A stretch of DNA of 57,821 bases from positions 1-57,821 of the forward strand of contig JADFHF010000022.1 of NCBI GenBank assembly GCA_022567305.1, in the 5' to 3' direction. Each line of letters begins with the position of its first letter. Within the stretch, counting starts at the first letter, position 1. Both the position numbers and the translations under genes were made by a program. The stretch is from Bacteroidota bacterium. Its GTDB lineage: Bacteria > Bacteroidota > Rhodothermia > Rhodothermales > UBA10348. Shown piece after piece: positions 1 to 57,821 of this stretch. A model generated the notes under the pieces. That model made no database searches. It had not been told where the DNA came from and was given only the letters and a program-made list of their open reading frames with translations.

Positions 1-245
1 GAGTGTGGATAACTATTACTTGCAACACAAAACAACAAAAGCGACCTTCTCACCCTTCAATCGAAGAAAACACTATTAAGCGTCGGGAAGTTGAGCTAGC
101 TGAGCCCGAGCGTCTTTTCCCGAACGAGTTACCAACTGTTTCTCTGCGTTCAGGAGTGAAGTGAACTGGGCTCGAGTTGATTCTGGAGGTTCTTCAAGAA
201 ATCTGTGCAATATATTCGCAGATCGAACTGAAGGAGTTTGTCGAG

Positions 246-2294
246 ATGTCCAAATTGATCGGGATCGATGTTGGCGGTACGTTTACGGATTTCGTGTATC
301 TCGTCGACGGACAGCTCCGAATACTCAAACTCCCCACTGATCGGGAAAAACCAGGCCTTAGTATCCGTACTGGACTGGACCAGATCCAGTCCGAATCACA
401 GGCCCCGATCGTTCACGGAACAACGATCGCAACGAATGCAATCCTGGAACGGCGTGGAGCGGTTACGGCATTGGTCTCAACAGCCGGGTTCGAAGATGTA
501 CTTGAGCTCGCCCGCCAACAACGACCTGAACTCTATCAATTTAGTCAACGTCGACCCGCGCCCATGGTGCCGAATCGTCTGAGTTTCGGCGTTCGAGAGC
601 GAATAGACGCAGCCGGTGAGGTGCTTCTTCCTTTAAACAAAAATACCCTAGATGAGCTGGTTGCGCGTTTAATGGATTCTGACGTCGAGAGTCTCGCAAT
701 TTCTCTCCTGTTCTCTTTCGCCAACGATCAGCACGAGCTGGAGATTGAGACTCGACTCCGCTCAGCTTTTCCGGATTTGGACATTTCCGTGAGCAGTCAA
801 CTTCTTCCTGAGTATCGAGAATATGAGAGGACGACAACGACGGTTGCCAATGCCTATCTAAGTCCGGTCGTTCGCCGTTACCTGGAAGACATTTTCGACT
901 CGGTCGGTGACCGACCTATTTCGATCATGCATTCTGGGGCGGGTCTTAGTGACCTGGATACGGCCGCGAATGAAGCCGCCCGGCTCGTACTGAGTGGGCC
1001 GGCTGCGGGTGTAATCGGAGCTTTTGACCTGGCGCGTCGATCCGGACTCGCGGACCCCATTCGTATTTTGTCGCTTGATATGGGAGGCACCAGTACGGAC
1101 GTCTGCCTTTGTGATGGGAGCATACCCGTTTCACCCAACACAGTGGTCGGAGATATACCGCTTCGATTTCCAGCCGTTGACGTTCACACCGTCGGAGCCG
1201 GCGGCGGTAGCATTGCCTGGGTGGATGACGGAGGTGTCCTGAGAGTGGGCCCGGAGAGTGCTGGTGCGCGGCCAGGTCCTGCTTGCTACAATCTGGGAGC
1301 AACACGACCCACGGTCACTGACGCCAATCTCGTTCTCGGACGACTGCTTCCGGAGCTAAATCTTGGTGGAAACCAGTCTCTGCAGCTTAACTCCGGGCTT
1401 GCTGAATCTGCGATTCGTGGGATCAGCCAGACACTGGCACTGAGTGTAATGGATACTGCGCTTGGTATTGTACAGATCGCTAATTCAACGATGGAACGGG
1501 CATTGAGAAAAGTATCCGTCGCTCGTGGCTACGATCCAAGGAGTCTTACGCTGATTCCATTCGGGGGTGCAGGGCCGCTGCATGCTTGTGCACTTGCTTC
1601 GGCGTTGAGTATGACAGAGATCCTTCTCCCGGTTTTCCCGGGTGTCCTGAGTGCCTGGGGCCTCTGCTTAGCAGACACCGTTCATACGCGATCTGCATCC
1701 GTTCTATTGAGAATTGCTGACCTGGAGAAGAAACGGTTGCCCCTTCTTGAAAAGACTAATAAACTATCGTCAGAGATCGCCGCTTATTTTCGAAACTCGG
1801 AAAAGAGTGCCACCCAAACTTGGTCTGCAGATGTTCGCTACCGGGGCCAGAGTCACGAACTCACCCTGGGCATGAAAGACCCATCTGAAGCCGATGCACT
1901 CTCTCGACTAACCAGTGACTTTCATCATGCTCACGAGAAGGAATTCGGATACTGTCTTACAGACGTTCACATAGAATTGGTCACTCTTCGCGCGACCGGG
2001 CGCGTCCCCACCGAGACCTTCGAAATCCAGAAACCCGTTGATCTAATCTCCGATCCGACATCTGATGATCGAACGTCCTATCCATCGAGATCCGTTTGGT
2101 TTGAACGGTCTGCAGAGACAGAAATCCCTGTTTGGAACCGATTCGAACTTAAAACGGGTTGCAAAATGAACGGGCCGGCCCTCATCCTACAGGCTGACAC
2201 GACCATTCTGGTCGAGCCGGGATGGAATATGGAGGTTCGAAAGACAGGAGTGCTCCGTTTATACAAGAGCGATCAAGTCAGTAGGAACGCATGA
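246..2294 (+). CDS. hyuA: Hydantoinase/oxoprolinase subunit A (HyuA family)
   Basis: ATP-dependent ring-opening amidohydrolase subunit of 682 aa; family members act on hydantoins, 5-oxoproline or acetone. The N-terminus reads GIDVGGTFTDF, the actin-like phosphate-binding loop. It is followed by HGTTIATNAIL, LSGPAAGVIGA, a second loop SLDMGGTSTDV, and GAGGGSIAW with ARPGPACY, all family signatures. I chose the ATG at 246 because AAGGAG lies 9 nt upstream (231-236) and the family starts right at the GIDVGG strand; an upstream TTG at 177 would add 23 unlike residues. The stop overlaps the hyuB start by 4 nt (ATGA), so the two are translationally coupled. The substrate cannot be told from sequence. 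Confidence 0.93.
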   Translation: MSKLIGIDVGGTFTDFVYLVDGQLRILKLPTDREKPGLSIRTGLDQIQSESQAPIVHGTTIATNAILERRGAVTALVSTAGFEDVLELARQQRPELYQFSQRRPAPMVPNRLSFGVRERIDAAGEVLLPLNKNTLDELVARLMDSDVESLAISLLFSFANDQHELEIETRLRSAFPDLDISVSSQLLPEYREYERTTTTVANAYLSPVVRRYLEDIFDSVGDRPISIMHSGAGLSDLDTAANEAARLVLSGPAAGVIGAFDLARRSGLADPIRILSLDMGGTSTDVCLCDGSIPVSPNTVVGDIPLRFPAVDVHTVGAGGGSIAWVDDGGVLRVGPESAGARPGPACYNLGATRPTVTDANLVLGRLLPELNLGGNQSLQLNSGLAESAIRGISQTLALSVMDTALGIVQIANSTMERALRKVSVARGYDPRSLTLIPFGGAGPLHACALASALSMTEILLPVFPGVLSAWGLCLADTVHTRSASVLLRIADLEKKRLPLLEKTNKLSSEIAAYFRNSEKSATQTWSADVRYRGQSHELTLGMKDPSEADALSRLTSDFHHAHEKEFGYCLTDVHIELVTLRATGRVPTETFEIQKPVDLISDPTSDDRTSYPSRSVWFERSAETEIPVWNRFELKTGCKMNGPALILQADTTILVEPGWNMEVRKTGVLRLYKSDQVSRNA

Positions 2295-3880
2295 GCAAAT
2301 TCGATCCAATATCACTTGAGGTCTACCGACACCGATTCGAGGGAATTGCGGAAGAAATGGGGTCGGCGCTAAAGCGCACGTCATTTTCTCCGAATATCAA
2401 GGAACGACTTGATTTCTCGTGCGCTCTTTTTGATGCTGAAGGGAAATTGGTTTCTCAGGCGGCGCACATCCCGGTCCACCTAGGAGCGATGTCTGAATCC
2501 GTTCAGGCGTCGCTCGAACGAATAGACGCCTGGTCGCCAGGAGATGTTATTATTCTCAATGATCCATATATGGGTGGCACCCATTTGCCCGACCTTACGA
2601 TGATCTCCCCGGTTTTCCAGGACGACAGAAAGGTGCCTCTCTTTTTCGTCGCGAGTCGAGCCCATCATGCTGACGTCGGGGGGATGTCTCCCGGCTCCTT
2701 ACCCCTCTCAACTGAAATCTTCCAGGAGGGCCTCATTCTCCCTCCCGTTCGTTTGGTATCGAACGGAAACATCAACCGCGATCTTCTTGAGGTGATACTT
2801 AGAAACGTCCGTACACCGGACGAGAGAAGAGGAGATCTCACGGCGCAGATGGGCGCCAATGAGATCGGCGTGAATAGATTGTCAGAACTGTTTCGGAGCT
2901 TTGGTACGCCAGAGGTGGTAAAATATGCTGTACTCCTTCAGGAATATTCCGAAAAACGAATGCGCCTGATGATCGGCGGATGGCCGGACGGAGAGGGCTT
3001 ATTTGACGACAGTCTCGATCTGATCGTTGGCGGTTTAGCTGCTCCTCAGCTGATTCGGGTTAAGGCGACGGTCAGAGAAGAAACGGTAGAATTCGACTTT
3101 GAGGGATCTTCCCCATCAGGTCCGCACGCCTATAATGCGGTCCTTGCGATCACGCAGTCGGCGTGTTACTACGTCGTGCGATGTCTCTCAACCGACGATA
3201 TACCGGTCAATGACGGCTGTTTTCGCCCGATTTCTGTCCGTGCTCCTGAGAGTTCGATCGTAAATGCGACGACTCCTTCGGCCGTGGCGGCTGGAAATGT
3301 AGAGACTTCCCAGCGAATCGTGGATGCTGTTCTAGGGGCAATGGCTTTCATTCTTCCGGACCAGGTGCCCGCAGCCTCCCAGGGCACAATGAACAATGTG
3401 ACCATGGGTCCCGCAGCGCCAGATCGTCCTGATTCCTTTGTCTACTACGAAACGATAGCCGGTGGTCTAGGAGCCTCTCCGGATACTGACGGACTCAGCT
3501 GCGTTCAGGTACACATGACAAATACCATGAATACGCCGATTGAGGCATTCGAACAGGCTTTTCCAGTCCGAATCGTGGAATATGCCAGGCGATCAGGAAC
3601 AGGCGGCGACGGACTCAAAAAGGGAGGCGATGGCGTGATTCGGGAATATGAATTTCTCGAAGCGACACGTGTAACCATGCAGAGTACTCGGCGAGATTCC
3701 GCTCCTTGGGGACTGAACGGGGGACGCGATGGTGCACCCGGAAAAAATATCTTCATTTCAACGAAAGGAGAAAAGAAGCTCCTACCGGCCCAATTCTCCA
3801 AAATATTTCGTGCGCGAGAGCGACTGAGAGTTGAAACTCCAGGCGGTGGCGGATGGGGAAAGCCGAACACCGATGACTGA
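2291..3880 (+). CDS. hyuB: Hydantoinase/oxoprolinase subunit B (HyuB family)
   Basis: Partner of the preceding HyuA in a cytoplasmic ATP-dependent amidohydrolase. At 529 aa it is the usual length for a free-standing B subunit. Seen signatures are an N-terminal DPISLEVYRHRFEGIAEEMG, the NDPYMGGTHLPDLT segment, SRAHHADVGG with its His pair, and a glycine-rich tail ending GGGGWGKP. The start overlaps the hyuA stop. No permease or other pathway gene follows within the window, so the pair is annotated by family only. Both subunits look intact. Confidence 0.93.
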   Translation: MSKFDPISLEVYRHRFEGIAEEMGSALKRTSFSPNIKERLDFSCALFDAEGKLVSQAAHIPVHLGAMSESVQASLERIDAWSPGDVIILNDPYMGGTHLPDLTMISPVFQDDRKVPLFFVASRAHHADVGGMSPGSLPLSTEIFQEGLILPPVRLVSNGNINRDLLEVILRNVRTPDERRGDLTAQMGANEIGVNRLSELFRSFGTPEVVKYAVLLQEYSEKRMRLMIGGWPDGEGLFDDSLDLIVGGLAAPQLIRVKATVREETVEFDFEGSSPSGPHAYNAVLAITQSACYYVVRCLSTDDIPVNDGCFRPISVRAPESSIVNATTPSAVAAGNVETSQRIVDAVLGAMAFILPDQVPAASQGTMNNVTMGPAAPDRPDSFVYYETIAGGLGASPDTDGLSCVQVHMTNTMNTPIEAFEQAFPVRIVEYARRSGTGGDGLKKGGDGVIREYEFLEATRVTMQSTRRDSAPWGLNGGRDGAPGKNIFISTKGEKKLLPAQFSKIFRARERLRVETPGGGGWGKPNTDD

Positions 3881-4485
3881 CATTCATTTCCCGGGGTGGA
3901 GCTAATCCAACCGCGCCAATCGCTCCTGCTACCCAGAATGCTCCTGCGAAACAGGCGTACATAGCCACAACCAGCGCAGCATTGACTGCGCAAAATCCAT
4001 ACTTCTGGCTGGGTGCGGAAGCATCTACGCGCGGGTGCAGGAAAGATTGAGAAGCGACGATCCATGGCAAGGTCTTGGTACACCGTGAGCACCATGCGGA
4101 GAGGCGCCTACTTCCGTTAGATCAGCTAACACTTGTCGCATTTCTCTCTGGTTTATATCAACCTGCGGAGTGACGAGCCATCTCGTCGGCTGCCTGCTCC
4201 GCAGTCTGATATAATTCGGAATAATGGAAGGCGTGAAACGAAGTCCACGATTCAGCCGCGTCTCGACGCGACCGGTGGTTGTCAACTACCGCGACCTCGA
4301 GATAGCCCGACATGCGCACCAATTCCGGTTGCTACAGACGCGACACATCGTCTCTCGTACAAAAGACTGGGCGTCTAGCCCAGCTCCAATAAAGATTTGA
4401 AGCGCGAGAGATGAAGCCGAAAACCTCTCTGGTTTTCCCAACGACGAGCGGACTGGAAAATATGGTGGCTAAGGGTCGCGCAGAC
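3881..4485. other. Intergenic region without a supported gene
   Basis: About 600 bases between hyuB and the minus-strand gene that ends at 4486. Open frames here are short, overlap one another and resemble no family I know. The only structure I see is a perfect 7-bp inverted repeat, GAAAACC-TCTCT-GGTTTTC, at 4419-4437. It lies about 50 nt beyond the stop of the minus-strand gene and could help end its transcript, though no T-run follows. Confidence 0.5.
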
Positions 4486-5037
4486 CTAATTGCGTGTCAG
4501 TTCCGCCCTCACTGCGAGGCCCTCGAATCCTTCAGGCGTGATGATATACGCTTCCATCAAGAAGGCATCCTCGCCTTGCAGCGTAAACTCGGTGCGCCAT
4601 CCCCATTCAGGCATTCCAGGACCAGCTTCGTAACTCCCGAGGAACACGAGTTTCTGGCCCTCTTCAGTCAATTCGCCCTCGCATACCAAGGGCTCGGGTT
4701 GCATATGCCAGCTGTCCCCCCAGGTCGACGATGCCGTTTCGCCCTCGCCGCCCAGAAGAAATACCCCTTCCTGTTCTTCATCTTCCGCCTTCCAGGAGTA
4801 AGTAAGCAAGAAGTAAGAGCCTTGGGCAACGAACCGTCCTTGGGCCGCTATCTCTGAGTTGAGAGGTGGTTCCATAGGATTGAGCCAGACGGAATAGGGT
4901 CCGCTCCATTCGCCTTTTAGCTTATTATAGAATTCCTGGACGTTCCTGTCGGCTGCCGTGCCGGGAGCGTCGCTTCGAAAGATCACACCCATCAAGCAAA
5001 ATGAGACTAGAGCCAGGGTTGTCGTGAGGAGCTTCAT
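4486..5037 (-). CDS. Exported small beta-rich protein, DUF1579-like
   Basis: 183-aa protein. The first 22 or so residues (MKLLTTTLALVSFCLMGVIF) look like a signal peptide or membrane anchor. The rest has a pattern like DUF1579/lipocalin-like proteins: KLKGEWSGPYSVWL near the N-terminus, then alternating strands ending EGFEGLAVRAELTR. The family link is weak and no catalytic residue is visible. I use the ATG at 5037; an in-frame TTG four codons upstream is possible. It stands alone, followed on the minus strand by a non-coding stretch. Confidence 0.7.
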   Translation of the reverse strand: MKLLTTTLALVSFCLMGVIFRSDAPGTAADRNVQEFYNKLKGEWSGPYSVWLNPMEPPLNSEIAAQGRFVAQGSYFLLTYSWKAEDEEQEGVFLLGGEGETASSTWGDSWHMQPEPLVCEGELTEEGQKLVFLGSYEAGPGMPEWGWRTEFTLQGEDAFLMEAYIITPEGFEGLAVRAELTRN

Positions 5038-5049
5038 TTTTTTACCCAA

Positions 5050-5356
5050 AGGTGTTTATCGTTTGTAGGTCTGCGAGGGCAACGAGGACGAAATTTAGAA
5101 ATACGTTCTTCTTGGTTCTGGGTAGGAAAATTAGGAGATCGATCCAAATATGCGATGGCCGAAAGCCATCTCACTGTATAGATACTCAACAAAATCAAGT
5201 TATTCACTCTTGGGCGCGTAGGGCTGACCAGAGCCATATAAATCTGTCCACAGACACCCCTTCATTGGATATGATACAAATTGTATATCAGTCACTGATA
5301 AAGGAAATTATCAGAGATTATAAAGCATCTATCATTTTTTATTTTTGAAAGGCGAA
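5050..5356. promoter_or_regulatory. AT-rich leader of the integrase with two palindromes
   Basis: The non-coding stretch before the integrase is clearly more AT-rich than its surroundings in its last 90 bases. It contains a perfect 6+1+6 palindrome, ATACAA-A-TTGTAT, at 5274-5286. Eight bases later comes a 7-bp inverted repeat with a 6-nt loop, CTGATAA-AGGAAA-TTATCAG, at 5295-5314. A GAAAGG ribosome site sits at 5347-5352. Paired inverted repeats next to a tyrosine integrase could be a regulator operator or a recombination core site; the sequence alone does not decide. Confidence 0.4.
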
Positions 5357-6475
5357 ATGGAGCCAAAAAAGAACACATCTCTCGCGATTCGTGAAGGGTT
5401 CGTACTGCCCCGAATCATCTCCGAGGACAGACGGAAAGCGAGGGGCGCATTCATCCACTTCTTCACGGCATCGATCAAGAACTCGAACACACGGCGAGCT
5501 TATGCCCGGGCGGTTCGAGATTTCTTCGCGTACATCGAGGAGCGACGGTCCGGAACAACGCTCCATGAGATGGAGCCGTTCATGATTGCGGCATTCATCA
5601 AGCAGCTCTTCTCTTCGGCTCGTAGCAAACAGCAATACATCAGCGCGCTCCGGATGCTCTTCGGATTTTTCGTAGAGAAAGGAATTCTCCCCGGCAATCC
5701 GGCGTTTAATGTGAAGCCGCCCCGTTCAGCCCACGGAAAGGAACGACGAGAGTTCTCTCCCCGTCCCAGGTGCGAACACTTCTTGAATCCATTGACACGA
5801 GCACGCTTATCCGTGTGCGCGACCGGGCGCTCATCGGACTCATGCTCTATACCGTTGCCCGCATAGGATCAGCGGCCCGAATGCTCGTCCGAGATTACTA
5901 TGAGGAGTCGGGCTTCTGGATTTGTCGTCTCCACGAGAAAGCCGGCAAGTTTCACCAGGTGCCGGCGAATCATGTTCTCGAGGGATACATGCCCGAGTAT
6001 CTGGACACCTCCGAAATCTGGGGGGGGGGAGAAGGCCTTCCCCCTATTCCGGTTCATGCCCCACAAACAGATGTCCTCAATTCGGCGATTAGAGAGGGAC
6101 GCGCTCGCCATGATTAAGCGCCGAGCGAAAGAGGCAGGACTCCCCGACTGGATTGGAAATCATGTCTGCAGAGCAACCGGCATTACGAGGTTCCTCGAGG
6201 CCGGAGCCACGCTGGAAGAAGCGGCCAACCTTGCCAACCACGCGGACATGAGAACAACCCGCGTCTACGACAATCGTGATCGGGTGATACGGCGGGCTTC
6301 CGTTAAACGGATTGCGCACGAATCGAGCATTGTAGTTTCTGCCCGAATGCGAAATAATGTCCGTTCTGCAGCCTTCTGCATACAAAAAACGACGCTTTAC
6401 CCCGTTGAGTTTCGCTCTCTCTGCATATATTGCTATTTCTGTTGGCACCCTCGTGAAGATGCTCTCGAAACGTGA
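5357..6475 (+). pseudogene. Tyrosine recombinase/integrase with two frameshifts
   Basis: A phage-type integrase spread over three frames. The first frame (5357 to about 5755) holds the SAM-like core-binding domain (NTRRAYARAVRDFFAYIEE, QQYISALRMLF). A -1 shift in TTCTCTCCCC near 5755 gives LSPSQVRTLLESID and the catalytic-domain start LIGLMLYTVARIGS. A +1 shift in a run of ten G at 6020-6029 gives the C-terminal half with HVCRATGI (HxxR), ANHAD and the nucleophile context RTTRVYDN. The active-site residues therefore survive, but the frame is broken twice. Sequence past about 6330 does not look like the family and is probably read-through. Either a decayed mobile-element gene or homopolymer sequencing errors. 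Confidence 0.8.
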
Positions 6476-8818
6476 CATCTCTCAAGAAATGCAGGTTATC
6501 AGCCCGGTAGATCAAAAAAAACTGAACCTCTTTCGCACGTTTAGTTTTTTGGGGGCTTCCTGATCCTTGCGCTTGGGCTCCTAAACCGCCTTCTCATACC
6601 AACGTTTGTCGATCCGCTGCCCGAGCGGGTTTTCATCGGTCTTGCTTTCCTCGTTTTCGCCACGCTTACTTTCTTCAGTACGCAGGTTCGAAAACAGGCG
6701 CTGTTCTGGTTTTATGGTTTGATATATCTGGCAAGCCTTTGGTATCTCCATCTTACCTATCTCAACCATCTCTCCTTTATTACCGTCTTTGGGCTCGTAA
6801 TGATCATTTTCGGGTGCAGCGCGGGCTTTCAGTCAACACGGGCGCTGGCCGTATATGTTGTGAGTATGATTGTCGGCGCCTCGTTCTCTGCCTCTCTAGC
6901 GACCGTCCCCGAAGTAACACCGTCGTTCTTTGTACGCACCGTCGTTATCATTGGGGTCATAGTCCTTTTCGTGCTCCGTGCCAGACTAGAAGCCCAAGCA
7001 GCACTCATCACAAGGAACGAACTCCTCAGCAACGAGGTCTCCGAACGCAGAGAGATCGAGGCGATGCTCCGGGAGAGCGAAGCGCGGTACCGACACCTCG
7101 TAGATCACGCCCACGATGTCATCTATCGGGTAGACAGCCAGGGGCGCTTCACCTATATCAATCCCGAAGCCCTTCGCATATTCGGCTACACCGAAGAAGA
7201 AGCCATTGGGAAACACTTTACCGAAGCCATACGAGAAGACCGCCGGCGCCGCTCGCTGGTCTTTTACGTTCGTCAACTGCAAGAACGAATTTCGAGCACT
7301 TATCTCGAGTTCCCGGCCGTTATTAGAGATGGCTCCACTTTCTGGCTCGGGCAGAACGTCCAGTTGATTCTCGACGGCGACCAGGTCCTCGGCTTCGAGG
7401 CCGTCGCTCGAGATATCACCGAGCGAAAGCGGGCCGAGGCGCAGATTCAGGAGCTCAGCAAAGATCTCCACCAACGCGCCATCGCCCTCGAGACCGCCAA
7501 CGAAGAACTCGAAGCCACCAACGTTCAACTCGCTCAGTTGAGCGAGTACAAGTCAGAGTTTCTGGCCAATATGTCGCACGAACTCCGCACGCCGCTCGTC
7601 GGCATGCTGCTTCTATCAGACATACTGGCTGACAATAAAGAAAAGACACTTACAGACGAACAGGTTAATTTTGCCAATCTAATATCCTCTGGAGGCAGGA
7701 ATCTGGCCTCCATCATCGACGACATTCTAGATCTCTCGAAAGTAGAAGCGGGCAAGATCACCCTCCAGCCGGAGAACGTGTCGCTTCTGAGTCTCATCGA
7801 GAACAATAAGCGGCAGTTCGAGCCGGTCGCCGAAAAGAAAAGCATCGAGTTCCGGTTCGAAAAGAAAGGACGGATTCCGCAGTACATCACGACGGATGTG
7901 CTTCGGGTAGAACAGATACTTCGTAACCTGCTATCAAACGCTTTCAAATTCACGGAGAGCGGAAGCGTGACCATCACCGTTGGCAAACCTGGAGCCGGCG
8001 TTGAGTTCTCGCAAACCTCCTTGAGTCGCCAGCGGACGGTCGCCTTGTCTGTCATGGATACCGGCATCGGAATTCCGGAGAAGAAACAGCAGCTCATCTT
8101 CGAAGCGTTTCGACAGGTCGATGGATCGACGACCAGAAAGTATGGCGGTACCGGGCTTGGGCTCTCGATCTCTGCCAGACTGGCGCAGCTCCTAGGCGGT
8201 GAGCTACAGGTCGAGAGTGAAGAGGGAAAAGGGAGCACGTTCACACTGTACTTGCCTTACGAAATCGAGACCGCGACGTCGGACGACATGGTTCGGGTGG
8301 AGGCTTTAGACTCAGCCTCGCAGCCCCGATCTTCCTCGGACGGAGAACTGAGCTTGAAACCGGCACCAACGGATCCTTCTGCCGAGTTTATCCCGGACGA
8401 CCGCGCGGCCGCCGAAAGAGCGTCTAAGATTCGCGACGAAAACCTGAATGGGATAAAGATCCTCCTGGCCGACGATGACTCGAGAATTACGTTCGGGCTT
8501 TCGATGACACTGAAGCAGAAGGGGGCGGAGGTCGTCGTAGCGGAGAACGGGGTCGTCGCCATAGAGGCGCTCGCTTCGGAGGATGATTTCGACCTCGTTT
8601 TGATGGATATCATGATGCCGGTCATGGATGGATACGAGGCGATGCGAGAGATCCGTAGGCTCGATCGATGGGCGGACGTACCAATAATTGTAGTTACTGC
8701 AAAGGCTATGGCGGAGGATCGGCAGAAATGCATCGATGCGGGCGCCACCGACTACATCTCGAAGCCCATAGATGTCGACAAATTGCTCTTACTCATCCGA
8801 ACATGCCTGCAGAAATAA
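6459..8818 (+). CDS. Membrane hybrid histidine kinase (PAS-HisKA-HATPase-REC), frameshifted near the N-terminus
   Basis: A sensor kinase that autophosphorylates on His and has its own receiver. The N-terminal part has about five membrane segments; then come PAS (ARYRHLVDHAHDVIYRV), a coiled linker, HisKA with the H-box SHELRTPLVG (His codon at 7577), HATPase with NLLSNAFKF, DTGIGIP and GGTGLGLSI, and a receiver with acceptor Asp at 8606 (LVLMDIMMP) and Lys in SKPID. The downstream frame has no good start: a TTG at 6719 would cut inside the membrane domain. The upstream frame from ATG 6459 gives a matching beginning, SPVDQKKLNLFRTFSFLG, and joins by a -1 shift at T6G5 (6545-6555). The site reads AGT TTT TTG, an in-frame slippery heptamer. 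The signal sensed is unknown. Confidence 0.85.
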
Positions 8819-9111
8819 CTGGGGAGGACATTGATCGTCCGCTCATCGATCGCGGTTGCAGCCCGTGAGCAGCCGTACGTCATCCTTCTGGATGTCATGA
8901 TACGAGGTGTCGCGAAGATCACCCTCACCGAGAACGGCTCATGCGTCTAGGCGCTTGACCTGGTTTGATTGGGGTTCTGCTATTAAGGATCGCTGGTTGT
9001 CTGTCGGCATGATGTCATTACCCTTTCTTTCTTTTCTGGATGTCTCAAGCTGACTCTGTACACACTAGACATGACCAATCTCACTTGCTTTGAGGCTCAA
9101 GGCGTTTATAC

Positions 9112-9741
9112 CTAGTCAAGTGGACTGAGGCCTCGTTGAAGTGCAAACCGAATCAGATCAGCATAATTCTTCACCTCAAGCTTTTGCATTAGGTTGGACC
9201 GGTGTTTTTCGACGGTCCTACCGCTAATCGACAACTTTTCCGAAATCTCTGGCGTTGTTAATCCTTCACCAATCAAATGGAGTACCTCTCGTTGCCGAGC
9301 TGTAAGTAATTCGTAGCGATCCGTTAAAGTCGGCTCGCGTTGGGTGCGACTTGCCAAGCTTTTGCTAATGAAGCGCTTTCCGCTCAATGCACTGGTGATG
9401 GCATCATTCAGCTCCATGATGTCCGAATCCTTGAGCAAATATGCCAAGGCGCCGTTTCGAAATGCACGGGATACATAAGAATCACTCGAATACGCTGAGA
9501 GAACCACGACGGCCGTGTTGGGATAATCCTGATGAACCCGCCGAGTCACTTCCAACCCGTCGAGACCGGGCATACGAAGATCGGTGATGAGTACGTCGGG
9601 GCGATGTTCTTTTACGAGCTCCAGGGCAGCTATGCCGTCACCGCATTCGGCTACAATTTCGTGTTCGGTCGTCTGGGTTAGAAACGCTCGAATACCTTTT
9701 CGAACAATAGGATGATCCTCTGCGATAACGACCGTAGCCAT
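9112..9741 (-). CDS. NarL/FixJ-type response regulator (REC-LuxR HTH), copy 1
   Basis: 209-aa DNA-binding response regulator. The receiver has acidic pocket ED at 8-9, phosphoacceptor Asp54 in LITDLRMPG, and Lys104 in LLKDSD. The C-terminal GerE-type HTH reads LTARQREVLHLIGEGLTTPE then ISGRTVEKHRSNLM, with a normal recognition helix. A paralogue lies just upstream on the same strand. The mRNA leader is unusually long if the shared element at 9923-9953 is the promoter. It converges on the hybrid kinase gene, a plausible but unproven partner. Confidence 0.93.
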   Translation of the reverse strand: MATVVIAEDHPIVRKGIRAFLTQTTEHEIVAECGDGIAALELVKEHRPDVLITDLRMPGLDGLEVTRRVHQDYPNTAVVVLSAYSSDSYVSRAFRNGALAYLLKDSDIMELNDAITSALSGKRFISKSLASRTQREPTLTDRYELLTARQREVLHLIGEGLTTPEISEKLSISGRTVEKHRSNLMQKLEVKNYADLIRFALQRGLSPLD

Positions 9742-9783
9742 TAGCTGTATGGTTTAAAAGCGATTGAGGTGAAATAACACGCA

Positions 9784-9810
9784 GCTCCGGGGCTGACTCG
9801 CCCCAGGAGC
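9784..9810 (-). other. GC-rich hairpin in the leader of response regulator 1
   Basis: A 10-bp stem with a one-base bulge and a 6-nt loop: GCTCCGGGGC, TGACTC, then GCCCC-A-GGAGC. It sits about 45 nt upstream of the response-regulator ATG, inside its predicted leader. There is no T-run on either side, so it does not look like a terminator. It may be an RNA leader structure; role unknown. Confidence 0.4.
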
Positions 9811-9922
9811 CACGCATTATCTCATCATCTCATATCAACCATGCCGGGGAGGCCATGGGGTTACTCCCACACCAGATTTCATCTGGAGATTTCTACTTCG
9901 TGTAATCGGCTCTCGGGGGCGC

Positions 9923-9953
9923 AAGAATATGGGTAGTTCAACGTATTTTTGGT
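9923..9953 (-). promoter_or_regulatory. Conserved upstream element, copy 1
   Basis: A 31-nt element that recurs before the second response regulator at 10737-10767, with 26 of 31 positions identical. On the gene strand it begins ACCAAAAATACGTTGAACT and ends with TATTCTT. The surrounding non-coding bases are not similar, so the element looks selected rather than just left from gene duplication. It is probably a promoter or an operator for one or both regulators. Confidence 0.5.
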
Positions 9954-10023
9954 ATAGTCGGATTCGCTCTGCGGATGCCCGTCGGCGAGAGCGACAAGAG
10001 AACATCGGAGACCGTTGTCCCGA

Positions 10024-10677
10024 TTAGTCAGCGGCTCGGTCGCCGTCTATGTCAAATGGAATGAGGCCTTGTTGAAGTGCAAATCGAATCATACCAGCGT
10101 GATTCTTCACTTTAAGAACGTGCATTAAATTGGATCGGTGCTTTACGACGGTCCAAACGCTGATCGATAGCCGTTCCGAGATCTCTGCCATGGTTAATCC
10201 TTCACCAATCAATTGAAGTATCTCTCGTTGTCGAGCTGTGAGTAATTCATAGCGATCCGCTCGAACCGACTCGCGTTGGGTGCGACTTTCCAAGCTTTTG
10301 CTAATGAAGAGCTTTCCGTTCAGTGCACTAACGATGGCTTCATTCAGCTCCTTGATGTCTGAATCCTTGAGCACGTATCCCAAGGCGCCGTTTCGAAATG
10401 CACGGGACACATAAGAATCACTCGAATACGCCGAGAGAACCACGATGGCCGTGTTTGGGAAGTCCTCATGAACCCGCCGAATCACGTCCAACCCGTCGAG
10501 ACCAGGCATTCGAAGATCAATGATGAGTATGTCGGGGAGATGTTCTTTTACGAGCTTCAGAGCAGCTACGCCGTCACCGCATTCGGCTACAACTTCGTAT
10601 TCGGTTGTCTCGGTGAGAAGCGCTCGAATACCTTCTCGAACAATAGGATGATCCTCTACGACAACGACGGTCGCCAT
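10024..10677 (-). CDS. NarL/FixJ-type response regulator, copy 2, with altered recognition helix
   Basis: 217-aa paralogue of the neighbouring regulator, about four-fifths identical by eye. The receiver keeps Asp54 (LIIDLRMPG) and Lys104. In the HTH the usual ISxRTVEKH is ISVWTVVKH: Arg175 is Trp and Glu178 is Val. Both positions are in the DNA-contacting helix region, so its binding specificity may differ or be lost. It carries an 8-residue C-terminal extension (DIDGDRAAD). A likely product of tandem duplication followed by divergence. Confidence 0.92.
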   Translation of the reverse strand: MATVVVVEDHPIVREGIRALLTETTEYEVVAECGDGVAALKLVKEHLPDILIIDLRMPGLDGLDVIRRVHEDFPNTAIVVLSAYSSDSYVSRAFRNGALGYVLKDSDIKELNEAIVSALNGKLFISKSLESRTQRESVRADRYELLTARQREILQLIGEGLTMAEISERLSISVWTVVKHRSNLMHVLKVKNHAGMIRFALQQGLIPFDIDGDRAAD

Positions 10678-10736
10678 TCCGGTAGCCCCTGACGAAGCTT
10701 CGTATTTCGATCATATTATCCATAGTAGACGACGTA

Positions 10737-10767
10737 AAGAATAGTAGCAGTTCTACGTATTTTTGGT
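10737..10767 (-). promoter_or_regulatory. Conserved upstream element, copy 2
   Basis: Second copy of the 31-nt element, 60 nt before the start of response regulator 2. On the gene strand it begins ACCAAAAATACGTAGAACT. The differences from copy 1 lie mainly in the middle of the element; the ACCAAAAATACGT and TATTCTT blocks are kept. Confidence 0.5.
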
Positions 10768-10921
10768 GCCCTTCGGTTTGAACGGATAGATCTCCTTCTT
10801 TCAATAGGATCTGCCGATGCTACAAAATCGCATGTCCGAAAAAGCACACCTTTAGTGTCATCTTTTCTTATAACTAGAGATTCAAAGTCAATAAAGTAAA
10901 AGACTTATAGCTATTATTATG

Positions 10922-10994
10922 TGGAGCTAAGGGGAGTCGAACCCCTGACCTCCTGGGTGCGATCCAGGCACTCTACCAGCTGAGCTATAGCCCC
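10922..10994 (-). tRNA. tRNA-Ala (anticodon CGC)
   Basis: A 73-nt cloverleaf. Acceptor GGGGCTA pairs with TAGCTCC and includes the G3:U70 wobble that marks alanine tRNAs. The D-stem is GCTC/GAGT, the anticodon stem CCTGG/CCAGG with loop ATCGCAC (anticodon CGC), and the T-arm AGGGG-TTCGACT-CCCCT. The discriminator base is A73 and the CCA end is not encoded. It reads GCG codons. Confidence 0.96.
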
Positions 10995-11288
10995 CAAAAA
11001 GTGGCGTGAACGAAGGGTAAATCACGCTGTTCCAGTCACTCAATATACATTCAGATCGTACGTACGTCGTTCCAATCGTAGTACATTTCTTGTTCATCGG
11101 ATCGAATTCATTCCGAAAAGAGGCGCTCGTCCGAGGTTATTTTCGTTCGTTTTTCACTCCATTATGGGCAAATCCGGCGTCATTCCATTCGTTCTTATCG
11201 AACAATCTCGAATACATGAGGGTACTGATACGACCCTGCGAGTAATACCTCGTTCGCTATCATCTCGGATCATTATAGTCGTACCGCT

Positions 11289-14033
11289 ATGAGCGAAGCA
11301 AAGCCACCAACCAACCGAGACCTTTTCGGTGCACGGCATTCGTTTGAAACAGGTAGCGGCACCGGCGTCATGTATCGGTTGGATCGGCTTAAGGAATTGG
11401 GATTCGATCGTATCGACCGGCTTCCGTTCTCAATAAAAGTCCTTCTCGAATGTGCGCTCAGAAATTGCGACGGTTTTCTAGTCACGAAGGAAGACGTTGA
11501 AAAATTGGCGACCTACGATCCGAGTTCTCCGGCTCGCGTCGAAATTCCATTCCTTCCCGCTCGAGTACTTCTGCAGGATTTCACGGGTGTGCCCGCGGTC
11601 GTCGACCTCGCCGCTATGCGATCTGTCATAGCACGACTTGGCGGTGATCCTAACAAGATCAATCCACGGGTTCCGGTGGACCTGATCATTGATCACTCTG
11701 TGCAGGTTGATGCCTTCGGTTCTTCAGACGCCCTTCAAATCAACGCAGATAAAGAATTCCATCGCAATCGCGAACGGTACGAGTTTTTACGCTGGGGAAA
11801 ACAAGCGTTCGATAACTTTTCCGTGGTTCCACCTGCCAGTGGAATTTGTCACCAGGTGAATCTCGAGTATCTGGGTCGCTGTGTTTGGAGCAAGAAAGAA
11901 AATGATGGTTCCACCGTTTATTACCCGGACTCGCTCATCGGAACGGATAGTCATACGACCATGATTGATGCCCTTGGGGTTGTCGGTTGGGGTGTGGGAG
12001 GCATTGAGGCCGAGGCCGTCATGCTCGGACAGCCCGTCTATATGCTCATGCCAGAGGTAGTCGGATTCAAACTCACGGGTGATCTTCCTGACGGTGCCAC
12101 GGCCACTGACCTCGTATTGACCATTACACAGATACTCCGGCAGTACGGCGTCGTCGGCAAATTTGTAGAATTTTTTGGACCGGGCATAGGCCACATGACC
12201 GTTCCGGACCGGGCAACGGTCGCGAACATGTCACCCGAATACGGTGCGACCATGGGCTTCTTCCCTATCGATCGAGAAACCCTCGACTATCTGCTGCGAA
12301 CGGGACGAAATCCTGATTTGGTGAAAATGGTTGAGAGGTACACCAGGAAACAGGGACTATTTAGGACGGACGAATCGGAAGATCCGGAGTTCATTGACAT
12401 ACTCGAGTTGGACATGACCTCAGTCGTACCCAGCCTGTCGGGACCGAAGCGTCCGCAGGATCGAGTCGCCCTTCCCCACGTGAAGAGTCGCTTTGCTAAA
12501 TCCTTGTCGGATCCAGCCGGACCGCAAGGGTTCGGGTTACCGGAAAGCCGACTGAACGAGACCGGTGAGTTTGTTCTCGAAGATGGCGCGACGACAGAAT
12601 TGCATCATGGCGATGTCGCCATTGCGGCCATCACGAGCTGCACGAATACGAGTAATCCTACGGTGATGATCGGAGCGGGTTTGGTGGCCAAAAAGGCCGT
12701 TGAGAGGGGTCTCAAAGTCAAACCCCATGTCAAAACCAGCCTCGCTCCTGGATCGAAGGTGGTCACCAAGTATCTGGATGAAGCCGGACTGACGTCTTAT
12801 CTGAATATGCTTGGATTCAGTGTCGTCGGATACGGATGCACCACTTGTATTGGGAACTCCGGCCCGCTCCCGGAGGCGACGGCAAATGCTGTAAAAGAAG
12901 CGGATTTAATTGTCGCCGGTGTTCTTTCGGGAAATCGGAATTTTGAAGGTCGCATTCATCAACTGGTGCAGGCCAATTATTTGGCGTCGCCCCCGCTGGT
13001 GGTCGCATACGCGCTCGCTGGAACGGTAAATCTGGATCTCACTAGAGATCCTCTCGGTACCGGATCGGACGGATCTGATGTTTATTTGAAAGACATCTGG
13101 CCGACTGCGGATGAAATTCGTGATCTCGTCAATCAAAGCGTGAAACCGGAAATGTTCATTCAAGAATATGCCGGCATCGAGGACTCGAATGAGACCTGGA
13201 ACGCCATTCAGATTCCGGAGGGATCCATATTCGAATGGAACACCGAATCTACATATATCCAGGAACCTCCTTTCTTTAACGACCTGACTTCAGAAACCCC
13301 CTCGATCCAATCGATCGAAGAAGCACGGGTGCTTGTAAAATTGGGCCATTCAACGACTACGGATCATATTTCTCCGGCCGGAGCCATCGCTCCGGACAGC
13401 CCTGCTGCCGACTATTTGCTGGCTAACGAAGTCGCCTATTTAGACTTCAATTCGTATGGTTCAAGACGCGGAAATCATGAAGTGATGCTGCGCGGTACGT
13501 TTGCAAATATCCGGATCAAGAATCAGCTCCTTCCTGGCACGGAAGGTGGAATTACGGTTCATTATCCGTCTGGAGATACGATGCCGATCTACGATGCTTC
13601 GATGCGATACCAGGACAATGGCACGTCCCTCATCGTGCTTGCAGGAAAGGACTATGGAATGGGGTCGAGTCGCGACTGGGCAGCAAAAGGCACGCTTCTC
13701 CTCGGCGTTAAGGCAGTGATCGCGGAAAGTTTCGAGCGTATTCACCGATCCAACCTAATTGGAATGGGGGTTCTCCCCCTCGAGTACGCCATTGACGAGA
13801 CGGCTGAATCCATTGGACTCGACGGAACTGAGACGTTTTCCATTCCAGTATCCGACGACCTGGAGGCGGGTCAGGTCATTCTGGTGACAGCTGAAAAATC
13901 AGGTGGGGCAGAAATTTCCTTCCAAACTCGATGCCGCATCGACACGCCCGTTGAAGTAGAATACTATCGACACGGCGGCATCCTCCAATTCGTATTAAGA
14001 GATTTTCTCAGCACGGCGACGGTTGGGGCTTAG
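11289..14033 (+). CDS. acnA: Aconitate hydratase A
   Basis: 914-aa cytoplasmic [4Fe-4S] enzyme of the citric acid cycle, interconverting citrate and isocitrate. Cluster ligands are Cys451 ([10 protein letters not shown]), Cys517 and Cys520 ([14 protein letters not shown]). Other family segments include [20 protein letters not shown] and, near the C-terminus, [16 protein letters not shown] with the substrate-binding arginine. Length and domain order match the AcnA/IRP type rather than AcnB. It stands alone with about 290 bases of upstream non-coding sequence after the tRNA gene, and it converges on the next gene with only 5 nt between stops. Confidence 0.97.
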
Positions 14034-14038
14034 CCTGC

Positions 14039-15502
14039 TTATTGAACAAGTTCTAGCAACAGAACGCCGTGATCACCGGTCTCAAAGGTGGCTTCACCAT
14101 AAGAAATCATAGTGATTTTACCGGTATACGCATCGCGGAGAATCGTGTCGTCCGGAAAATATCTACTAACGTTTAGTCGAACTCGACCAGCCGCCCCAAT
14201 TACCACGATGACTTCATCTACGTCTAAACCGATCCGCACGCCGCGATAAAACGCGTACGGTTCGTCGCTGATCTTTTCATGCACACCTTGAGCGATCGAC
14301 GGATGTCGGGCTCGAAATTGAGCCAGTTTGGTCCAGTGAATACGCACTTCTTCGTCCACGCCGTCCCAGTTCATGGGTGAAAGCGAATCCCCAGCCACAC
14401 GACTACCCACACTGAAGGCCGCAGCGGTGTCGTTGCCAGAATGAATCTGGATGATCCCGGGGAGGAGAAAAAGCTCCGTCCCGGCGCGGAAGAGGTCGCG
14501 TCGCTCACCAAGTGTGGTCTCACCTGAGGAAACGAACGAAACGATGTTGTATGTGGGGTCTGCTGCTATAGTCGCGCTGTAATCTGCGTAAATGGACTCC
14601 AGATCGTCTTCACCACTCGCAAAACCAAAATTCGTGGTAGCATCGACTCCAGCGTCGTGATACGCGGATTTTACCGGACCATGATCCAAAACATCCGCCA
14701 TGAGCCAGAAATCAAGTTCATCTTTAGATTTGGCGGGGTGTTCTGATTTCCATTTTCTGAGCGCCGCGATTCCTTCCGCCTTTAACGCAGAAAGCACGTC
14801 CGTCTCGATCATTTCTGCGCCGCCGACGTGAAACGCATCAACACCGAATGTCCGAACCCAGTGGGTCAGCCAATGGATGGCGGCATACTCCGACCTGATC
14901 GGATGACCAGAACGCATGAAAAACTCGACGAGCGAAGTCGTCACTGCCGACCCGGATTCTCCCCATTTCTCATGGAAAATCTCGCTGATCATCGGTCCGC
15001 GATCAACCGACAGCGAATCGATTGCCAGATCAATCCCCCGTTCAGGCAGCGCGACTTCCATGATGACGCGCAGGTTTTGTTCATGCGCCGATTCGATGAG
15101 ACGCTTAAATTCATCCACCGTCCCGTATGCGGCTGCAATTTCTGTATAGTCGAGCGACCAGACCGACGAATAACGGTCTCCGGTCGAAACACGAGGATGA
15201 ATCATGGAAATACAGATAGCCTGTACCCCGAGATTACTGAAATAGCCCTCCTCGATTTTGGCTACTATTCCAGCAAAATCTCCGCCGACCGGGCGTGCTG
15301 ACTCTGTGGTCAAAGACTCTGCGTCCGATCGACGGTCCGTGGGATCATTTGAAGGGTCGCCATTCTGAAACTGATCAGTAGCGATCGAATACAGGGTGGC
15401 CCGATCCCAGGAGAACTCATACGACTGTCCCAGAGCCAGGTCAGAACAGAGCAGAGAAATGAAAAGAGCGACTAAAAAGGTAGGTGTCGATCCGTTTCGC
15501 AT
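14039..15502 (-). CDS. Exported GH13 alpha-amylase-like protein lacking catalytic residues
   Basis: 487-aa protein with a signal peptide (RNGSTPTFLVALFISLLC, then ALGQ). The fold pattern is a GH13 barrel of the periplasmic MalS-like type: YSIATDQFQNGDPSND, GGDFAGI, and a C-terminal MNWDG near the end of the barrel. All three catalytic positions are changed. The nucleophile motif FRxD reads FHVG (Gly227), the acid motif GE reads AD (Asp270), and HDT reads GET (Glu328). It is therefore probably a pseudoenzyme, perhaps sugar-binding. I start at ATG 15502 because the signal peptide follows directly; upstream in-frame codons are unlike coding sequence. Confidence 0.85.
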   Translation of the reverse strand: MRNGSTPTFLVALFISLLCSDLALGQSYEFSWDRATLYSIATDQFQNGDPSNDPTDRRSDAESLTTESARPVGGDFAGIVAKIEEGYFSNLGVQAICISMIHPRVSTGDRYSSVWSLDYTEIAAAYGTVDEFKRLIESAHEQNLRVIMEVALPERGIDLAIDSLSVDRGPMISEIFHEKWGESGSAVTTSLVEFFMRSGHPIRSEYAAIHWLTHWVRTFGVDAFHVGGAEMIETDVLSALKAEGIAALRKWKSEHPAKSKDELDFWLMADVLDHGPVKSAYHDAGVDATTNFGFASGEDDLESIYADYSATIAADPTYNIVSFVSSGETTLGERRDLFRAGTELFLLPGIIQIHSGNDTAAAFSVGSRVAGDSLSPMNWDGVDEEVRIHWTKLAQFRARHPSIAQGVHEKISDEPYAFYRGVRIGLDVDEVIVVIGAAGRVRLNVSRYFPDDTILRDAYTGKITMISYGEATFETGDHGVLLLELVQ

Positions 15503-15659
15503 CGCGTCTGCAAATTCGTACTCACTATTTCTACACGTTTCAAAGAGTATGTAACAACTATTTGTGGTCTTGTAGGTTCTGCGGGAAACCAACGCGATTC
15601 AATGAAGAGGTGCGAATCAGAAAAGCGTTCTCCGGTGGATCTACCGGCACACCCCTGAA

Positions 15660-16301
15660 TCAAGTAGCAACGGCGCGCCCCACCTGGCTGAAAATGCCCG
15701 AAGAGTTTACGTGGCCAACGTAACGACCGAGCACTCGAACCTCTTCGAAGACATCCGGCCGGATCTGGATGTCTGAAAAATCACTGTTGGCTGGTTCAAG
15801 GCGTAGTCCATATTCATCATAGAAGATTCGTTTGAGCGACGTCTCACCATTGTAAAGGATGGCTCCGATTTCGCCATTCGGAATATCATCATCCATTAGA
15901 AGGACATAATCCCCATCCGCAATTTCTATTTCCTGCATGGACATTCCTGATACACGGAGGGCAAAAATGCGGTCGAGTTGAGGAAAGAGCATCGAGAGCG
16001 AAATCATTCCCAGGTCCTCTTCGATGGCCTCCTGCAGCCGACCCGCAGTGATCACACCGCGGATTGGAATCCCCGAAACGGCTTGAATCTCCTCCTCTCG
16101 GAATCGATAACCCTCTTCATCATGCAGTAGGAATCCTTTCCTGTTGAGCGCTTGAAGATTTTGCGTAACGCTATTCGGAGAACGAAAGTCGAAATGTTCG
16201 CTCATCTCCCTGTACGTAGGCCAGACACCCTGGTCCGAGACATAGTCGCGGATGTACGTCAGAAAGGCTTGCTGTTTGGACGTTAAATGTCGACGAGACA
16301 T
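15660..16301 (-). CDS. lexA: LexA repressor
   Basis: 213-aa SOS repressor and self-cleaving S24 peptidase. The N-terminal winged helix has LTSKQQAFLTYIRDYV and SPNSVTQNLQALNRKGF. The cleavage bond is Ala86-Gly87 in GVITAGRLQ. The catalytic pair is Ser121 (VSGMSMQE) and Lys157 (TSLKRIF). All elements needed for RecA-stimulated autocleavage are present. A palindrome just upstream (16336-16348) may be its own operator. It follows recO on the same strand with 96 nt between. Confidence 0.96.
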   Translation of the reverse strand: MSRRHLTSKQQAFLTYIRDYVSDQGVWPTYREMSEHFDFRSPNSVTQNLQALNRKGFLLHDEEGYRFREEEIQAVSGIPIRGVITAGRLQEAIEEDLGMISLSMLFPQLDRIFALRVSGMSMQEIEIADGDYVLLMDDDIPNGEIGAILYNGETSLKRIFYDEYGLRLEPANSDFSDIQIRPDVFEEVRVLGRYVGHVNSSGIFSQVGRAVAT

Positions 16302-16335
16302 GGCTTAAGATGAATTGGTCGAGTCAGAAATACTC

Positions 16336-16348
16336 ATATGTTACATAT
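16336..16348. promoter_or_regulatory. Palindrome upstream of lexA, candidate operator
   Basis: Perfect 13-bp palindrome ATATGT-T-ACATAT, centred about 40 bp before the lexA start and in the short recO-lexA gap. It matches neither the E. coli nor the Bacillus LexA box. Autoregulation is usual for lexA, so the position makes it a candidate operator, nothing more. Confidence 0.3.
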
Positions 16349-16397
16349 ATGACGAACGTACGAATTCAGGCAACCAAGAGCAACTTCGGTCATTGAT

Positions 16398-17162
16398 TTA
16401 TCCGACCTCTAACTGCGCAAACACTCGAGACGTTCGATCGGGAATCACGTCGCCGAAATGGGTCTTCATGTAATCGCCTACCAGGATGCTCACCTCCTGT
16501 CTCGTTTCGGACCTCAATGACATTTGCATCACCTTAGCCATGGGAGCACGCGCGAAGATTGCGAATGCTCGCAGAGCCGATCGCGAAGCCCTCCTCACTA
16601 CCTCGCTTGATGCTGCGTCCGAAAGAATTTTTCCGGTTTCCAGGTCCAGCGTCCCTCCCTTATCCGCGAGATCGACCACGTTGTTTCTATCAAATACGGG
16701 TGCGAATCCGAATGCGGATGCAAGGTTTAGTTGATAGTATGGAAACAGGTTTCGATACCGTCCATCGACATGGTTCAAACATGTCAGCACACTCACCAAA
16801 AGCAGAAACACCTCCCGATTTTGCTCACTGTCGTGCATGACTGCGTTCGTGAGTTCGATAACCTTCAGGCCGATCTCAATCCTTCCAAGCTCTTCGCGAA
16901 TGGTCTGAAACGTCTGTGAGTGGCTAGCTTCCGTGATCGATTGAAGTTCACGGGACGGTTTCAGGTACACAATCGCCTGAATGTGAGACAACGGATCGAG
17001 TGTAGATCCAAATCGACTTTTACTGGAACGGGCACCTTTGGCCATTACGGAGAGCTTGCCCAATTCAGCCGTGTACAGGGTCACAATCCGGCTCGTCTCG
17101 CCATAATCCAGAGCGCGAAGTACGATCGCTTCCGTCTTTAAAATCGTTGGCTTCATTGGCAT
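16398..17162 (-). CDS. recO: DNA repair protein RecO
   Basis: 254-aa recombination mediator that loads RecA with RecR. The N-terminal OB fold is seen in KTEAIVLRALDYGETSRIV, LYTAELGKLSVMAKGARSSK and LDPLSHIQAIVYLKP; the helical C-terminal part has LFPYYQLNLASAFGFAP. The zinc-finger cysteines found in many RecO proteins are not visible. The start is ATG 17162, with a second ATG two codons later. It is placed just before lexA on the same strand, a repair pairing. Confidence 0.95.
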   Translation of the reverse strand: MPMKPTILKTEAIVLRALDYGETSRIVTLYTAELGKLSVMAKGARSSKSRFGSTLDPLSHIQAIVYLKPSRELQSITEASHSQTFQTIREELGRIEIGLKVIELTNAVMHDSEQNREVFLLLVSVLTCLNHVDGRYRNLFPYYQLNLASAFGFAPVFDRNNVVDLADKGGTLDLETGKILSDAASSEVVRRASRSALRAFAIFARAPMAKVMQMSLRSETRQEVSILVGDYMKTHFGDVIPDRTSRVFAQLEVG

Positions 17163-17278
17163 TCGTGTCAGTCAATTCCCGTGCAGGCATTGGAAAGTTT
17201 TGGCGCCGACCGAGGTTACGCTGAGGGTTAGAAGGTGTCAAGGGAGTATTCGAGTTCATTTATACATCTTATACGAAA

Positions 17279-17749
17279 TTGTGGCGCAAGTGGTTATACC
17301 AATTTCAAGAAGTGGTAGGCCTCACCGAAAAGGAATGTCGCGCCTATTTTCTAGTATGTGCGCTACTTCTTATAGGAGCATTCGCCCGATATCTCCCCAA
17401 ATCATCGGTGGTTTTTGACGAGGAATATTATGCTCCGCTATTCGAAGAGTTCGAACGCTTATCCGCCCGGGCAGATAGTTTCGATAGAGCCGAGAAACTC
17501 AAGATCCGGAACATGAACCCGGAGCGACACGCGCGAGCCTTTATCGATCTGAACACAGCTTCGCGTGAAGAACTTCAATCCCTTCCGAGAGTCGGCCCGG
17601 CACTTTCCGCCCGTATTCTCGCCCTTCGAGAGAGACTTGGTTCTTTTCTCGACGTTTCGGATTTATTGATGGTACAGGGTATCGGGGAGAAAACCCTGGA
17701 GCTCATCCGGGACTCCGTGTATGTCGAAGTGATCAGTCCGGATGAGTAA
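17279..17749 (+). CDS. Membrane-anchored helix-hairpin-helix protein (ComEA-like)
   Basis: 156-aa protein with one N-terminal membrane segment (YFLVCALLLIGAFARYLP, about residues 23-40) and a C-terminal double HhH DNA-binding domain: DLNTASREELQSLPRVGPAL and LLMVQGIGEKTLELIRDSV. This is the ComEA arrangement, where a membrane-held HhH domain binds incoming DNA. The only usable start in frame is a TTG at 17279. It is divergent from recO. Confidence 0.85.
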   Translation: MWRKWLYQFQEVVGLTEKECRAYFLVCALLLIGAFARYLPKSSVVFDEEYYAPLFEEFERLSARADSFDRAEKLKIRNMNPERHARAFIDLNTASREELQSLPRVGPALSARILALRERLGSFLDVSDLLMVQGIGEKTLELIRDSVYVEVISPDE

Positions 17750-17959
17750 CTACGATCCCTGTGATCTAGAAGGCAGAGTTGCATCTGGAACCGACTCTTC
17801 TGATACGGTCGAATTGGCGTCCGCGATGGTTTCATCGGTCCAGTTTTCTGCCACACGTTCTTCCTTCTTCAAGAAAAAATATACCGGAACCAGTAGCGCA
17901 GCGGCGAGGGCAAAAAAGCCGATCACGGTAACTCCGATCACGAAATAGTAGCTATCCAT
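17750..17959 (-). CDS. Small single-pass membrane protein
   Basis: 69 aa with one long N-terminal membrane segment (FVIGVTVIGFFALAAALLVP), a basic patch (KKEER) and an acidic, Ser/Thr-rich tail. No family recognised. The stop abuts the stop of the HhH gene on the other strand. It precedes the M50 protease gene's end by 55 nt on the same strand. ATG start, coding-like composition. Confidence 0.65.
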   Translation of the reverse strand: MDSYYFVIGVTVIGFFALAAALLVPVYFFLKKEERVAENWTDETIADANSTVSEESVPDATLPSRSQGS

Positions 17960-18014
17960 CCGAATGACGGTGACGATGGAAGCGAATTACCGTCATCACT
18001 CCGGATCGTTCCGG

Positions 18015-18704
18015 TTAGGATTTCTCCATGACGTACTGGACTTCCTGCCGAGCAGCCATGAAAATGAACATGGCGACGAATGGTAGTGTCCAAAGGCCGT
18101 TAAAAATCCCGTAGATCCCGAATCCAACGGCCAGGAACTGCCCAATCAGAGAAGCAAAATGAGTGGCGTTCCTGTAATCCATTTGTGTTGCTAAGCCCGC
18201 GCGAAGCACTCTTCCTCCGTCCATGGGAAACGCCGGAAGCATATTGAAAACGACCAATCCGAGATTAATCCACATGAGCAGCCCTAAAACGCTGGCTTGG
18301 GTCGTCATCGCCTCCGAAAGCGTCACCGATGAGCTGAAAATGCTGTTTACGATCCAGAGCACACCTGCAATACCCAAATTAACGGCCGGGCCAGCGATTG
18401 CAATAAAAAATTCCTGCTTGGGCTCACGCGGCATGGTCTTGAGCCGGGCAACACCTCCAATCGGATACATGGTGATATCCAACGTCGGTATCCCGTAATG
18501 CCGGGCCATAAAGGCGTGCCCAAGTTCGTGTGCGACAACGCACCCGAATACGGAAACGATTAACGCGACCCCTGAAAGAGCGGCGAGAATTGAGAGACCT
18601 TGGTAGAGATAAAATCCGAAGAGTCCAACCAACATCAACAGAAAGGTCCAGTGAGCGAATATCCCAATTCCACTAACCGTTCCGAGTCTCAAGGAAGATT
18701 TCAC
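18015..18704 (-). CDS. Site-2 type zinc metalloprotease (M50), SpoIVFB-like
   Basis: 229-aa intramembrane protease. The zinc site is HELGHAFMARHYG (HExxH) with the second-helix ligand in NMLPAFPMDGGRVLRA (LDG-like). There are several membrane segments and no PDZ or CBS domain. It cleaves membrane substrates within the bilayer; the substrate is unknown. I prefer the GTG at 18704, where the protein starts KSSLRLGTVSGIGIFAHW as relatives do; a GTG at 18761 would add 19 basic residues. Confidence 0.9.
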   Translation of the reverse strand: MKSSLRLGTVSGIGIFAHWTFLLMLVGLFGFYLYQGLSILAALSGVALIVSVFGCVVAHELGHAFMARHYGIPTLDITMYPIGGVARLKTMPREPKQEFFIAIAGPAVNLGIAGVLWIVNSIFSSSVTLSEAMTTQASVLGLLMWINLGLVVFNMLPAFPMDGGRVLRAGLATQMDYRNATHFASLIGQFLAVGFGIYGIFNGLWTLPFVAMFIFMAARQEVQYVMEKS

Positions 18705-18778
18705 TTCACAGCCCCCATCTCTAGTTCTAATTGTACGGATTCGCTTCCGATGACCACTCACTGGAGTGCCATACGAGA

Positions 18779-19657
18779 TTAACCGAGCAATTGTGTCACG
18801 ACAAGAACATCGTAGATCGCGTGCGTCCAGGCAGCCACTCCAAATCCTCGAATTAGAAAGATCACATTCAGAGCAAGCCCGAAGAAAAATCGGAACATGA
18901 ACGACGTCATCTCGAACGGATCTCCGAGCGCACCGATATAGTGAACGGCGCTAAAAATTAGGGCGCCCACTATGGCCGCAAGTATATACGGCCCGACCTT
19001 GCCCGAAGTAAAGTATCTAAATACCCAGAATAGACCACCAACAAGCACCACTCGAAATACGAGCTCCTCGTAAAGCCCGGCTCCGATGGAGAGCACGAGC
19101 ATTTTAGCCGTTCCAATGTCTGCATCACCGGTCAGCGGTAACGTCGTCGTAACGGCGGCGGAGAAGATAAATCCTACGACATTTGAGACCACCACAGCTA
19201 CTATGACAGCGTAGAGGAGGCTCTCGGCGATCATCCCGACAAAATATTCTGGATAGATGGGTATACGCTTTTTCCGCTCTGCCAGAAAAACGAAGACTCC
19301 GATGCATAGCACCAGAATGCCGAGAGAAAACACGCCCGTTCCACCCAGTGCTGAAAGTGCCTGTTTGATCCAGACATCTGCCCCGACTCGAATCTGGGAT
19401 ACAGCCCCCTCGTTGACAGCCAGAATCAGTCCTTCGTATAGAAGAAAAAGCGGTAACGCAGCCAGAAAACCGTACGTTGCGGTACGAGACAGAATGAAAT
19501 AGCTCGTCGATCGGTCACTGGTGGATTCGTTACTGCCGGAGCCAAGATGGCCCGAACCAAGACTGCCTGAGTCAAGATTGCCAGAACCAAGACTGCCTGG
19601 GCCACGACCACCCGGGCCGTTCTGTCCCATCGAATACGTTCCGTCAGTCAGCTCCAT
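18779..19657 (-). CDS. CPBP-family intramembrane metalloprotease with pentapeptide N-terminus
   Basis: 292-aa multi-pass membrane protein. The CPBP (Abi) motifs are present: GAGLYEELVFRVVL (EExxxR), FSAVHYIG (His) and WTHAIYDV (His). The first 45 residues are a low-complexity Gly/Ser tail built from a five-residue period and lie before the first membrane segment. Its ATG overlaps the end of the upstream LysM gene by 14 nt, so they are co-transcribed. Possible roles in protein processing; substrate unknown. Confidence 0.88.
   Translation of the reverse strand: MELTDGTYSMGQNGPGGRGPGSLGSGNLDSGSLGSGHLGSGSNESTSDRSTSYFILSRTATYGFLAALPLFLLYEGLILAVNEGAVSQIRVGADVWIKQALSALGGTGVFSLGILVLCIGVFVFLAERKKRIPIYPEYFVGMIAESLLYAVIVAVVVSNVVGFIFSAAVTTTLPLTGDADIGTAKMLVLSIGAGLYEELVFRVVLVGGLFWVFRYFTSGKVGPYILAAIVGALIFSAVHYIGALGDPFEMTSFMFRFFFGLALNVIFLIRGFGVAAWTHAIYDVLVVTQLLG
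19538..19597 (-). repeat. Four 15-nt tandem repeats coding GSLGS-type pentapeptides
   Basis: Inside the CPBP protease gene, four copies of a 15-nt unit code GSLGS, GNLDS, GSLGS and GHLGS. The copies differ at several bases. The repeat sits in the N-terminal tail, outside the catalytic membrane domain, and copy number may vary between strains. Confidence 0.75.
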
Positions 19658-20396
19658 AGATCAGTCTGATCTGAACCCGAGTCTCTTGTGAAGCCTCTAT
19701 TGACAAATGTCGTGCGACCGCAAGCGATACATCGATCAGCAGGGGCTGTTCGCTGAACCCACGATCGGCGACCTCTGCGAAGGTCTCCCGTCCCGAGTCC
19801 ATTTCCCGGATCCATACGATACTTCCGATTGGAAAGTTGGGATGGCTTATCGTGTACCGGAATGGATTGTATACATCTCCGCTTGACATGAGTCGATTCT
19901 CGAAGATCTCAGGATAAACGACGGCGAAGCCTTCCATAATCGTTTCGATCCCGATCTTGTCTAGGGATACTTCCATACGGACCCCCTGACCCGGTATCAC
20001 GAGACTCGTGCCAGCCCGTAGGCCCGTCCCGCTCATATTATTCGCGCCTTGTATTTCTGCAACCGAAACCCCAAAACTGCGTGATATTCCCAAAAGCGTA
20101 TCTCCTCGTCGAACGACGTACGACGTAGACGTCTTACTGGCGGGAATCAGTATTTCCTCTCCGGGACGAAAAACCCCTCCAATTCTTTCGTTCATCTCTT
20201 CGAGTAATTCGACCGAAGTATCCAAGCGCATGGCTAACTCGTAAAGCGTATCTCCTTCTTGAATAACGTATGTGGCCGTATCGGTAGTATGGGTTCGCTG
20301 TGCATAAACAAACGACCCACCAAGAAAGAAGAAGGCCGCAAAGACCGGAGTAGTGAATCGGAACACTACGCAGAAACGCCTCAGTCGTTCAATCAT
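19644..20396 (-). CDS. Exported LysM protein with RlpA-like barrel
   Basis: 250 aa: signal peptide (to about residue 32), two LysM domains (YVIQEGDTLYELAMRL and YVVRRGDTLLGISRSF), then a C-terminal double-psi barrel resembling RlpA (YNPFRYTISHPNFPIGS, EVADRGFSEQPLLIDVSLAV). LysM binds peptidoglycan; RlpA-type barrels bind or cut denuded glycan strands. The Asp in VADRG is kept. It likely acts in the periplasm on the cell wall. It overlaps the TPR gene before it and the CPBP gene after it. Confidence 0.88.
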   Translation of the reverse strand: MIERLRRFCVVFRFTTPVFAAFFFLGGSFVYAQRTHTTDTATYVIQEGDTLYELAMRLDTSVELLEEMNERIGGVFRPGEEILIPASKTSTSYVVRRGDTLLGISRSFGVSVAEIQGANNMSGTGLRAGTSLVIPGQGVRMEVSLDKIGIETIMEGFAVVYPEIFENRLMSSGDVYNPFRYTISHPNFPIGSIVWIREMDSGRETFAEVADRGFSEQPLLIDVSLAVARHLSIEASQETRVQIRLIYGAD

Positions 20397-20712
20397 CGCC
20401 TACGCCTTTGGCTTCGAGAAGAGCCGATTGTAATTCTGCCCGAGCGTGCAGATCAGCTTGGGTACCGGCGACTCGGATTCCATCTGTAAATATCTTAATC
20501 GCTCGTTCATTTTGATCGAGTCGCTCGTACAACTTGCCAAGATGGTAATAGGTACCCACGTAATCCGGATCATGCGAAACGAGTTCCTCAAAGGTAGCTC
20601 GCGCTTTCTCTTCATGCCCGAGTTTTAGGTACTCGGTTGCCAATGCGAATCGAATGAATGAGTCATCCGGATCCTCATGGTGGTACTCCAACAGCTGACT
20701 AAGGCGATCCAT
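20389..20712 (-). CDS. Small TPR protein
   Basis: 107 aa with about two to three tetratricopeptide motifs (SFIRFALATEYLKLGHEEKA, VGTYYHLGKLYERLDQNERA). There is no signal peptide, so it is probably cytoplasmic and a protein-binding adaptor. It overlaps the LysM gene start by 8 nt and follows the TPM gene by 22 nt, in the same transcription unit. Confidence 0.85.
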   Translation of the reverse strand: MDRLSQLLEYHHEDPDDSFIRFALATEYLKLGHEEKARATFEELVSHDPDYVGTYYHLGKLYERLDQNERAIKIFTDGIRVAGTQADLHARAELQSALLEAKGVGDD

Positions 20713-20734
20713 GCTCCCCTCGAAAGTTCAATAG

Positions 20735-21532
20735 CTACCAACCGCCTCCGGCGCCACCACCGCCGAAACCGCCACCACCGCCTCCGAATCCTCCACCAAA
20801 ACCGCCGCCGAAACCACCACCAAACCCTCCACCCGAACCATGTCGATGCCCACCTGCCAGACTTGACCAGAACAGGATCGGTAGAATACTATTCCCATGC
20901 ATGTATTTTTTGCCTCCTTTTCCGCCTCCTCGGCGTTTGTTTGCAACGATGGAGTAAAGGACAAACACCATCACCAGGAAGAGGTTGAACAGAACCGTTG
21001 CAGGGATCCTCTCTTTGTCCGATTCAGCCAGTCTATCAAACTCTCCGGCCGCCCCCATAATCAGCAAATCGATCGCCGTGGAAACTCCTTCGAAAAACGC
21101 TCCTTGTCGAAAATGCGGGAGCATGACGTTGCGGACAATATCTCCCGCGAGTGCGTCTGTAACAGCTCCTTCCAATCCATAACCGGTCGCAATAAAAACT
21201 TGTCGATCCCGCTTCGAAAGAAGAATCACCAACCCATTGTCCTGTCCTTGCTGTCCCACGCCCCAATCTCTTCCCAACTGAACTGCGTACTCGGCCGCCT
21301 CGTAACCGCCTAGATCCGGGAGCGTCACGACGATGATCTGAGTCGATGTGGTGTCGGCGTATGTGGAGAGTTTATGTGTCAGCGTCCTCTCTTCCGTACT
21401 GGAAAAGAAGTCCCCACGGTCGGTTACCCATTGTCCCGTGGGTTCAATGACCTGAATTCGTTGTGCGAGGGCCGACGACGAAACAAGTAGGAAGCCGACG
21501 AATACGGTCGACATTCGAAGTAGACGAATCAT
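20735..21532 (-). CDS. TPM-domain protein with glycine-rich tail (YgcG family)
   Basis: 265 aa: signal peptide ending ALAQ, a TPM domain (VTDRGDFFSSTEERTL, TQIIVVTLPDLGG, DNGLVILLSKRDRQVFIATG), a membrane segment (FNLFLVMVFVLYSIVA) and a Gly/Phe-rich tail. TPM domains are linked to membrane protein quality control and to acid phosphatase activity in photosystem repair. It is paired with lemA upstream, a frequent neighbour. Confidence 0.9.
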   Translation of the reverse strand: MIRLLRMSTVFVGFLLVSSSALAQRIQVIEPTGQWVTDRGDFFSSTEERTLTHKLSTYADTTSTQIIVVTLPDLGGYEAAEYAVQLGRDWGVGQQGQDNGLVILLSKRDRQVFIATGYGLEGAVTDALAGDIVRNVMLPHFRQGAFFEGVSTAIDLLIMGAAGEFDRLAESDKERIPATVLFNLFLVMVFVLYSIVANKRRGGGKGGKKYMHGNSILPILFWSSLAGGHRHGSGGGFGGGFGGGFGGGFGGGGGGFGGGGAGGGW

Positions 21533-21554
21533 GCCTTCTTAGCTGCGATCGACG

Positions 21555-22151
21555 TTAATTGAAATCAACCTGGGGTGCTTTCTCTGCGCCGCCTTGCGCC
21601 TCGAACGGAGTTCGGCGATCAAATCCTGTTATCCCGGCGATAATGGATCCCGGAAACCGCCTGACCTTCGTATTATACATGGCGACAGAGTTGTTGTAGT
21701 CTCTCCGCGCGACCGTAATACGGTTTTCCGTTCCTTCCAACTGCGTCTGCAAAGTTTGGAATGCCTCAGTGGCCCGGAGTTGAGGATAATTCTCGGAGAC
21801 GACCAGGAGTCGGCCGAGCGCTCCTCCCAGGGATGCCTGGGCGGCCATGAACTCCCGCATACGACTCGGATTAGAAAGATCATCTGCCGAGAGATTAATC
21901 GACGTTGCGCGTGCGCGAGCTTCGGTCACGGCTATCAGCGTCTCGCTTTCAAAATCGGCTGCTCCCCGAACTGTATTGACCAGATTGGGAATTAAATCTG
22001 CTCGTCTCTGATACTGAGTCTCTACATCGGCCCAACTTTGCGTCATTGCCTCTTCCTGATTTACCAACTCATTGTAGGTCCCAACGCCGGTGAAGGCGAA
22101 TATGCCTACGACCAAGAGGATCGCTCCCAGGGTATATAATGCTACTTTCAT
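21555..22151 (-). CDS. lemA: LemA family protein
   Basis: 198 aa. It has an N-terminal membrane anchor (LYTLGAILLVVGIFAFTG) followed by the all-helical LemA domain with QSWADVETQYQRRADLIPNL, and a C-terminal NSVAMYNTKVRRFPGSIIA. The function is not well established. It is first in a minus-strand unit lemA-TPM-TPR-LysM-CPBP-M50, an envelope-maintenance set. Confidence 0.95.
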   Translation of the reverse strand: MKVALYTLGAILLVVGIFAFTGVGTYNELVNQEEAMTQSWADVETQYQRRADLIPNLVNTVRGAADFESETLIAVTEARARATSINLSADDLSNPSRMREFMAAQASLGGALGRLLVVSENYPQLRATEAFQTLQTQLEGTENRITVARRDYNNSVAMYNTKVRRFPGSIIAGITGFDRRTPFEAQGGAEKAPQVDFN

Positions 22152-22345
22152 GCTTCCAAAATTCGTTGCTAGGGTTGCGGAAAAGGGTCAAGGAGATGGG
22201 TCGATCCGTTTCCTTTCTCCAGACCTGCTTTACGGAATGCGGGACAGTCAGTTTCTCGCTTTCTCGGGAATGGGGGCATCAGCAGAACAAGATTCTGCGA
22301 AACGGGAAATAACAGGGAGGAAATCTCCCCGAGGGGGTTGAAAAA

Positions 22346-22897
22346 CTAATCAAATAGCCGGGTCGCGTAGGTCTCGTCCTCAACTATTTTTTCAAGCAAC
22401 CGGTTCAGATACCCTTCTACCCGAACGATTACGAGATTCTCGTCGTCGAGAACGAGAATAAACATATCCCTCACTTCATCATACCATTCCCTATACAGTA
22501 CCCAAACCATTTCGTCGTCATCCCGCACTTTGACGGCCAGTTCCCATCCGTTCTCATTGAATCGCCGCAGTGACTCAAGTTCGAGGTCTCCCTCGTAAGG
22601 CAGCTGCTCCGTTCGATAGACACCGACCTTGACGCGCCGTATTTCGTTCAGGTAATCGGCAATTCTACGGGCATCGTAATCGTCTACGCGTTCCGCCAGC
22701 CAACCGACCGTATTGAAAAATCCAGGTCCAACAGATATCACGAATTCCTTGTCAAACTCCGCTCCCGGAAATTCTTTTTCGATGTCTCGTCGAACATCCG
22801 AAATCTCTCGACTAACCATGCATCCAGACAGCATCAGACCAGCCAGCAATATTAGCAGTCGTTTCGACAGGTGGTTGTTCATCCAACTCGGTTCCAT
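22346..22897 (-). CDS. DUF4252 lipoprotein
   Basis: 183 aa with a lipobox LMLSGC near residue 26 and a DUF4252 domain. Signs of the domain are VGVYRTEQLPYEGDLELESL, GWELAVKVRDDDEMVWVLYR and VRVEGYLNRLLEKI. It is the last gene of the sigma/anti-sigma/DUF4252 cluster. Start at ATG 22897; an ATG five codons later (22882) would give a more typical signal peptide. The function of DUF4252 is unknown. Confidence 0.85.
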   Translation of the reverse strand: MEPSWMNNHLSKRLLILLAGLMLSGCMVSREISDVRRDIEKEFPGAEFDKEFVISVGPGFFNTVGWLAERVDDYDARRIADYLNEIRRVKVGVYRTEQLPYEGDLELESLRRFNENGWELAVKVRDDDEMVWVLYREWYDEVRDMFILVLDDENLVIVRVEGYLNRLLEKIVEDETYATRLFD

Positions 22898-22932
22898 GAT
22901 CGTTTTTTCACCCTCGATTCCATTCAGCCCGA

Positions 22933-23472
22933 TCAGAAATCAGAGACTCGGCTGGCACCAAATTTCCTGCCGATTCGGCCGATTTGTTCGGGATCGATAT
23001 CACCGACAATATTCAGGAACGCGGTTTCATCATCGAAATGGTTGATTGACATGACGACCATCCCAGCAATCTCCTCGTCGACCAGTCTAACATACATATT
23101 CACATCCTCGTTGCGTTTTCTCACCGCAATTACGGTATCCCAACCTCCCTCGACCAGAAGGCGACTCACCCTGTCCTTGTAACTCTTAACGGTGTCAAGA
23201 TTCAAACGGTTCAAGTCGAAAACCCGCACGTAGACCCCTCTCACCCGCCTCAGGAGATCTGCGAGCTCAGGGTCTTCCAGTTCGGCAGCTTCAGCGACGA
23301 GCCGCAATATGGCGCCATGGATGTTGGCCTCTATTTTGGGGGCTACGCCAAATATATCATTAAGATCTGCAAAACTTACGTAGCCGGGATCAGTCTCGAT
23401 GCTGCTCTGAGCAGCGACAGGATCCGTCCAAGAACCCACAAGGAATATTAAAAGGAGTAAGGTGCTCTTCAT
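22933..23472 (-). CDS. Exported DUF4252 protein
   Basis: 179 aa with a signal peptide (ending VAAQS) and a DUF4252 domain similar in layout to the next gene: VRGVYVRVFDLNRLNLDTVK, GWDTVIAVRKRNEDVNMYVR and a closing GDIDPEQIGRIGRKFG. There is no lipobox, so it is periplasmic rather than lipidated. It lies 25 nt after the anti-sigma gene, consistent with one transcript. Confidence 0.88.
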   Translation of the reverse strand: MKSTLLLLIFLVGSWTDPVAAQSSIETDPGYVSFADLNDIFGVAPKIEANIHGAILRLVAEAAELEDPELADLLRRVRGVYVRVFDLNRLNLDTVKSYKDRVSRLLVEGGWDTVIAVRKRNEDVNMYVRLVDEEIAGMVVMSINHFDDETAFLNIVGDIDPEQIGRIGRKFGASRVSDF

Positions 23473-23497
23473 GGCAATCTACCTCGAGGTACGCAAC

Positions 23498-24034
23498 CTA
23501 ATTGTCGATAAATGTTTCTACGGCCTCTTGAATTCGCTCAAGTACTAGCGGCTCGAGCGCCTCGGCTCGCACGGTGGATCCCGTCTGTCTGGTCACTTCA
23601 GCCAGGTACGCCAACGTCCATTTGACATCATTCAGAGCCTCTGCGACGGCAGGTTCGATACGGGTCGTTGATTTACCTAACCAGACCGACGATAGGACCA
23701 TCGCGAGAAGAATCGTCATCGCCAATACGGGTCGGAAGAGCGGTCTGAAGTACTTCCGCACGGCATGCCACCCATTTATTCTCATAGCAGCCATCAAATC
23801 TGTGCGCGCCTTTTTCAGTATCGCAGTGGTTATAGACTCGGGACATTCAACTGGCGCGAGGCTCCGGAACGAATTCTGAATCGCTTTAGCCATCTTGACT
23901 TCGGTAGCGACGGCAACCTCGAGTTCCATCAAGGATGCAAAGCGGGAGGCCTCTTCCGCAGAAAGGTCTCCATCGACAAAAGCCTCTACCGAGTCGTCCC
24001 ACGCCCATATATCAAGGTGTTCAGATATACTCAT
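23498..24034 (-). CDS. Membrane anti-sigma factor
   Basis: 178 aa. The N-terminal helical region (DSVEAFVDGDLSAEEASRFA) resembles an anti-sigma domain but lacks the zinc HxxxCxxC motif. One membrane segment follows (PVLAMTILLAMVLSSVWLG, about 103-121), then a periplasmic helical tail. Its start overlaps the sigma-factor gene by 14 nt, the usual coupling for a sigma/anti-sigma pair. It presumably holds the ECF sigma factor at the membrane until an envelope signal. Confidence 0.82.
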   Translation of the reverse strand: MSISEHLDIWAWDDSVEAFVDGDLSAEEASRFASLMELEVAVATEVKMAKAIQNSFRSLAPVECPESITTAILKKARTDLMAAMRINGWHAVRKYFRPLFRPVLAMTILLAMVLSSVWLGKSTTRIEPAVAEALNDVKWTLAYLAEVTRQTGSTVRAEALEPLVLERIQEAVETFIDN

Positions 24035-24605
24035 ATCTCAGGTCCTCACTAAGCTCTTTTCTCAACATTTTCCGAGCACGATGCAAATACACCTTGATCG
24101 TGTTTAGTGGCAGATCAAGCGTCTCGCTGATCTCGTCGTATTTGTATTCTTGAATCTCTCTCAAAATGATGATGCTTTTATAGGGTTCATCCAGCTGATT
24201 CAGAGCCGCGTTCAGCCTATCATTGAACAAGCTCGCTGAGGTTTGTTGATCAGGCAAAGGCGCCCGATCGGCCTGCGCGTCAATGGTGTCCGAGTTCGTC
24301 TCAATTCGTCGTATGTATGCATTTCTCTTTCGTACGGCATCAACACAGGCGTTTCGAGTAACGCGCAGAAGCCAACCCAACACTCGTTCCTCATCTATTT
24401 TGGTCCTGTTTTGCCACATTCGTAGAAATACCTCTTGTGTCACATCCGCTGCCGCGTCTTCATCAACCAGATAATGGTAGGCGAATCCGTAAACACGGTG
24501 GCGATACCGCTTTACAAGAATGTCGAACCTGATAATGGTCAATGCTCTCAGCTGCCGAGCGAACTCCTTTCGTTCATATGACGTATCGTCAAAAACGTCC
24601 TTCAC
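24021..24605 (-). CDS. ECF RNA polymerase sigma factor
   Basis: 194 aa with region 2 (FDILVKRYRHRVYGFAYHYL, DEDAAADVTQEVFLRMW) and region 4 (LDEPYKSIIILREIQEY, LDLPLNTIKVYLHRARKML). The start is a GTG at 24605. First gene of a four-gene unit with anti-sigma and two DUF4252 proteins. Such sigma factors usually transcribe their own operon; I did not identify the promoter in the 226-nt divergent gap to the S41 protease gene. Confidence 0.94.
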   Translation of the reverse strand: MKDVFDDTSYERKEFARQLRALTIIRFDILVKRYRHRVYGFAYHYLVDEDAAADVTQEVFLRMWQNRTKIDEERVLGWLLRVTRNACVDAVRKRNAYIRRIETNSDTIDAQADRAPLPDQQTSASLFNDRLNAALNQLDEPYKSIIILREIQEYKYDEISETLDLPLNTIKVYLHRARKMLRKELSEDLRYEYI

Positions 24606-24831
24606 CGGACAAAGGTTACAAGCAATAGAAACTAGATTTGAAGCGTTTGACTAAGAACAGGAGAGAATCGTCCTGCCCATATTCGTAGAAAAGACGATAA
24701 ACACGGGCTCTTTCCTGAAACAAATTCGCATCACATGTCGAATCAGGTGTTCGGTACGCTATACCATGAGCATATTTGTCAAGCGACAGCCGTCGACCGG
24801 CAACTGTAAACCTAGCATTCGATCCCGAAGC

Positions 24832-26529
24832 ATGAAACGATCTCTTAAGCGATATACGATTCCGGCACTCCTCGTCTTTGTTTTAGGGGGCGTACTTGGT
24901 ATGAGTCTCAGCGGACGAACTGGCGATGATCCGAAAAGGCAGCTCAAGAAAATTCAGGAGACGTTTATGCTGATTACTCAGCAATATGTGGAAGACGTGG
25001 ACCCTGAACAACTCGCCGAAGGAGCCATCCAGGCGATGATTCAGGATTTGGACCCGCACACGATTTATATCGATGCGGAAAACGTCCCTACTGTTCAGGA
25101 CCAGTACGTGGGCTCTTTCGGAGGAATCGGTATATGGTTTGAAGTTCCGGCCAATGATACCGCTCGAGTAACATCCACGTTTCCCGACGGACCGAGCGAG
25201 CAAATTGGAATTATGGCGGGAGATCGAATGATCGCCGTTGACGACGACAACATTATCGGAGTCGCCTCGCTTAAAATTCAAAACAAGATTAAGGGACCCG
25301 TCGATTCGGTCGTGAAGCTGACGATTACTCGCCCGGGCGTTGCGCAACCTCTGGAATTCAACATCACCCGTGCCAAAATCCCCCTGTTTAGTGTGGATGC
25401 GAGTTATATGATTGATGAGCAGACAGGCTATCTTCGAATCGGTCGATTTGCTTTAACGACCGCGCAGGAGTTCCGGGACCACGTGGGCCGACTCAAGTCC
25501 GAGGGGCTCGAGCGACTGATTGTCGACCTCCGAGGTAATCCCGGGGGTGTGAAGGAAGCCGCCGTGAACGTGGCGGACGAGATGCTCGATGGAAGTGGTA
25601 TTATTCTCTCAACCCGAGGACGTAATCCGAGAGAAAATGAAATAGACAGGATTACGAAAGGGGGTACGTTCAGTCACAAGCCGGTGATCATCCTGGTGGA
25701 CGAGAGCTCTGCCTCCGGTAGCGAAATTGTCGCCGGTGCGCTGCAAGATCACGATCGCGCCCTAATCGTGGGACGTCGCACATTTGGCAAAGGACTCGTT
25801 CAGCGCCCATTCCAGCTCAGTGACAAGAGTATTATTCAGATGACGGTCGCTCGATATTACATGCCGTCCGGCCGCCTGATTCAGACTCCGTATACCAATG
25901 GAGAAATGCAGGCTTACTATGAAGAGAAATTCTCTAACTACGAGCAGACGGTTCTTGACCCTCAGGCCTATCTGGCGGACATCCCCGACTCACTGAAATA
26001 CACTACGAATCACGGGCGTACTGTATTTGGCGGCGGCGGTGTAATGCCCGATGTAGTTGTCGCTCCGGATACGTTGTCGACGCTTTCCAGCCCGCTTGTT
26101 CAGTCCATGCTCAGGACCGGTGTACCGTTTCTTTTTGTTCGAGAAATCGTAGATCAAGATTCAAACCTTAGAAGTACGTGGAATGATCGAAAAGAGGACT
26201 TCATTGAACAGTACGTCGTACCGCAGCACACCTGGGATCGTTTTTTGGCGTTTGCATTGGAGAATGGGTACACGATTTCGTCAGAAGAATCTGATCCCAG
26301 AAACGGAATATTCAGTAGCGACGAGTTCTTGGAATCGCGGTCGATTCTCGCAATCATATTGAAGGCCAGGATTGCCCAGCGACTCTTTAGGAGTGAAGCT
26401 TGGTATCCCGTGTTCAATCAAATCGATCCGATCGTGCAGGCCGCGCTGAAACAGTGGACGAACGCAGAAACCCTTTCTGCCTACCATGATCTGGGTGCCC
26501 GGCGATCTGCTGTCCGCGGCGACCGGTAG
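24832..26529 (+). CDS. C-terminal processing peptidase (S41, CtpA-like)
   Basis: 565 aa: N-terminal membrane anchor (IPALLVFVLGGVLGMSLSG), S41 N-terminal helices, a PDZ domain (GGIGIWFEVP, MAGDRMIAVDDDNIIG) and the peptidase domain. The Ser-Lys dyad is in SASGSEIVAGALQD and RTFGKGLVQRPF. It trims periplasmic proteins from their C-termini. A C-terminal region of about 200 residues after the catalytic core is helical and typical of the larger subfamily. I use ATG 24832 because the anchor follows directly; ATG 24766 would add 22 residues. Confidence 0.94.
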   Translation: MKRSLKRYTIPALLVFVLGGVLGMSLSGRTGDDPKRQLKKIQETFMLITQQYVEDVDPEQLAEGAIQAMIQDLDPHTIYIDAENVPTVQDQYVGSFGGIGIWFEVPANDTARVTSTFPDGPSEQIGIMAGDRMIAVDDDNIIGVASLKIQNKIKGPVDSVVKLTITRPGVAQPLEFNITRAKIPLFSVDASYMIDEQTGYLRIGRFALTTAQEFRDHVGRLKSEGLERLIVDLRGNPGGVKEAAVNVADEMLDGSGIILSTRGRNPRENEIDRITKGGTFSHKPVIILVDESSASGSEIVAGALQDHDRALIVGRRTFGKGLVQRPFQLSDKSIIQMTVARYYMPSGRLIQTPYTNGEMQAYYEEKFSNYEQTVLDPQAYLADIPDSLKYTTNHGRTVFGGGGVMPDVVVAPDTLSTLSSPLVQSMLRTGVPFLFVREIVDQDSNLRSTWNDRKEDFIEQYVVPQHTWDRFLAFALENGYTISSEESDPRNGIFSSDEFLESRSILAIILKARIAQRLFRSEAWYPVFNQIDPIVQAALKQWTNAETLSAYHDLGARRSAVRGDR

Positions 26530-26541
26530 CTTCGGCTAGCC
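26525..26541 (+). terminator. UUCG-loop hairpin at the S41 gene end
   Basis: GGTAGC-TTCG-GCTAGCC forms a six-pair stem with one bulged G and the very stable C(UUCG)G tetraloop. It begins at the stop codon and is followed by only TTT. It may be a weak terminator or a 3-prime stabiliser between the protease and alcohol-dehydrogenase genes. Confidence 0.4.
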
Positions 26542-26567
26542 TTTAACCCGCCCGTGCAATAATATCC

Positions 26568-27680
26568 GTGCTATCGGCATTCCGACTTCCGACTCGAACG
26601 ACGATCACGCCAGGAGCGTTGTCCAAGCTCGTTACAGAAATACGGGAGCTCGGCGTTGAGAGACCGTTTTTGGTCTTCGATCAGGGCCTGAGTGAAACGA
26701 GATGGCCTCCGATCGTGCGTGATGCACTTTCTGAATCATGCGACGAAATCCAGGAATTTTCAGACGTTGATCCGAATCCCAGAGTTCGTAAAGTGGACCG
26801 GGCTGGCGAATTAGCACGGCAGTTCGACGCGGATGGTGTCGTCGGAATTGGAGGAGGCAGTGTACTGGATACGGCGAAAATAGTGTCTATGCTGGCTCGG
26901 AATCCAGGTTCGTGCAAAGACTACGAAGGGAAAAATCTATTCGCGAATAAACCCATTCCGTTCATTGCCATCCCCACAACCTGTGGTACTGGTTCTGAGG
27001 TAACATGGGTCGCAGTTGTTTCCGATTCGGAGTCTAGAAGAAAGATCAGTATCAAGGGAGACGGAATGTATCCATCGCTTGCCCTCGTCGATGCAGACTT
27101 GATTCAGACACTTCCAAGGTCATTAATTTCGTATACCGGTCTGGATGCACTTACGCATGCAATCGAGGCCTTCGTGAGTCGACGTTCAAATCCAATATCC
27201 GACGCTCTCGCCACGCGGGCTATAACGCTCATCATGAACCACCTGGAACCGTGCGTAAACGATCCGAATGATGCTTCACATCGATCAGAAATGATGAAAG
27301 CCTCAACCCTCGCTGGAATTGCGTTCGGAAATGCTGATGTCGGAGCCGTCCATTGCCTGTCGGAAAGTATCGGGGGCCTCTTCGACCATCCACACGGCCT
27401 GCTCAACGCGCAGTTGCTTGTGCCCGTGATGCGATACCAACACGATATGGTCCGCAAGAAATTGGATGGCATTTCAGAGTGGGCGTCGTCGGACAAAATG
27501 CTTGATCAGATAGAGCAGCTTATTTCGCGGCTCAATGTACCTCCTCTTCAATCTCTCGCGATTCCGGTTGAATCGTTTGGCGAAATCGCCTCTCTTGCAG
27601 AGCGTAATAATTCGAACGCATCCGATCCGCGAAACATGGCGGCTTCAGACTACCGGTGTATTCTGGATGGGCTTCACTAA
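26568..27680 (+). CDS. Iron-containing alcohol dehydrogenase
   Basis: 370-aa NAD(P)-dependent group III dehydrogenase. The nucleotide loop is GIGGGSVLDTAK, followed by IPTTCGTGSEVT. Metal ligands are in TGLDALTHAIEAF (Asp, His), VHCLSESIGG (His) and FDHPHGLLNA (His). The start is GTG at 26568, 38 nt after the protease gene, so the two may share a transcript. Substrate specificity is not deducible. Confidence 0.93.
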   Translation: MLSAFRLPTRTTITPGALSKLVTEIRELGVERPFLVFDQGLSETRWPPIVRDALSESCDEIQEFSDVDPNPRVRKVDRAGELARQFDADGVVGIGGGSVLDTAKIVSMLARNPGSCKDYEGKNLFANKPIPFIAIPTTCGTGSEVTWVAVVSDSESRRKISIKGDGMYPSLALVDADLIQTLPRSLISYTGLDALTHAIEAFVSRRSNPISDALATRAITLIMNHLEPCVNDPNDASHRSEMMKASTLAGIAFGNADVGAVHCLSESIGGLFDHPHGLLNAQLLVPVMRYQHDMVRKKLDGISEWASSDKMLDQIEQLISRLNVPPLQSLAIPVESFGEIASLAERNNSNASDPRNMAASDYRCILDGLH

Positions 27681-27804
27681 AGGACTCGTGGCAAGAGACT
27701 CATAGGGAGAGACCTCTGGGATTCCGTCCAACGGGTGTAACCTTCTCGATCTTATACCCGTTTAGGACACCGAGACACAGATTCATCCAACGCCACTTAC
27801 CGAT

Positions 27805-28815
27805 ATGCGAACCCTCTTCATACTCATCGTAGGGGCTCTTTCCGTTCCGGTTTATGGCCAAAGCCTCGATCTGGCTGTCGACCATGTGGGAATCTCGTTT
27901 GGGGATTCGGAAGAATTCACCGGATTGAGATTCAATTATAGAGACCGCCGGCTTCGGAAGATGACGGGCATCAATGCCACGATCTGGACGCCCTTTGAAC
28001 CCGCACATGCTCAGATGACAGGCATCGCTCTCGGCCTACCAACCACCGGTGCGAGGAATATTGAAGGACTGGGCTTGGGGATATTGGGCGTCGGCGCTGA
28101 AGAATCCCTGACTGGAATCATGGTTGGTGGACTCGGTGCGGGCGCCGGACGCGATATTATCGGCGTGGCGATCGGTGGCCTCGGAGGAGGCTCGGGCAGA
28201 GATGCGACCGGTATCATAATTGGAGGGCTCGGGGCGGGTGCCGGACGTAATATGAAAGGAATTGGTATCGGAGGGCTCGGGATCGGAGCGGGAAATGATG
28301 TCCTAGGAATATTCATTGGTGGTCTCGGGGCTGGTGCAGGCCACGACGCCTCGGGACTGTTCATAGGAGGCCTCGGTGTGGGAGCGGGACATGACGTTCG
28401 AGGGATCATGATTGGAGGAATTGGTGCCGGTGCCGGTCACGATCTTGTAGGAATTTCGATCGGCGGCATAGCCGTTGGAGCAGGGAATTTGCTCAAAGGG
28501 ATTCACGTTGCCGGGATAGCGGTGGGCGCCCCGATCGTTCGCGGTCTCGTCGTTTCGGGTATAGCCGCCGGTGGGCAAGATGTCAGAGCCGTGGTCGTTT
28601 CACCGCTCTACTTCAAGATCGACGAAGGCGGGTATTTTCGAGGCGTTTCCATTGCCGCGTATAACCACATCAAAGGCGAACAGAACGGCCTGACGATCGG
28701 GATCTTCAATTGGACCAGACACCTGAATGGTGTCCAGATCGGACTGCTGAATTATGCCGGCAACCAACGAAAAGGCCTTCGGTGGCTTCCATTCGTTAAT
28801 TTTCACCTCGACTGA
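27805..28815 (+). CDS. Exported 16-residue-repeat protein (predicted solenoid)
   Basis: 336 aa with a signal peptide (LFILIVGALSVPVYGQ). From residue 104 it has nine copies of a 16-residue unit of the form G-I-x-I-G-G-L-G-A-G-A-G-x-D-x-x, then less regular repeats, and a tail with GLTIGIFNWTRHLNGVQIGL. The tail resembles the LA_2272-type surface repeats of Leptospira lipoproteins. Regular Gly and beta-branched spacing suggests a beta-solenoid on the outer surface or in the periplasm. Function unknown. The stop lies 17 nt from the convergent metallo-hydrolase gene. Confidence 0.85.
   Translation: MRTLFILIVGALSVPVYGQSLDLAVDHVGISFGDSEEFTGLRFNYRDRRLRKMTGINATIWTPFEPAHAQMTGIALGLPTTGARNIEGLGLGILGVGAEESLTGIMVGGLGAGAGRDIIGVAIGGLGGGSGRDATGIIIGGLGAGAGRNMKGIGIGGLGIGAGNDVLGIFIGGLGAGAGHDASGLFIGGLGVGAGHDVRGIMIGGIGAGAGHDLVGISIGGIAVGAGNLLKGIHVAGIAVGAPIVRGLVVSGIAAGGQDVRAVVVSPLYFKIDEGGYFRGVSIAAYNHIKGEQNGLTIGIFNWTRHLNGVQIGLLNYAGNQRKGLRWLPFVNFHLD
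28114..28545 (+). repeat. Nine 48-nt tandem coding repeats
   Basis: Each unit codes 16 residues starting with Gly (residues 104, 120, 136, 152, 168, 184, 200, 216 and 232 of the host protein). Protein conservation is much higher than DNA conservation, which points to selection on the repeated structure rather than recent expansion. The first seven units share the core IGGLGAGAG or close variants. Confidence 0.85.
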
Positions 28816-28832
28816 GCCCAAAAGACGGCAGG

Positions 28833-30230
28833 CTATAATTCGACCACTTGACCCGTCTGTGGCGAGAGCACGTCGATTTCGGGGTAGAAATATTCAATAT
28901 TGTTTTTCATCCACGTACGCGCTTCGGTCTCGCCGTGAACCAGGATGATCCGCTCCGGATTTAACCTCTCTACCAGCTCCATCAGGTCTCGTCGATGGCT
29001 GTGTCCACTAAAACGGAACCGTTCTACATCACATCGAACGGGTTGAGGTCCTTTATTTTCGTCGATCACAGCCTTAGTTCCCTTTCCGATGCGTCTCGCT
29101 TCCAGTATCCGGTGTCCGGGAGAGTCGGGTCTCGTATAGCCCACCATGAAAATTCCATTCTTTTCTGATTCCACCAGTTGTTGGGCCAATCGATTGGAAA
29201 TGGTTCGCTCGAACATCATGCCGCTTCCCACTACATGGATTGACGGTTCAGATAAGGCCAGCTTTGTAGCCGTTTGGCCTCGTGGAAGTCTGCCTTGAGG
29301 GACACCATATACCTGGAAATCTTGATTCAGGCGGGGCGTTGAAAATCGCGTCTTGTCATATACATCTGATATTGCCCGCATCAAACCCGCCGTATAGATG
29401 GGCGTATCCTCGGGGATCAACCCGCGATTCTTATATCTATCGATGAGGGCGATAATTTCCTGTCCTCGACCCAAAGCAAACACTGGCAACAGCACGGTTC
29501 CTCCCCTCCGTAAAACGGTTGCCACAGCCTCACCCAGACCGTTTTCTTCGGTTCGTCTTGTCGTCTTCTCCGATTCCGGATCCGCACCGAGCGTGGATTC
29601 CAAAAACAGGACATCGATTGGAGGCTCTGGGTAGACCGCCCCGGGAATGATGGTTTGTGCTCTCATTCCCGTATCACCCGTATAGAAATACCGCCTCTCC
29701 TCCCCGTCGCTTTCAAATTCAATCAGGATCCCGACGGCCCCCAGTATGTGACCTGCATCATAAAACGATGCCCTGATGGGCACGGAAGCCCGAACTCCGG
29801 TCACTTCGAACGGCGTATTCAGCTCGTGTGGCCGGTAGAGATAGCTGTAGACGTCAAGTTCCTCCTCATAAAAAAGTGGATCCGCTGAAGAGGTCCCCTC
29901 CCGCTGTTTACGAAGTTGAAGACGCGCGGACGCCGGAAGAAGGATTTCAGCTAACTGCTCCGTTGCCCGGGACATGTGAGCTATGACGTGCGGAAATTTT
30001 TGCAGGACAACCGGCATCGCCCCGATATGGTCATGGTGTGCATGGGTAATGAACGCATGGTCTACCCAATAATCAGGGTTTTCTTCAATGATGTCCAGGC
30101 GGGGCAGTCCGTCAATTCCATCCGCTTCTGGGTCGATACCCGTATCCAGAAGCAGACCGGTCCCTTGAATATCCAGATAGTGACAGCTTCCACCGATTTC
30201 ATCAGACGCACCAAGCGCGATGTAGATCAT
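28833..30230 (-). CDS. Metallo-beta-lactamase/beta-CASP nuclease-like protein
   Basis: 465 aa. The two-zinc site is THAHHDHIG (His63, His65, Asp67, His68) with DAGHILGA and YTGDTGM further on. The beta-CASP part has VLLPVFALGRGQEII, VVGSGMMFE and the final FSGHSHRRDL and HGETEAR motifs. The family includes mRNA-processing factors (CPSF73-like) and RNases. No signal peptide. It follows the aldolase gene by 50 nt on the same strand. Confidence 0.93.
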   Translation of the reverse strand: MIYIALGASDEIGGSCHYLDIQGTGLLLDTGIDPEADGIDGLPRLDIIEENPDYWVDHAFITHAHHDHIGAMPVVLQKFPHVIAHMSRATEQLAEILLPASARLQLRKQREGTSSADPLFYEEELDVYSYLYRPHELNTPFEVTGVRASVPIRASFYDAGHILGAVGILIEFESDGEERRYFYTGDTGMRAQTIIPGAVYPEPPIDVLFLESTLGADPESEKTTRRTEENGLGEAVATVLRRGGTVLLPVFALGRGQEIIALIDRYKNRGLIPEDTPIYTAGLMRAISDVYDKTRFSTPRLNQDFQVYGVPQGRLPRGQTATKLALSEPSIHVVGSGMMFERTISNRLAQQLVESEKNGIFMVGYTRPDSPGHRILEARRIGKGTKAVIDENKGPQPVRCDVERFRFSGHSHRRDLMELVERLNPERIILVHGETEARTWMKNNIEYFYPEIDVLSPQTGQVVEL

Positions 30231-30280
30231 GGCGTCCGTACCCTGGTCACACCGATACTGGATTTAAGTGCGACATGGGT

Positions 30281-30961
30281 TTATACATCGACACCATTCG
30301 ATCCGGCTTCCGTAGCCGCCTGATACGCTTTCCAGTCATTGATAAAGCGTTCTAAGCCGATGTCAGTCAGGGGGTGTTTGATCAGTTGTTTGATCACTGT
30401 CAGCGGCATTGTTGCCACGTCCGCTCCCATTAGCGCCGACTCAACGACGTGCAAAGGATGACGGATCGATGCGACCAGGATCTGAGTCTGAAAGTCATAA
30501 TTTGAATAAATAGTTACGATTTGCTCAAGGAGATCCATGCCCGAAGTCGAAATATCATCCACACGACCAATAAATGGACTGATATACGTCGCGCCCGCTT
30601 TCGCTGCAATCAAAGCCTGATTGGGTGAGAAGCACAGCGTGCAATTTGTTTTGATTCCTTCAGAGGAAAGCGTTCGGATGGCCTTTATCCCGTCGAGAAT
30701 GAGAGGGATTTTGACGACCACGTTCTCGTGAATATTCGCGAGAGTGTGCGCCTCAGAGATCATTCCATCGTAGTCTGTAGCAATCACTTCTGCCGACACA
30801 TCACCATCTACCATCCTACAAATCTTAAGGATGTGCTCGTGAAAATCGGACCCTCCTGCTTTTCTCATGAGAGAGGGGTTGGTGGTTACACCGTCCAGCA
30901 CCCCCATCTCGTTCGCTTCCTTGATTTCACCGAGATCAGCAGTATCGACAAAAAACTTCAT
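30281..30961 (-). CDS. Transaldolase/fructose-6-phosphate aldolase family
   Basis: 226-aa TIM-barrel aldolase of the small transaldolase (TalC/FSA) type. The N-terminus [16 protein letters not shown] and GVTTNPSLM are diagnostic. The Schiff-base lysine is Lys84 in [26 protein letters not shown] and [11 protein letters not shown] follow. Whether it acts as transaldolase or aldolase cannot be settled from sequence alone; many bacteria use this protein as their only transaldolase. Confidence 0.95.
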
Positions 30962-31084
30962 GGCAAGAATAGATGACTACCGTGACGTGGCAGTGCGAAG
31001 TTAATCGCTGCCTTGGCAAGCCCCAAACCACCCCGGACAAGAAATGGAGAATGCGAGTTCTGCGCTCTTGAATTTAACTGTCGA

Positions 31085-31177
31085 CTATCCAATTCGGCTC
31101 AGAAGCGCCATCACAATAAAAATTCCAATGAAGACAGCGGCTGTCAACAAGAGCTGCCTTTTCAAGCGCTGATTCAT
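31085..31177 (-). CDS. 30-residue single-pass membrane microprotein
   Basis: A small frame with a basic N-terminus (MNQRLKRQ), one membrane segment of about 18 residues (LTAAVFIGIFIVMALL) and a short SRIG tail. The K/R-then-hydrophobic layout is coherent and the gene occupies an otherwise empty 330-nt gap. ATG start, TAG stop. No homologue recognised; short length keeps the confidence moderate. Confidence 0.45.
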   Translation of the reverse strand: MNQRLKRQLLLTAAVFIGIFIVMALLSRIG

Positions 31178-31290
31178 GAATTTCGTTCCTGGTGAGATAA
31201 AACAGACTCGAATCGTTCTTACAACGACTGTGTCTGTATAAATGGAACGAAATCTGATCTAATTAGCAAGTCCAAATCGAAATGAACAGA

Positions 31291-31524
31291 TTAGGCTTCG
31301 CTGACTTCTTCCTCGACCGGTTCGTGCGCATCGTCGAATATGGTCTTGAGCTGTAGAAGAACCCGCGTCAATTGAGCCAAACCAGAGGCAAAATCCTCGC
31401 GTGATACTTCTGGATCTTCCAGACCATCCGAAATGAAACCCACCAGTTCTTTTTGCCATGCACGAAGGGATTCGAGCTCAGCCGTCAATTTTTCTTTCTT
31501 CGTTATTGTTCTACGATCTTCCAT
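31291..31524 (-). CDS. Small helical protein of unknown function
   Basis: 77 aa, highly charged and probably a helical hairpin (KKEKLTAELESLRAWQKELV, FASGLAQLTRVLLQLKTIFD), ending in a run of Glu. No signal peptide or membrane segment. Coding-like composition and an ATG start; I do not recognise the family. Confidence 0.65.
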   Translation of the reverse strand: MEDRRTITKKEKLTAELESLRAWQKELVGFISDGLEDPEVSREDFASGLAQLTRVLLQLKTIFDDAHEPVEEEVSEA

Positions 31525-31809
31525 ACTAAATATCCGGCGAATGTACCGGTATTACACAGTTTTAGATGTTTCCCACACAGAAGAATATCGACACGACAAC
31601 CCGCTTTGTTAAGGGGTAATGAACAGTTCCAATGGTCTTGCAGGCAACCATAAAAAAGAAGTCTGGGCGGCACTTTTTTAGCACCCAGCAGCGGACATCG
31701 TGTAACATCCTGTAAGATCTGCCGTAGCGGGCGCAATTAGAGGGAGATTGATGACGCACTTCTTCTTCGACCTGCCGCACTGCACTTAACTTTCACAGGT
31801 CGTTGTCCA

Positions 31810-34122
31810 ATGAGCATTGCTAAAAATCCAGCGTACGCGCTAGCTGCACTTGTATGTCTTTTGGCCGTTACACCCACGGTGTCACTTAGCCAACCAACTG
31901 CTCCCAATGACGGACCATCGTCCAACGAAGGATCATTCCAGCCGAATATTCTGCCATCGCTACAGATTACACGCGCCACCGGAGACATCCGGATAGATGG
32001 CGAAATTGATGAGGCTTTTTGGGCCACCGCTGCAAGAGCCGTCAATTTCTCTGAGAACTATCCGGATGAACTCGCTGAACCACCAATCGGTATAAAGGTC
32101 CTTGTATCATACGACACGAACAATCTGTATCTGGCCTATTTGATAGAGGATGATCCCGAAGAGATTCGGTCGAACTTCAGTGATCGAGATGCCATCTTCT
32201 CAGACGATTACGTGGGCATGCTCCTCGATATCAACGGGGACGGCCAGCAGACCTACTTCATTGCTGCAAATCCAAAAGGAATTCAGGGCGACACGTTCAT
32301 GTCTGCCAACGGAGAAGATGTCTCCTTCAATATGATTTATGAGTCAGCCGGCAAAGTGACTGATACCGGCTACCAGGTGGAGATGGCCATCCCATTTCGG
32401 AGCCTGCGTTTCCCAGAATCAGATGTCCAAAGCTGGAGAGCCACTTTCTGGATCACCCATCCACGCGATAGCCGGAACCAGTATTCGTGGGCAGGCATCA
32501 ATAGAGATGATCCATGCTTTTCGTGTCAATTGGGATTCCTGGAAGGAATGCAAGGGATACGTGCAGGCAAAAACCTTGAAATACTTCCAACTCTTACCGG
32601 AAGTCAATCCGGTGCGCTGGCAGATTTTAGTCAGCCCGAGGGACTTTTTGATAATGATCGGTTGACCGCAGAACCTTCCCTGAACTTGAAATACGGCATC
32701 ACCTCTGATCTCACAGTGGATCTTACGATTAATCCGGACTTCAGCCAGATTGAGTCCGACGCGGCTCAGATCGACGTCAACTCTACCTTCGCCCTTTTCT
32801 TCCCGGAAAGAAGAACGTTTTTTCAGGAAGGAAGCGATTTATTCCAGACGTCACTTCGGACCGTTTACACACGATCGATCAACAATCCGATCGTAGCCGA
32901 CAAGCTGACGGGGCGGTTCGGTAACCTCAGCGTGGGTTACATCGGCGCTCGCGATACTGAGTCGCCCGTTCTGTTGCCCTTCGAAGAGAGCAGCCGCTTA
33001 ATCTCGGGTGGGAAATCCTTTTCGAACATTATTAGGGCCCGCCAGAGTTTTTCAAATTCATCATTCATCGGAGCACTGGTCACGGACCGCCGACTGGATG
33101 TCGGAGGATCCGGATCGACCTTCAGTCTAGACGGATCGTTCAGATTCCTGACCAAATACACCTTTTCATTTCAGGCCGTAGCCAGTCGGACGGTAGAGGC
33201 GACAGATGAAGGAATGTCAGAAGGATTGGGTGACCTGACGTTCGACAATGGAAACTATACAGCTGCTTTTGATGGAGAGTCTTTCTGGGGTCATGCGCTT
33301 CACGGAAGCGTCCGACGGGGCGCCCGTCATTGGAATTTTGACGTGACGTACCGCGAGTTCAGCCCGACTTTCAGGGCCGACAACGGCTTCATTAGTCAGA
33401 ATGCCCTCCGCCGAATCATGAGCTATCAGAACGTGACGTTTTACCCTAAATCCAGTTTTATCGACCGGATTTCTCCCCGGATCATGGGAATGAAGTCATG
33501 GAATTTCGAGGGCCTTTCCAAGTCGGACTGGTTCGCTCCTGGAATTAACCTTCAGCTGAAACGCCAGACGAACATCAATTTGCAGATGCGATTTTCGCGA
33601 GAGATTTTCGCAGAGAAGGAATTCAAAGGAATTCGGTCATTCTTCGGTAATGTCCGCAGCAACTTTAGCGAGAGAGTCCAAATTGGATTTAACGTGAACT
33701 TGGGACAATCGATCGCGAGAAATGTAGAGGATCCATTCTTGGGTGACAGCCGCAGCTTCGGAGCGAACGCGACGTTCAGGCCCACACAGCGCTTCGTTAT
33801 CCAACCTCAGATCGACTACTCTGACCTCAAGAACCCGGATACTGGAGATGAAGTGTTCAGGGGATATATTCTTCGCTCGCGCTTTAACTACCAGTTCACT
33901 GGCAAGCTGTTGGCTCGCTTGATCGTTCAGTACAACGATTTTACGGAGAGCCTCGAAATCGATCCGCTCGTGACCTACCGTGTAAGCTCTTTCACCGTGT
34001 TTCATGTGGGTTCGACCCATCGATACGATACGTTTAACGGCCAGAATTCAGGAGACCCAAGCATTTTTACGCAATCAAGTCGCCAGATATTCTTCAAGGC
34101 CCAATACATGTTCAGGCGATAA
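31810..34122 (+). CDS. CBM9-like/DUF5916 outer-membrane protein
   Basis: 770 aa. Signal peptide (ALAALVCLLAVTPTVSLSQ), then a CBM9-like carbohydrate-binding fold (ITRATGDIRIDGEIDEAFWA, VLVSYDTNNLYLAYLIED), then a long DUF5916 part with barrel-like alternating strands (LTVDLTINPDFSQIESDAAQ, FFPERRTFFQEG) and a C-terminal aromatic/Arg end (YMFRR). This combination is common in marine Bacteroidota-type genomes. It probably forms an outer-membrane channel or binding protein; ligand unknown. Confidence 0.92.
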   Translation: MSIAKNPAYALAALVCLLAVTPTVSLSQPTAPNDGPSSNEGSFQPNILPSLQITRATGDIRIDGEIDEAFWATAARAVNFSENYPDELAEPPIGIKVLVSYDTNNLYLAYLIEDDPEEIRSNFSDRDAIFSDDYVGMLLDINGDGQQTYFIAANPKGIQGDTFMSANGEDVSFNMIYESAGKVTDTGYQVEMAIPFRSLRFPESDVQSWRATFWITHPRDSRNQYSWAGINRDDPCFSCQLGFLEGMQGIRAGKNLEILPTLTGSQSGALADFSQPEGLFDNDRLTAEPSLNLKYGITSDLTVDLTINPDFSQIESDAAQIDVNSTFALFFPERRTFFQEGSDLFQTSLRTVYTRSINNPIVADKLTGRFGNLSVGYIGARDTESPVLLPFEESSRLISGGKSFSNIIRARQSFSNSSFIGALVTDRRLDVGGSGSTFSLDGSFRFLTKYTFSFQAVASRTVEATDEGMSEGLGDLTFDNGNYTAAFDGESFWGHALHGSVRRGARHWNFDVTYREFSPTFRADNGFISQNALRRIMSYQNVTFYPKSSFIDRISPRIMGMKSWNFEGLSKSDWFAPGINLQLKRQTNINLQMRFSREIFAEKEFKGIRSFFGNVRSNFSERVQIGFNVNLGQSIARNVEDPFLGDSRSFGANATFRPTQRFVIQPQIDYSDLKNPDTGDEVFRGYILRSRFNYQFTGKLLARLIVQYNDFTESLEIDPLVTYRVSSFTVFHVGSTHRYDTFNGQNSGDPSIFTQSSRQIFFKAQYMFRR

Positions 34123-34149
34123 AGAAGGCTGTCGGCTGACATGAATTTT

Positions 34150-34197
34150 CGAAACGGGGGCGTCTGGGATCTTTCCCCGGCGCCTTCTTCCGTTTCG
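34150..34197. terminator. Large hairpin between convergent genes
   Basis: CGAAACGG at 34150-34157 pairs perfectly with CCGTTTCG at 34190-34197, with further GC-rich pairing inside. It lies between the stops of the DUF5916 gene and the minus-strand PadR gene, where a two-way terminator would be expected. No long T-run flanks it. Confidence 0.45.
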
Positions 34198-34216
34198 GGA
34201 ATACCTCGACGGGTGC

Positions 34217-34546
34217 TCACCCGAAATCGTATGTATTCAGATTAGGGACTCCTTTCCAGAGATCTTTTTGAAAATCACGCATCCTGGAGAGCATCCGCGT
34301 TCCCTTTGGGGTCAAACGATAATAGATGCGGGGGCGTCCTCCGTGCCGACTTTCTCCCTCCGCTTGACGTTTTCGCACATAACCCTTTTCAGACAGTTGA
34401 TCGAGTGATACCCAGAGACTACCGACGGTCACCTTCTTGCCACCTCGACCAGCCATCTCTTTGAGAATGGAGGTGCTATATGCCTTTTTTCCCAAACAGG
34501 CGATCGAAAGCATGAGAATTTCGTCAGCGCGAGAGAGATGTTTCAC
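34217..34546 (-). CDS. PadR-family transcriptional regulator
   Basis: 109 aa winged-helix repressor: DEILMLSIACLGKKAYSTSI, then VTVGSLWVSLDQLSEKGYV and the wing RPRIYYRLTPKGTRML. GTG start. It is short and lacks the long C-terminal helices of larger PadR proteins. It lies 30 nt downstream of the DinB gene on the same strand; the metallophosphoesterase and serine-hydrolase genes further upstream may be in the same unit. Confidence 0.9.
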   Translation of the reverse strand: MKHLSRADEILMLSIACLGKKAYSTSILKEMAGRGGKKVTVGSLWVSLDQLSEKGYVRKRQAEGESRHGGRPRIYYRLTPKGTRMLSRMRDFQKDLWKGVPNLNTYDFG

Positions 34547-34576
34547 GTAGATAGGGGGCGGCAGTAGCGAGGCGAA

Positions 34577-35035
34577 CTAGAGAAGCGTCTTCAAATGATG
34601 CTTCATATGGACGAGATAATCGTCAACAAGATAGCCCAAGGATGACGGGTCATATGATCCGACGCGACATTCAGTTTCAAGCTGACTTTCTGGAATCTGA
34701 CAGGAGACATGCGCGATGTGGTGGTTGTATGACCGCCAAAAATCAAGTAATTCGGTCCACTCCCGAGCATTATAATTCTGCAGATCGACCCAGTTATCCT
34801 GCGCATACCCTGGAAAATCGAGGACGTCCGTTTGAAGCGCGCGAACGAATCTTTGATGGTTATTCGAAGCCGAATCAAGCAAGTGACCGATTATTTCTTT
34901 TTTAGACCATTTCCCCGGTGCAGGTTTGACCGACGCCTCGGAGTCATCCACCGCCATGAGCTGGTTATAAGCTGCATCGACAATCGAAACAAGCTCGTTT
35001 GAAATCTCTTCAATTCTAATCTTCGAGTAGTTCAT
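34577..35035 (-). CDS. DinB-family protein
   Basis: 152-aa four-helix-bundle metal-binding protein. The likely metal ligands are in KKEIIGHLLDSASNNHQRF (His) and DDYLVHMKHHLKTL (His pair). Members include bacillithiol-transferase-like and other thiol-dependent enzymes. It ends 30 nt before the PadR gene and begins 5 nt after the metallophosphoesterase stop. Confidence 0.88.
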   Translation of the reverse strand: MNYSKIRIEEISNELVSIVDAAYNQLMAVDDSEASVKPAPGKWSKKEIIGHLLDSASNNHQRFVRALQTDVLDFPGYAQDNWVDLQNYNAREWTELLDFWRSYNHHIAHVSCQIPESQLETECRVGSYDPSSLGYLVDDYLVHMKHHLKTLL

Positions 35036-35040
35036 TTTTT

Positions 35041-36012
35041 CTAATTCATTTCATAATGAAGGACAAATTCGCTGTTTTCATCGGTTTCGAAAGAGCCCCG
35101 TCCGCTGTTCGCGTAGGGTGAAAACGTACGAGCAAGTATTTCATTCTGTACCGGATTGAAGCGCAGAATCCGAAGCATCCCATTCCCTCCATTTTCGCGG
35201 TTCTGGTAGTCGACCAGAAGTGAAATGACCGTCGATCCGTCGTAAGTATCGACTCGTTGACCTTCCCCACCGTTGCTCCCGATATGTCCTCCGATCATAA
35301 GGAAGAGATTGGGATTACCCTTTAACGCATCATATATCGACTGGCCCTGCGGGCTGAACTCGGCAGGATTGCCAGAACCAATCAGGTAATGCGTAACCAA
35401 AATCGCTCGGCGATCCGGGTATTCTTTGAGCACAGAGTCAGCCCAAGAATGAACATCATCGTCTGGCGAGAGGTCGTATTCTATATGAATCACAAGAAAA
35501 TCTAGACCGCTCGCACTGAAGAGTTCGTAGTGGTTGTCGTTATTCTCTCCATAATGACCACCGTAGTACTCCTTTCCCATAAATCGGGAAAATCCGAAAT
35601 AATGGTTGAAGTACGAGGTTGACCCGTCTGCATCGCTAGCTGGCGACTGATCATGGTTTCCAACGGCGATCCCGTAAGGAATACCTTCCGATAGTCCCGT
35701 CGCTTCCGAATCATCGAGCAGCGACATGGCGGCATTGGCAGCACGCCATTCGTCCGGGGCTTCATCGCCATGCTCAACCAGATCGCCCACGTGCGTAACG
35801 AAGACGATATTGAGATTCTCCCGATTTTCGACAATCCACCGGGTTTGGGCTTCGAAGATCTCTGGCGTGCCTCCGTGCATGCTTGCAGAGTAGAACTGTG
35901 TATCGGGTAGCACGATGATGGTGAAGTATTCACCGGCATGGGAACAAGACAGTGAAAACAGCACCAGTGCGATGATCGCCGTGTGTGATTGAGTCGGTGG
36001 ATTCAACATCAT
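35041..36012 (-). CDS. Exported calcineurin-like metallophosphoesterase
   Basis: 323 aa with a signal peptide (IIALVLFSLSCSHA). Dimetal-site motifs in order: VLPDTQFYS (D), THVGDLVEHGD (GD), AVGNHDQSP (GNHD), LVTHYLIGSG (H) and MIGGHIGSN (GGH). Its ATG overlaps the stop of the serine-hydrolase gene by one base, so they are coupled. It acts outside the cytoplasm on an unknown phosphoester. Confidence 0.92.
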   Translation of the reverse strand: MMLNPPTQSHTAIIALVLFSLSCSHAGEYFTIIVLPDTQFYSASMHGGTPEIFEAQTRWIVENRENLNIVFVTHVGDLVEHGDEAPDEWRAANAAMSLLDDSEATGLSEGIPYGIAVGNHDQSPASDADGSTSYFNHYFGFSRFMGKEYYGGHYGENNDNHYELFSASGLDFLVIHIEYDLSPDDDVHSWADSVLKEYPDRRAILVTHYLIGSGNPAEFSPQGQSIYDALKGNPNLFLMIGGHIGSNGGEGQRVDTYDGSTVISLLVDYQNRENGGNGMLRILRFNPVQNEILARTFSPYANSGRGSFETDENSEFVLHYEMN

Positions 36013-37307
36013 TATTCTACAATTGCCTGATAGATCAGCGCACGGAGCTTACGATGATCGTCAATACCTTGAGTAGAAACGAGCTGGGTGAAGTAGACCA
36101 CGACCAGGTTCTCCGAAGGATCGGCCCAGTAAGTTGAATGATAGGCCCCACCCCACCCAAACTCACCCACAGAACTTGGTCGGGCCCAGGCTCCAACGTC
36201 TTTTACGACATAAAAACCCAGACCAAAACCCGCAGCCTGATTCCAGGGAGATTCAACGTCGGTCAGATGATCGGAAAGGATCAGTCGCACCGTCGTGGGT
36301 GACAATACTCGCACACCTTCTAGTTCTCCCCCATTGAGCAACATCTGCAGAAAACGAGCATAGTCGTTTGCGGTTGAAAGAAGACCCGCACCTCCTGAAA
36401 AACTCTTCCTGGGGCCGTCAACAAACGCTCCCTGGCCTGTAGCTAGACCAGGATCTTCTGCAGGTTCGATTCCCCCTCCTTCTACTCCGGCATATACCGT
36501 GGAAAGTCGACCGCGTTTTTCCTCTGGCAGATAAAAATGCGTGTCTGTCATCTGAAGGGGTTCAAAAATGCGATCCTCTAAAAACTCATCCAGTGCCATG
36601 TCAGAAGCGACTTCAAGAACCGCGCCCAGGATATCCGTCGAGTAGCCATAAAGGAATTCTGTTCCGGGCTGAAGGTCGAAGGGTAGCCCCGCCATTCGTT
36701 TGACGGTTTCAAGGATCGGTTCGTCGCGGTGGGAGAAATAGTAATTCTGGATATCTGCTTCTTCCCAACGATCGGATGCCGGACCATAGCCATAGCTGAC
36801 TCCAGACGTATGCGTCAGCAGATCCCGAATCGTAATCGGGCGTTCTACATCGACCACCGTATAGCCCCCATCTTCGTCCGGGACAGCGACGGTCGTCGAC
36901 ATGAATTCGGGGATAAATTTTCCGACTGGATCACTGATGAGCAATTTCCCCTCTTCCTGAAGAATCAGCGAACCAATGCTGACAATGGCCTTTGATTGAG
37001 AAGCAATTCTGAAGATCACATTCTCCGCCATGGGCACTCCAAGTTCACGATCCATCTCTCCGAACGATTCCAGGTAGGCTGTTTTGCCGTGGCGAATAAC
37101 CTGGATGACAATTCCAGCCAATCGATCCTGGTCGACATACGCCTGCATGGCTTCCGTCAAGCGTTCAAGACGCTCGGACGACATGCCAACGTCTTCGGGG
37201 AGTGCGCGTGGCAATGTCTGAGCCCATCCTGTTGAAATTGGAATTGTGCCGGCGAGCAGAAGGGCAAGCCAAACGATGTACTTTGAAATGCGGCGATCGA
37301 TAGTCAT
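36012..37307 (-). CDS. EstB-like serine hydrolase (class C beta-lactamase fold)
   Basis: 431 aa with a signal peptide (IVWLALLLAGTIPISTGWAQ). The nucleophile motif SxxK is SQSK in FRIASQSKAIVS. The second motif is YGYSTDILGAVLE, matching esterase EstB more than beta-lactamases (Tyr kept, Asn absent). The third is GWGGAYHSTYWADP in place of KTG. It is thus more likely an esterase or peptidase than an antibiotic-resistance enzyme. Start is ATG 37307; longer in-frame extensions lack a leader. Confidence 0.9.
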   Translation of the reverse strand: MTIDRRISKYIVWLALLLAGTIPISTGWAQTLPRALPEDVGMSSERLERLTEAMQAYVDQDRLAGIVIQVIRHGKTAYLESFGEMDRELGVPMAENVIFRIASQSKAIVSIGSLILQEEGKLLISDPVGKFIPEFMSTTVAVPDEDGGYTVVDVERPITIRDLLTHTSGVSYGYGPASDRWEEADIQNYYFSHRDEPILETVKRMAGLPFDLQPGTEFLYGYSTDILGAVLEVASDMALDEFLEDRIFEPLQMTDTHFYLPEEKRGRLSTVYAGVEGGGIEPAEDPGLATGQGAFVDGPRKSFSGGAGLLSTANDYARFLQMLLNGGELEGVRVLSPTTVRLILSDHLTDVESPWNQAAGFGLGFYVVKDVGAWARPSSVGEFGWGGAYHSTYWADPSENLVVVYFTQLVSTQGIDDHRKLRALIYQAIVE

Positions 37308-37455
37308 TATTCGGTGAGCTTGATGATGGAGGGTCGACAACACAAGCGTATGAAGACTGCCCATGCCTGTCAAGTGCCCTTCTTGCGCATCTGTTTGAGC
37401 TACACTATTTAGTACGATTCCCTCGGGCTCTACGTGACAGACTGAATCAACCGTA

Positions 37456-39723
37456 ATGATTGGCAAAACCATTTCACATTTCGAGGTCATCGAAAAGCTT
37501 GGTGGCGGTGGCATGGGCGTGGTCTATGTGGGGAGAGATCTCGATCTTGATCGTCCGGTCGCCATGAAGTTTCTTCCGCCGCACATGAGCTCCGTCGAAG
37601 GAAACAGGCAGCGATTTGTCATCGAAGCTAAAGCCGCATCCGCTCTCAACAGTCCACACATATGCACGATTTATGAGATCGGTCAAACGGCGGACAAACA
37701 GCTCTTCATCGCGATGGCTCTCTACGACGGAGAAACACTCGAACACAAGATTGCGCGAGGACCCCTCCCTGTTGAAATGGCTCTTGAATACACGCTTCAA
37801 GTGGGTGCAGGTCTGTCCAAAGCCCACGGAAAAGACATCATTCACCGGGACGTTAAACCTGCAAATATCATCGTAACGGAAGACGGGATTGCGGTTATCC
37901 TCGATTTCGGTCTTGCAAAGTTGATGGGATCTGCCGCAATTACGGGTGAGGGTGACTCGCTGGGTACCGCAGCCTACATGTCTCCTGAGCAAGTACGCGG
38001 CGATGAGGTCGATCTACGTACGGATGTTTGGGCTTTGGGTGTATTGGCGTATGAAATGCTTTCGGGCCATCGTCCGTTTCCTGCAGCCTATGAACAAGCC
38101 GTCATCTACCAGATCTTGAATGAGAATCCGGAGCCATTCTCTATCCATCACGAGTGGAGTTCGACGATCCAAGCCGCACTCGAAAAGGCCCTTGACAAAA
38201 ACACGGCGACGAGATTTCCCGATTGCGATTCTTTTCTGGACGCGCTCGTAAAAGCCGATGGAGGCGATCGTAAAAGCAGGTATATAATTTCAGACCCTTC
38301 TCGAAGTAAACAGGTTCGTTTCGCCACACCGAGCGATACAGATCAAGTCACGATAGCGGTCCTCCCTTTCCTGGATATGAGTCCAGCAAAGGATCAGGAA
38401 TATTTTTGCGACGGCATTACCGAGGAACTGATCACGGGCTTGTCGAAGGTAAAAGGCTGGCGCGTTGTCTCTCGCACAAGCAGCTTCGCTTTCAAAACGA
38501 GTAGTGCGGACATACGAGAGATCGGCAACAAGCTGCAGGCCAGCCACGTCGTGGAAGGCAGTCTCCGGAAAGCTGGAGAACGCCTCCGTATCACTGCTCA
38601 GTTGGTCCACGTGTCAAATGGATATCAGATATGGTCTGAGAAATATGATCGCGAATTGAGCGATGTATTTGAGATTCAGGATGATATCGCGCGATCGATC
38701 GTCAACGGACTGGTTACGAAATTGGACCATGCACCACAAACACCGATCGTGCAGCATCGTACGGTCAATCTCGAGGCGTTTAACCTAAATTTAAAAGCTC
38801 GTTTTCAGTTGAACAAACGGACACCGGTCGGGCTGCACAAAAGCATTGAATTGTGGAATAAAGCTCTAGAGATGGATGCTAATTATGTTCATCCTCACGC
38901 CGGACTGGCAGACGCAAATATCCTTCTTGCATTTCAAGGCCTCGAAGCTCCGAATACAGCTATGCCTCGTGCGATCGCCGCCGCAGAAACCGCATTGTCT
39001 CTTGATCCAAGATTGGCCGATGCGCACGTTTCCAGGGGATGTGCTGCCGCAGCTTACGAATGGAATTGGCCGAATTCTGAGTCTCATTTCAAGCGGGCAA
39101 TCGAGCTTAGCCCGAATAGTTCGACTGCACATCATTGGTATGCCGTTTGGGTCCTGACACCGCAGGGCCGATTCGATGAGGCTTTGCATCATTTGAACAC
39201 GGCGAGAGAACTAGACCCGCTCTCACTTGTGATCGAAGCAGGCATCGGCTGGCTGAACTATCTAGCACGCAGCTACGAGCTTGCGGTTGAGCAATCGCAC
39301 CATACCTTGGAACTAGATGAAAACTTCGTAATGGCGCGCGACTTGCTTGGACAGGCCTATTTAGAACAGGGCAAGACTTCGGAAGGAATCAAGGAATTAG
39401 AGCATGCAGTGGAGCAATCTCGACGGAGAACGTTAAGCCTGGCCGCACTCTCTCACGCGTATGCTGTCGCTGGAAAGACGGCAGAAAGTCGAAATATTCT
39501 GAAAGAACTGATGACCAGAAACAAGAGCCAATACATCTCATCTTTCGATCTGGCACTCATTTACATCGGGCTCGAAGAATCAGATCGAGCGCTCGAGTTG
39601 CTACATCGAGCCTACGAAGAAAGAAATGGTTGGATGTGTTTTCTAAACATCGAACCCCGGCTGGATCCGCTTCGGTCAGATCCACGGTTTACTACGCTGC
39701 TCAAACAAGTCGGCTTGGCTTGA
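37456..39723 (+). CDS. Ser/Thr protein kinase with TolB-like and TPR regions
   Basis: 755 aa. The Hanks-type kinase (about 1-275) has GGGGMGVVY, VAMKFLPP (Lys), HRDVKPANI, LDFGLAKL and YMSPEQVRG. A TolB/FlgO-like segment follows (TIAVLPFLDMSPAKDQEYFC, VVEGSLRKAGERLRITAQ), then TPR motifs to the end. No membrane segment is seen between them. This layout is frequent in one-component kinase regulators of Acidobacteria and Bacteroidota. Divergent from the serine-hydrolase gene with 148 nt between starts. Confidence 0.93.
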   Translation: MIGKTISHFEVIEKLGGGGMGVVYVGRDLDLDRPVAMKFLPPHMSSVEGNRQRFVIEAKAASALNSPHICTIYEIGQTADKQLFIAMALYDGETLEHKIARGPLPVEMALEYTLQVGAGLSKAHGKDIIHRDVKPANIIVTEDGIAVILDFGLAKLMGSAAITGEGDSLGTAAYMSPEQVRGDEVDLRTDVWALGVLAYEMLSGHRPFPAAYEQAVIYQILNENPEPFSIHHEWSSTIQAALEKALDKNTATRFPDCDSFLDALVKADGGDRKSRYIISDPSRSKQVRFATPSDTDQVTIAVLPFLDMSPAKDQEYFCDGITEELITGLSKVKGWRVVSRTSSFAFKTSSADIREIGNKLQASHVVEGSLRKAGERLRITAQLVHVSNGYQIWSEKYDRELSDVFEIQDDIARSIVNGLVTKLDHAPQTPIVQHRTVNLEAFNLNLKARFQLNKRTPVGLHKSIELWNKALEMDANYVHPHAGLADANILLAFQGLEAPNTAMPRAIAAAETALSLDPRLADAHVSRGCAAAAYEWNWPNSESHFKRAIELSPNSSTAHHWYAVWVLTPQGRFDEALHHLNTARELDPLSLVIEAGIGWLNYLARSYELAVEQSHHTLELDENFVMARDLLGQAYLEQGKTSEGIKELEHAVEQSRRRTLSLAALSHAYAVAGKTAESRNILKELMTRNKSQYISSFDLALIYIGLEESDRALELLHRAYEERNGWMCFLNIEPRLDPLRSDPRFTTLLKQVGLA

Positions 39724-39742
39724 GTCCGAACAAGCGCATCGT

Positions 39743-40570
39743 CTAGGCACTCCAAGCGACTTCACTCAACTGGGTGGGCTCATCAAAGCCCTTCAACAGG
39801 GTACCGCTCTGCTGATTGAAGTCAAACTTCTTTCCGAGGCACAGATCGCAGACCACTTGAGCAACAAGAATTTGTTCGGCGGCGGCATGCTCACAGATTC
39901 TCGCTGCAAGATTTACCGTAGAGCCGAAAAGATCCTGGTCTGCCATAATGGGTTCTCCAGCACTTAGACCAATTTTGACGCGTATCTCTCGATCGGGGTG
40001 ATCCTCGTTGTAGGCAACAAATTCCTGTTGAATACAAATGGCGCATCTGACGGCTTCGGACACGAGTGAAAAGGAGGCATGAAAACCATCTCCGGTAAAT
40101 TTTATTTCGCTTCCATTATTGCTCCGAAGCGTTTTTCTCACGATCGAGTTGTGATCAGATATCAGACGTACCGCTTCTTCGTCACCAAGCCTCACCGTCA
40201 TGTCTGTCGACCCCACGATGTCAGTAAACATGATGGCTCTGAAGGCCGAGTCAATCTTGGACCCATCATCCGGCTCGTCAGCCTCCTTCGGAGGATCTTC
40301 AATGCGGCCGAGAAAGGCACCCACGATCGCAGGGTCCACTTCGATCACTTCGTGCGGTACAAGGCCATGCGCGTTTCGATGCAGTTCCCTGACATGGTCT
40401 TCAGATGGTGCTTCCATCAGGCAAAACACAGTCCCTCTGGCTTGGTCGAACCAGTACGTCATGAGGTTGACACCGTACTGATCCTGAATCTCAAGGTCCT
40501 TGACGTGAGCCTCGGCTACATCCAGGGCGGTCACGCCCGGAATGTCGTGCCGATCCATGTAAATTGGCAT
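39743..40570 (-). CDS. DUF4242-adenylate cyclase fusion
   Basis: 275 aa. Residues 1-90 match DUF4242 (IYMDRHDIPGVTALDVAEAH, MEAPSEDHVRELHRNAHGL), a fold whose SCO4226 member binds nickel. Residues 108-275 are a class III cyclase. Metal Asp117 (MFTDIVGST) and Asp161 (FTGDGF), Lys157 and Asp213 for adenine choice, and Asn220/Arg224 (VNLAARI) are all present, so it should make cAMP. There is no membrane segment. The target might be the cNMP-fold protein at 48121, but that is only a guess. Confidence 0.9.
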   Translation of the reverse strand: MPIYMDRHDIPGVTALDVAEAHVKDLEIQDQYGVNLMTYWFDQARGTVFCLMEAPSEDHVRELHRNAHGLVPHEVIEVDPAIVGAFLGRIEDPPKEADEPDDGSKIDSAFRAIMFTDIVGSTDMTVRLGDEEAVRLISDHNSIVRKTLRSNNGSEIKFTGDGFHASFSLVSEAVRCAICIQQEFVAYNEDHPDREIRVKIGLSAGEPIMADQDLFGSTVNLAARICEHAAAEQILVAQVVCDLCLGKKFDFNQQSGTLLKGFDEPTQLSEVAWSA

Positions 40571-40996
40571 GCGTTGTTTGAAAGGGAGTGGTCTGGGGAT
40601 GACGCTGATCAGCGCTAATATATCAAACGGCGAGTAGTCTCCAATTAGTGAGGCCTGACGATCCTAGTTTTCGTCTGTTGTCGGTCCGTATAGAGACGGA
40701 ACCGCCACATCGGTCATTCTCAAGTAAACTCCCTACTGGGCTGAATGATGGATCAGGTGATTCATTGCGATACTCCGAAATACTGAAATATGAATGAACC
40801 ATCGTACCGAAGGAATCGTGGTCGGAGGGTGGAAAAATGTGCGTAGCGGTGGAGAAACGTGGTATCCGTTCTTTGAGATGTCTCTGAACGATGTAGGGAA
40901 GTCAGAGTGACGATTGGCGGGTCTGAGTTCGCTTGTCGGCGATCGATTTCTGATTGAGCCAGGCCGTAGCTTCGGGAATCTTTTTTCGACCTCTAC
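40571..40996. other. Intergenic region, nothing supported
   Basis: About 425 bases between the cyclase and permease starts, which diverge. It must hold both promoters but I cannot place them. A bulged stem CGGTCCGT/ACGGAACCG at 40682-40704 is the only visible structure. Confidence 0.4.
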
Positions 40997-41734
40997 ATGA
41001 TCAATCTCCCGATCTCCCTTGCGGCTCTCCTCATTGCCTACGTCATCGTCATCATCGGCGCGGCGATTCAAGGATCCGTCGGCTTTGGACTGGGTAGCTT
41101 CGCAGTCCCGCTACTCGTGCTGGTCGATCCCATTTTCGTTCCCGGACCCCTTTTATGCCTCGCTTTCTTTCTCACCGTCATGGTCTATCGCCGCGATCGA
41201 AACGCGGTGATCTTCTCAGACATCAAATGGGGAATTGTAGGTCGGCTCATCGGCACAGTGATCGGCGCCTCCCTGCTGGCCTACATTCCGCGGGCGTATA
41301 CGGGTCCTCTGATTGCTGTATTGGTGCTGATCGCACTCCTGTTTATCGTTGGCGGCTTTCGCCTGCCCCTGACCTCACCCAACATCATTGGTATCGCATC
41401 ACTTTCTGGATTTATGGGGACGATCGGCGCAATCGGAGGCCCGCCGTTGGCCCTTCTCTATTATGATCAAGAGGGCGCCCGCCTGCGTGGAACCCTTTCT
41501 GGCATTTTTATCGTGGGGACAGTCGCTGCGGTGACATCTCTTGCCCTGGTAGACCGATTTGGAACGGATGAATTGTTCGTTGCGGTCAGCTTGATGCCCG
41601 CTATCTTCATCGGATTTCTCGCCTCCAAGTACAGTGCGGATTTCCTAGATGCGGGGTATCTCAAGCGAGCGATTCTAATCGTCTCGGGATCGGCGGCTCT
41701 TTTTATTCTCGTCCGTTTTTTTATTCAGAGCTGA
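40997..41734 (+). CDS. TSUP-family membrane permease (TauE/SafE)
   Basis: 245 aa with about seven to eight membrane segments and the family repeats GAAIQGSVGFGLGSFAVPLL and SGFMGTIGAIGGPPLALLYY. Members export sulfite or sulfonates or take up organic anions. Its end overlaps the convergent DUF2911 gene by 14 nt. Confidence 0.92.
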   Translation: MINLPISLAALLIAYVIVIIGAAIQGSVGFGLGSFAVPLLVLVDPIFVPGPLLCLAFFLTVMVYRRDRNAVIFSDIKWGIVGRLIGTVIGASLLAYIPRAYTGPLIAVLVLIALLFIVGGFRLPLTSPNIIGIASLSGFMGTIGAIGGPPLALLYYDQEGARLRGTLSGIFIVGTVAAVTSLALVDRFGTDELFVAVSLMPAIFIGFLASKYSADFLDAGYLKRAILIVSGSAALFILVRFFIQS

Positions 41735-42407
41735 CGATCGGTATGTCGACCATCACATTCGACCACTTTATACGAAGCGTCGCGGAGTCGATTTGAATAT
41801 CCGTTGCCTGAAAAGTGAGCGCTTCAGTGCGCTGATTCACAACGCTAACCGGTACGGTCGTCGATCCAACCTCTCGCCTGCGGACTTTGCTCGAGATTTG
41901 ATTTCCCCAGTGAAACGTTGAACGCGTAATAAATATCTCCCATTCTTTTGAACCAGGAATCGTATACATCGAGTACCGTCCCGGGGCAAGTCGTAAATCT
42001 CCGAACAAGATGGGTCGGTTGATAAAGATCCGGGTGGGTTCATTCGCTCCCAATCTCCATATCCGCCCGTTCGGGACTAAAAACTGGCGGGGAGAGTCGA
42101 TTTCCAGACGATCCGACTTAGTTTCTGTATTGAAAATTGAACGACCTCTGGCCGACGGGCTCCCGTAGCAAATCTGAACGTCTCCCGTCCCAAGTTCGAA
42201 TCGCGTCTTTTTCATGGGGCTGGCAGGTTCTTCAAAAACGGCGAAGTAGGTAGAAGGGCTCGTCCAGTCGGGAAGGCAAGGACCCAGCGCGATAGAGGTT
42301 GGAAAAAAATAAAGACCCCGTGTGGCTGCGAGGAAGACAACCACAGCAACAGACGTCAGAGTACCTTTCCACCAATAAATTTTTCGACCCCTTGTGAATT
42401 GTGGCAT
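41721..42407 (-). CDS. DUF2911 membrane-anchored protein
   Basis: 228 aa with one N-terminal membrane segment (TLTSVAVVVFLAATRGLYFF) and a DUF2911 domain: VQICYGSPSARGRSIF, IWRLGANEPTRIF, LAPGRYSMYTIPG. I use ATG 42407 since GGAG sits 8-9 nt upstream; a TTG at 42422 is possible. Function unknown. It is divergent from the cytochrome operon. Confidence 0.88.
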   Translation of the reverse strand: MPQFTRGRKIYWWKGTLTSVAVVVFLAATRGLYFFPTSIALGPCLPDWTSPSTYFAVFEEPASPMKKTRFELGTGDVQICYGSPSARGRSIFNTETKSDRLEIDSPRQFLVPNGRIWRLGANEPTRIFINRPILFGDLRLAPGRYSMYTIPGSKEWEIFITRSTFHWGNQISSKVRRREVGSTTVPVSVVNQRTEALTFQATDIQIDSATLRIKWSNVMVDIPIVSSE

Positions 42408-42422
42408 TTTTTCGTTCTCCAA

Positions 42423-42709
42423 GTCGCGATTCGCCTGAGACCGTGCCTAAGCGAGAAGTCCCGTCAGACGATCGCAAATATAATGGATTGTATTGTGCTC
42501 CCCATTTATCCGGAACGAGCGGTTTCGCAAAGCTCAATTCCGCTTTTCATTTGCGTATTCCCGTACGATTTAATAATTACACACTTGTCCGGTCGTCGGA
42601 TTCCAAATATCGGGACACCGGGGGCATAGGGAAGCCGGGGCATCATGAATTCCGGTCATCAGGAAGAGCTCTCTGGATCTTCCTATTGAAATTGAAAAGA
42701 GGACGCGAA
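42423..42709 (+). promoter_or_regulatory. Presumed promoter region of the cytochrome-FHA operon
   Basis: The 287-base gap between the divergent DUF2911 gene and the first cytochrome. It includes an AT-rich core TTTAATAATTA at 42569-42579, preceded by TTGCGT at 42551 with a spacer shorter than usual, so no promoter is asserted. A strong AGAGGA ribosome site lies at 42698-42703. Confidence 0.35.
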
Positions 42710-44590
42710 ATGCATTTCAACTCTCTCATCGTTCGGCATACGCGTCAGCTTCGATCCGTTAGTCAACTCTTGGCGGTCGCCATTACTGTTTTCGTCTCGG
42801 GTCTCTACCCGTTCTCCGCGTCCGAAGCCAGCAGCCAGATTATAAATCAAAGTTCACCCGCTTCGAACTTTCAGTTCATCTCCACTCATATCGATTCTCC
42901 AGCGCTCATCGCCCCGACCGATACCCTTGACAAATATGCAAGTGCTGCCCACGTAAAAGTTTTTTCAGAGGATCGTTTTCCTTCTGCGAATACCTGTGCA
43001 ACGTGCCATCCCGATCACTTCAGGGAATGGTCAGTCTCACAGCATGCATACGCGCAGATGAGTCCGGTTTTTAATGCATTTCACGGTGCGATCCTGGTGC
43101 TGACCAACGGTACGAATGGCGATTTCTGCATCCGTTGCCACAGTCCCGTTGGAATGAACCTTGGCGAGCCGGAATTCATGTCCAACATGGATCGATTCGC
43201 TACGTCGCGGGAGGGGATCACGTGCATCGTTTGCCATCGACTCAAGAATGCATATGGTAAAGTGAGTGGAAGATTGGCAATTGTGGAGGGCGATATTTTC
43301 GATCCGGTTTTCGGCCCCACGGGAAATGAGGAGGTCGCGCGGGTGATCGAGAGCGATTCGTTTCGGGTGAACACGATACGTGGCAAGGCCGGCCGAGCCA
43401 TGCATGCAGAAGCCCGAAAATTTGATCAGATCGACACTTCGGCGTCATGCGGAACGTGCCACGACGTGAATCTGGTGAACGGGTTTCGCCTGGAAGAGGC
43501 ATTCAGTGAATTCAAATCTACACCGGCGTCCGGCAGAGGCGTCTCTTGTCAGGATTGTCATATGGGAAAGGAGCAGGGAGTGGAATCGGGATACGCCGTT
43601 GCTCCAGCTGCCAAAGTAGGTGAGCGATATACCCGAGCCAGAAAGCGTACGGACCACATGTTCGCCGGACCTGATTATTCGATCATCCACCCCGGAATCT
43701 TCCCGCACAACGTGAAAGCCGCTGAAATGGCCAGCATTCGTGAATGGCTCACCTTTGATGTTGAGGCCGGGTGGGGCACCGACGATTTCGAAGACGCAGT
43801 GCCTTCAGATTACGCTTTCCCTGAGCGATGGAAATTCCCGGATGACCGCTACGACGCGAGAGATATTCTCACCGACAATCAGGTTCTTCTGAAAGAGATC
43901 GAAGAAAAGCGACTGGCCATCTTGCGCGCAGGGTATCTATTAGGAGAAATCGAAATCGAAGAAGCTAGTCGTACCGGCATCAAATTTCGCGTCGAAGTCA
44001 AGAGTGGAACGGACGGACATAACGTCCCCACAGGATTTGACGCCGAACGTCTCGTCTTTTTAGAAGTCACGGTTACGGATGCGGACGACCATGTTGTTTT
44101 TATGTCAGGCGATAGAGATCCGAACGGCGATATCAAGGACTCGCACTCGCTGTACGTTCACAATGGAGAACTTCCGCGGGACAAGTATCTATTCAGCCTC
44201 CAGTCGAGATTTCTTACCCGGATGGTGAGGGGCGGGGAACGTGAACAGGTTCTTGCCGTCAACTTCTCGCCGGATCCACTCCCCTTTCTTCGTCCTTCCA
44301 CCCGATCGACTGTTCTGCTGGGACGACCTCTAGGTGCTCGAAAACACCGCGTAACGCTTCCACCACTGGCGAGTCGGTGGGCGAAGTATGAAGTCGAGCG
44401 GAGCGCGCTTAGCGAGTCTCGAGGACCCTACAAAGCCACCGTTAAGCTGATTGCGCAAATGCTTCCTGTAAATCTGGTAGCCGAAATACAGGGAGTCGGC
44501 TTCGATTATTTCATGTCTTCGCGGCAAGTCGCAGACCGAATTGTACAAGGCGCCCAGGTACTTTGGGAGCGAGAATTTGAAATCAGATAG
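42710..44590 (+). CDS. Pentaheme cytochrome c (cytochrome c554-like)
   Basis: 626-aa periplasmic cytochrome with a signal peptide (LLAVAITVFVSGLYPFSASE). Five CxxCH motifs: residues 96 (CATCH), 140 (CIRCH), 172 (CIVCH), 247 (CGTCH) and 280 (CQDCH). The first half resembles the c554 multiheme family; residues after about 440 form a beta-rich domain with GHNVPTGFDAERLVFLEVTV. First gene of the operon; a clear ribosome site decides ATG 42710 over the upstream frame. One base separates it from the next gene. Confidence 0.93.
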   Translation: MHFNSLIVRHTRQLRSVSQLLAVAITVFVSGLYPFSASEASSQIINQSSPASNFQFISTHIDSPALIAPTDTLDKYASAAHVKVFSEDRFPSANTCATCHPDHFREWSVSQHAYAQMSPVFNAFHGAILVLTNGTNGDFCIRCHSPVGMNLGEPEFMSNMDRFATSREGITCIVCHRLKNAYGKVSGRLAIVEGDIFDPVFGPTGNEEVARVIESDSFRVNTIRGKAGRAMHAEARKFDQIDTSASCGTCHDVNLVNGFRLEEAFSEFKSTPASGRGVSCQDCHMGKEQGVESGYAVAPAAKVGERYTRARKRTDHMFAGPDYSIIHPGIFPHNVKAAEMASIREWLTFDVEAGWGTDDFEDAVPSDYAFPERWKFPDDRYDARDILTDNQVLLKEIEEKRLAILRAGYLLGEIEIEEASRTGIKFRVEVKSGTDGHNVPTGFDAERLVFLEVTVTDADDHVVFMSGDRDPNGDIKDSHSLYVHNGELPRDKYLFSLQSRFLTRMVRGGEREQVLAVNFSPDPLPFLRPSTRSTVLLGRPLGARKHRVTLPPLASRWAKYEVERSALSESRGPYKATVKLIAQMLPVNLVAEIQGVGFDYFMSSRQVADRIVQGAQVLWEREFEIR

Positions 44591-44591
44591 C

Positions 44592-46058
44592 ATGAAAACA
44601 CGCTTGAACATCGAAACTTCGTTTTTTCGGTTTGGTAGGGTTCTGCCCGTCTGCCTGCTCTTTGTCGCGTTGTTTTTCGCGAGTCCAGAGGTCGCGTTTT
44701 CCCAAGAACAGGAAGAACAACAGGAGGAAGAAAGCCACGAGACAAGTCGGTTCTCAGATGAGCCCATTCCGCTGGTAACTGTTCCGCCGAGACCCCGTCC
44801 CATCTTTGAACTGGGGGAACCGTTTCTGGGAACAGGGACACTGGGCCAGGGCATCAAACTACCGACGGGCGCGGTCTGGCAGCCCGCCTTTATGGCTTTC
44901 GGAAGCATTCGTACGGCAGCACAGGCAATCAATAATGACGTCACGGATACACAGATTTCGGAAGGCGTCGCCCGGTTCGATCTATTCGGAAATCTCTACC
45001 TCACTCAGACCGAACGCATCGTCATCGGATTCAGGCCGCTCGATCAAGATGGACGATTCACGCGGTACACGTTGAGCGCCGATCCGGCCGACAGTACCGA
45101 TTTTCAAGACGAACTGAACTTCAAGGTCCGGACACTTTTTTTTGAGGGGGATATCGGAGAAATCTTTCCAAAACTGGATTGGACAGACAAACATGGGTTC
45201 GACATCGGCTTTTCGGTAGGAAGGCAACCGCTCAGTTTTCAGGACGGTCTTCTCATGAATGAATCTGCCATCGATGCTGTAGGCTTAACTCGGGCAAACC
45301 TAAAGTGGTTTGGAGCGGTTAATATGCGAATCACAGCCCTGTTTGGATGGGGTGAGATCGATCGACCGATGGGTGGTTTTAACAGAGCAGATTCAAATGC
45401 TAAATTATTTGGACTATTCACGGAAACGGATACACCGACACAAACCCTCGAACTGGATCTGATTTACGTTTCCGGGGACAGCCTGAGTGGTGACGGCCTC
45501 TACGGAGGATTCAGTTCGATCCGTCGTTTTGGAGGGATGAACAACACGTTTCGCGTGGTGGCATCATTCCCCGTAGGTGACGAGGGATTATCCAACTCCC
45601 AGGGTGTGCTTTTCCATAATCAACTTGGATGGACGCCCCATCATTCAATTAACTATGTATACATTAACACCTTTCTGGGCATTGATGAGTTTCGTTCTGC
45701 AGCGCGTGGTCCTTCTACGGGAGGACCGCTTGGCCAGACCGGAATCCTATTCGCTGCGGTCGGCCTGGGACGCTACGGTGCAGCACTCGGAAATTTTGCG
45801 GACAATTCAGTGGGTGGTGCGATTGGTTACCAGATGTTTTTCGCGCATACCCGTAGACAATTGGTCCTCGAAGCGGGCGCCCGGTATGTCTACGATAGAG
45901 ATGTAATGGCGCCCGTAAACGCCACCGCCGGAGGAGCCCGGTATCAGATTGCATTCGGCCGACGCGGAGTTATCGTACTAGACGGTTTCGGCAGTTATAA
46001 TTTTGAAGTCAGCAAGGCCGTCTTTGGCGGCCGTTTGGAACTCCTGATCAAACTGTGA
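44592..46058 (+). CDS. Outer-membrane beta-barrel protein
   Basis: 488 aa with a signal peptide (VLPVCLLFVALFFASPEVAF), an acidic Glu/Gln segment, a Pro-rich stretch, then alternating amphipathic strands (VARFDLFGNLYLTQTERIVI, RITALFGWGEIDRPM) to a C-terminal GGRLELLIKL. It looks like a porin-type barrel of about 16 or more strands. Position between multiheme cytochromes recalls MtrB in porin-cytochrome conduits, though it shows no MtrB sequence signature. It has no CxxCH of its own. Confidence 0.82.
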   Translation: MKTRLNIETSFFRFGRVLPVCLLFVALFFASPEVAFSQEQEEQQEEESHETSRFSDEPIPLVTVPPRPRPIFELGEPFLGTGTLGQGIKLPTGAVWQPAFMAFGSIRTAAQAINNDVTDTQISEGVARFDLFGNLYLTQTERIVIGFRPLDQDGRFTRYTLSADPADSTDFQDELNFKVRTLFFEGDIGEIFPKLDWTDKHGFDIGFSVGRQPLSFQDGLLMNESAIDAVGLTRANLKWFGAVNMRITALFGWGEIDRPMGGFNRADSNAKLFGLFTETDTPTQTLELDLIYVSGDSLSGDGLYGGFSSIRRFGGMNNTFRVVASFPVGDEGLSNSQGVLFHNQLGWTPHHSINYVYINTFLGIDEFRSAARGPSTGGPLGQTGILFAAVGLGRYGAALGNFADNSVGGAIGYQMFFAHTRRQLVLEAGARYVYDRDVMAPVNATAGGARYQIAFGRRGVIVLDGFGSYNFEVSKAVFGGRLELLIKL

Positions 46059-48118
46059 TGAGTCAAAAGTCGTTCTACCGTCGTAACCAGTCTTTTCTGG
46101 TTCTGGTGATGGGCGTGAGTCTTTGCCTGGGAACGGCGTGGGTATTGGCACAGGAAGCTCCATCGAGATCCTTTCCAGATTCTCCGTATTTGAGGATCGA
46201 TCCTGAAAAAATTCGTGGTGCTGAAGTTTGCGGTGAGTGCCATGCCGAGGAGGCTGAGCTCTGGATGGAGACCAAGCATCAGACTCAATTTGCTACACTA
46301 CACCAGTCGGAGAAAGCCCAGAATATTCTGGACAACATGGGTTTTCGACTCGCCAAGCGTGAAAGTCTGTGCCTTCGATGCCACTACACGGCCACCGTTC
46401 GTCGCGACCAGGCAAGAGCCGTGACGGGTGTTTCGTGCGAATCGTGCCATGGGGCCGGTCGGGACTATATCGATATCCACAATGATTACGGAGGAGCTAC
46501 ACACGACACGGAGACCGAAGCCCACCGCCTACAGCGCATTCAAGGCAGTATCGAAGGGGGCATGCTCCGCCCGAGTGGGGATATCTATGCCGTGGCTGCG
46601 AACTGCTTTGAGTGCCATACCGTCCCCGATGAACGACTGATCAACGAGGGTGGCCATCCCAGCGGGAGTAAAATCGAACTGGTAGCGTGGTCCGATTCCA
46701 TTCGACATAATTTTTTGGCCGCTCAGTGGAGCAGTGACCGCTCCAATCGAGTCCCTACAATGGCTCGAAACCGGCTTCTCTACGTCGTAGGTCAGATCCT
46801 CGATTATGAATACAGCCTCCGCGGTCTTGCTAATGCTACCAAGAGAAGCCCGTACTCGAAGGCCATGGAGCGGAGAACCAAAGTCGCGTATCGAGACCTG
46901 AAGGACATTTACCGTGTCGTTCCTCTCTCTGAACTGAATGAGATTCTGAATTTAGGCCGCTCAATAACTATTAGTCCGAACAACGAGGCCGAACTCGTAT
47001 CTGTGGCTGACCGGATCGCACCAATCGTTGAAAGACTATCACAAAATCACGATTGGGAGTCCCTGACTGAACTTGATCCGCTCGTAAGCGGACCATCTTC
47101 AACATCGACGGCTGGAATCGTCGACGAATCTGACGATTCGGGCTCAGATTCGGACTCGGATTCAGAAACCCCTGCCCCTGAACCAGGTGGTGATGACGAG
47201 GACGACACAAGGGTCCCTGATCAGACTGAATCGGATCCCGTCTCCGGTGGCGCGGCCATCGAAGGTCGAATACTCTCACGGCCGGCCTGGTTTCAAACCG
47301 AGCAATACCAAACCACGGTCCCGGGTTGTTCCTGCCATACAAACGCCGAAGAGTGGCTACTTGACGACACGCACTCCCAGTCTTTCGACTTGATGAGTTC
47401 TCCGCGCGCCATTCAGATCGCCCAGGTATATGGAATCAATCCAGCAGAACGGCATCTGGGAAATCGAATTTGTATGAGTTGTCATGGAACGGTCGTTTCT
47501 GGAGACGAACTGGAGGAAGTCTTCGATCCGGTGACATGCGAGAGCTGCCATGGGCCCAGTTCAGGGTACCTCGACCCACACGAAAGAGGGAGTGGTGCTG
47601 GTTTTTCTCTCGGGCAGCGACGACTCAAGAACGCAGAAGATCGAGCCGTTAATTGCAGTCGCTGTCACTATATCACCGACGAGCGGCTACTCGCTGCAGG
47701 GCACCCGACCGAAGAAAATTTCGATTTGAGTGAGAAGAGCCAAACAATCAAGCACTGGCCGGATACAAAAAATGTAAAACGCGATTCTCCCTACCCCGAG
47801 TTATCTGCATCCTCGCTTACGTCCGCCATGGCTTCGGTCAAGACGTCGCGCCCCGTCCCGTTTGTAAACGTTGTCCAGGTACAACCTGCACCGACCACCC
47901 CGTCGGTTACACAGTCGACCCAAACAACGGCGCCCCGACCCACCAGTGGTGATTTTCAACGTCCTCAGACCCTTCGCACATCTCGCCGCTCCAGTTCGGG
48001 TTCCCTGCAGCTGCCACCCCTTCCGGAAGTCGACGATTCAACTTCGACAGAGGAGTTGTTGTTGATTGTAAAACGGCAACTTGAACGAATTTATAAAGCC
48101 CTTGGTAGAGGAAATTGA
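46058..48118 (+). CDS. Duplicated multiheme cytochrome c (seven CxxCH and one CxCH)
   Basis: 686 aa with a signal peptide (FLVLVMGVSLCLGTAWVLAQ). Two homologous heme modules are joined by an acidic Ser/Asp linker (about 345-395). Module 1 has CxxCH at 58, 105, 127 and 183; module 2 has CxxCH at 472, 494 and 533. At the place of the first heme in module 2 the sequence is C424-S-C-H, one residue short. A Pro/Thr-rich region and a C-terminal helix end the protein. The ATG overlaps the barrel gene's stop by one base. Confidence 0.92.
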   Translation: MSQKSFYRRNQSFLVLVMGVSLCLGTAWVLAQEAPSRSFPDSPYLRIDPEKIRGAEVCGECHAEEAELWMETKHQTQFATLHQSEKAQNILDNMGFRLAKRESLCLRCHYTATVRRDQARAVTGVSCESCHGAGRDYIDIHNDYGGATHDTETEAHRLQRIQGSIEGGMLRPSGDIYAVAANCFECHTVPDERLINEGGHPSGSKIELVAWSDSIRHNFLAAQWSSDRSNRVPTMARNRLLYVVGQILDYEYSLRGLANATKRSPYSKAMERRTKVAYRDLKDIYRVVPLSELNEILNLGRSITISPNNEAELVSVADRIAPIVERLSQNHDWESLTELDPLVSGPSSTSTAGIVDESDDSGSDSDSDSETPAPEPGGDDEDDTRVPDQTESDPVSGGAAIEGRILSRPAWFQTEQYQTTVPGCSCHTNAEEWLLDDTHSQSFDLMSSPRAIQIAQVYGINPAERHLGNRICMSCHGTVVSGDELEEVFDPVTCESCHGPSSGYLDPHERGSGAGFSLGQRRLKNAEDRAVNCSRCHYITDERLLAAGHPTEENFDLSEKSQTIKHWPDTKNVKRDSPYPELSASSLTSAMASVKTSRPVPFVNVVQVQPAPTTPSVTQSTQTTAPRPTSGDFQRPQTLRTSRRSSSGSLQLPPLPEVDDSTSTEELLLIVKRQLERIYKALGRGN

Positions 48119-48120
48119 AC

Positions 48121-49785
48121 ATGGAATCAGGTTCGACAACAGATCATTCTGTGACGATGATCAAGCGGAAGAAGTTGTTTGAAGACCGTTGGTCTTCGTT
48201 TGGCTCTCATGCGGGATTGACTGGGCTGTCGGAAATGCTCTCTCCTGCTGAGCTGCGGGAGATCGATATTTTTAAAGAGTACGATGACTCCTTTCTTCAA
48301 ACCATTTCTCCCGATGTTTCTATCGCCCAGTGGAAAGCGGACGTCGTTCTGTTCGAAGAAGGAAGCTTTTTGGATCTAGCGTTTTACGTGCTCGATGGAG
48401 AAGTCGGTGTAGCTATCAAGATGCACGAAGAATCTTTAAACGCGATCCCGACATTTGACGCGCAGCGTACCGTTTACGCGTCGGATCCACGCTCATTTCA
48501 AGTCCCTCAGGAGGGCGTTGCAGCGACCATACTCCAGACACGAATGACTGCGCGCGAAACGAGTAAAGATCCGCAGATCACGTTTCTTGCATCCATGGAT
48601 TTTAATCTCCCCCTCGGCAGCACGATTGTGTTGAAAAAGGGAGATCTTTTTGGAGAAATCGGAGCTCTAAACGGCTGGCCTCAGTCTGCCACCGCCCATA
48701 CTACTTCGGCCTGCAAACTGGTCCAGATTCGAGTGCCTGCCCTTCGGGAAATGAAGAAAGCGTCAGGAGCTTTTAAGGAAAAAATCGACCAAATCTATCG
48801 CGAACGGACCCTTTTTGAACAACTGAAGACCTCCCCCGTTTTTCGTGGTTCTGGAGATGCCTTTCTTGAGTCTCTGACGGAAAAGGTCGAGCTACTCTCT
48901 TTCTCGCCTGGGGACGTCATCACGAAACAAGGCGACCGAGTAGATGCCCTATACATGGTCCGATCGGGATTCTTAAAGATCTTCGAGCGCCTTGGAGAAG
49001 CAGATGTTGCTGTGAATTACCTGAGCAAGGGAATGACGATCGGAGAAGTCGAGCTTCTTCTTCCCGATATCGACACCTGGCTCAGTTCGACAACCTCAGT
49101 GGGCTATTCAGAGCTCGTTAGAATCGAGCGCGACACGTTTCACGACATAATTCGTGAGCATCCATTGGTCGAGAAAAGACTTTGGGATTCTGCCGTCGCC
49201 CAGATGAAAGAGTCGGGATTTACACGAAAAAATCTCGACAAATCTGAACTGATCGAATTTTCTTTACAGAAGGGACTCGTTCAGGGGAACAGCATATTGG
49301 TCATCGATCTGGACGTCTGCACGCGGTGCGACGACTGCGTGCGCGGTTGCGCTGACACCCACGGCGGCCGACCCCGATTTGTTCGCGAAGGCGATACGTT
49401 CGACCATTTCCTGATCGCTCGTTCCTGTTACCACTGCGACGATCCCGTCTGTCTGGTCGGATGTCCAACAGGTGCGATTGGACGGGCGGGCGTCGGCGAG
49501 GTCGTGGCGATCGATGACGGACTATGCATTGGGTGCGGTACTTGTGCCACAAAGTGTCCTTACGATGCGATTGTGATGCATGATACGGGAGACACATGGG
49601 GTGATGACGCTTTACCGGAAAGGCTCCGCGGTCGGCCACAAAAAGTCGCCAGCAAGTGCGATCTATGTTATACGTCCGACGACGGCCCCGCGTGCGTGAA
49701 CAATTGTCCCCACTCGTGCGCGTTTCGAATCGGAAGTATTCAGGATTTTCAGTCCCTCCTCTCAACCGAGAAAGCCGAAGCGTGA
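48121..49785 (+). CDS. Double cNMP-fold protein fused to a four-[4Fe-4S] ferredoxin domain
   Basis: 554 aa, no signal peptide, so cytoplasmic. Two cyclic-nucleotide-type domains (about 50-225 and 235-370) each have the beta-roll; phosphate cassettes read FGEIGALNGWPQSATAHT and IGEVELLLPDIDTW, both lacking the usual Arg, so cAMP binding is doubtful. From residue 400 there is an HybA/DmsB-like iron-sulfur domain with four clusters: CTRCDDCVRGC, CYHCDDPVCLVGC, CIGCGTCATKC and CDLCY followed by CVNNC. It likely passes electrons to the b-type membrane protein encoded next, with which it overlaps by 4 nt. Confidence 0.93.
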   Translation: MESGSTTDHSVTMIKRKKLFEDRWSSFGSHAGLTGLSEMLSPAELREIDIFKEYDDSFLQTISPDVSIAQWKADVVLFEEGSFLDLAFYVLDGEVGVAIKMHEESLNAIPTFDAQRTVYASDPRSFQVPQEGVAATILQTRMTARETSKDPQITFLASMDFNLPLGSTIVLKKGDLFGEIGALNGWPQSATAHTTSACKLVQIRVPALREMKKASGAFKEKIDQIYRERTLFEQLKTSPVFRGSGDAFLESLTEKVELLSFSPGDVITKQGDRVDALYMVRSGFLKIFERLGEADVAVNYLSKGMTIGEVELLLPDIDTWLSSTTSVGYSELVRIERDTFHDIIREHPLVEKRLWDSAVAQMKESGFTRKNLDKSELIEFSLQKGLVQGNSILVIDLDVCTRCDDCVRGCADTHGGRPRFVREGDTFDHFLIARSCYHCDDPVCLVGCPTGAIGRAGVGEVVAIDDGLCIGCGTCATKCPYDAIVMHDTGDTWGDDALPERLRGRPQKVASKCDLCYTSDDGPACVNNCPHSCAFRIGSIQDFQSLLSTEKAEA

Positions 49786-50645
49786 AGAAAACGGCCATAT
49801 ACCAGAGGAAACGCCCCGATTCACCGAGGTGGCTGAACAAGTGGATCCAATCGCTGCCCTGGTTCTTCGGCTTTGTACTGGCTGTGTTCGGTTGCCTGGT
49901 CATCTTTGTCGTGAATGCAACGACCGGTCGGATTCATCCGGGGAACGCGTGGGGACTGGGGTATGGTATCGGAGCGACCGTGGCCCTCGTGGCGGTCCTT
50001 CTCTATACCGTGAGAAGACGTACGATGAAGCTTCGACCTCCGGGTCGAGCATGGACCTATCTGCAGGTGCACGTCTATGGCGGTGGAATTTTTCTGCTCC
50101 TCATGTTGATGCACACGGGATTTCGTATTCCTTCTGGCATACACACGTGGTGGCTCTGGCTGATCAGTCTCTGGGTTGTAGGAAGCGGCGTGCTGGGTAT
50201 TGTGATTCAGAAGTGGATACCCACTGTGCTCAGTGCCGGGTTGGCTGTTGAGGTTCATTATGATCGCGTCCCCGAGTTGATCGAGCACATACGTACACGT
50301 TCCGAAAAAATTGTCGCGTCCGCGGACGAACGCCTGAGAGAGTTCTATGAAAGCAGAGTGGCGCCGTCACTCGTCGCTCCAGAGCCGCGTCTTATGTATT
50401 TCATAGATATTACAGGAGGCATACACGCTCGTATCAAGCCGTTCGAATACTTAAGAGCACTTCTACCGGCTAGTGATCAGGAGTCTCTGGATGAGTTAAA
50501 GGAATTGTTTAATACGAAACTAGAAATCGATGCGCATTATACGCTTCAGCGCGTACTTCGTACCTGGTTAATCCTTCATGTTCCGATTTCTATGGTACTC
50601 GTCGTGCTGCTCTTTATTCACATCTTTTCCGTCCTCTATTATTGA
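49782..50645 (+). CDS. Di-heme b-type cytochrome membrane protein
   Basis: 287 aa with about five membrane segments. His97 and His111 lie in the third (HVYGGGIFLLLMLMH), and His266 and His280 in the last (HVPISMVLVVLLFIH). Each pair is 14 residues apart, the classic spacing for two stacked b hemes. Between them is a soluble loop of about 110 residues (150-260). It would carry electrons across the inner membrane between the Fe-S protein and the decaheme cytochrome. The GTG at 49782 overlaps the previous stop (GTGA). Confidence 0.88.
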   Translation: MKKTAIYQRKRPDSPRWLNKWIQSLPWFFGFVLAVFGCLVIFVVNATTGRIHPGNAWGLGYGIGATVALVAVLLYTVRRRTMKLRPPGRAWTYLQVHVYGGGIFLLLMLMHTGFRIPSGIHTWWLWLISLWVVGSGVLGIVIQKWIPTVLSAGLAVEVHYDRVPELIEHIRTRSEKIVASADERLREFYESRVAPSLVAPEPRLMYFIDITGGIHARIKPFEYLRALLPASDQESLDELKELFNTKLEIDAHYTLQRVLRTWLILHVPISMVLVVLLFIHIFSVLYY

Positions 50646-52213
50646 TGGCAAAGGGAAAACAAAAGCGAAAAGGTTACTTCAGTGACCTCCGATTACCGGT
50701 GGTCAAAGAATACATTTATCCGTCGGCGAGATCATCGTTGTTGATGATCGGTGGGATCGGAGCATTTCTGGTCGCGGTCGTCTTTGTTTTCAATCTCACG
50801 GTGCAGTCGGGATCGCTGGTTTCGAACGGACCCCTTTCGTCAAATCATGCCTCGTTCGGAGGCGAGTGCGCGTCCTGTCATACGGCGTTTGACAGAGTTT
50901 CCGATGCCAAATGCTCTGTGTGTCATGAAAAATTTGGAGATGAGTTGGGTGCCTTCACGTATTCGTCCCACTACCTTTACCGATCCGGAGATTTCACAAG
51001 GTTAGTGCCATCTCCCGATGAGGTCGCTTGTTTTAGTTGTCATCCGGAACACCAGGGTACTTCATCTTCGATCACTCAGGTACCGGACGCGACGTGCACA
51101 ACGTGTCACGAGTATGGATCATTCAATTCCAGGCATCCTGAGTTTGCCTTTGCCTCAGAGAAAATTGAGGATCCGGCCAATCTAAAATTTTCTCATACAC
51201 AACACGTGACGGAAGTCATCAATCAAGAAGGACTCGTCGACATCGAACAGTCCTGTTTGTATTGCCACCACGCCAGAGACGAGGGAAAATCGTTTAAGCC
51301 GATCAGTTTCGAAACCGCGTGTTCGGCATGCCACATCAGCACGTCGGTTAGCACTGCATGGTTACCCATTGCGTCATCATCGCGAAGAGCCGGGGTTCAG
51401 ACGATTGGATCCATTCAAACCCGGCAAGCCCCCGGCACGAGATGGGCCGATTATATGACGTCAGCCGAGTTCCAGCAGCGGCGGGATGAAGTCCGAAAAA
51501 GGCCCGTCTATCACAGAGATCCGTGGATACTGGAAAACCTGAAACGCCTTCAGGATGAGTTGTACCGGGACCGCAACGACCTGGCGGAGCTATTGCAGGC
51601 ATCGGCCGGTGAGGACCCCCGCGGGGCTCGCGCCTTGTACACGGAGGCGTTGGCCACATTGGAAGACTACGCTGAGGAACTCAGATCGGCACCCGGACGC
51701 GACGTGCAGAAAGCCCTCAACGAACTCGATGAATTGATCCGAGTGGTAAAGGCTCGGATACGTGATCCGTTCAGCCCGATGGATGAAACCAAATTTCTGT
51801 TGGGACCCGACGACATCAATCCTGATCTGGATGCCGCAGATATCGCCGAGCTTGAGTCCGTCGTAGACGGGTTGACCGAGACCTGTCAAACGTGTCATAC
51901 CGTTCAGCAGTCAGCCATTCTGCGAGTGCAGAAAGACCAGAGGGTGCTGATCCGATCAGAATTCGATCATCGAGTGCACATTATTCAACGTGGGTGCCTG
52001 GAGTGCCATTCTTCCATTCCCATTCGGGAGCATGTCGCACGAGACAGCGTTGCCACGGCCGCGATTGATCACGCCGGGATCCAAAATTTGCCAACCATCG
52101 AAACGTGTCAGTCGTGCCATGCACCAGCGAAGGCAGTCAATACCTGTGTTTCATGTCATCTCTTCCATCCGGACAAGTCTCAACACACTAATTTGTTGAG
52201 ATATTTCGAATAA
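50645..52213 (+). CDS. Membrane-anchored decaheme cytochrome c
   Basis: 522 aa. An N-terminal membrane anchor (LLMIGGIGAFLVAVVFVFNL) holds the protein on the periplasmic face. Ten CxxCH motifs are at residues 75, 90, 129, 151, 204, 226, 414, 451, 488 and 501. Hemes 6 and 7 are separated by about 185 residues, mostly charged helix (DPWILENLKRLQDELYRDRN, EEL and ELDELIRVV segments). The first six resemble cytochrome c7/c3-type packing. The ATG overlaps the stop of the b-type gene by one base. Confidence 0.93.
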   Translation: MAKGKQKRKGYFSDLRLPVVKEYIYPSARSSLLMIGGIGAFLVAVVFVFNLTVQSGSLVSNGPLSSNHASFGGECASCHTAFDRVSDAKCSVCHEKFGDELGAFTYSSHYLYRSGDFTRLVPSPDEVACFSCHPEHQGTSSSITQVPDATCTTCHEYGSFNSRHPEFAFASEKIEDPANLKFSHTQHVTEVINQEGLVDIEQSCLYCHHARDEGKSFKPISFETACSACHISTSVSTAWLPIASSSRRAGVQTIGSIQTRQAPGTRWADYMTSAEFQQRRDEVRKRPVYHRDPWILENLKRLQDELYRDRNDLAELLQASAGEDPRGARALYTEALATLEDYAEELRSAPGRDVQKALNELDELIRVVKARIRDPFSPMDETKFLLGPDDINPDLDAADIAELESVVDGLTETCQTCHTVQQSAILRVQKDQRVLIRSEFDHRVHIIQRGCLECHSSIPIREHVARDSVATAAIDHAGIQNLPTIETCQSCHAPAKAVNTCVSCHLFHPDKSQHTNLLRYFE

Positions 52214-52224
52214 AAATTGCCACG

Positions 52225-53304
52225 ATGCCTGCAAGACTCTTTTGTAAAACGGGCGCATTGGATGGGTCCAGCTTTGAGTTGGATCGCGAGGCTACGATTG
52301 GCAGATCGAGCGAGTGCGACATCCAGCTATCCTCAGAGGGCGTATCGAGCAGACACGCACGCATCCATTTCGACGATGGGAAGGGCAGCTTTTTCCTCGA
52401 AGACTTGAACAGCCGCAATGGGACGCATGTCGATGGCGTCGAGGTGAATACATCGATTCGTCTCGACCATCTGAACGTGATCACGTTCGCAGGTCAGCAC
52501 GATTTCATATTTCAGGTTTTGGCTGGGCCGGTATCTAGTCCGAGAAAATCCGCCACCGCGGAGCGTCCAAAAACGATTGTTGAGCAAAAAGCGCCTTCCC
52601 TCCCTGCTTCTCTCAGGAAAGAAGAGCCGGCCGACGGAGCTGACGAAGTCCCTGATATAGAGAAGACGCGAATGGGCGATCGAGCCTTGCCGCTTCCCGC
52701 TCTCAACGAGGACGAAGCTGACGATACTCCTGGTGAATTGCAAGAGACCCGAATGGGCGATCGAGCCTTGCCGCTCCCCGCTCTCAACGAGGACGAAGCT
52801 GACGATACTACGGGCGAATTGCAAGAGACCCGAATGGGTGATCGAGCTCTGCCACTCCCCAATCTCAGCGAGGACGAAGCTACGGGCGAATTGCAAGAGA
52901 CGCGAATAATGGACGATCGAGCCTTGCCGCTTCCCGCTCTCAACGAGGACGAAGCTGACCTTAATACGGACGAGGATGCGTTCGCGCAGACTAGCCCAAC
53001 TTTATCGAAGCCATATGTGCTGACGGTGCGCGGTCTCACCGACGATCATCTGGAGTACACACTCTCGGAAGGAGAGAATGTCGTTGGCAGATCGGAAGAG
53101 TGCGAAGTGCAGATTGAGGATCGCTCACTGTCGCGAAAACATGCCATCATTGAAATCTCGAACGATACCGCTACGATTCGCGATCTCGGAAGTAAGAACG
53201 GAACGTATGTGGATGACGAAGCCGTAACAAAACCCACGACCGTGAACCCGGGAAACCTATTGAAATTCGGTTATCGGGTCCATGCAACGCTCAGTCGAAA
53301 ATAG
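52225..53304 (+). CDS. Two-FHA-domain protein with Thr-containing repeat linker
   Basis: 359 aa, no signal peptide. FHA-1 (about 20-98) has IGRSSECDIQL, SSRHARIHF and LNSRNGTHVDG; FHA-2 (about 285-358) has VGRSEECEVQI, LSRKHAIIEI and LGSKNGTYVDD. Both keep the phospho-threonine-binding Arg, Ser and Asn. The linker has four repeats of about 27 residues around (E)TRMGDRALPLPAL. It could act as a phospho-regulated scaffold for the Ser/Thr kinase encoded two genes later. Confidence 0.93.
   Translation: MPARLFCKTGALDGSSFELDREATIGRSSECDIQLSSEGVSSRHARIHFDDGKGSFFLEDLNSRNGTHVDGVEVNTSIRLDHLNVITFAGQHDFIFQVLAGPVSSPRKSATAERPKTIVEQKAPSLPASLRKEEPADGADEVPDIEKTRMGDRALPLPALNEDEADDTPGELQETRMGDRALPLPALNEDEADDTTGELQETRMGDRALPLPNLSEDEATGELQETRIMDDRALPLPALNEDEADLNTDEDAFAQTSPTLSKPYVLTVRGLTDDHLEYTLSEGENVVGRSEECEVQIEDRSLSRKHAIIEISNDTATIRDLGSKNGTYVDDEAVTKPTTVNPGNLLKFGYRVHATLSRK
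52660..52962 (+). repeat. Four tandem repeats of about 81 nt in the FHA gene
   Basis: Units code a block like TRMGDRALPLPALNEDEAD plus an acidic spacer and GELQ. Thr residues at 148, 175, 202 and 226 start each core. The third unit is 9 nt shorter and the fourth reads TRIMDDRALPLP. DNA identity between units is very high, so this part is recent or kept by recombination. Confidence 0.9.
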
Positions 53305-53310
53305 AAGAAA

Positions 53311-55698
53311 ATGCAGAATTCGATACTACCAGACGGAATGCACGAATTGAAAAAGTCGGTCGTGTTGCCGGACGTATTGGACATGCTCATCGTTGGTGGA
53401 GGCCCAGCAGGCACTGCTGCTGCATTTCGAGCCAAAGAACTCGGGTTATCAGCCCTGGTGGTGGACTTTGACGACATTTTGAAGCGTATACGCGATTACG
53501 CCAAAAATAAGCCGATTTTACCCTCATTTGGCGGCGGCGACTCCATGCAATTCCCGAAGGGCGGCGACTTGATTCGGCGGCTACACTTCGGTCCTATTGA
53601 CAAGGACGAAATGTGCGTCCAATGGAAAAAGTTTTACTACGAGGAAAGCATCCCGGTACAGATCGGTGTTGAGCTGACCGGGCTTGAGAAAGGAAGTGAC
53701 GGAACCTGGACCGTGAAAACCTGGAACCACCGGCTTAAACAGGAGCAGATCATTTCGGCCCAGCACGTCGTGGTCAGTATCGGACGCGGGGTTCCTCGAC
53801 GGTTCGACATCCCGGGTAATTTGGATGGCATCGGATATCGGCTCGACGATGCAGAAAATTATCTAGGTTCACCGGCCTGCGTCATCGGTGGTGGCACGTC
53901 GGCCGCCGAAGCAGTTATTGCCATCTCCAATGCAAAAATCGCGGCTCAAGACGAAAGTTCGGTGTACTGGTCTTATCGAGGTGACAAGATGCCGCGGGTA
54001 TCAAAGGCGCTCTCCGAGGTATTTTTTGACGCCTATGTAGGAAATGGAAACATCCGTTATCACCCGGGAAGCGAACCCGTTGCCATAGTCACTGCGCCGG
54101 ACAAGAATGAATACCTGTCGGTTCGGGTTGACAGAAGATCCCTCGATGGTCGTCCACACGAGACATTGCATTTGGAGTTCAAGAAGACATTCTGTATTGC
54201 GTGCATTGGCGAAGATCTGCCCGAAGCCCTCCTCCAATCCATGGGGATATCATTATTCACAGGTGGACCGAAAGCCAAGAAACGGGTCACCGTTTCACCA
54301 TTGCTCGAAAGCCAGCAGGAGAATGTCTATCTGATCGGGGATATCCTGAGTCAGGTTTATCTCGAAGCGGACGATTTCTCAGCAGATCCTGCCACATTTC
54401 GAGAGATCAAGCACCGCGGAATTGTGAAGTCCGCCCTCCGAGATGGCGTATTTGTCGCTGAGGTGATCCGTCAAAAATTGGACGGAAAAACGAAGATCTA
54501 CGTCGAGCTTGAATTTGAAGTAGGCGAAATGCCCGAGGTGACCGATGCGCCAGCGCAAGTGGCTACGGTCGTGGAATCTGGAGGACCTCCGAAGGAGAGC
54601 ATACCTGAAGAGCGAAAAGAAGACGAACAGGCGGCTGTTCTCGTGAAAATGACTCCCGCCGGAATTGATGAGGATGAATTCAAACTCTACTACGGAAAGA
54701 CCCTGACGATCGGGAAAAAGGACACAGACCTGGTCTTCATAAACGACGACGGCCTCGAAGACCATCACGCATCGATTGAGTCGCGAAGCGACAGGATTTA
54801 TCTGCGGGATGAAGGCAGCACGACCGGGACTTTTCTTCAGCTTGTTCCAGGTTCATCGATGCAACTGAGCGACGGAGACCTGATTCGGCTCGGACAGCAG
54901 TTCGTGGTTTTCTCCATTTCTGATGAAAAAGTGTTTTTTACACACTATGACGCGCACGGGAAAACGGTCTCGAAACACGAGTTGGCGGCGGACTCCACGG
55001 TTGTACTCGGCCGCCAGGCTCCGGACATTACGCTGGATCCAGACGATCTCGTACTCTCTAGAAGACATCTCTCGTTGACCGTCCGCGATTCGGGGTTATT
55101 CGCTAAGGACCTGAAAAGCCTGAATCATTCGTATCTGAGGGTCACGGGCGAGCGAGAGCTGGGCCAGGACGACGTCTTCCGAGTTGGTCAGCAGCTATTC
55201 CGACTCAGCCTTTCGGCCGAGCAACCACGTAAGACGACGACGTTTATCCTCAAACCTCCGGTTCTGGATTCGCTCCCTGATGCCATTCCTGCAGCCGTCC
55301 CTGATGCTATTCCAGAAACCATTCCGGACTCGATTCCGGACTCGATTGCGGAACCCGAAACTTCTGTCGAGAAACCCGATGTGGCCGCTGCTGCTGCCAG
55401 CGTTACATTTAAAGCCCTCGGCCAACTCGAGGAAATCGGTACCTCCCAGACCATTTGTGATCTGGCGGAGAGCAAGGGAATAACGCTGAATGCCGAATGT
55501 CATGTCGGGATATGCGGTAGCGATCCGATTCGGATCATTTCAGGGGCCGAATTTCTAAATTCATTAGGAGATGAAGAGGCCGACACCCTGGACGATATAT
55601 GTGACCTGGAAGCCGGCAACGATTCTGGAAAATGTCGTTTAGCATGCATGACGAGGGTATCGGGGCCAGTTGTTATCGAAATTGTTGAACAGGATTAA
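53311..55698 (+). CDS. Flavoprotein-FHA-FHA-[2Fe-2S] fusion protein
   Basis: 795 aa. Residues 1-390 are an FAD/NAD(P) oxidoreductase of the thioredoxin-reductase/YpdA type: MLIVGGGPAGTAAAFRAKEL for FAD, CVIGGGTSAAEAVIAI for NAD(P) and VYLIGDILSQ near the end. No CxxC redox pair is seen. Two FHA domains follow (about 455-535 and 555-635); FHA-2 has LGRQAPDITL and LSRRHLSLTV. After an Ile-Pro-Asp-rich linker comes a ferredoxin-like domain with AECHVGIC and KCRLAC as probable cluster ligands. It would take electrons from NAD(P)H to an Fe-S centre under phospho-control. Confidence 0.9.
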   Translation: MQNSILPDGMHELKKSVVLPDVLDMLIVGGGPAGTAAAFRAKELGLSALVVDFDDILKRIRDYAKNKPILPSFGGGDSMQFPKGGDLIRRLHFGPIDKDEMCVQWKKFYYEESIPVQIGVELTGLEKGSDGTWTVKTWNHRLKQEQIISAQHVVVSIGRGVPRRFDIPGNLDGIGYRLDDAENYLGSPACVIGGGTSAAEAVIAISNAKIAAQDESSVYWSYRGDKMPRVSKALSEVFFDAYVGNGNIRYHPGSEPVAIVTAPDKNEYLSVRVDRRSLDGRPHETLHLEFKKTFCIACIGEDLPEALLQSMGISLFTGGPKAKKRVTVSPLLESQQENVYLIGDILSQVYLEADDFSADPATFREIKHRGIVKSALRDGVFVAEVIRQKLDGKTKIYVELEFEVGEMPEVTDAPAQVATVVESGGPPKESIPEERKEDEQAAVLVKMTPAGIDEDEFKLYYGKTLTIGKKDTDLVFINDDGLEDHHASIESRSDRIYLRDEGSTTGTFLQLVPGSSMQLSDGDLIRLGQQFVVFSISDEKVFFTHYDAHGKTVSKHELAADSTVVLGRQAPDITLDPDDLVLSRRHLSLTVRDSGLFAKDLKSLNHSYLRVTGERELGQDDVFRVGQQLFRLSLSAEQPRKTTTFILKPPVLDSLPDAIPAAVPDAIPETIPDSIPDSIAEPETSVEKPDVAAAAASVTFKALGQLEEIGTSQTICDLAESKGITLNAECHVGICGSDPIRIISGAEFLNSLGDEEADTLDDICDLEAGNDSGKCRLACMTRVSGPVVIEIVEQD

Positions 55699-55737
55699 AG
55701 CTGCCGCTCCGGGAGACAATACTAAACCGCCCAGACC

Positions 55738-57495
55738 ATGGATTTGGAGATTGGTCAAGAGATAGATGGATATAAAATCCGAGGCATCTTGGGCCGCGGA
55801 GGGATGGGCGTCGTCTACGAAGCCGAGGATGTAGCCCTGTCGAGAGCCGTGGCGCTTAAGGCAATCAATCCGGAATTGACTCAGGATGAGCAATTCATTC
55901 GACGATTTCAGACTGAAGCCCGGGTTCTCGCGAAGGTCAATAGCCCCTACATCGTTGGGGTGCACGCCCTGAGGAAGACCGATCTGGGGCTCTTCATTGT
56001 TATGGAATTCGTGGAGGGCGGTACACTTGCAGATCGCCTGGTCGAAGGACTCATACCGCTACCGGAGGCGCTGAAGATCATCCGGCAGATGTTGCTCGCG
56101 TTCGAGCACGCCCACAAGGCGGGCGTCATTCACCGGGACATCAAGCCGGCCAACATCATGCTTACGCCTGGTGGCGTCGTAAAAGTCACCGATTTCGGCC
56201 TAGCCAAGCAGAGTCAGCCCGACATGATGAGTACCGTGACCCAGGGAGTCATGGGTACGCTGTATTACATGTCTCCGGAACAGGTTCGAGGGATGGGAGA
56301 TGTCGATCATCGGAGCGATCTCTATTCGCTCGGAATGACCATCTATGAAATGCTGGCCGGTCGGCTACCCTTTGAAAAAGGCGACGGAGAGTTCGACATC
56401 ATGCGAAGCATTGTGGACAAGGAGTTTCCCAGTCCGAAAGACTACAATCCTGACTGTCCCGCCGCGCTCTCGGATATTGTGATGCGGGTGATCGCCAAAA
56501 AGGCCGATGATCGGTATCAGAGTGCTGACGAGATGCTCGCCGCGATTGACGCGTACGATTCCGTACCTGAAGAAAAAATCGTTCCCAAGCCGGCAAAACA
56601 GACGGGATCGCCCGACGCGCAAGAGCCGCCAGACATCCCGGACGCCGATTCACCCGTTCGGACATCCGTCTTTAGTCGTCGCAGGTTGATAGGAAGTGCG
56701 GCAGCTCTCGCAGCGATTATTGGAATTGTGTTTTTACCTGACTTCCTATCGACAAGTCCGGAAAACGGAATTTCTGCTCTCGGAGCACTCTCCCTGTCCA
56801 CTATTCCCGATGAGGCTGTCGTTTTTCTGAACGATCGAAGCCTGGGCGAGACGCCTCTGAACGGAGTCGAAGTGCCAGAGAATGACGGAAATATTACCGT
56901 TCGCATTCAAAAAGCCGGATTTTTCCCAATCGACACCACTCTGAGTCTGTCACTGGCACACCATTTGGTTCTCACAGCCACCGAAGGCGTGGACTCGTCG
57001 GAAGACGCAGGGATTCAGGACAAAGAAGGGATTCAGGATACAGGGGTGGCGCCTGTCACGCGTCAAAGCGGAACAGTTCGCCTGAATATTGAACCGAACG
57101 GAGTCGCATTCCTGGATGAAAGACCAACTAGTACGGGAACCGTACTAAATGTGCAAACTGGTACGCACTCCGTACTATTCAGACATCCAGTGTATGATGA
57201 AATCAAAAGACAGATCGAAGTCGTGGCTGACCGCCAGACGGACCTGACCTGTTTTTTCGAAGGCCGGATAAATATTCGGGCGGCACCAGTTTGGGGCACT
57301 GTCTGGGTCAATGGTGAAGCGACCGAATTCACCACCGACAGACAGATTCACCTCGGACCCGGTTCATATGACATTACCGTCAAGAAATTCGGTTACAATA
57401 CGGAATTGGTGGAAGGTCCAACGGGACCGATCCAAATAAACTCGTCTTGCAGCGAACAAGAGCAGTTCGAGTTCGTGTTCAAATTAACTCAATAG
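55738..57495 (+). CDS. Membrane Ser/Thr protein kinase with PEGA domains
   Basis: 585 aa. Kinase domain (about 10-275): GRGGMGVVYE, VALKAINPEL, HRDIKPANIML, VTDFGLAKQ and YYMSPEQVRGM. A Pro-rich juxtamembrane part is followed by one membrane segment (LIGSAAALAAIIGIVFLP) and periplasmic PEGA-type modules (LSTIPDEAVVFLNDRSLGET, RAAPVWGTVWVNGE). It is a transmembrane receptor kinase; its FHA clients are presumably the two genes upstream. 39 nt separate it from the fusion gene. Confidence 0.94.
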   Translation: MDLEIGQEIDGYKIRGILGRGGMGVVYEAEDVALSRAVALKAINPELTQDEQFIRRFQTEARVLAKVNSPYIVGVHALRKTDLGLFIVMEFVEGGTLADRLVEGLIPLPEALKIIRQMLLAFEHAHKAGVIHRDIKPANIMLTPGGVVKVTDFGLAKQSQPDMMSTVTQGVMGTLYYMSPEQVRGMGDVDHRSDLYSLGMTIYEMLAGRLPFEKGDGEFDIMRSIVDKEFPSPKDYNPDCPAALSDIVMRVIAKKADDRYQSADEMLAAIDAYDSVPEEKIVPKPAKQTGSPDAQEPPDIPDADSPVRTSVFSRRRLIGSAAALAAIIGIVFLPDFLSTSPENGISALGALSLSTIPDEAVVFLNDRSLGETPLNGVEVPENDGNITVRIQKAGFFPIDTTLSLSLAHHLVLTATEGVDSSEDAGIQDKEGIQDTGVAPVTRQSGTVRLNIEPNGVAFLDERPTSTGTVLNVQTGTHSVLFRHPVYDEIKRQIEVVADRQTDLTCFFEGRINIRAAPVWGTVWVNGEATEFTTDRQIHLGPGSYDITVKKFGYNTELVEGPTGPIQINSSCSEQEQFEFVFKLTQ

Positions 57496-57510
57496 TATGA
57501 GGTGGCGGTC

Positions 57511-57821
57511 ATGACCAGGAATCCTTTTCGCTTTGAGACATTTGCGCCTCAGAGGATGCTGTACCTTTCGTTGTCTCTGTGCCTCGTTCTGCCTGTAACC
57601 GGCGCATCGGCTCAGGATGCCGCGCTTACGGATGCAATCAATGCCTATCAGTCCGCAGATTTCGATGGGGCCATCGAGATCTTCACGTCTATCGCTGAGA
57701 ATACGAGAGCATCGCGAGATCATCGTCTGACCAGTTATCAGTATCTGGGTCGAGCATACGTCGCGAAACACATGGAGGATGAGGCACGCTCCGCAATCCA
57801 GTCCCTTATGGATCTGGAGCC
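57511..57821 (+). CDS. Exported TPR-like protein, cut by the window edge
   Basis: 103 residues visible without a stop. Signal peptide (LSLSLCLVLPVTGASAQ), then helical TPR-like sequence (AINAYQSADFDGAIEIF, YQYLGRAYVAKHMEDEARSA). A ribosome site GAGGTGG precedes the ATG, 15 nt after the kinase stop. Probably a periplasmic partner of the kinase's PEGA part or of the cytochromes. The C-terminus lies outside the window. Confidence 0.8.
   Translation, partial: MTRNPFRFETFAPQRMLYLSLSLCLVLPVTGASAQDAALTDAINAYQSADFDGAIEIFTSIAENTRASRDHRLTSYQYLGRAYVAKHMEDEARSAIQSLMDLE

Follow-up and report, generated by a model that had tools for sequence, protein, structure and literature searches.

What kind of system is encoded by an operon in which genes for multiheme cytochromes stand next to genes for FHA proteins and a Ser/Thr kinase? 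The window analyzed here, a stretch of 57,821 nucleotides from a Rhodothermales-related genome, ends in such an operon, which consists of ten co-directional ORFs on the + strand running from 42710 to 57821. Consecutive genes (named A to J) are spaced by 4, -1, 2, -4, -1, 11, 6, 39, and ~15 nt, in line with an earlier note on this DNA that had claimed ten co-directional, closely spaced genes. The end of the window at 57821 is also the end of the contig, and the tenth ORF is incomplete. The features are as follows.

42710-44590, + strand: A, exported pentaheme c-type cytochrome with a c554-like part and a C-terminal domain (PF13435; 5 CxxCH)
44595-46058, + strand: B, outer-membrane β-barrel (barrel in the AF2 model of a natural A-B fusion)
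46058-48118, + strand: C, octaheme cytochrome with two c554-like tetraheme halves (7 CxxCH plus CSCH)
48121-49785, + strand: D, two degenerate cNMP-fold domains and four [4Fe-4S] sites (Pfam)
49782-50645, + strand: E, membrane cytochrome b with four invariant His (putatively two b-hemes)
50645-52213, + strand: F, decaheme c7-like cytochrome with an N-terminal anchor (10 CxxCH)
52225-53304, + strand: G, FHA protein with a Thr-motif linker between two FHA domains (PF00498, E 6e-40, two stretches)
52513-53010, + strand: linker of G, in which KTRMGDRALPLPAL-type motifs recur as candidate sites of phospho-Thr (motif count versus shuffles)
53311-55698, + strand: H, FAD/NAD(P) oxidoreductase with two FHA domains and a C-terminal [2Fe-2S]-like domain (Pfam; Cys/Asp pattern)
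55738-57495, + strand: I, Ser/Thr protein kinase with a PEGA domain (PF00069, E 5e-51; PF08308, E 7e-13)
57511-57821, + strand: J, N-terminal portion of an exported TPR-like protein, running off the contig (weak NCBIfam TPR matches)

Above Pfam cut-offs, D matches cNMP (twice) and 4Fe-4S models, G matches FHA (twice), H matches Pyr_redox and FHA (twice), and I matches Pkinase and PEGA. This bears out the four-cluster Fe-S protein with two cNMP-fold domains, the two-FHA protein, the flavoprotein-FHA fusion, and the PEGA kinase of the earlier note. Its count of heme sites on three cytochromes also holds, with 22 CxxCH and one CxCH distributed between A (5), C (7, plus the CxCH), and F (10), far above the means of 0.004, 0.017, and 0.037 CxxCH per protein expected by residue shuffling for A, C, and F, respectively. 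For H, the FAD and FHA parts had been described correctly, and the [2Fe-2S]-like domain at its C terminus had been overlooked. The TPR protein is a tentative assignment, made from weak NCBIfam matches to the incomplete ORF J, the relatives of which are ~360 aa long and lie 3' of the kinase gene in three loci (L023, L024, and L035).

These components could form a trans-envelope conduit exporting electrons from cytosolic NAD(P)H under FHA/kinase/PP2C control in aerobes, a reading of the sequences that we consider evenly balanced between right and wrong. H would oxidize NAD(P)H (NADPH rather than NADH would be a guess), and the electrons would leave it by the [2Fe-2S]-like tail and enter D at its four [4Fe-4S] clusters. 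D would dock on the diheme cytochrome b E from the cytoplasm, and E would provide the passage through the inner membrane to F, the anchored decaheme. The periplasmic octaheme C would come next, followed by the pentaheme A inside barrel B of the outer membrane, and the acceptor would lie on the cell surface or outside the cell. The FHA domains would let G and H sense phospho-threonine, and kinase I, joined in relatives by a PP2C, would phosphorylate the Thr motifs in the linker of G, probably setting the assembly of H, G, and the D-E-F complex. The electron path from flavin through Fe-S, b-heme, and c-heme to the barrel, which had been claimed before, appears well supported as an order of parts by the anatomy of the proteins, natural fusions at four contacts, and invariant cofactor ligands. 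As for the direction of flow, the final acceptor, the gating by phosphorylation, and the docking of H on D, these we infer. Outward flow is favored by the membrane potential, which would oppose an inward transfer to NADP.

At the predicted center of this path, D has its cNMP-fold domains at about 48313-48720 and 48898-49161 and its four [4Fe-4S] sites at 49318-49719. Relatives of D were found by an alignment-based search of genome contigs, and at least 16 Cys are invariant in 34-35 of them. The tandem cNMP fold (PF00027 twice) was also recognized by AF2/Foldseek, with matches to PKA-R/PKG at Z ~19. In the first domain the Arg of the phosphate-binding cassette is replaced by Gln in 34/34 relatives, and the second has no conserved Arg among relatives. 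Because both domains lack the phosphate-binding Arg in all 34, cAMP sensing by D appears unlikely in this system, and we rejected a cAMP sensor role for this type. D and E form a single protein in KSB1/Caldithrix; the PDB matches returned for a model of this fusion, the Fe-S part of which has low confidence, are dominated by cNMP domains. The four His of E (H97, H111, H266, and H280, with spacings of 14 and 14) are invariant in 19/19 relatives, as expected for the two-heme b-type membrane protein proposed earlier. E has no Pfam match, no PDB sequence was matched by E alone, and its relatives show weak matches to DUF4405, cytochrome b561, and ferric reductase. Since E has no recognized fold family, it may bind quinol, which we count against the NAD(P)H-export reading. 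In F, the 10 CxxCH and additional His are invariant in 19 sequences, including that of Sphingobium, in which an FHA domain is fused to the N terminus; its PDB matches are of the c7/GSU1996 type.

On the outer-membrane side, A and C both give matches to the cytochrome c554/c' family. The 5 CxxCH of A and additional His are kept in 12-13/13 relatives, and the heme-site residues of C in 15/15. The fifth heme site of C is CxCH (CSCH) in the window, and CX1CH, CX2CH, CX4CH, or CX6CH occurs at the same place across relatives. Alternative starts are possible for B (TTG at 44541) and C (GTG at 46055). Although B has no Pfam match, the outer-membrane barrel of the earlier note is confirmed by an AF2 model of a natural A-B fusion (locus L045, Acidobacteria), which shows ~18 antiparallel strands with moderate confidence for the barrel and low confidence for the A part, and matches AlgE/OccK porins (Foldseek E 5e-11). 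Relatives of B end in ..GGRxELxxKF at the C terminus. Together with this fusion and model, the conserved order A-B-C ties the barrel genetically to multiheme cytochromes, and in this broad sense A-B-C is a predicted porin-cytochrome conduit.

The signaling half displays conserved and degenerate FHA domains side by side. In the second FHA domains of G and H, the canonical phospho-Thr-binding residues (Arg, Ser, and Asn of the loops) are kept in 22-23/23 sequences, R/S/H/N being invariant in that of G. The first FHA domains of both proteins are degenerate in many relatives, and key residues are missing from that of H in the window itself. The best NCBIfam match of G is FhaB, and its linker motif, which was defined post hoc, after inspection, occurs 31 times in 18 relatives versus 0.86 expected from shuffles. 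H consists of the FAD/NAD(P) oxidoreductase (53380-54348), FHA domains at 54706-54894 and about 54988-55194, and the [2Fe-2S]-like domain (about 55399-55698). In this tail, C-x4-C-x2-D ... C is kept in 19/20, and an additional Cys764 in 16/17. The tail differs from a plant-type [2Fe-2S] ferredoxin, the third Cys of the CX4CX2C...C ligand set being Asp in 19/20. YpdA/thioredoxin reductase was rejected (TIGR04018, 56 bits versus a cut-off of 340; TRX_reduct, 21 versus 343). A kinase gene adjoins the system in several phyla, often with a PP2C phosphatase gene beside it, which is absent from the operon in the window. This absence, the degenerate first FHA domains, and the post hoc definition of the linker motif weigh against the NAD(P)H-export reading.

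We define the system (types 1 and 2) by the linkage of C-D-E-F, usually with G-H, an arrangement found in the window. The core C-D-E-F(-G-H) is shared by MAGs from about nine phyla, almost all of them uncultured, contrary to the possibility that the genes rarely co-occur. Within the order, A and D are present in exactly the same 9/114 genomes, for which random placement has a probability of about 1 in 6.5e12, shared ancestry reducing independence. In loci with room, D is adjacent to E in 26/26, F in 23/23, C in 26/27, and G in 15/19. The linkage persists through rearrangements in which G is relocated (L045), F lies 5' of D (L039), or G-H-kinase forms a separate operon (L068). Natural fusions exist at four of the proposed contacts: A-B in Acidobacteria, D-E in KSB1/Caldithrix, and FAD-D and FHA-F in cultured Sphingobium. 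In type 2 loci of many phyla, D-E-F is retained and the outer-membrane part is replaced by an unrelated LVIVD-propeller decaheme, a barrel, and an HbpS lipoprotein. H was not found anywhere in four genomes with the D-E fusion (three from KSB1 and one from Caldithrix; some of these assemblies are incomplete), and it is therefore not the sole possible donor, a point against the NAD(P)H-export reading. A single-sequence search of genome contigs with H gave no match, and a Shewanella match (L057, 23%) was treated as unrelated. COX1 is present in 9/9 system-bearing genomes tested, and the conduit therefore sits in oxygen-respiring lineages. Taken together, these comparisons support A to H as one conserved system. 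Of the full content proposed earlier, it is the core that stands, whereas the outer-membrane set is exchanged in many phyla and H is missing from four genomes.

Could the same parts do something else? A quinol-linked or inward-running system is rather unlikely in our estimate. E and F would then work like CbcL, or electrons from outside (e.g. from Fe(II)) would pass to quinone or NADP, with D and H as a side branch. CbcL is built of a cytochrome b and a c7-like multiheme part, the same pairing as E, with its diheme pattern and weak DUF4405/b561 similarity, and the c7-like F. Moreover, a 10-heme "Forkhead-associated protein," which may be a relative of the Sphingobium-type FHA-F, is listed, without discussion, in 27 iron-oxidizing Gallionellaceae genomes (PMC10734462). 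However, the invariant Cys of D and the FAD-D fusion put the entry of soluble pyridine nucleotide at the core, NADP could be reached from outside only against the membrane potential, and none of the relatives tested has been shown to oxidize iron. Unlikely, too, is a multiheme terminal enzyme, in which A and C, at the outer membrane, would be reductases of a small molecule such as nitric oxide, nitrite, or peroxide, and B would serve as channel or scaffold. The c554/c' family has nitrogen-oxide chemistry, and the odd CXnCH spacing in C would suit an enzyme. Yet an outer set that is interchangeable while D-E-F stays fits delivery to a swappable exit better than one fixed reaction, and the A-B fusion resembles a cytochrome-porin.

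A redox sensor, with electron flow in the cytochromes as its input, FHA/kinase signaling as its output, and the flux itself minor, we regard as very improbable: sensing needs far less than ~23 c-hemes, four Fe-S clusters, and a complete exit through the outer membrane, and four genomes lack H, even though genes for kinase, FHA, and PP2C proteins are found with the system and HbpS-like proteins occur in type 2 loci. Hardly any credence is left for cytochrome, FHA, and kinase genes being chance neighbors. Kinases are common in these genomes and I is not adjacent in every relative, but for A to H this is contradicted by the linkage and fusions conserved in about nine phyla, which leaves I and J as the only possibly incidental genes.

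Known extracellular electron transfer is fed from the quinol pool, and its control is thought to be mainly transcriptional. If the NAD(P)H-export reading is true, a widespread, post-translationally controlled conduit fed by pyridine nucleotides would be a different way to dump or move electrons. Its carriers are genomes that have an oxidase and belong to about nine phyla, which are known from little besides metagenomes. It is possible, though doubtful, that this is a new conduit class with NAD(P)H as its direct electron source and Ser/Thr phosphorylation as its switch, in which I would mark the Thr motifs of G, the FHA domains of G and H would bring the reductase onto the Fe-S/b/c-heme core, and PP2C would reverse this. 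The regulatory input would be interchangeable, phospho-Thr here versus a cyclic nucleotide in the Sphingobium branch. Plasmid-borne relatives in Sphingobium bring the system within reach of culturable strains. The Asp-for-Cys [2Fe-2S]-like site in H and the heme site with CXnCH (n = 1, 2, 4, or 6) in C are biochemical oddities.

How does the system compare with known ones? The claim that no described system has this full content stands as far as the open-access literature goes, in which we found no paper joining multiheme cytochromes with an FHA domain, a cyclic nucleotide-binding domain, a threonine kinase, or LVIVD (weak evidence of absence); nor is the system described in the papers on iron oxidizers examined beyond the Gallionellaceae pangenome. 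The Sphingobium cluster (plasmid pMSHV of S. herbicidovorans MH, NZ_CP020539.1, and 11 further Sphingobium plasmids), undescribed and annotated piecemeal, shares FAD + cNMP + 4Fe-4S, cytochrome b, an FHA-decaheme, and a c554-type cytochrome. There, the FAD module is fused to D in one protein, encoded at 814847-817324 of NZ_CP020539.1, the FHA-decaheme, encoded at 812149-813948, is the next gene but one, and the outer parts resemble type 2 (decaheme LVIVD cytochrome 51% to k0, barrel 40%, HbpS protein 35%). The inner part is only ~28% identical, the cNMP sites retain Arg (GGPRTATV), unlike D in the window, the FHA domain on F is degenerate (by eye), there is no [2Fe-2S] tail, and no kinase was seen nearby. 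MtrCAB, MtoAB, and PioAB likewise move electrons across the outer membrane with a barrel and multiheme c-cytochromes, but A and C are c554-like and the donor side is FAD/Fe-S/cytochrome b versus CymA. This assignment was rejected: neither B nor the window's genome matches MtrB_PioB (PF11854), and for the DmsE/MtrA-type decaheme model TIGR03508 A and C score 24 and 25 bits versus a cut-off of 192, F not being among the matches. The Gallionellaceae PCC3, with a periplasmic cytochrome of 21-27 hemes (PMC10734462), was also rejected, the largest cytochrome here having 10. E + F may share with Geobacter CbcL the pairing of a diheme cytochrome b with a c7-like multiheme cytochrome, but here there are two genes, ten hemes, an extra subunit with 4x[4Fe-4S] in the cytoplasm, and a flavoprotein for pyridine nucleotides. 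CbcL works as a quinol:cytochrome c oxidoreductase (PMC9012536). OdhI/GarA/FhaB are FHA proteins beside a Ser/Thr kinase that act on redox metabolism, whereas G has two FHA domains and a series of Thr motifs and is linked to a predicted electron conduit. Porin-cytochrome conduits are a known kind, and it is the inner-membrane and signaling half that is new.

The window spans one entire contig. From position 42710 to the contig end, ten genes lie on the + strand, overlapping by 1-4 nt or separated by gaps of at most 39 nt.

A: pentaheme cytochrome, five CxxCH sites
B: outer-membrane barrel, no Pfam family match
C: octaheme c554-like cytochrome, seven CxxCH sites plus one CxCH
D: two tandem cNMP domains and 4Fe-4S domains (Pfam), four [4Fe-4S] sites
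E: membrane cytochrome b, no Pfam family match
F: anchored decaheme c7-like cytochrome, ten CxxCH sites
G: two FHA domains (Pfam)
H: pyridine nucleotide-disulphide oxidoreductase (FAD/NAD(P)) plus two FHA domains (Pfam)
I: kinase plus PEGA (Pfam)
J: putative TPR-like protein, cut by the contig end

CxxCH sites are almost absent from residue-shuffled A, C, and F. The earlier note had described a ten-gene operon with these heme sites, cNMP/4Fe-4S and FHA domains, a flavoprotein, and a PEGA kinase, all of which the ORF map, CxxCH counts, and Pfam bear out. Its reading of H as a flavoprotein with FHA domains stands, but it overlooked a putative C-terminal [2Fe-2S]-like domain, indicated by weak ferredoxin-type NCBIfam matches and a conserved Cys/Asp pattern. 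Upstream of the operon, at a distance of 2-5 kb, are two further genes.

37456-39723, + strand: second kinase, with TPR repeats
39743-40570, - strand: class III adenylate/guanylate cyclase

Judged from gene neighborhoods, the A-H set forms a genuine, conserved system. When 84,980 species genomes were scanned with the D alignment, 32 relatives came up, each of them a MAG or an uncultured isolate, labeled Rhodothermia, Ignavibacteria/Chlorobi, KSB1, Zixibacteria, Acidobacteria/Thermoanaerobaculia, Gemmatimonadetes, Myxococcota/Deltaproteobacteria, and Caldithrix; the named relatives of the 3.76 Mb genome containing the window are Rhodothermales/Rhodothermaceae MAGs. The neighborhood check proposed in the earlier note confirmed co-occurrence: at loci with enough contig, D is followed by E (26/26), F (23/23), and G (15/19), and preceded by C (26/27). 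The order of the operon genes is identical in eight other genomes, and where it is rearranged (L039, L045) linkage is retained. Within the window's taxonomic order, D and A share one identical distribution, 9 of 114 genomes. Random placement would produce this coincidence once in about 6.5e12, a figure that common descent weakens because the genomes are not fully independent. H is present in seven of these nine; in the remaining two the D match reaches the contig end.

Cofactor sites are conserved as well. At least 16 Cys of D are invariant among relatives. E has invariant H97/H111 and H266/H280, 14 apart in two helices, a spacing shared with diheme cytochromes b, and among its relatives there are weak matches to DUF4405, cytochrome b561, and ferric reductase. 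F has enough invariant His besides CxxCH for bis-His ligation of most sites. The model of B, of moderate confidence, is an outer-membrane barrel nearest to AlgE and Occ porins. Both dinucleotide motifs are retained in H, whose tail reads C-x4-C-x2-D ... C ... LAC. In the [2Fe-2S]-like motif of this tail (window 55498-55524, residues 730-738), Asp, found in 19/20 relatives, replaces the third Cys; there is an additional conserved Cys at 764. This ligand set would be unusual, if it binds a cluster. The fifth heme site of C (window 47327-47338, residue 424) varies in spacing at one and the same position, which is unusual: Rhodothermia and one Ignavibacteria locus have CX1CH, the remaining type 1 loci CX2CH, type 2 loci CX6CH, and Sphingobium CX4CH.

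These types are two versions of the outer half beside the D-E-F core. Type 1, as in the window, is A-B-C. Type 2 consists of an HbpS-like protein, a barrel-like protein, an LVIVD-repeat decaheme cytochrome (~1,225 residues), and a short C containing a single tetraheme half. The HbpS-like heme-binding lipoprotein heads this set in KSB1, Zixibacteria, Chlorobi, and Sphingobium (L024:629-2311 and relatives). Mapping outer type onto the D tree requires about three changes, at least one of them forced; the outer half thus seems to have been swapped on a retained D-E-F core. G, H, and the kinase form a separate three-gene operon on another contig in one KSB1 genome, and a G relative lies divergently upstream in two others. 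No H was seen in four genomes with fused D and E (L046-L050 set, KSB1/Caldithrix). In KSB1 loci, the next gene after the kinase encodes a conserved exported protein that carries a GCH-type motif (cluster k2) (L047:16006-17250, L050:15560-16831).

Natural fusions join several components. A and B form one ORF in an Acidobacteria MAG (L045:4241-7660), in which the signal peptide of B is missing; its layout resembles the cytochrome-porin Cyc2, but the families differ. Four KSB1 MAGs and one Caldithrix MAG (L046-L050) encode D and E in a single ORF. On conjugative plasmid pMSHV of the cultured species Sphingobium herbicidovorans, one gene encodes an FAD/NAD(P) module, two cNMP domains, and 4Fe-4S sites; an E relative directly follows, then an F with an FHA domain, and a type 2 outer set adjoins. 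Profile comparison matched the D part (E 1.5e-44) and the FAD part (E 3e-9), and its F and E align with those of the window at every one of the ten heme sites and the four His, respectively. The fused protein occurs on eleven further Sphingobium plasmids (identity ≥94%). Since FAD is joined to D in one gene and FHA to F in another, these links are covalent there; in the window they are suggested by the operon. The host is an aerobic herbicide degrader, and the locus (L058, NZ_CP020539.1 805859-825070), carried on a conjugative megaplasmid, encodes an undescribed multiheme conduit; the annotated start of its FAD-cNMP-FeS gene is too short and truncates the FAD motif.

In the signaling parts, the first cNMP cassette of D reads GWPQSxTA, with Gln replacing the phosphate-binding Arg in 34/34, and the second is without a conserved Arg. 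Because of this loss, cAMP sensing by D of the window's type is unlikely; the domains may serve in docking or bind another ligand. The best structural matches are tandem PKA-R/PKG folds, including a trypanosome PKA-R whose entry lists guanosine or inosine. The Sphingobium cassette retains Arg (GGPRTATV). In the second FHA domains of G and H, the Arg, Ser, His, and Asn are conserved in 22-23 of 23; first domains are more loosely conserved, and key residues are missing from the window's own in H. The linker of G is not conserved apart from [KR]-T-x-hydrophobic-x3-8-P-x-hydrophobic, present in 1-4 copies in 14/18 relatives (31 in total versus 0.86 in shuffles, an overstated enrichment because the motif was chosen after inspection). 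Kinases, with or without PEGA, adjoin the system in several phyla, as does a PP2C phosphatase in some loci. G, H, I, and PP2C are best read as candidate parts of a phospho-control that would act through FHA.

Most likely, electrons would pass from NAD(P)H to FAD and then [2Fe-2S] in H, on through D, E, F, and C to A/B, and from there to an acceptor outside. Cofactors for each hop are visible in the sequence; we infer the hops between components from gene order and fusions. Of the two directions, export is the likelier, since electrons that cross E out of the cytosol would run with the membrane potential. Heme-copper oxidase is present in all nine system-bearing genomes examined; simple anaerobic respiration therefore does not account for the system. 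It may instead serve as an overflow for reductant, reduce metals or humics, or carry out redox chemistry at the surface in oxygen gradients.

Searches of open-access papers for multiheme cytochromes together with FHA domains, or with threonine kinases and extracellular electron transfer, found none, in agreement with the earlier note, which knew of no described system of this full content. One study lists without comment a 10-heme "forkhead-associated" protein in 27 iron-oxidizing Gallionellaceae genomes (PMC10734462), which is perhaps a Sphingobium-type F. Family models of the barrel and the decaheme rule out MtrCAB-type membership. Gallionellaceae PCC3, as defined in PMC10734462, differs in heme number, which places the window's system outside it. 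On the inner-membrane side, the nearest known counterpart in kind is CbcL, with quinol use by E/F putative.
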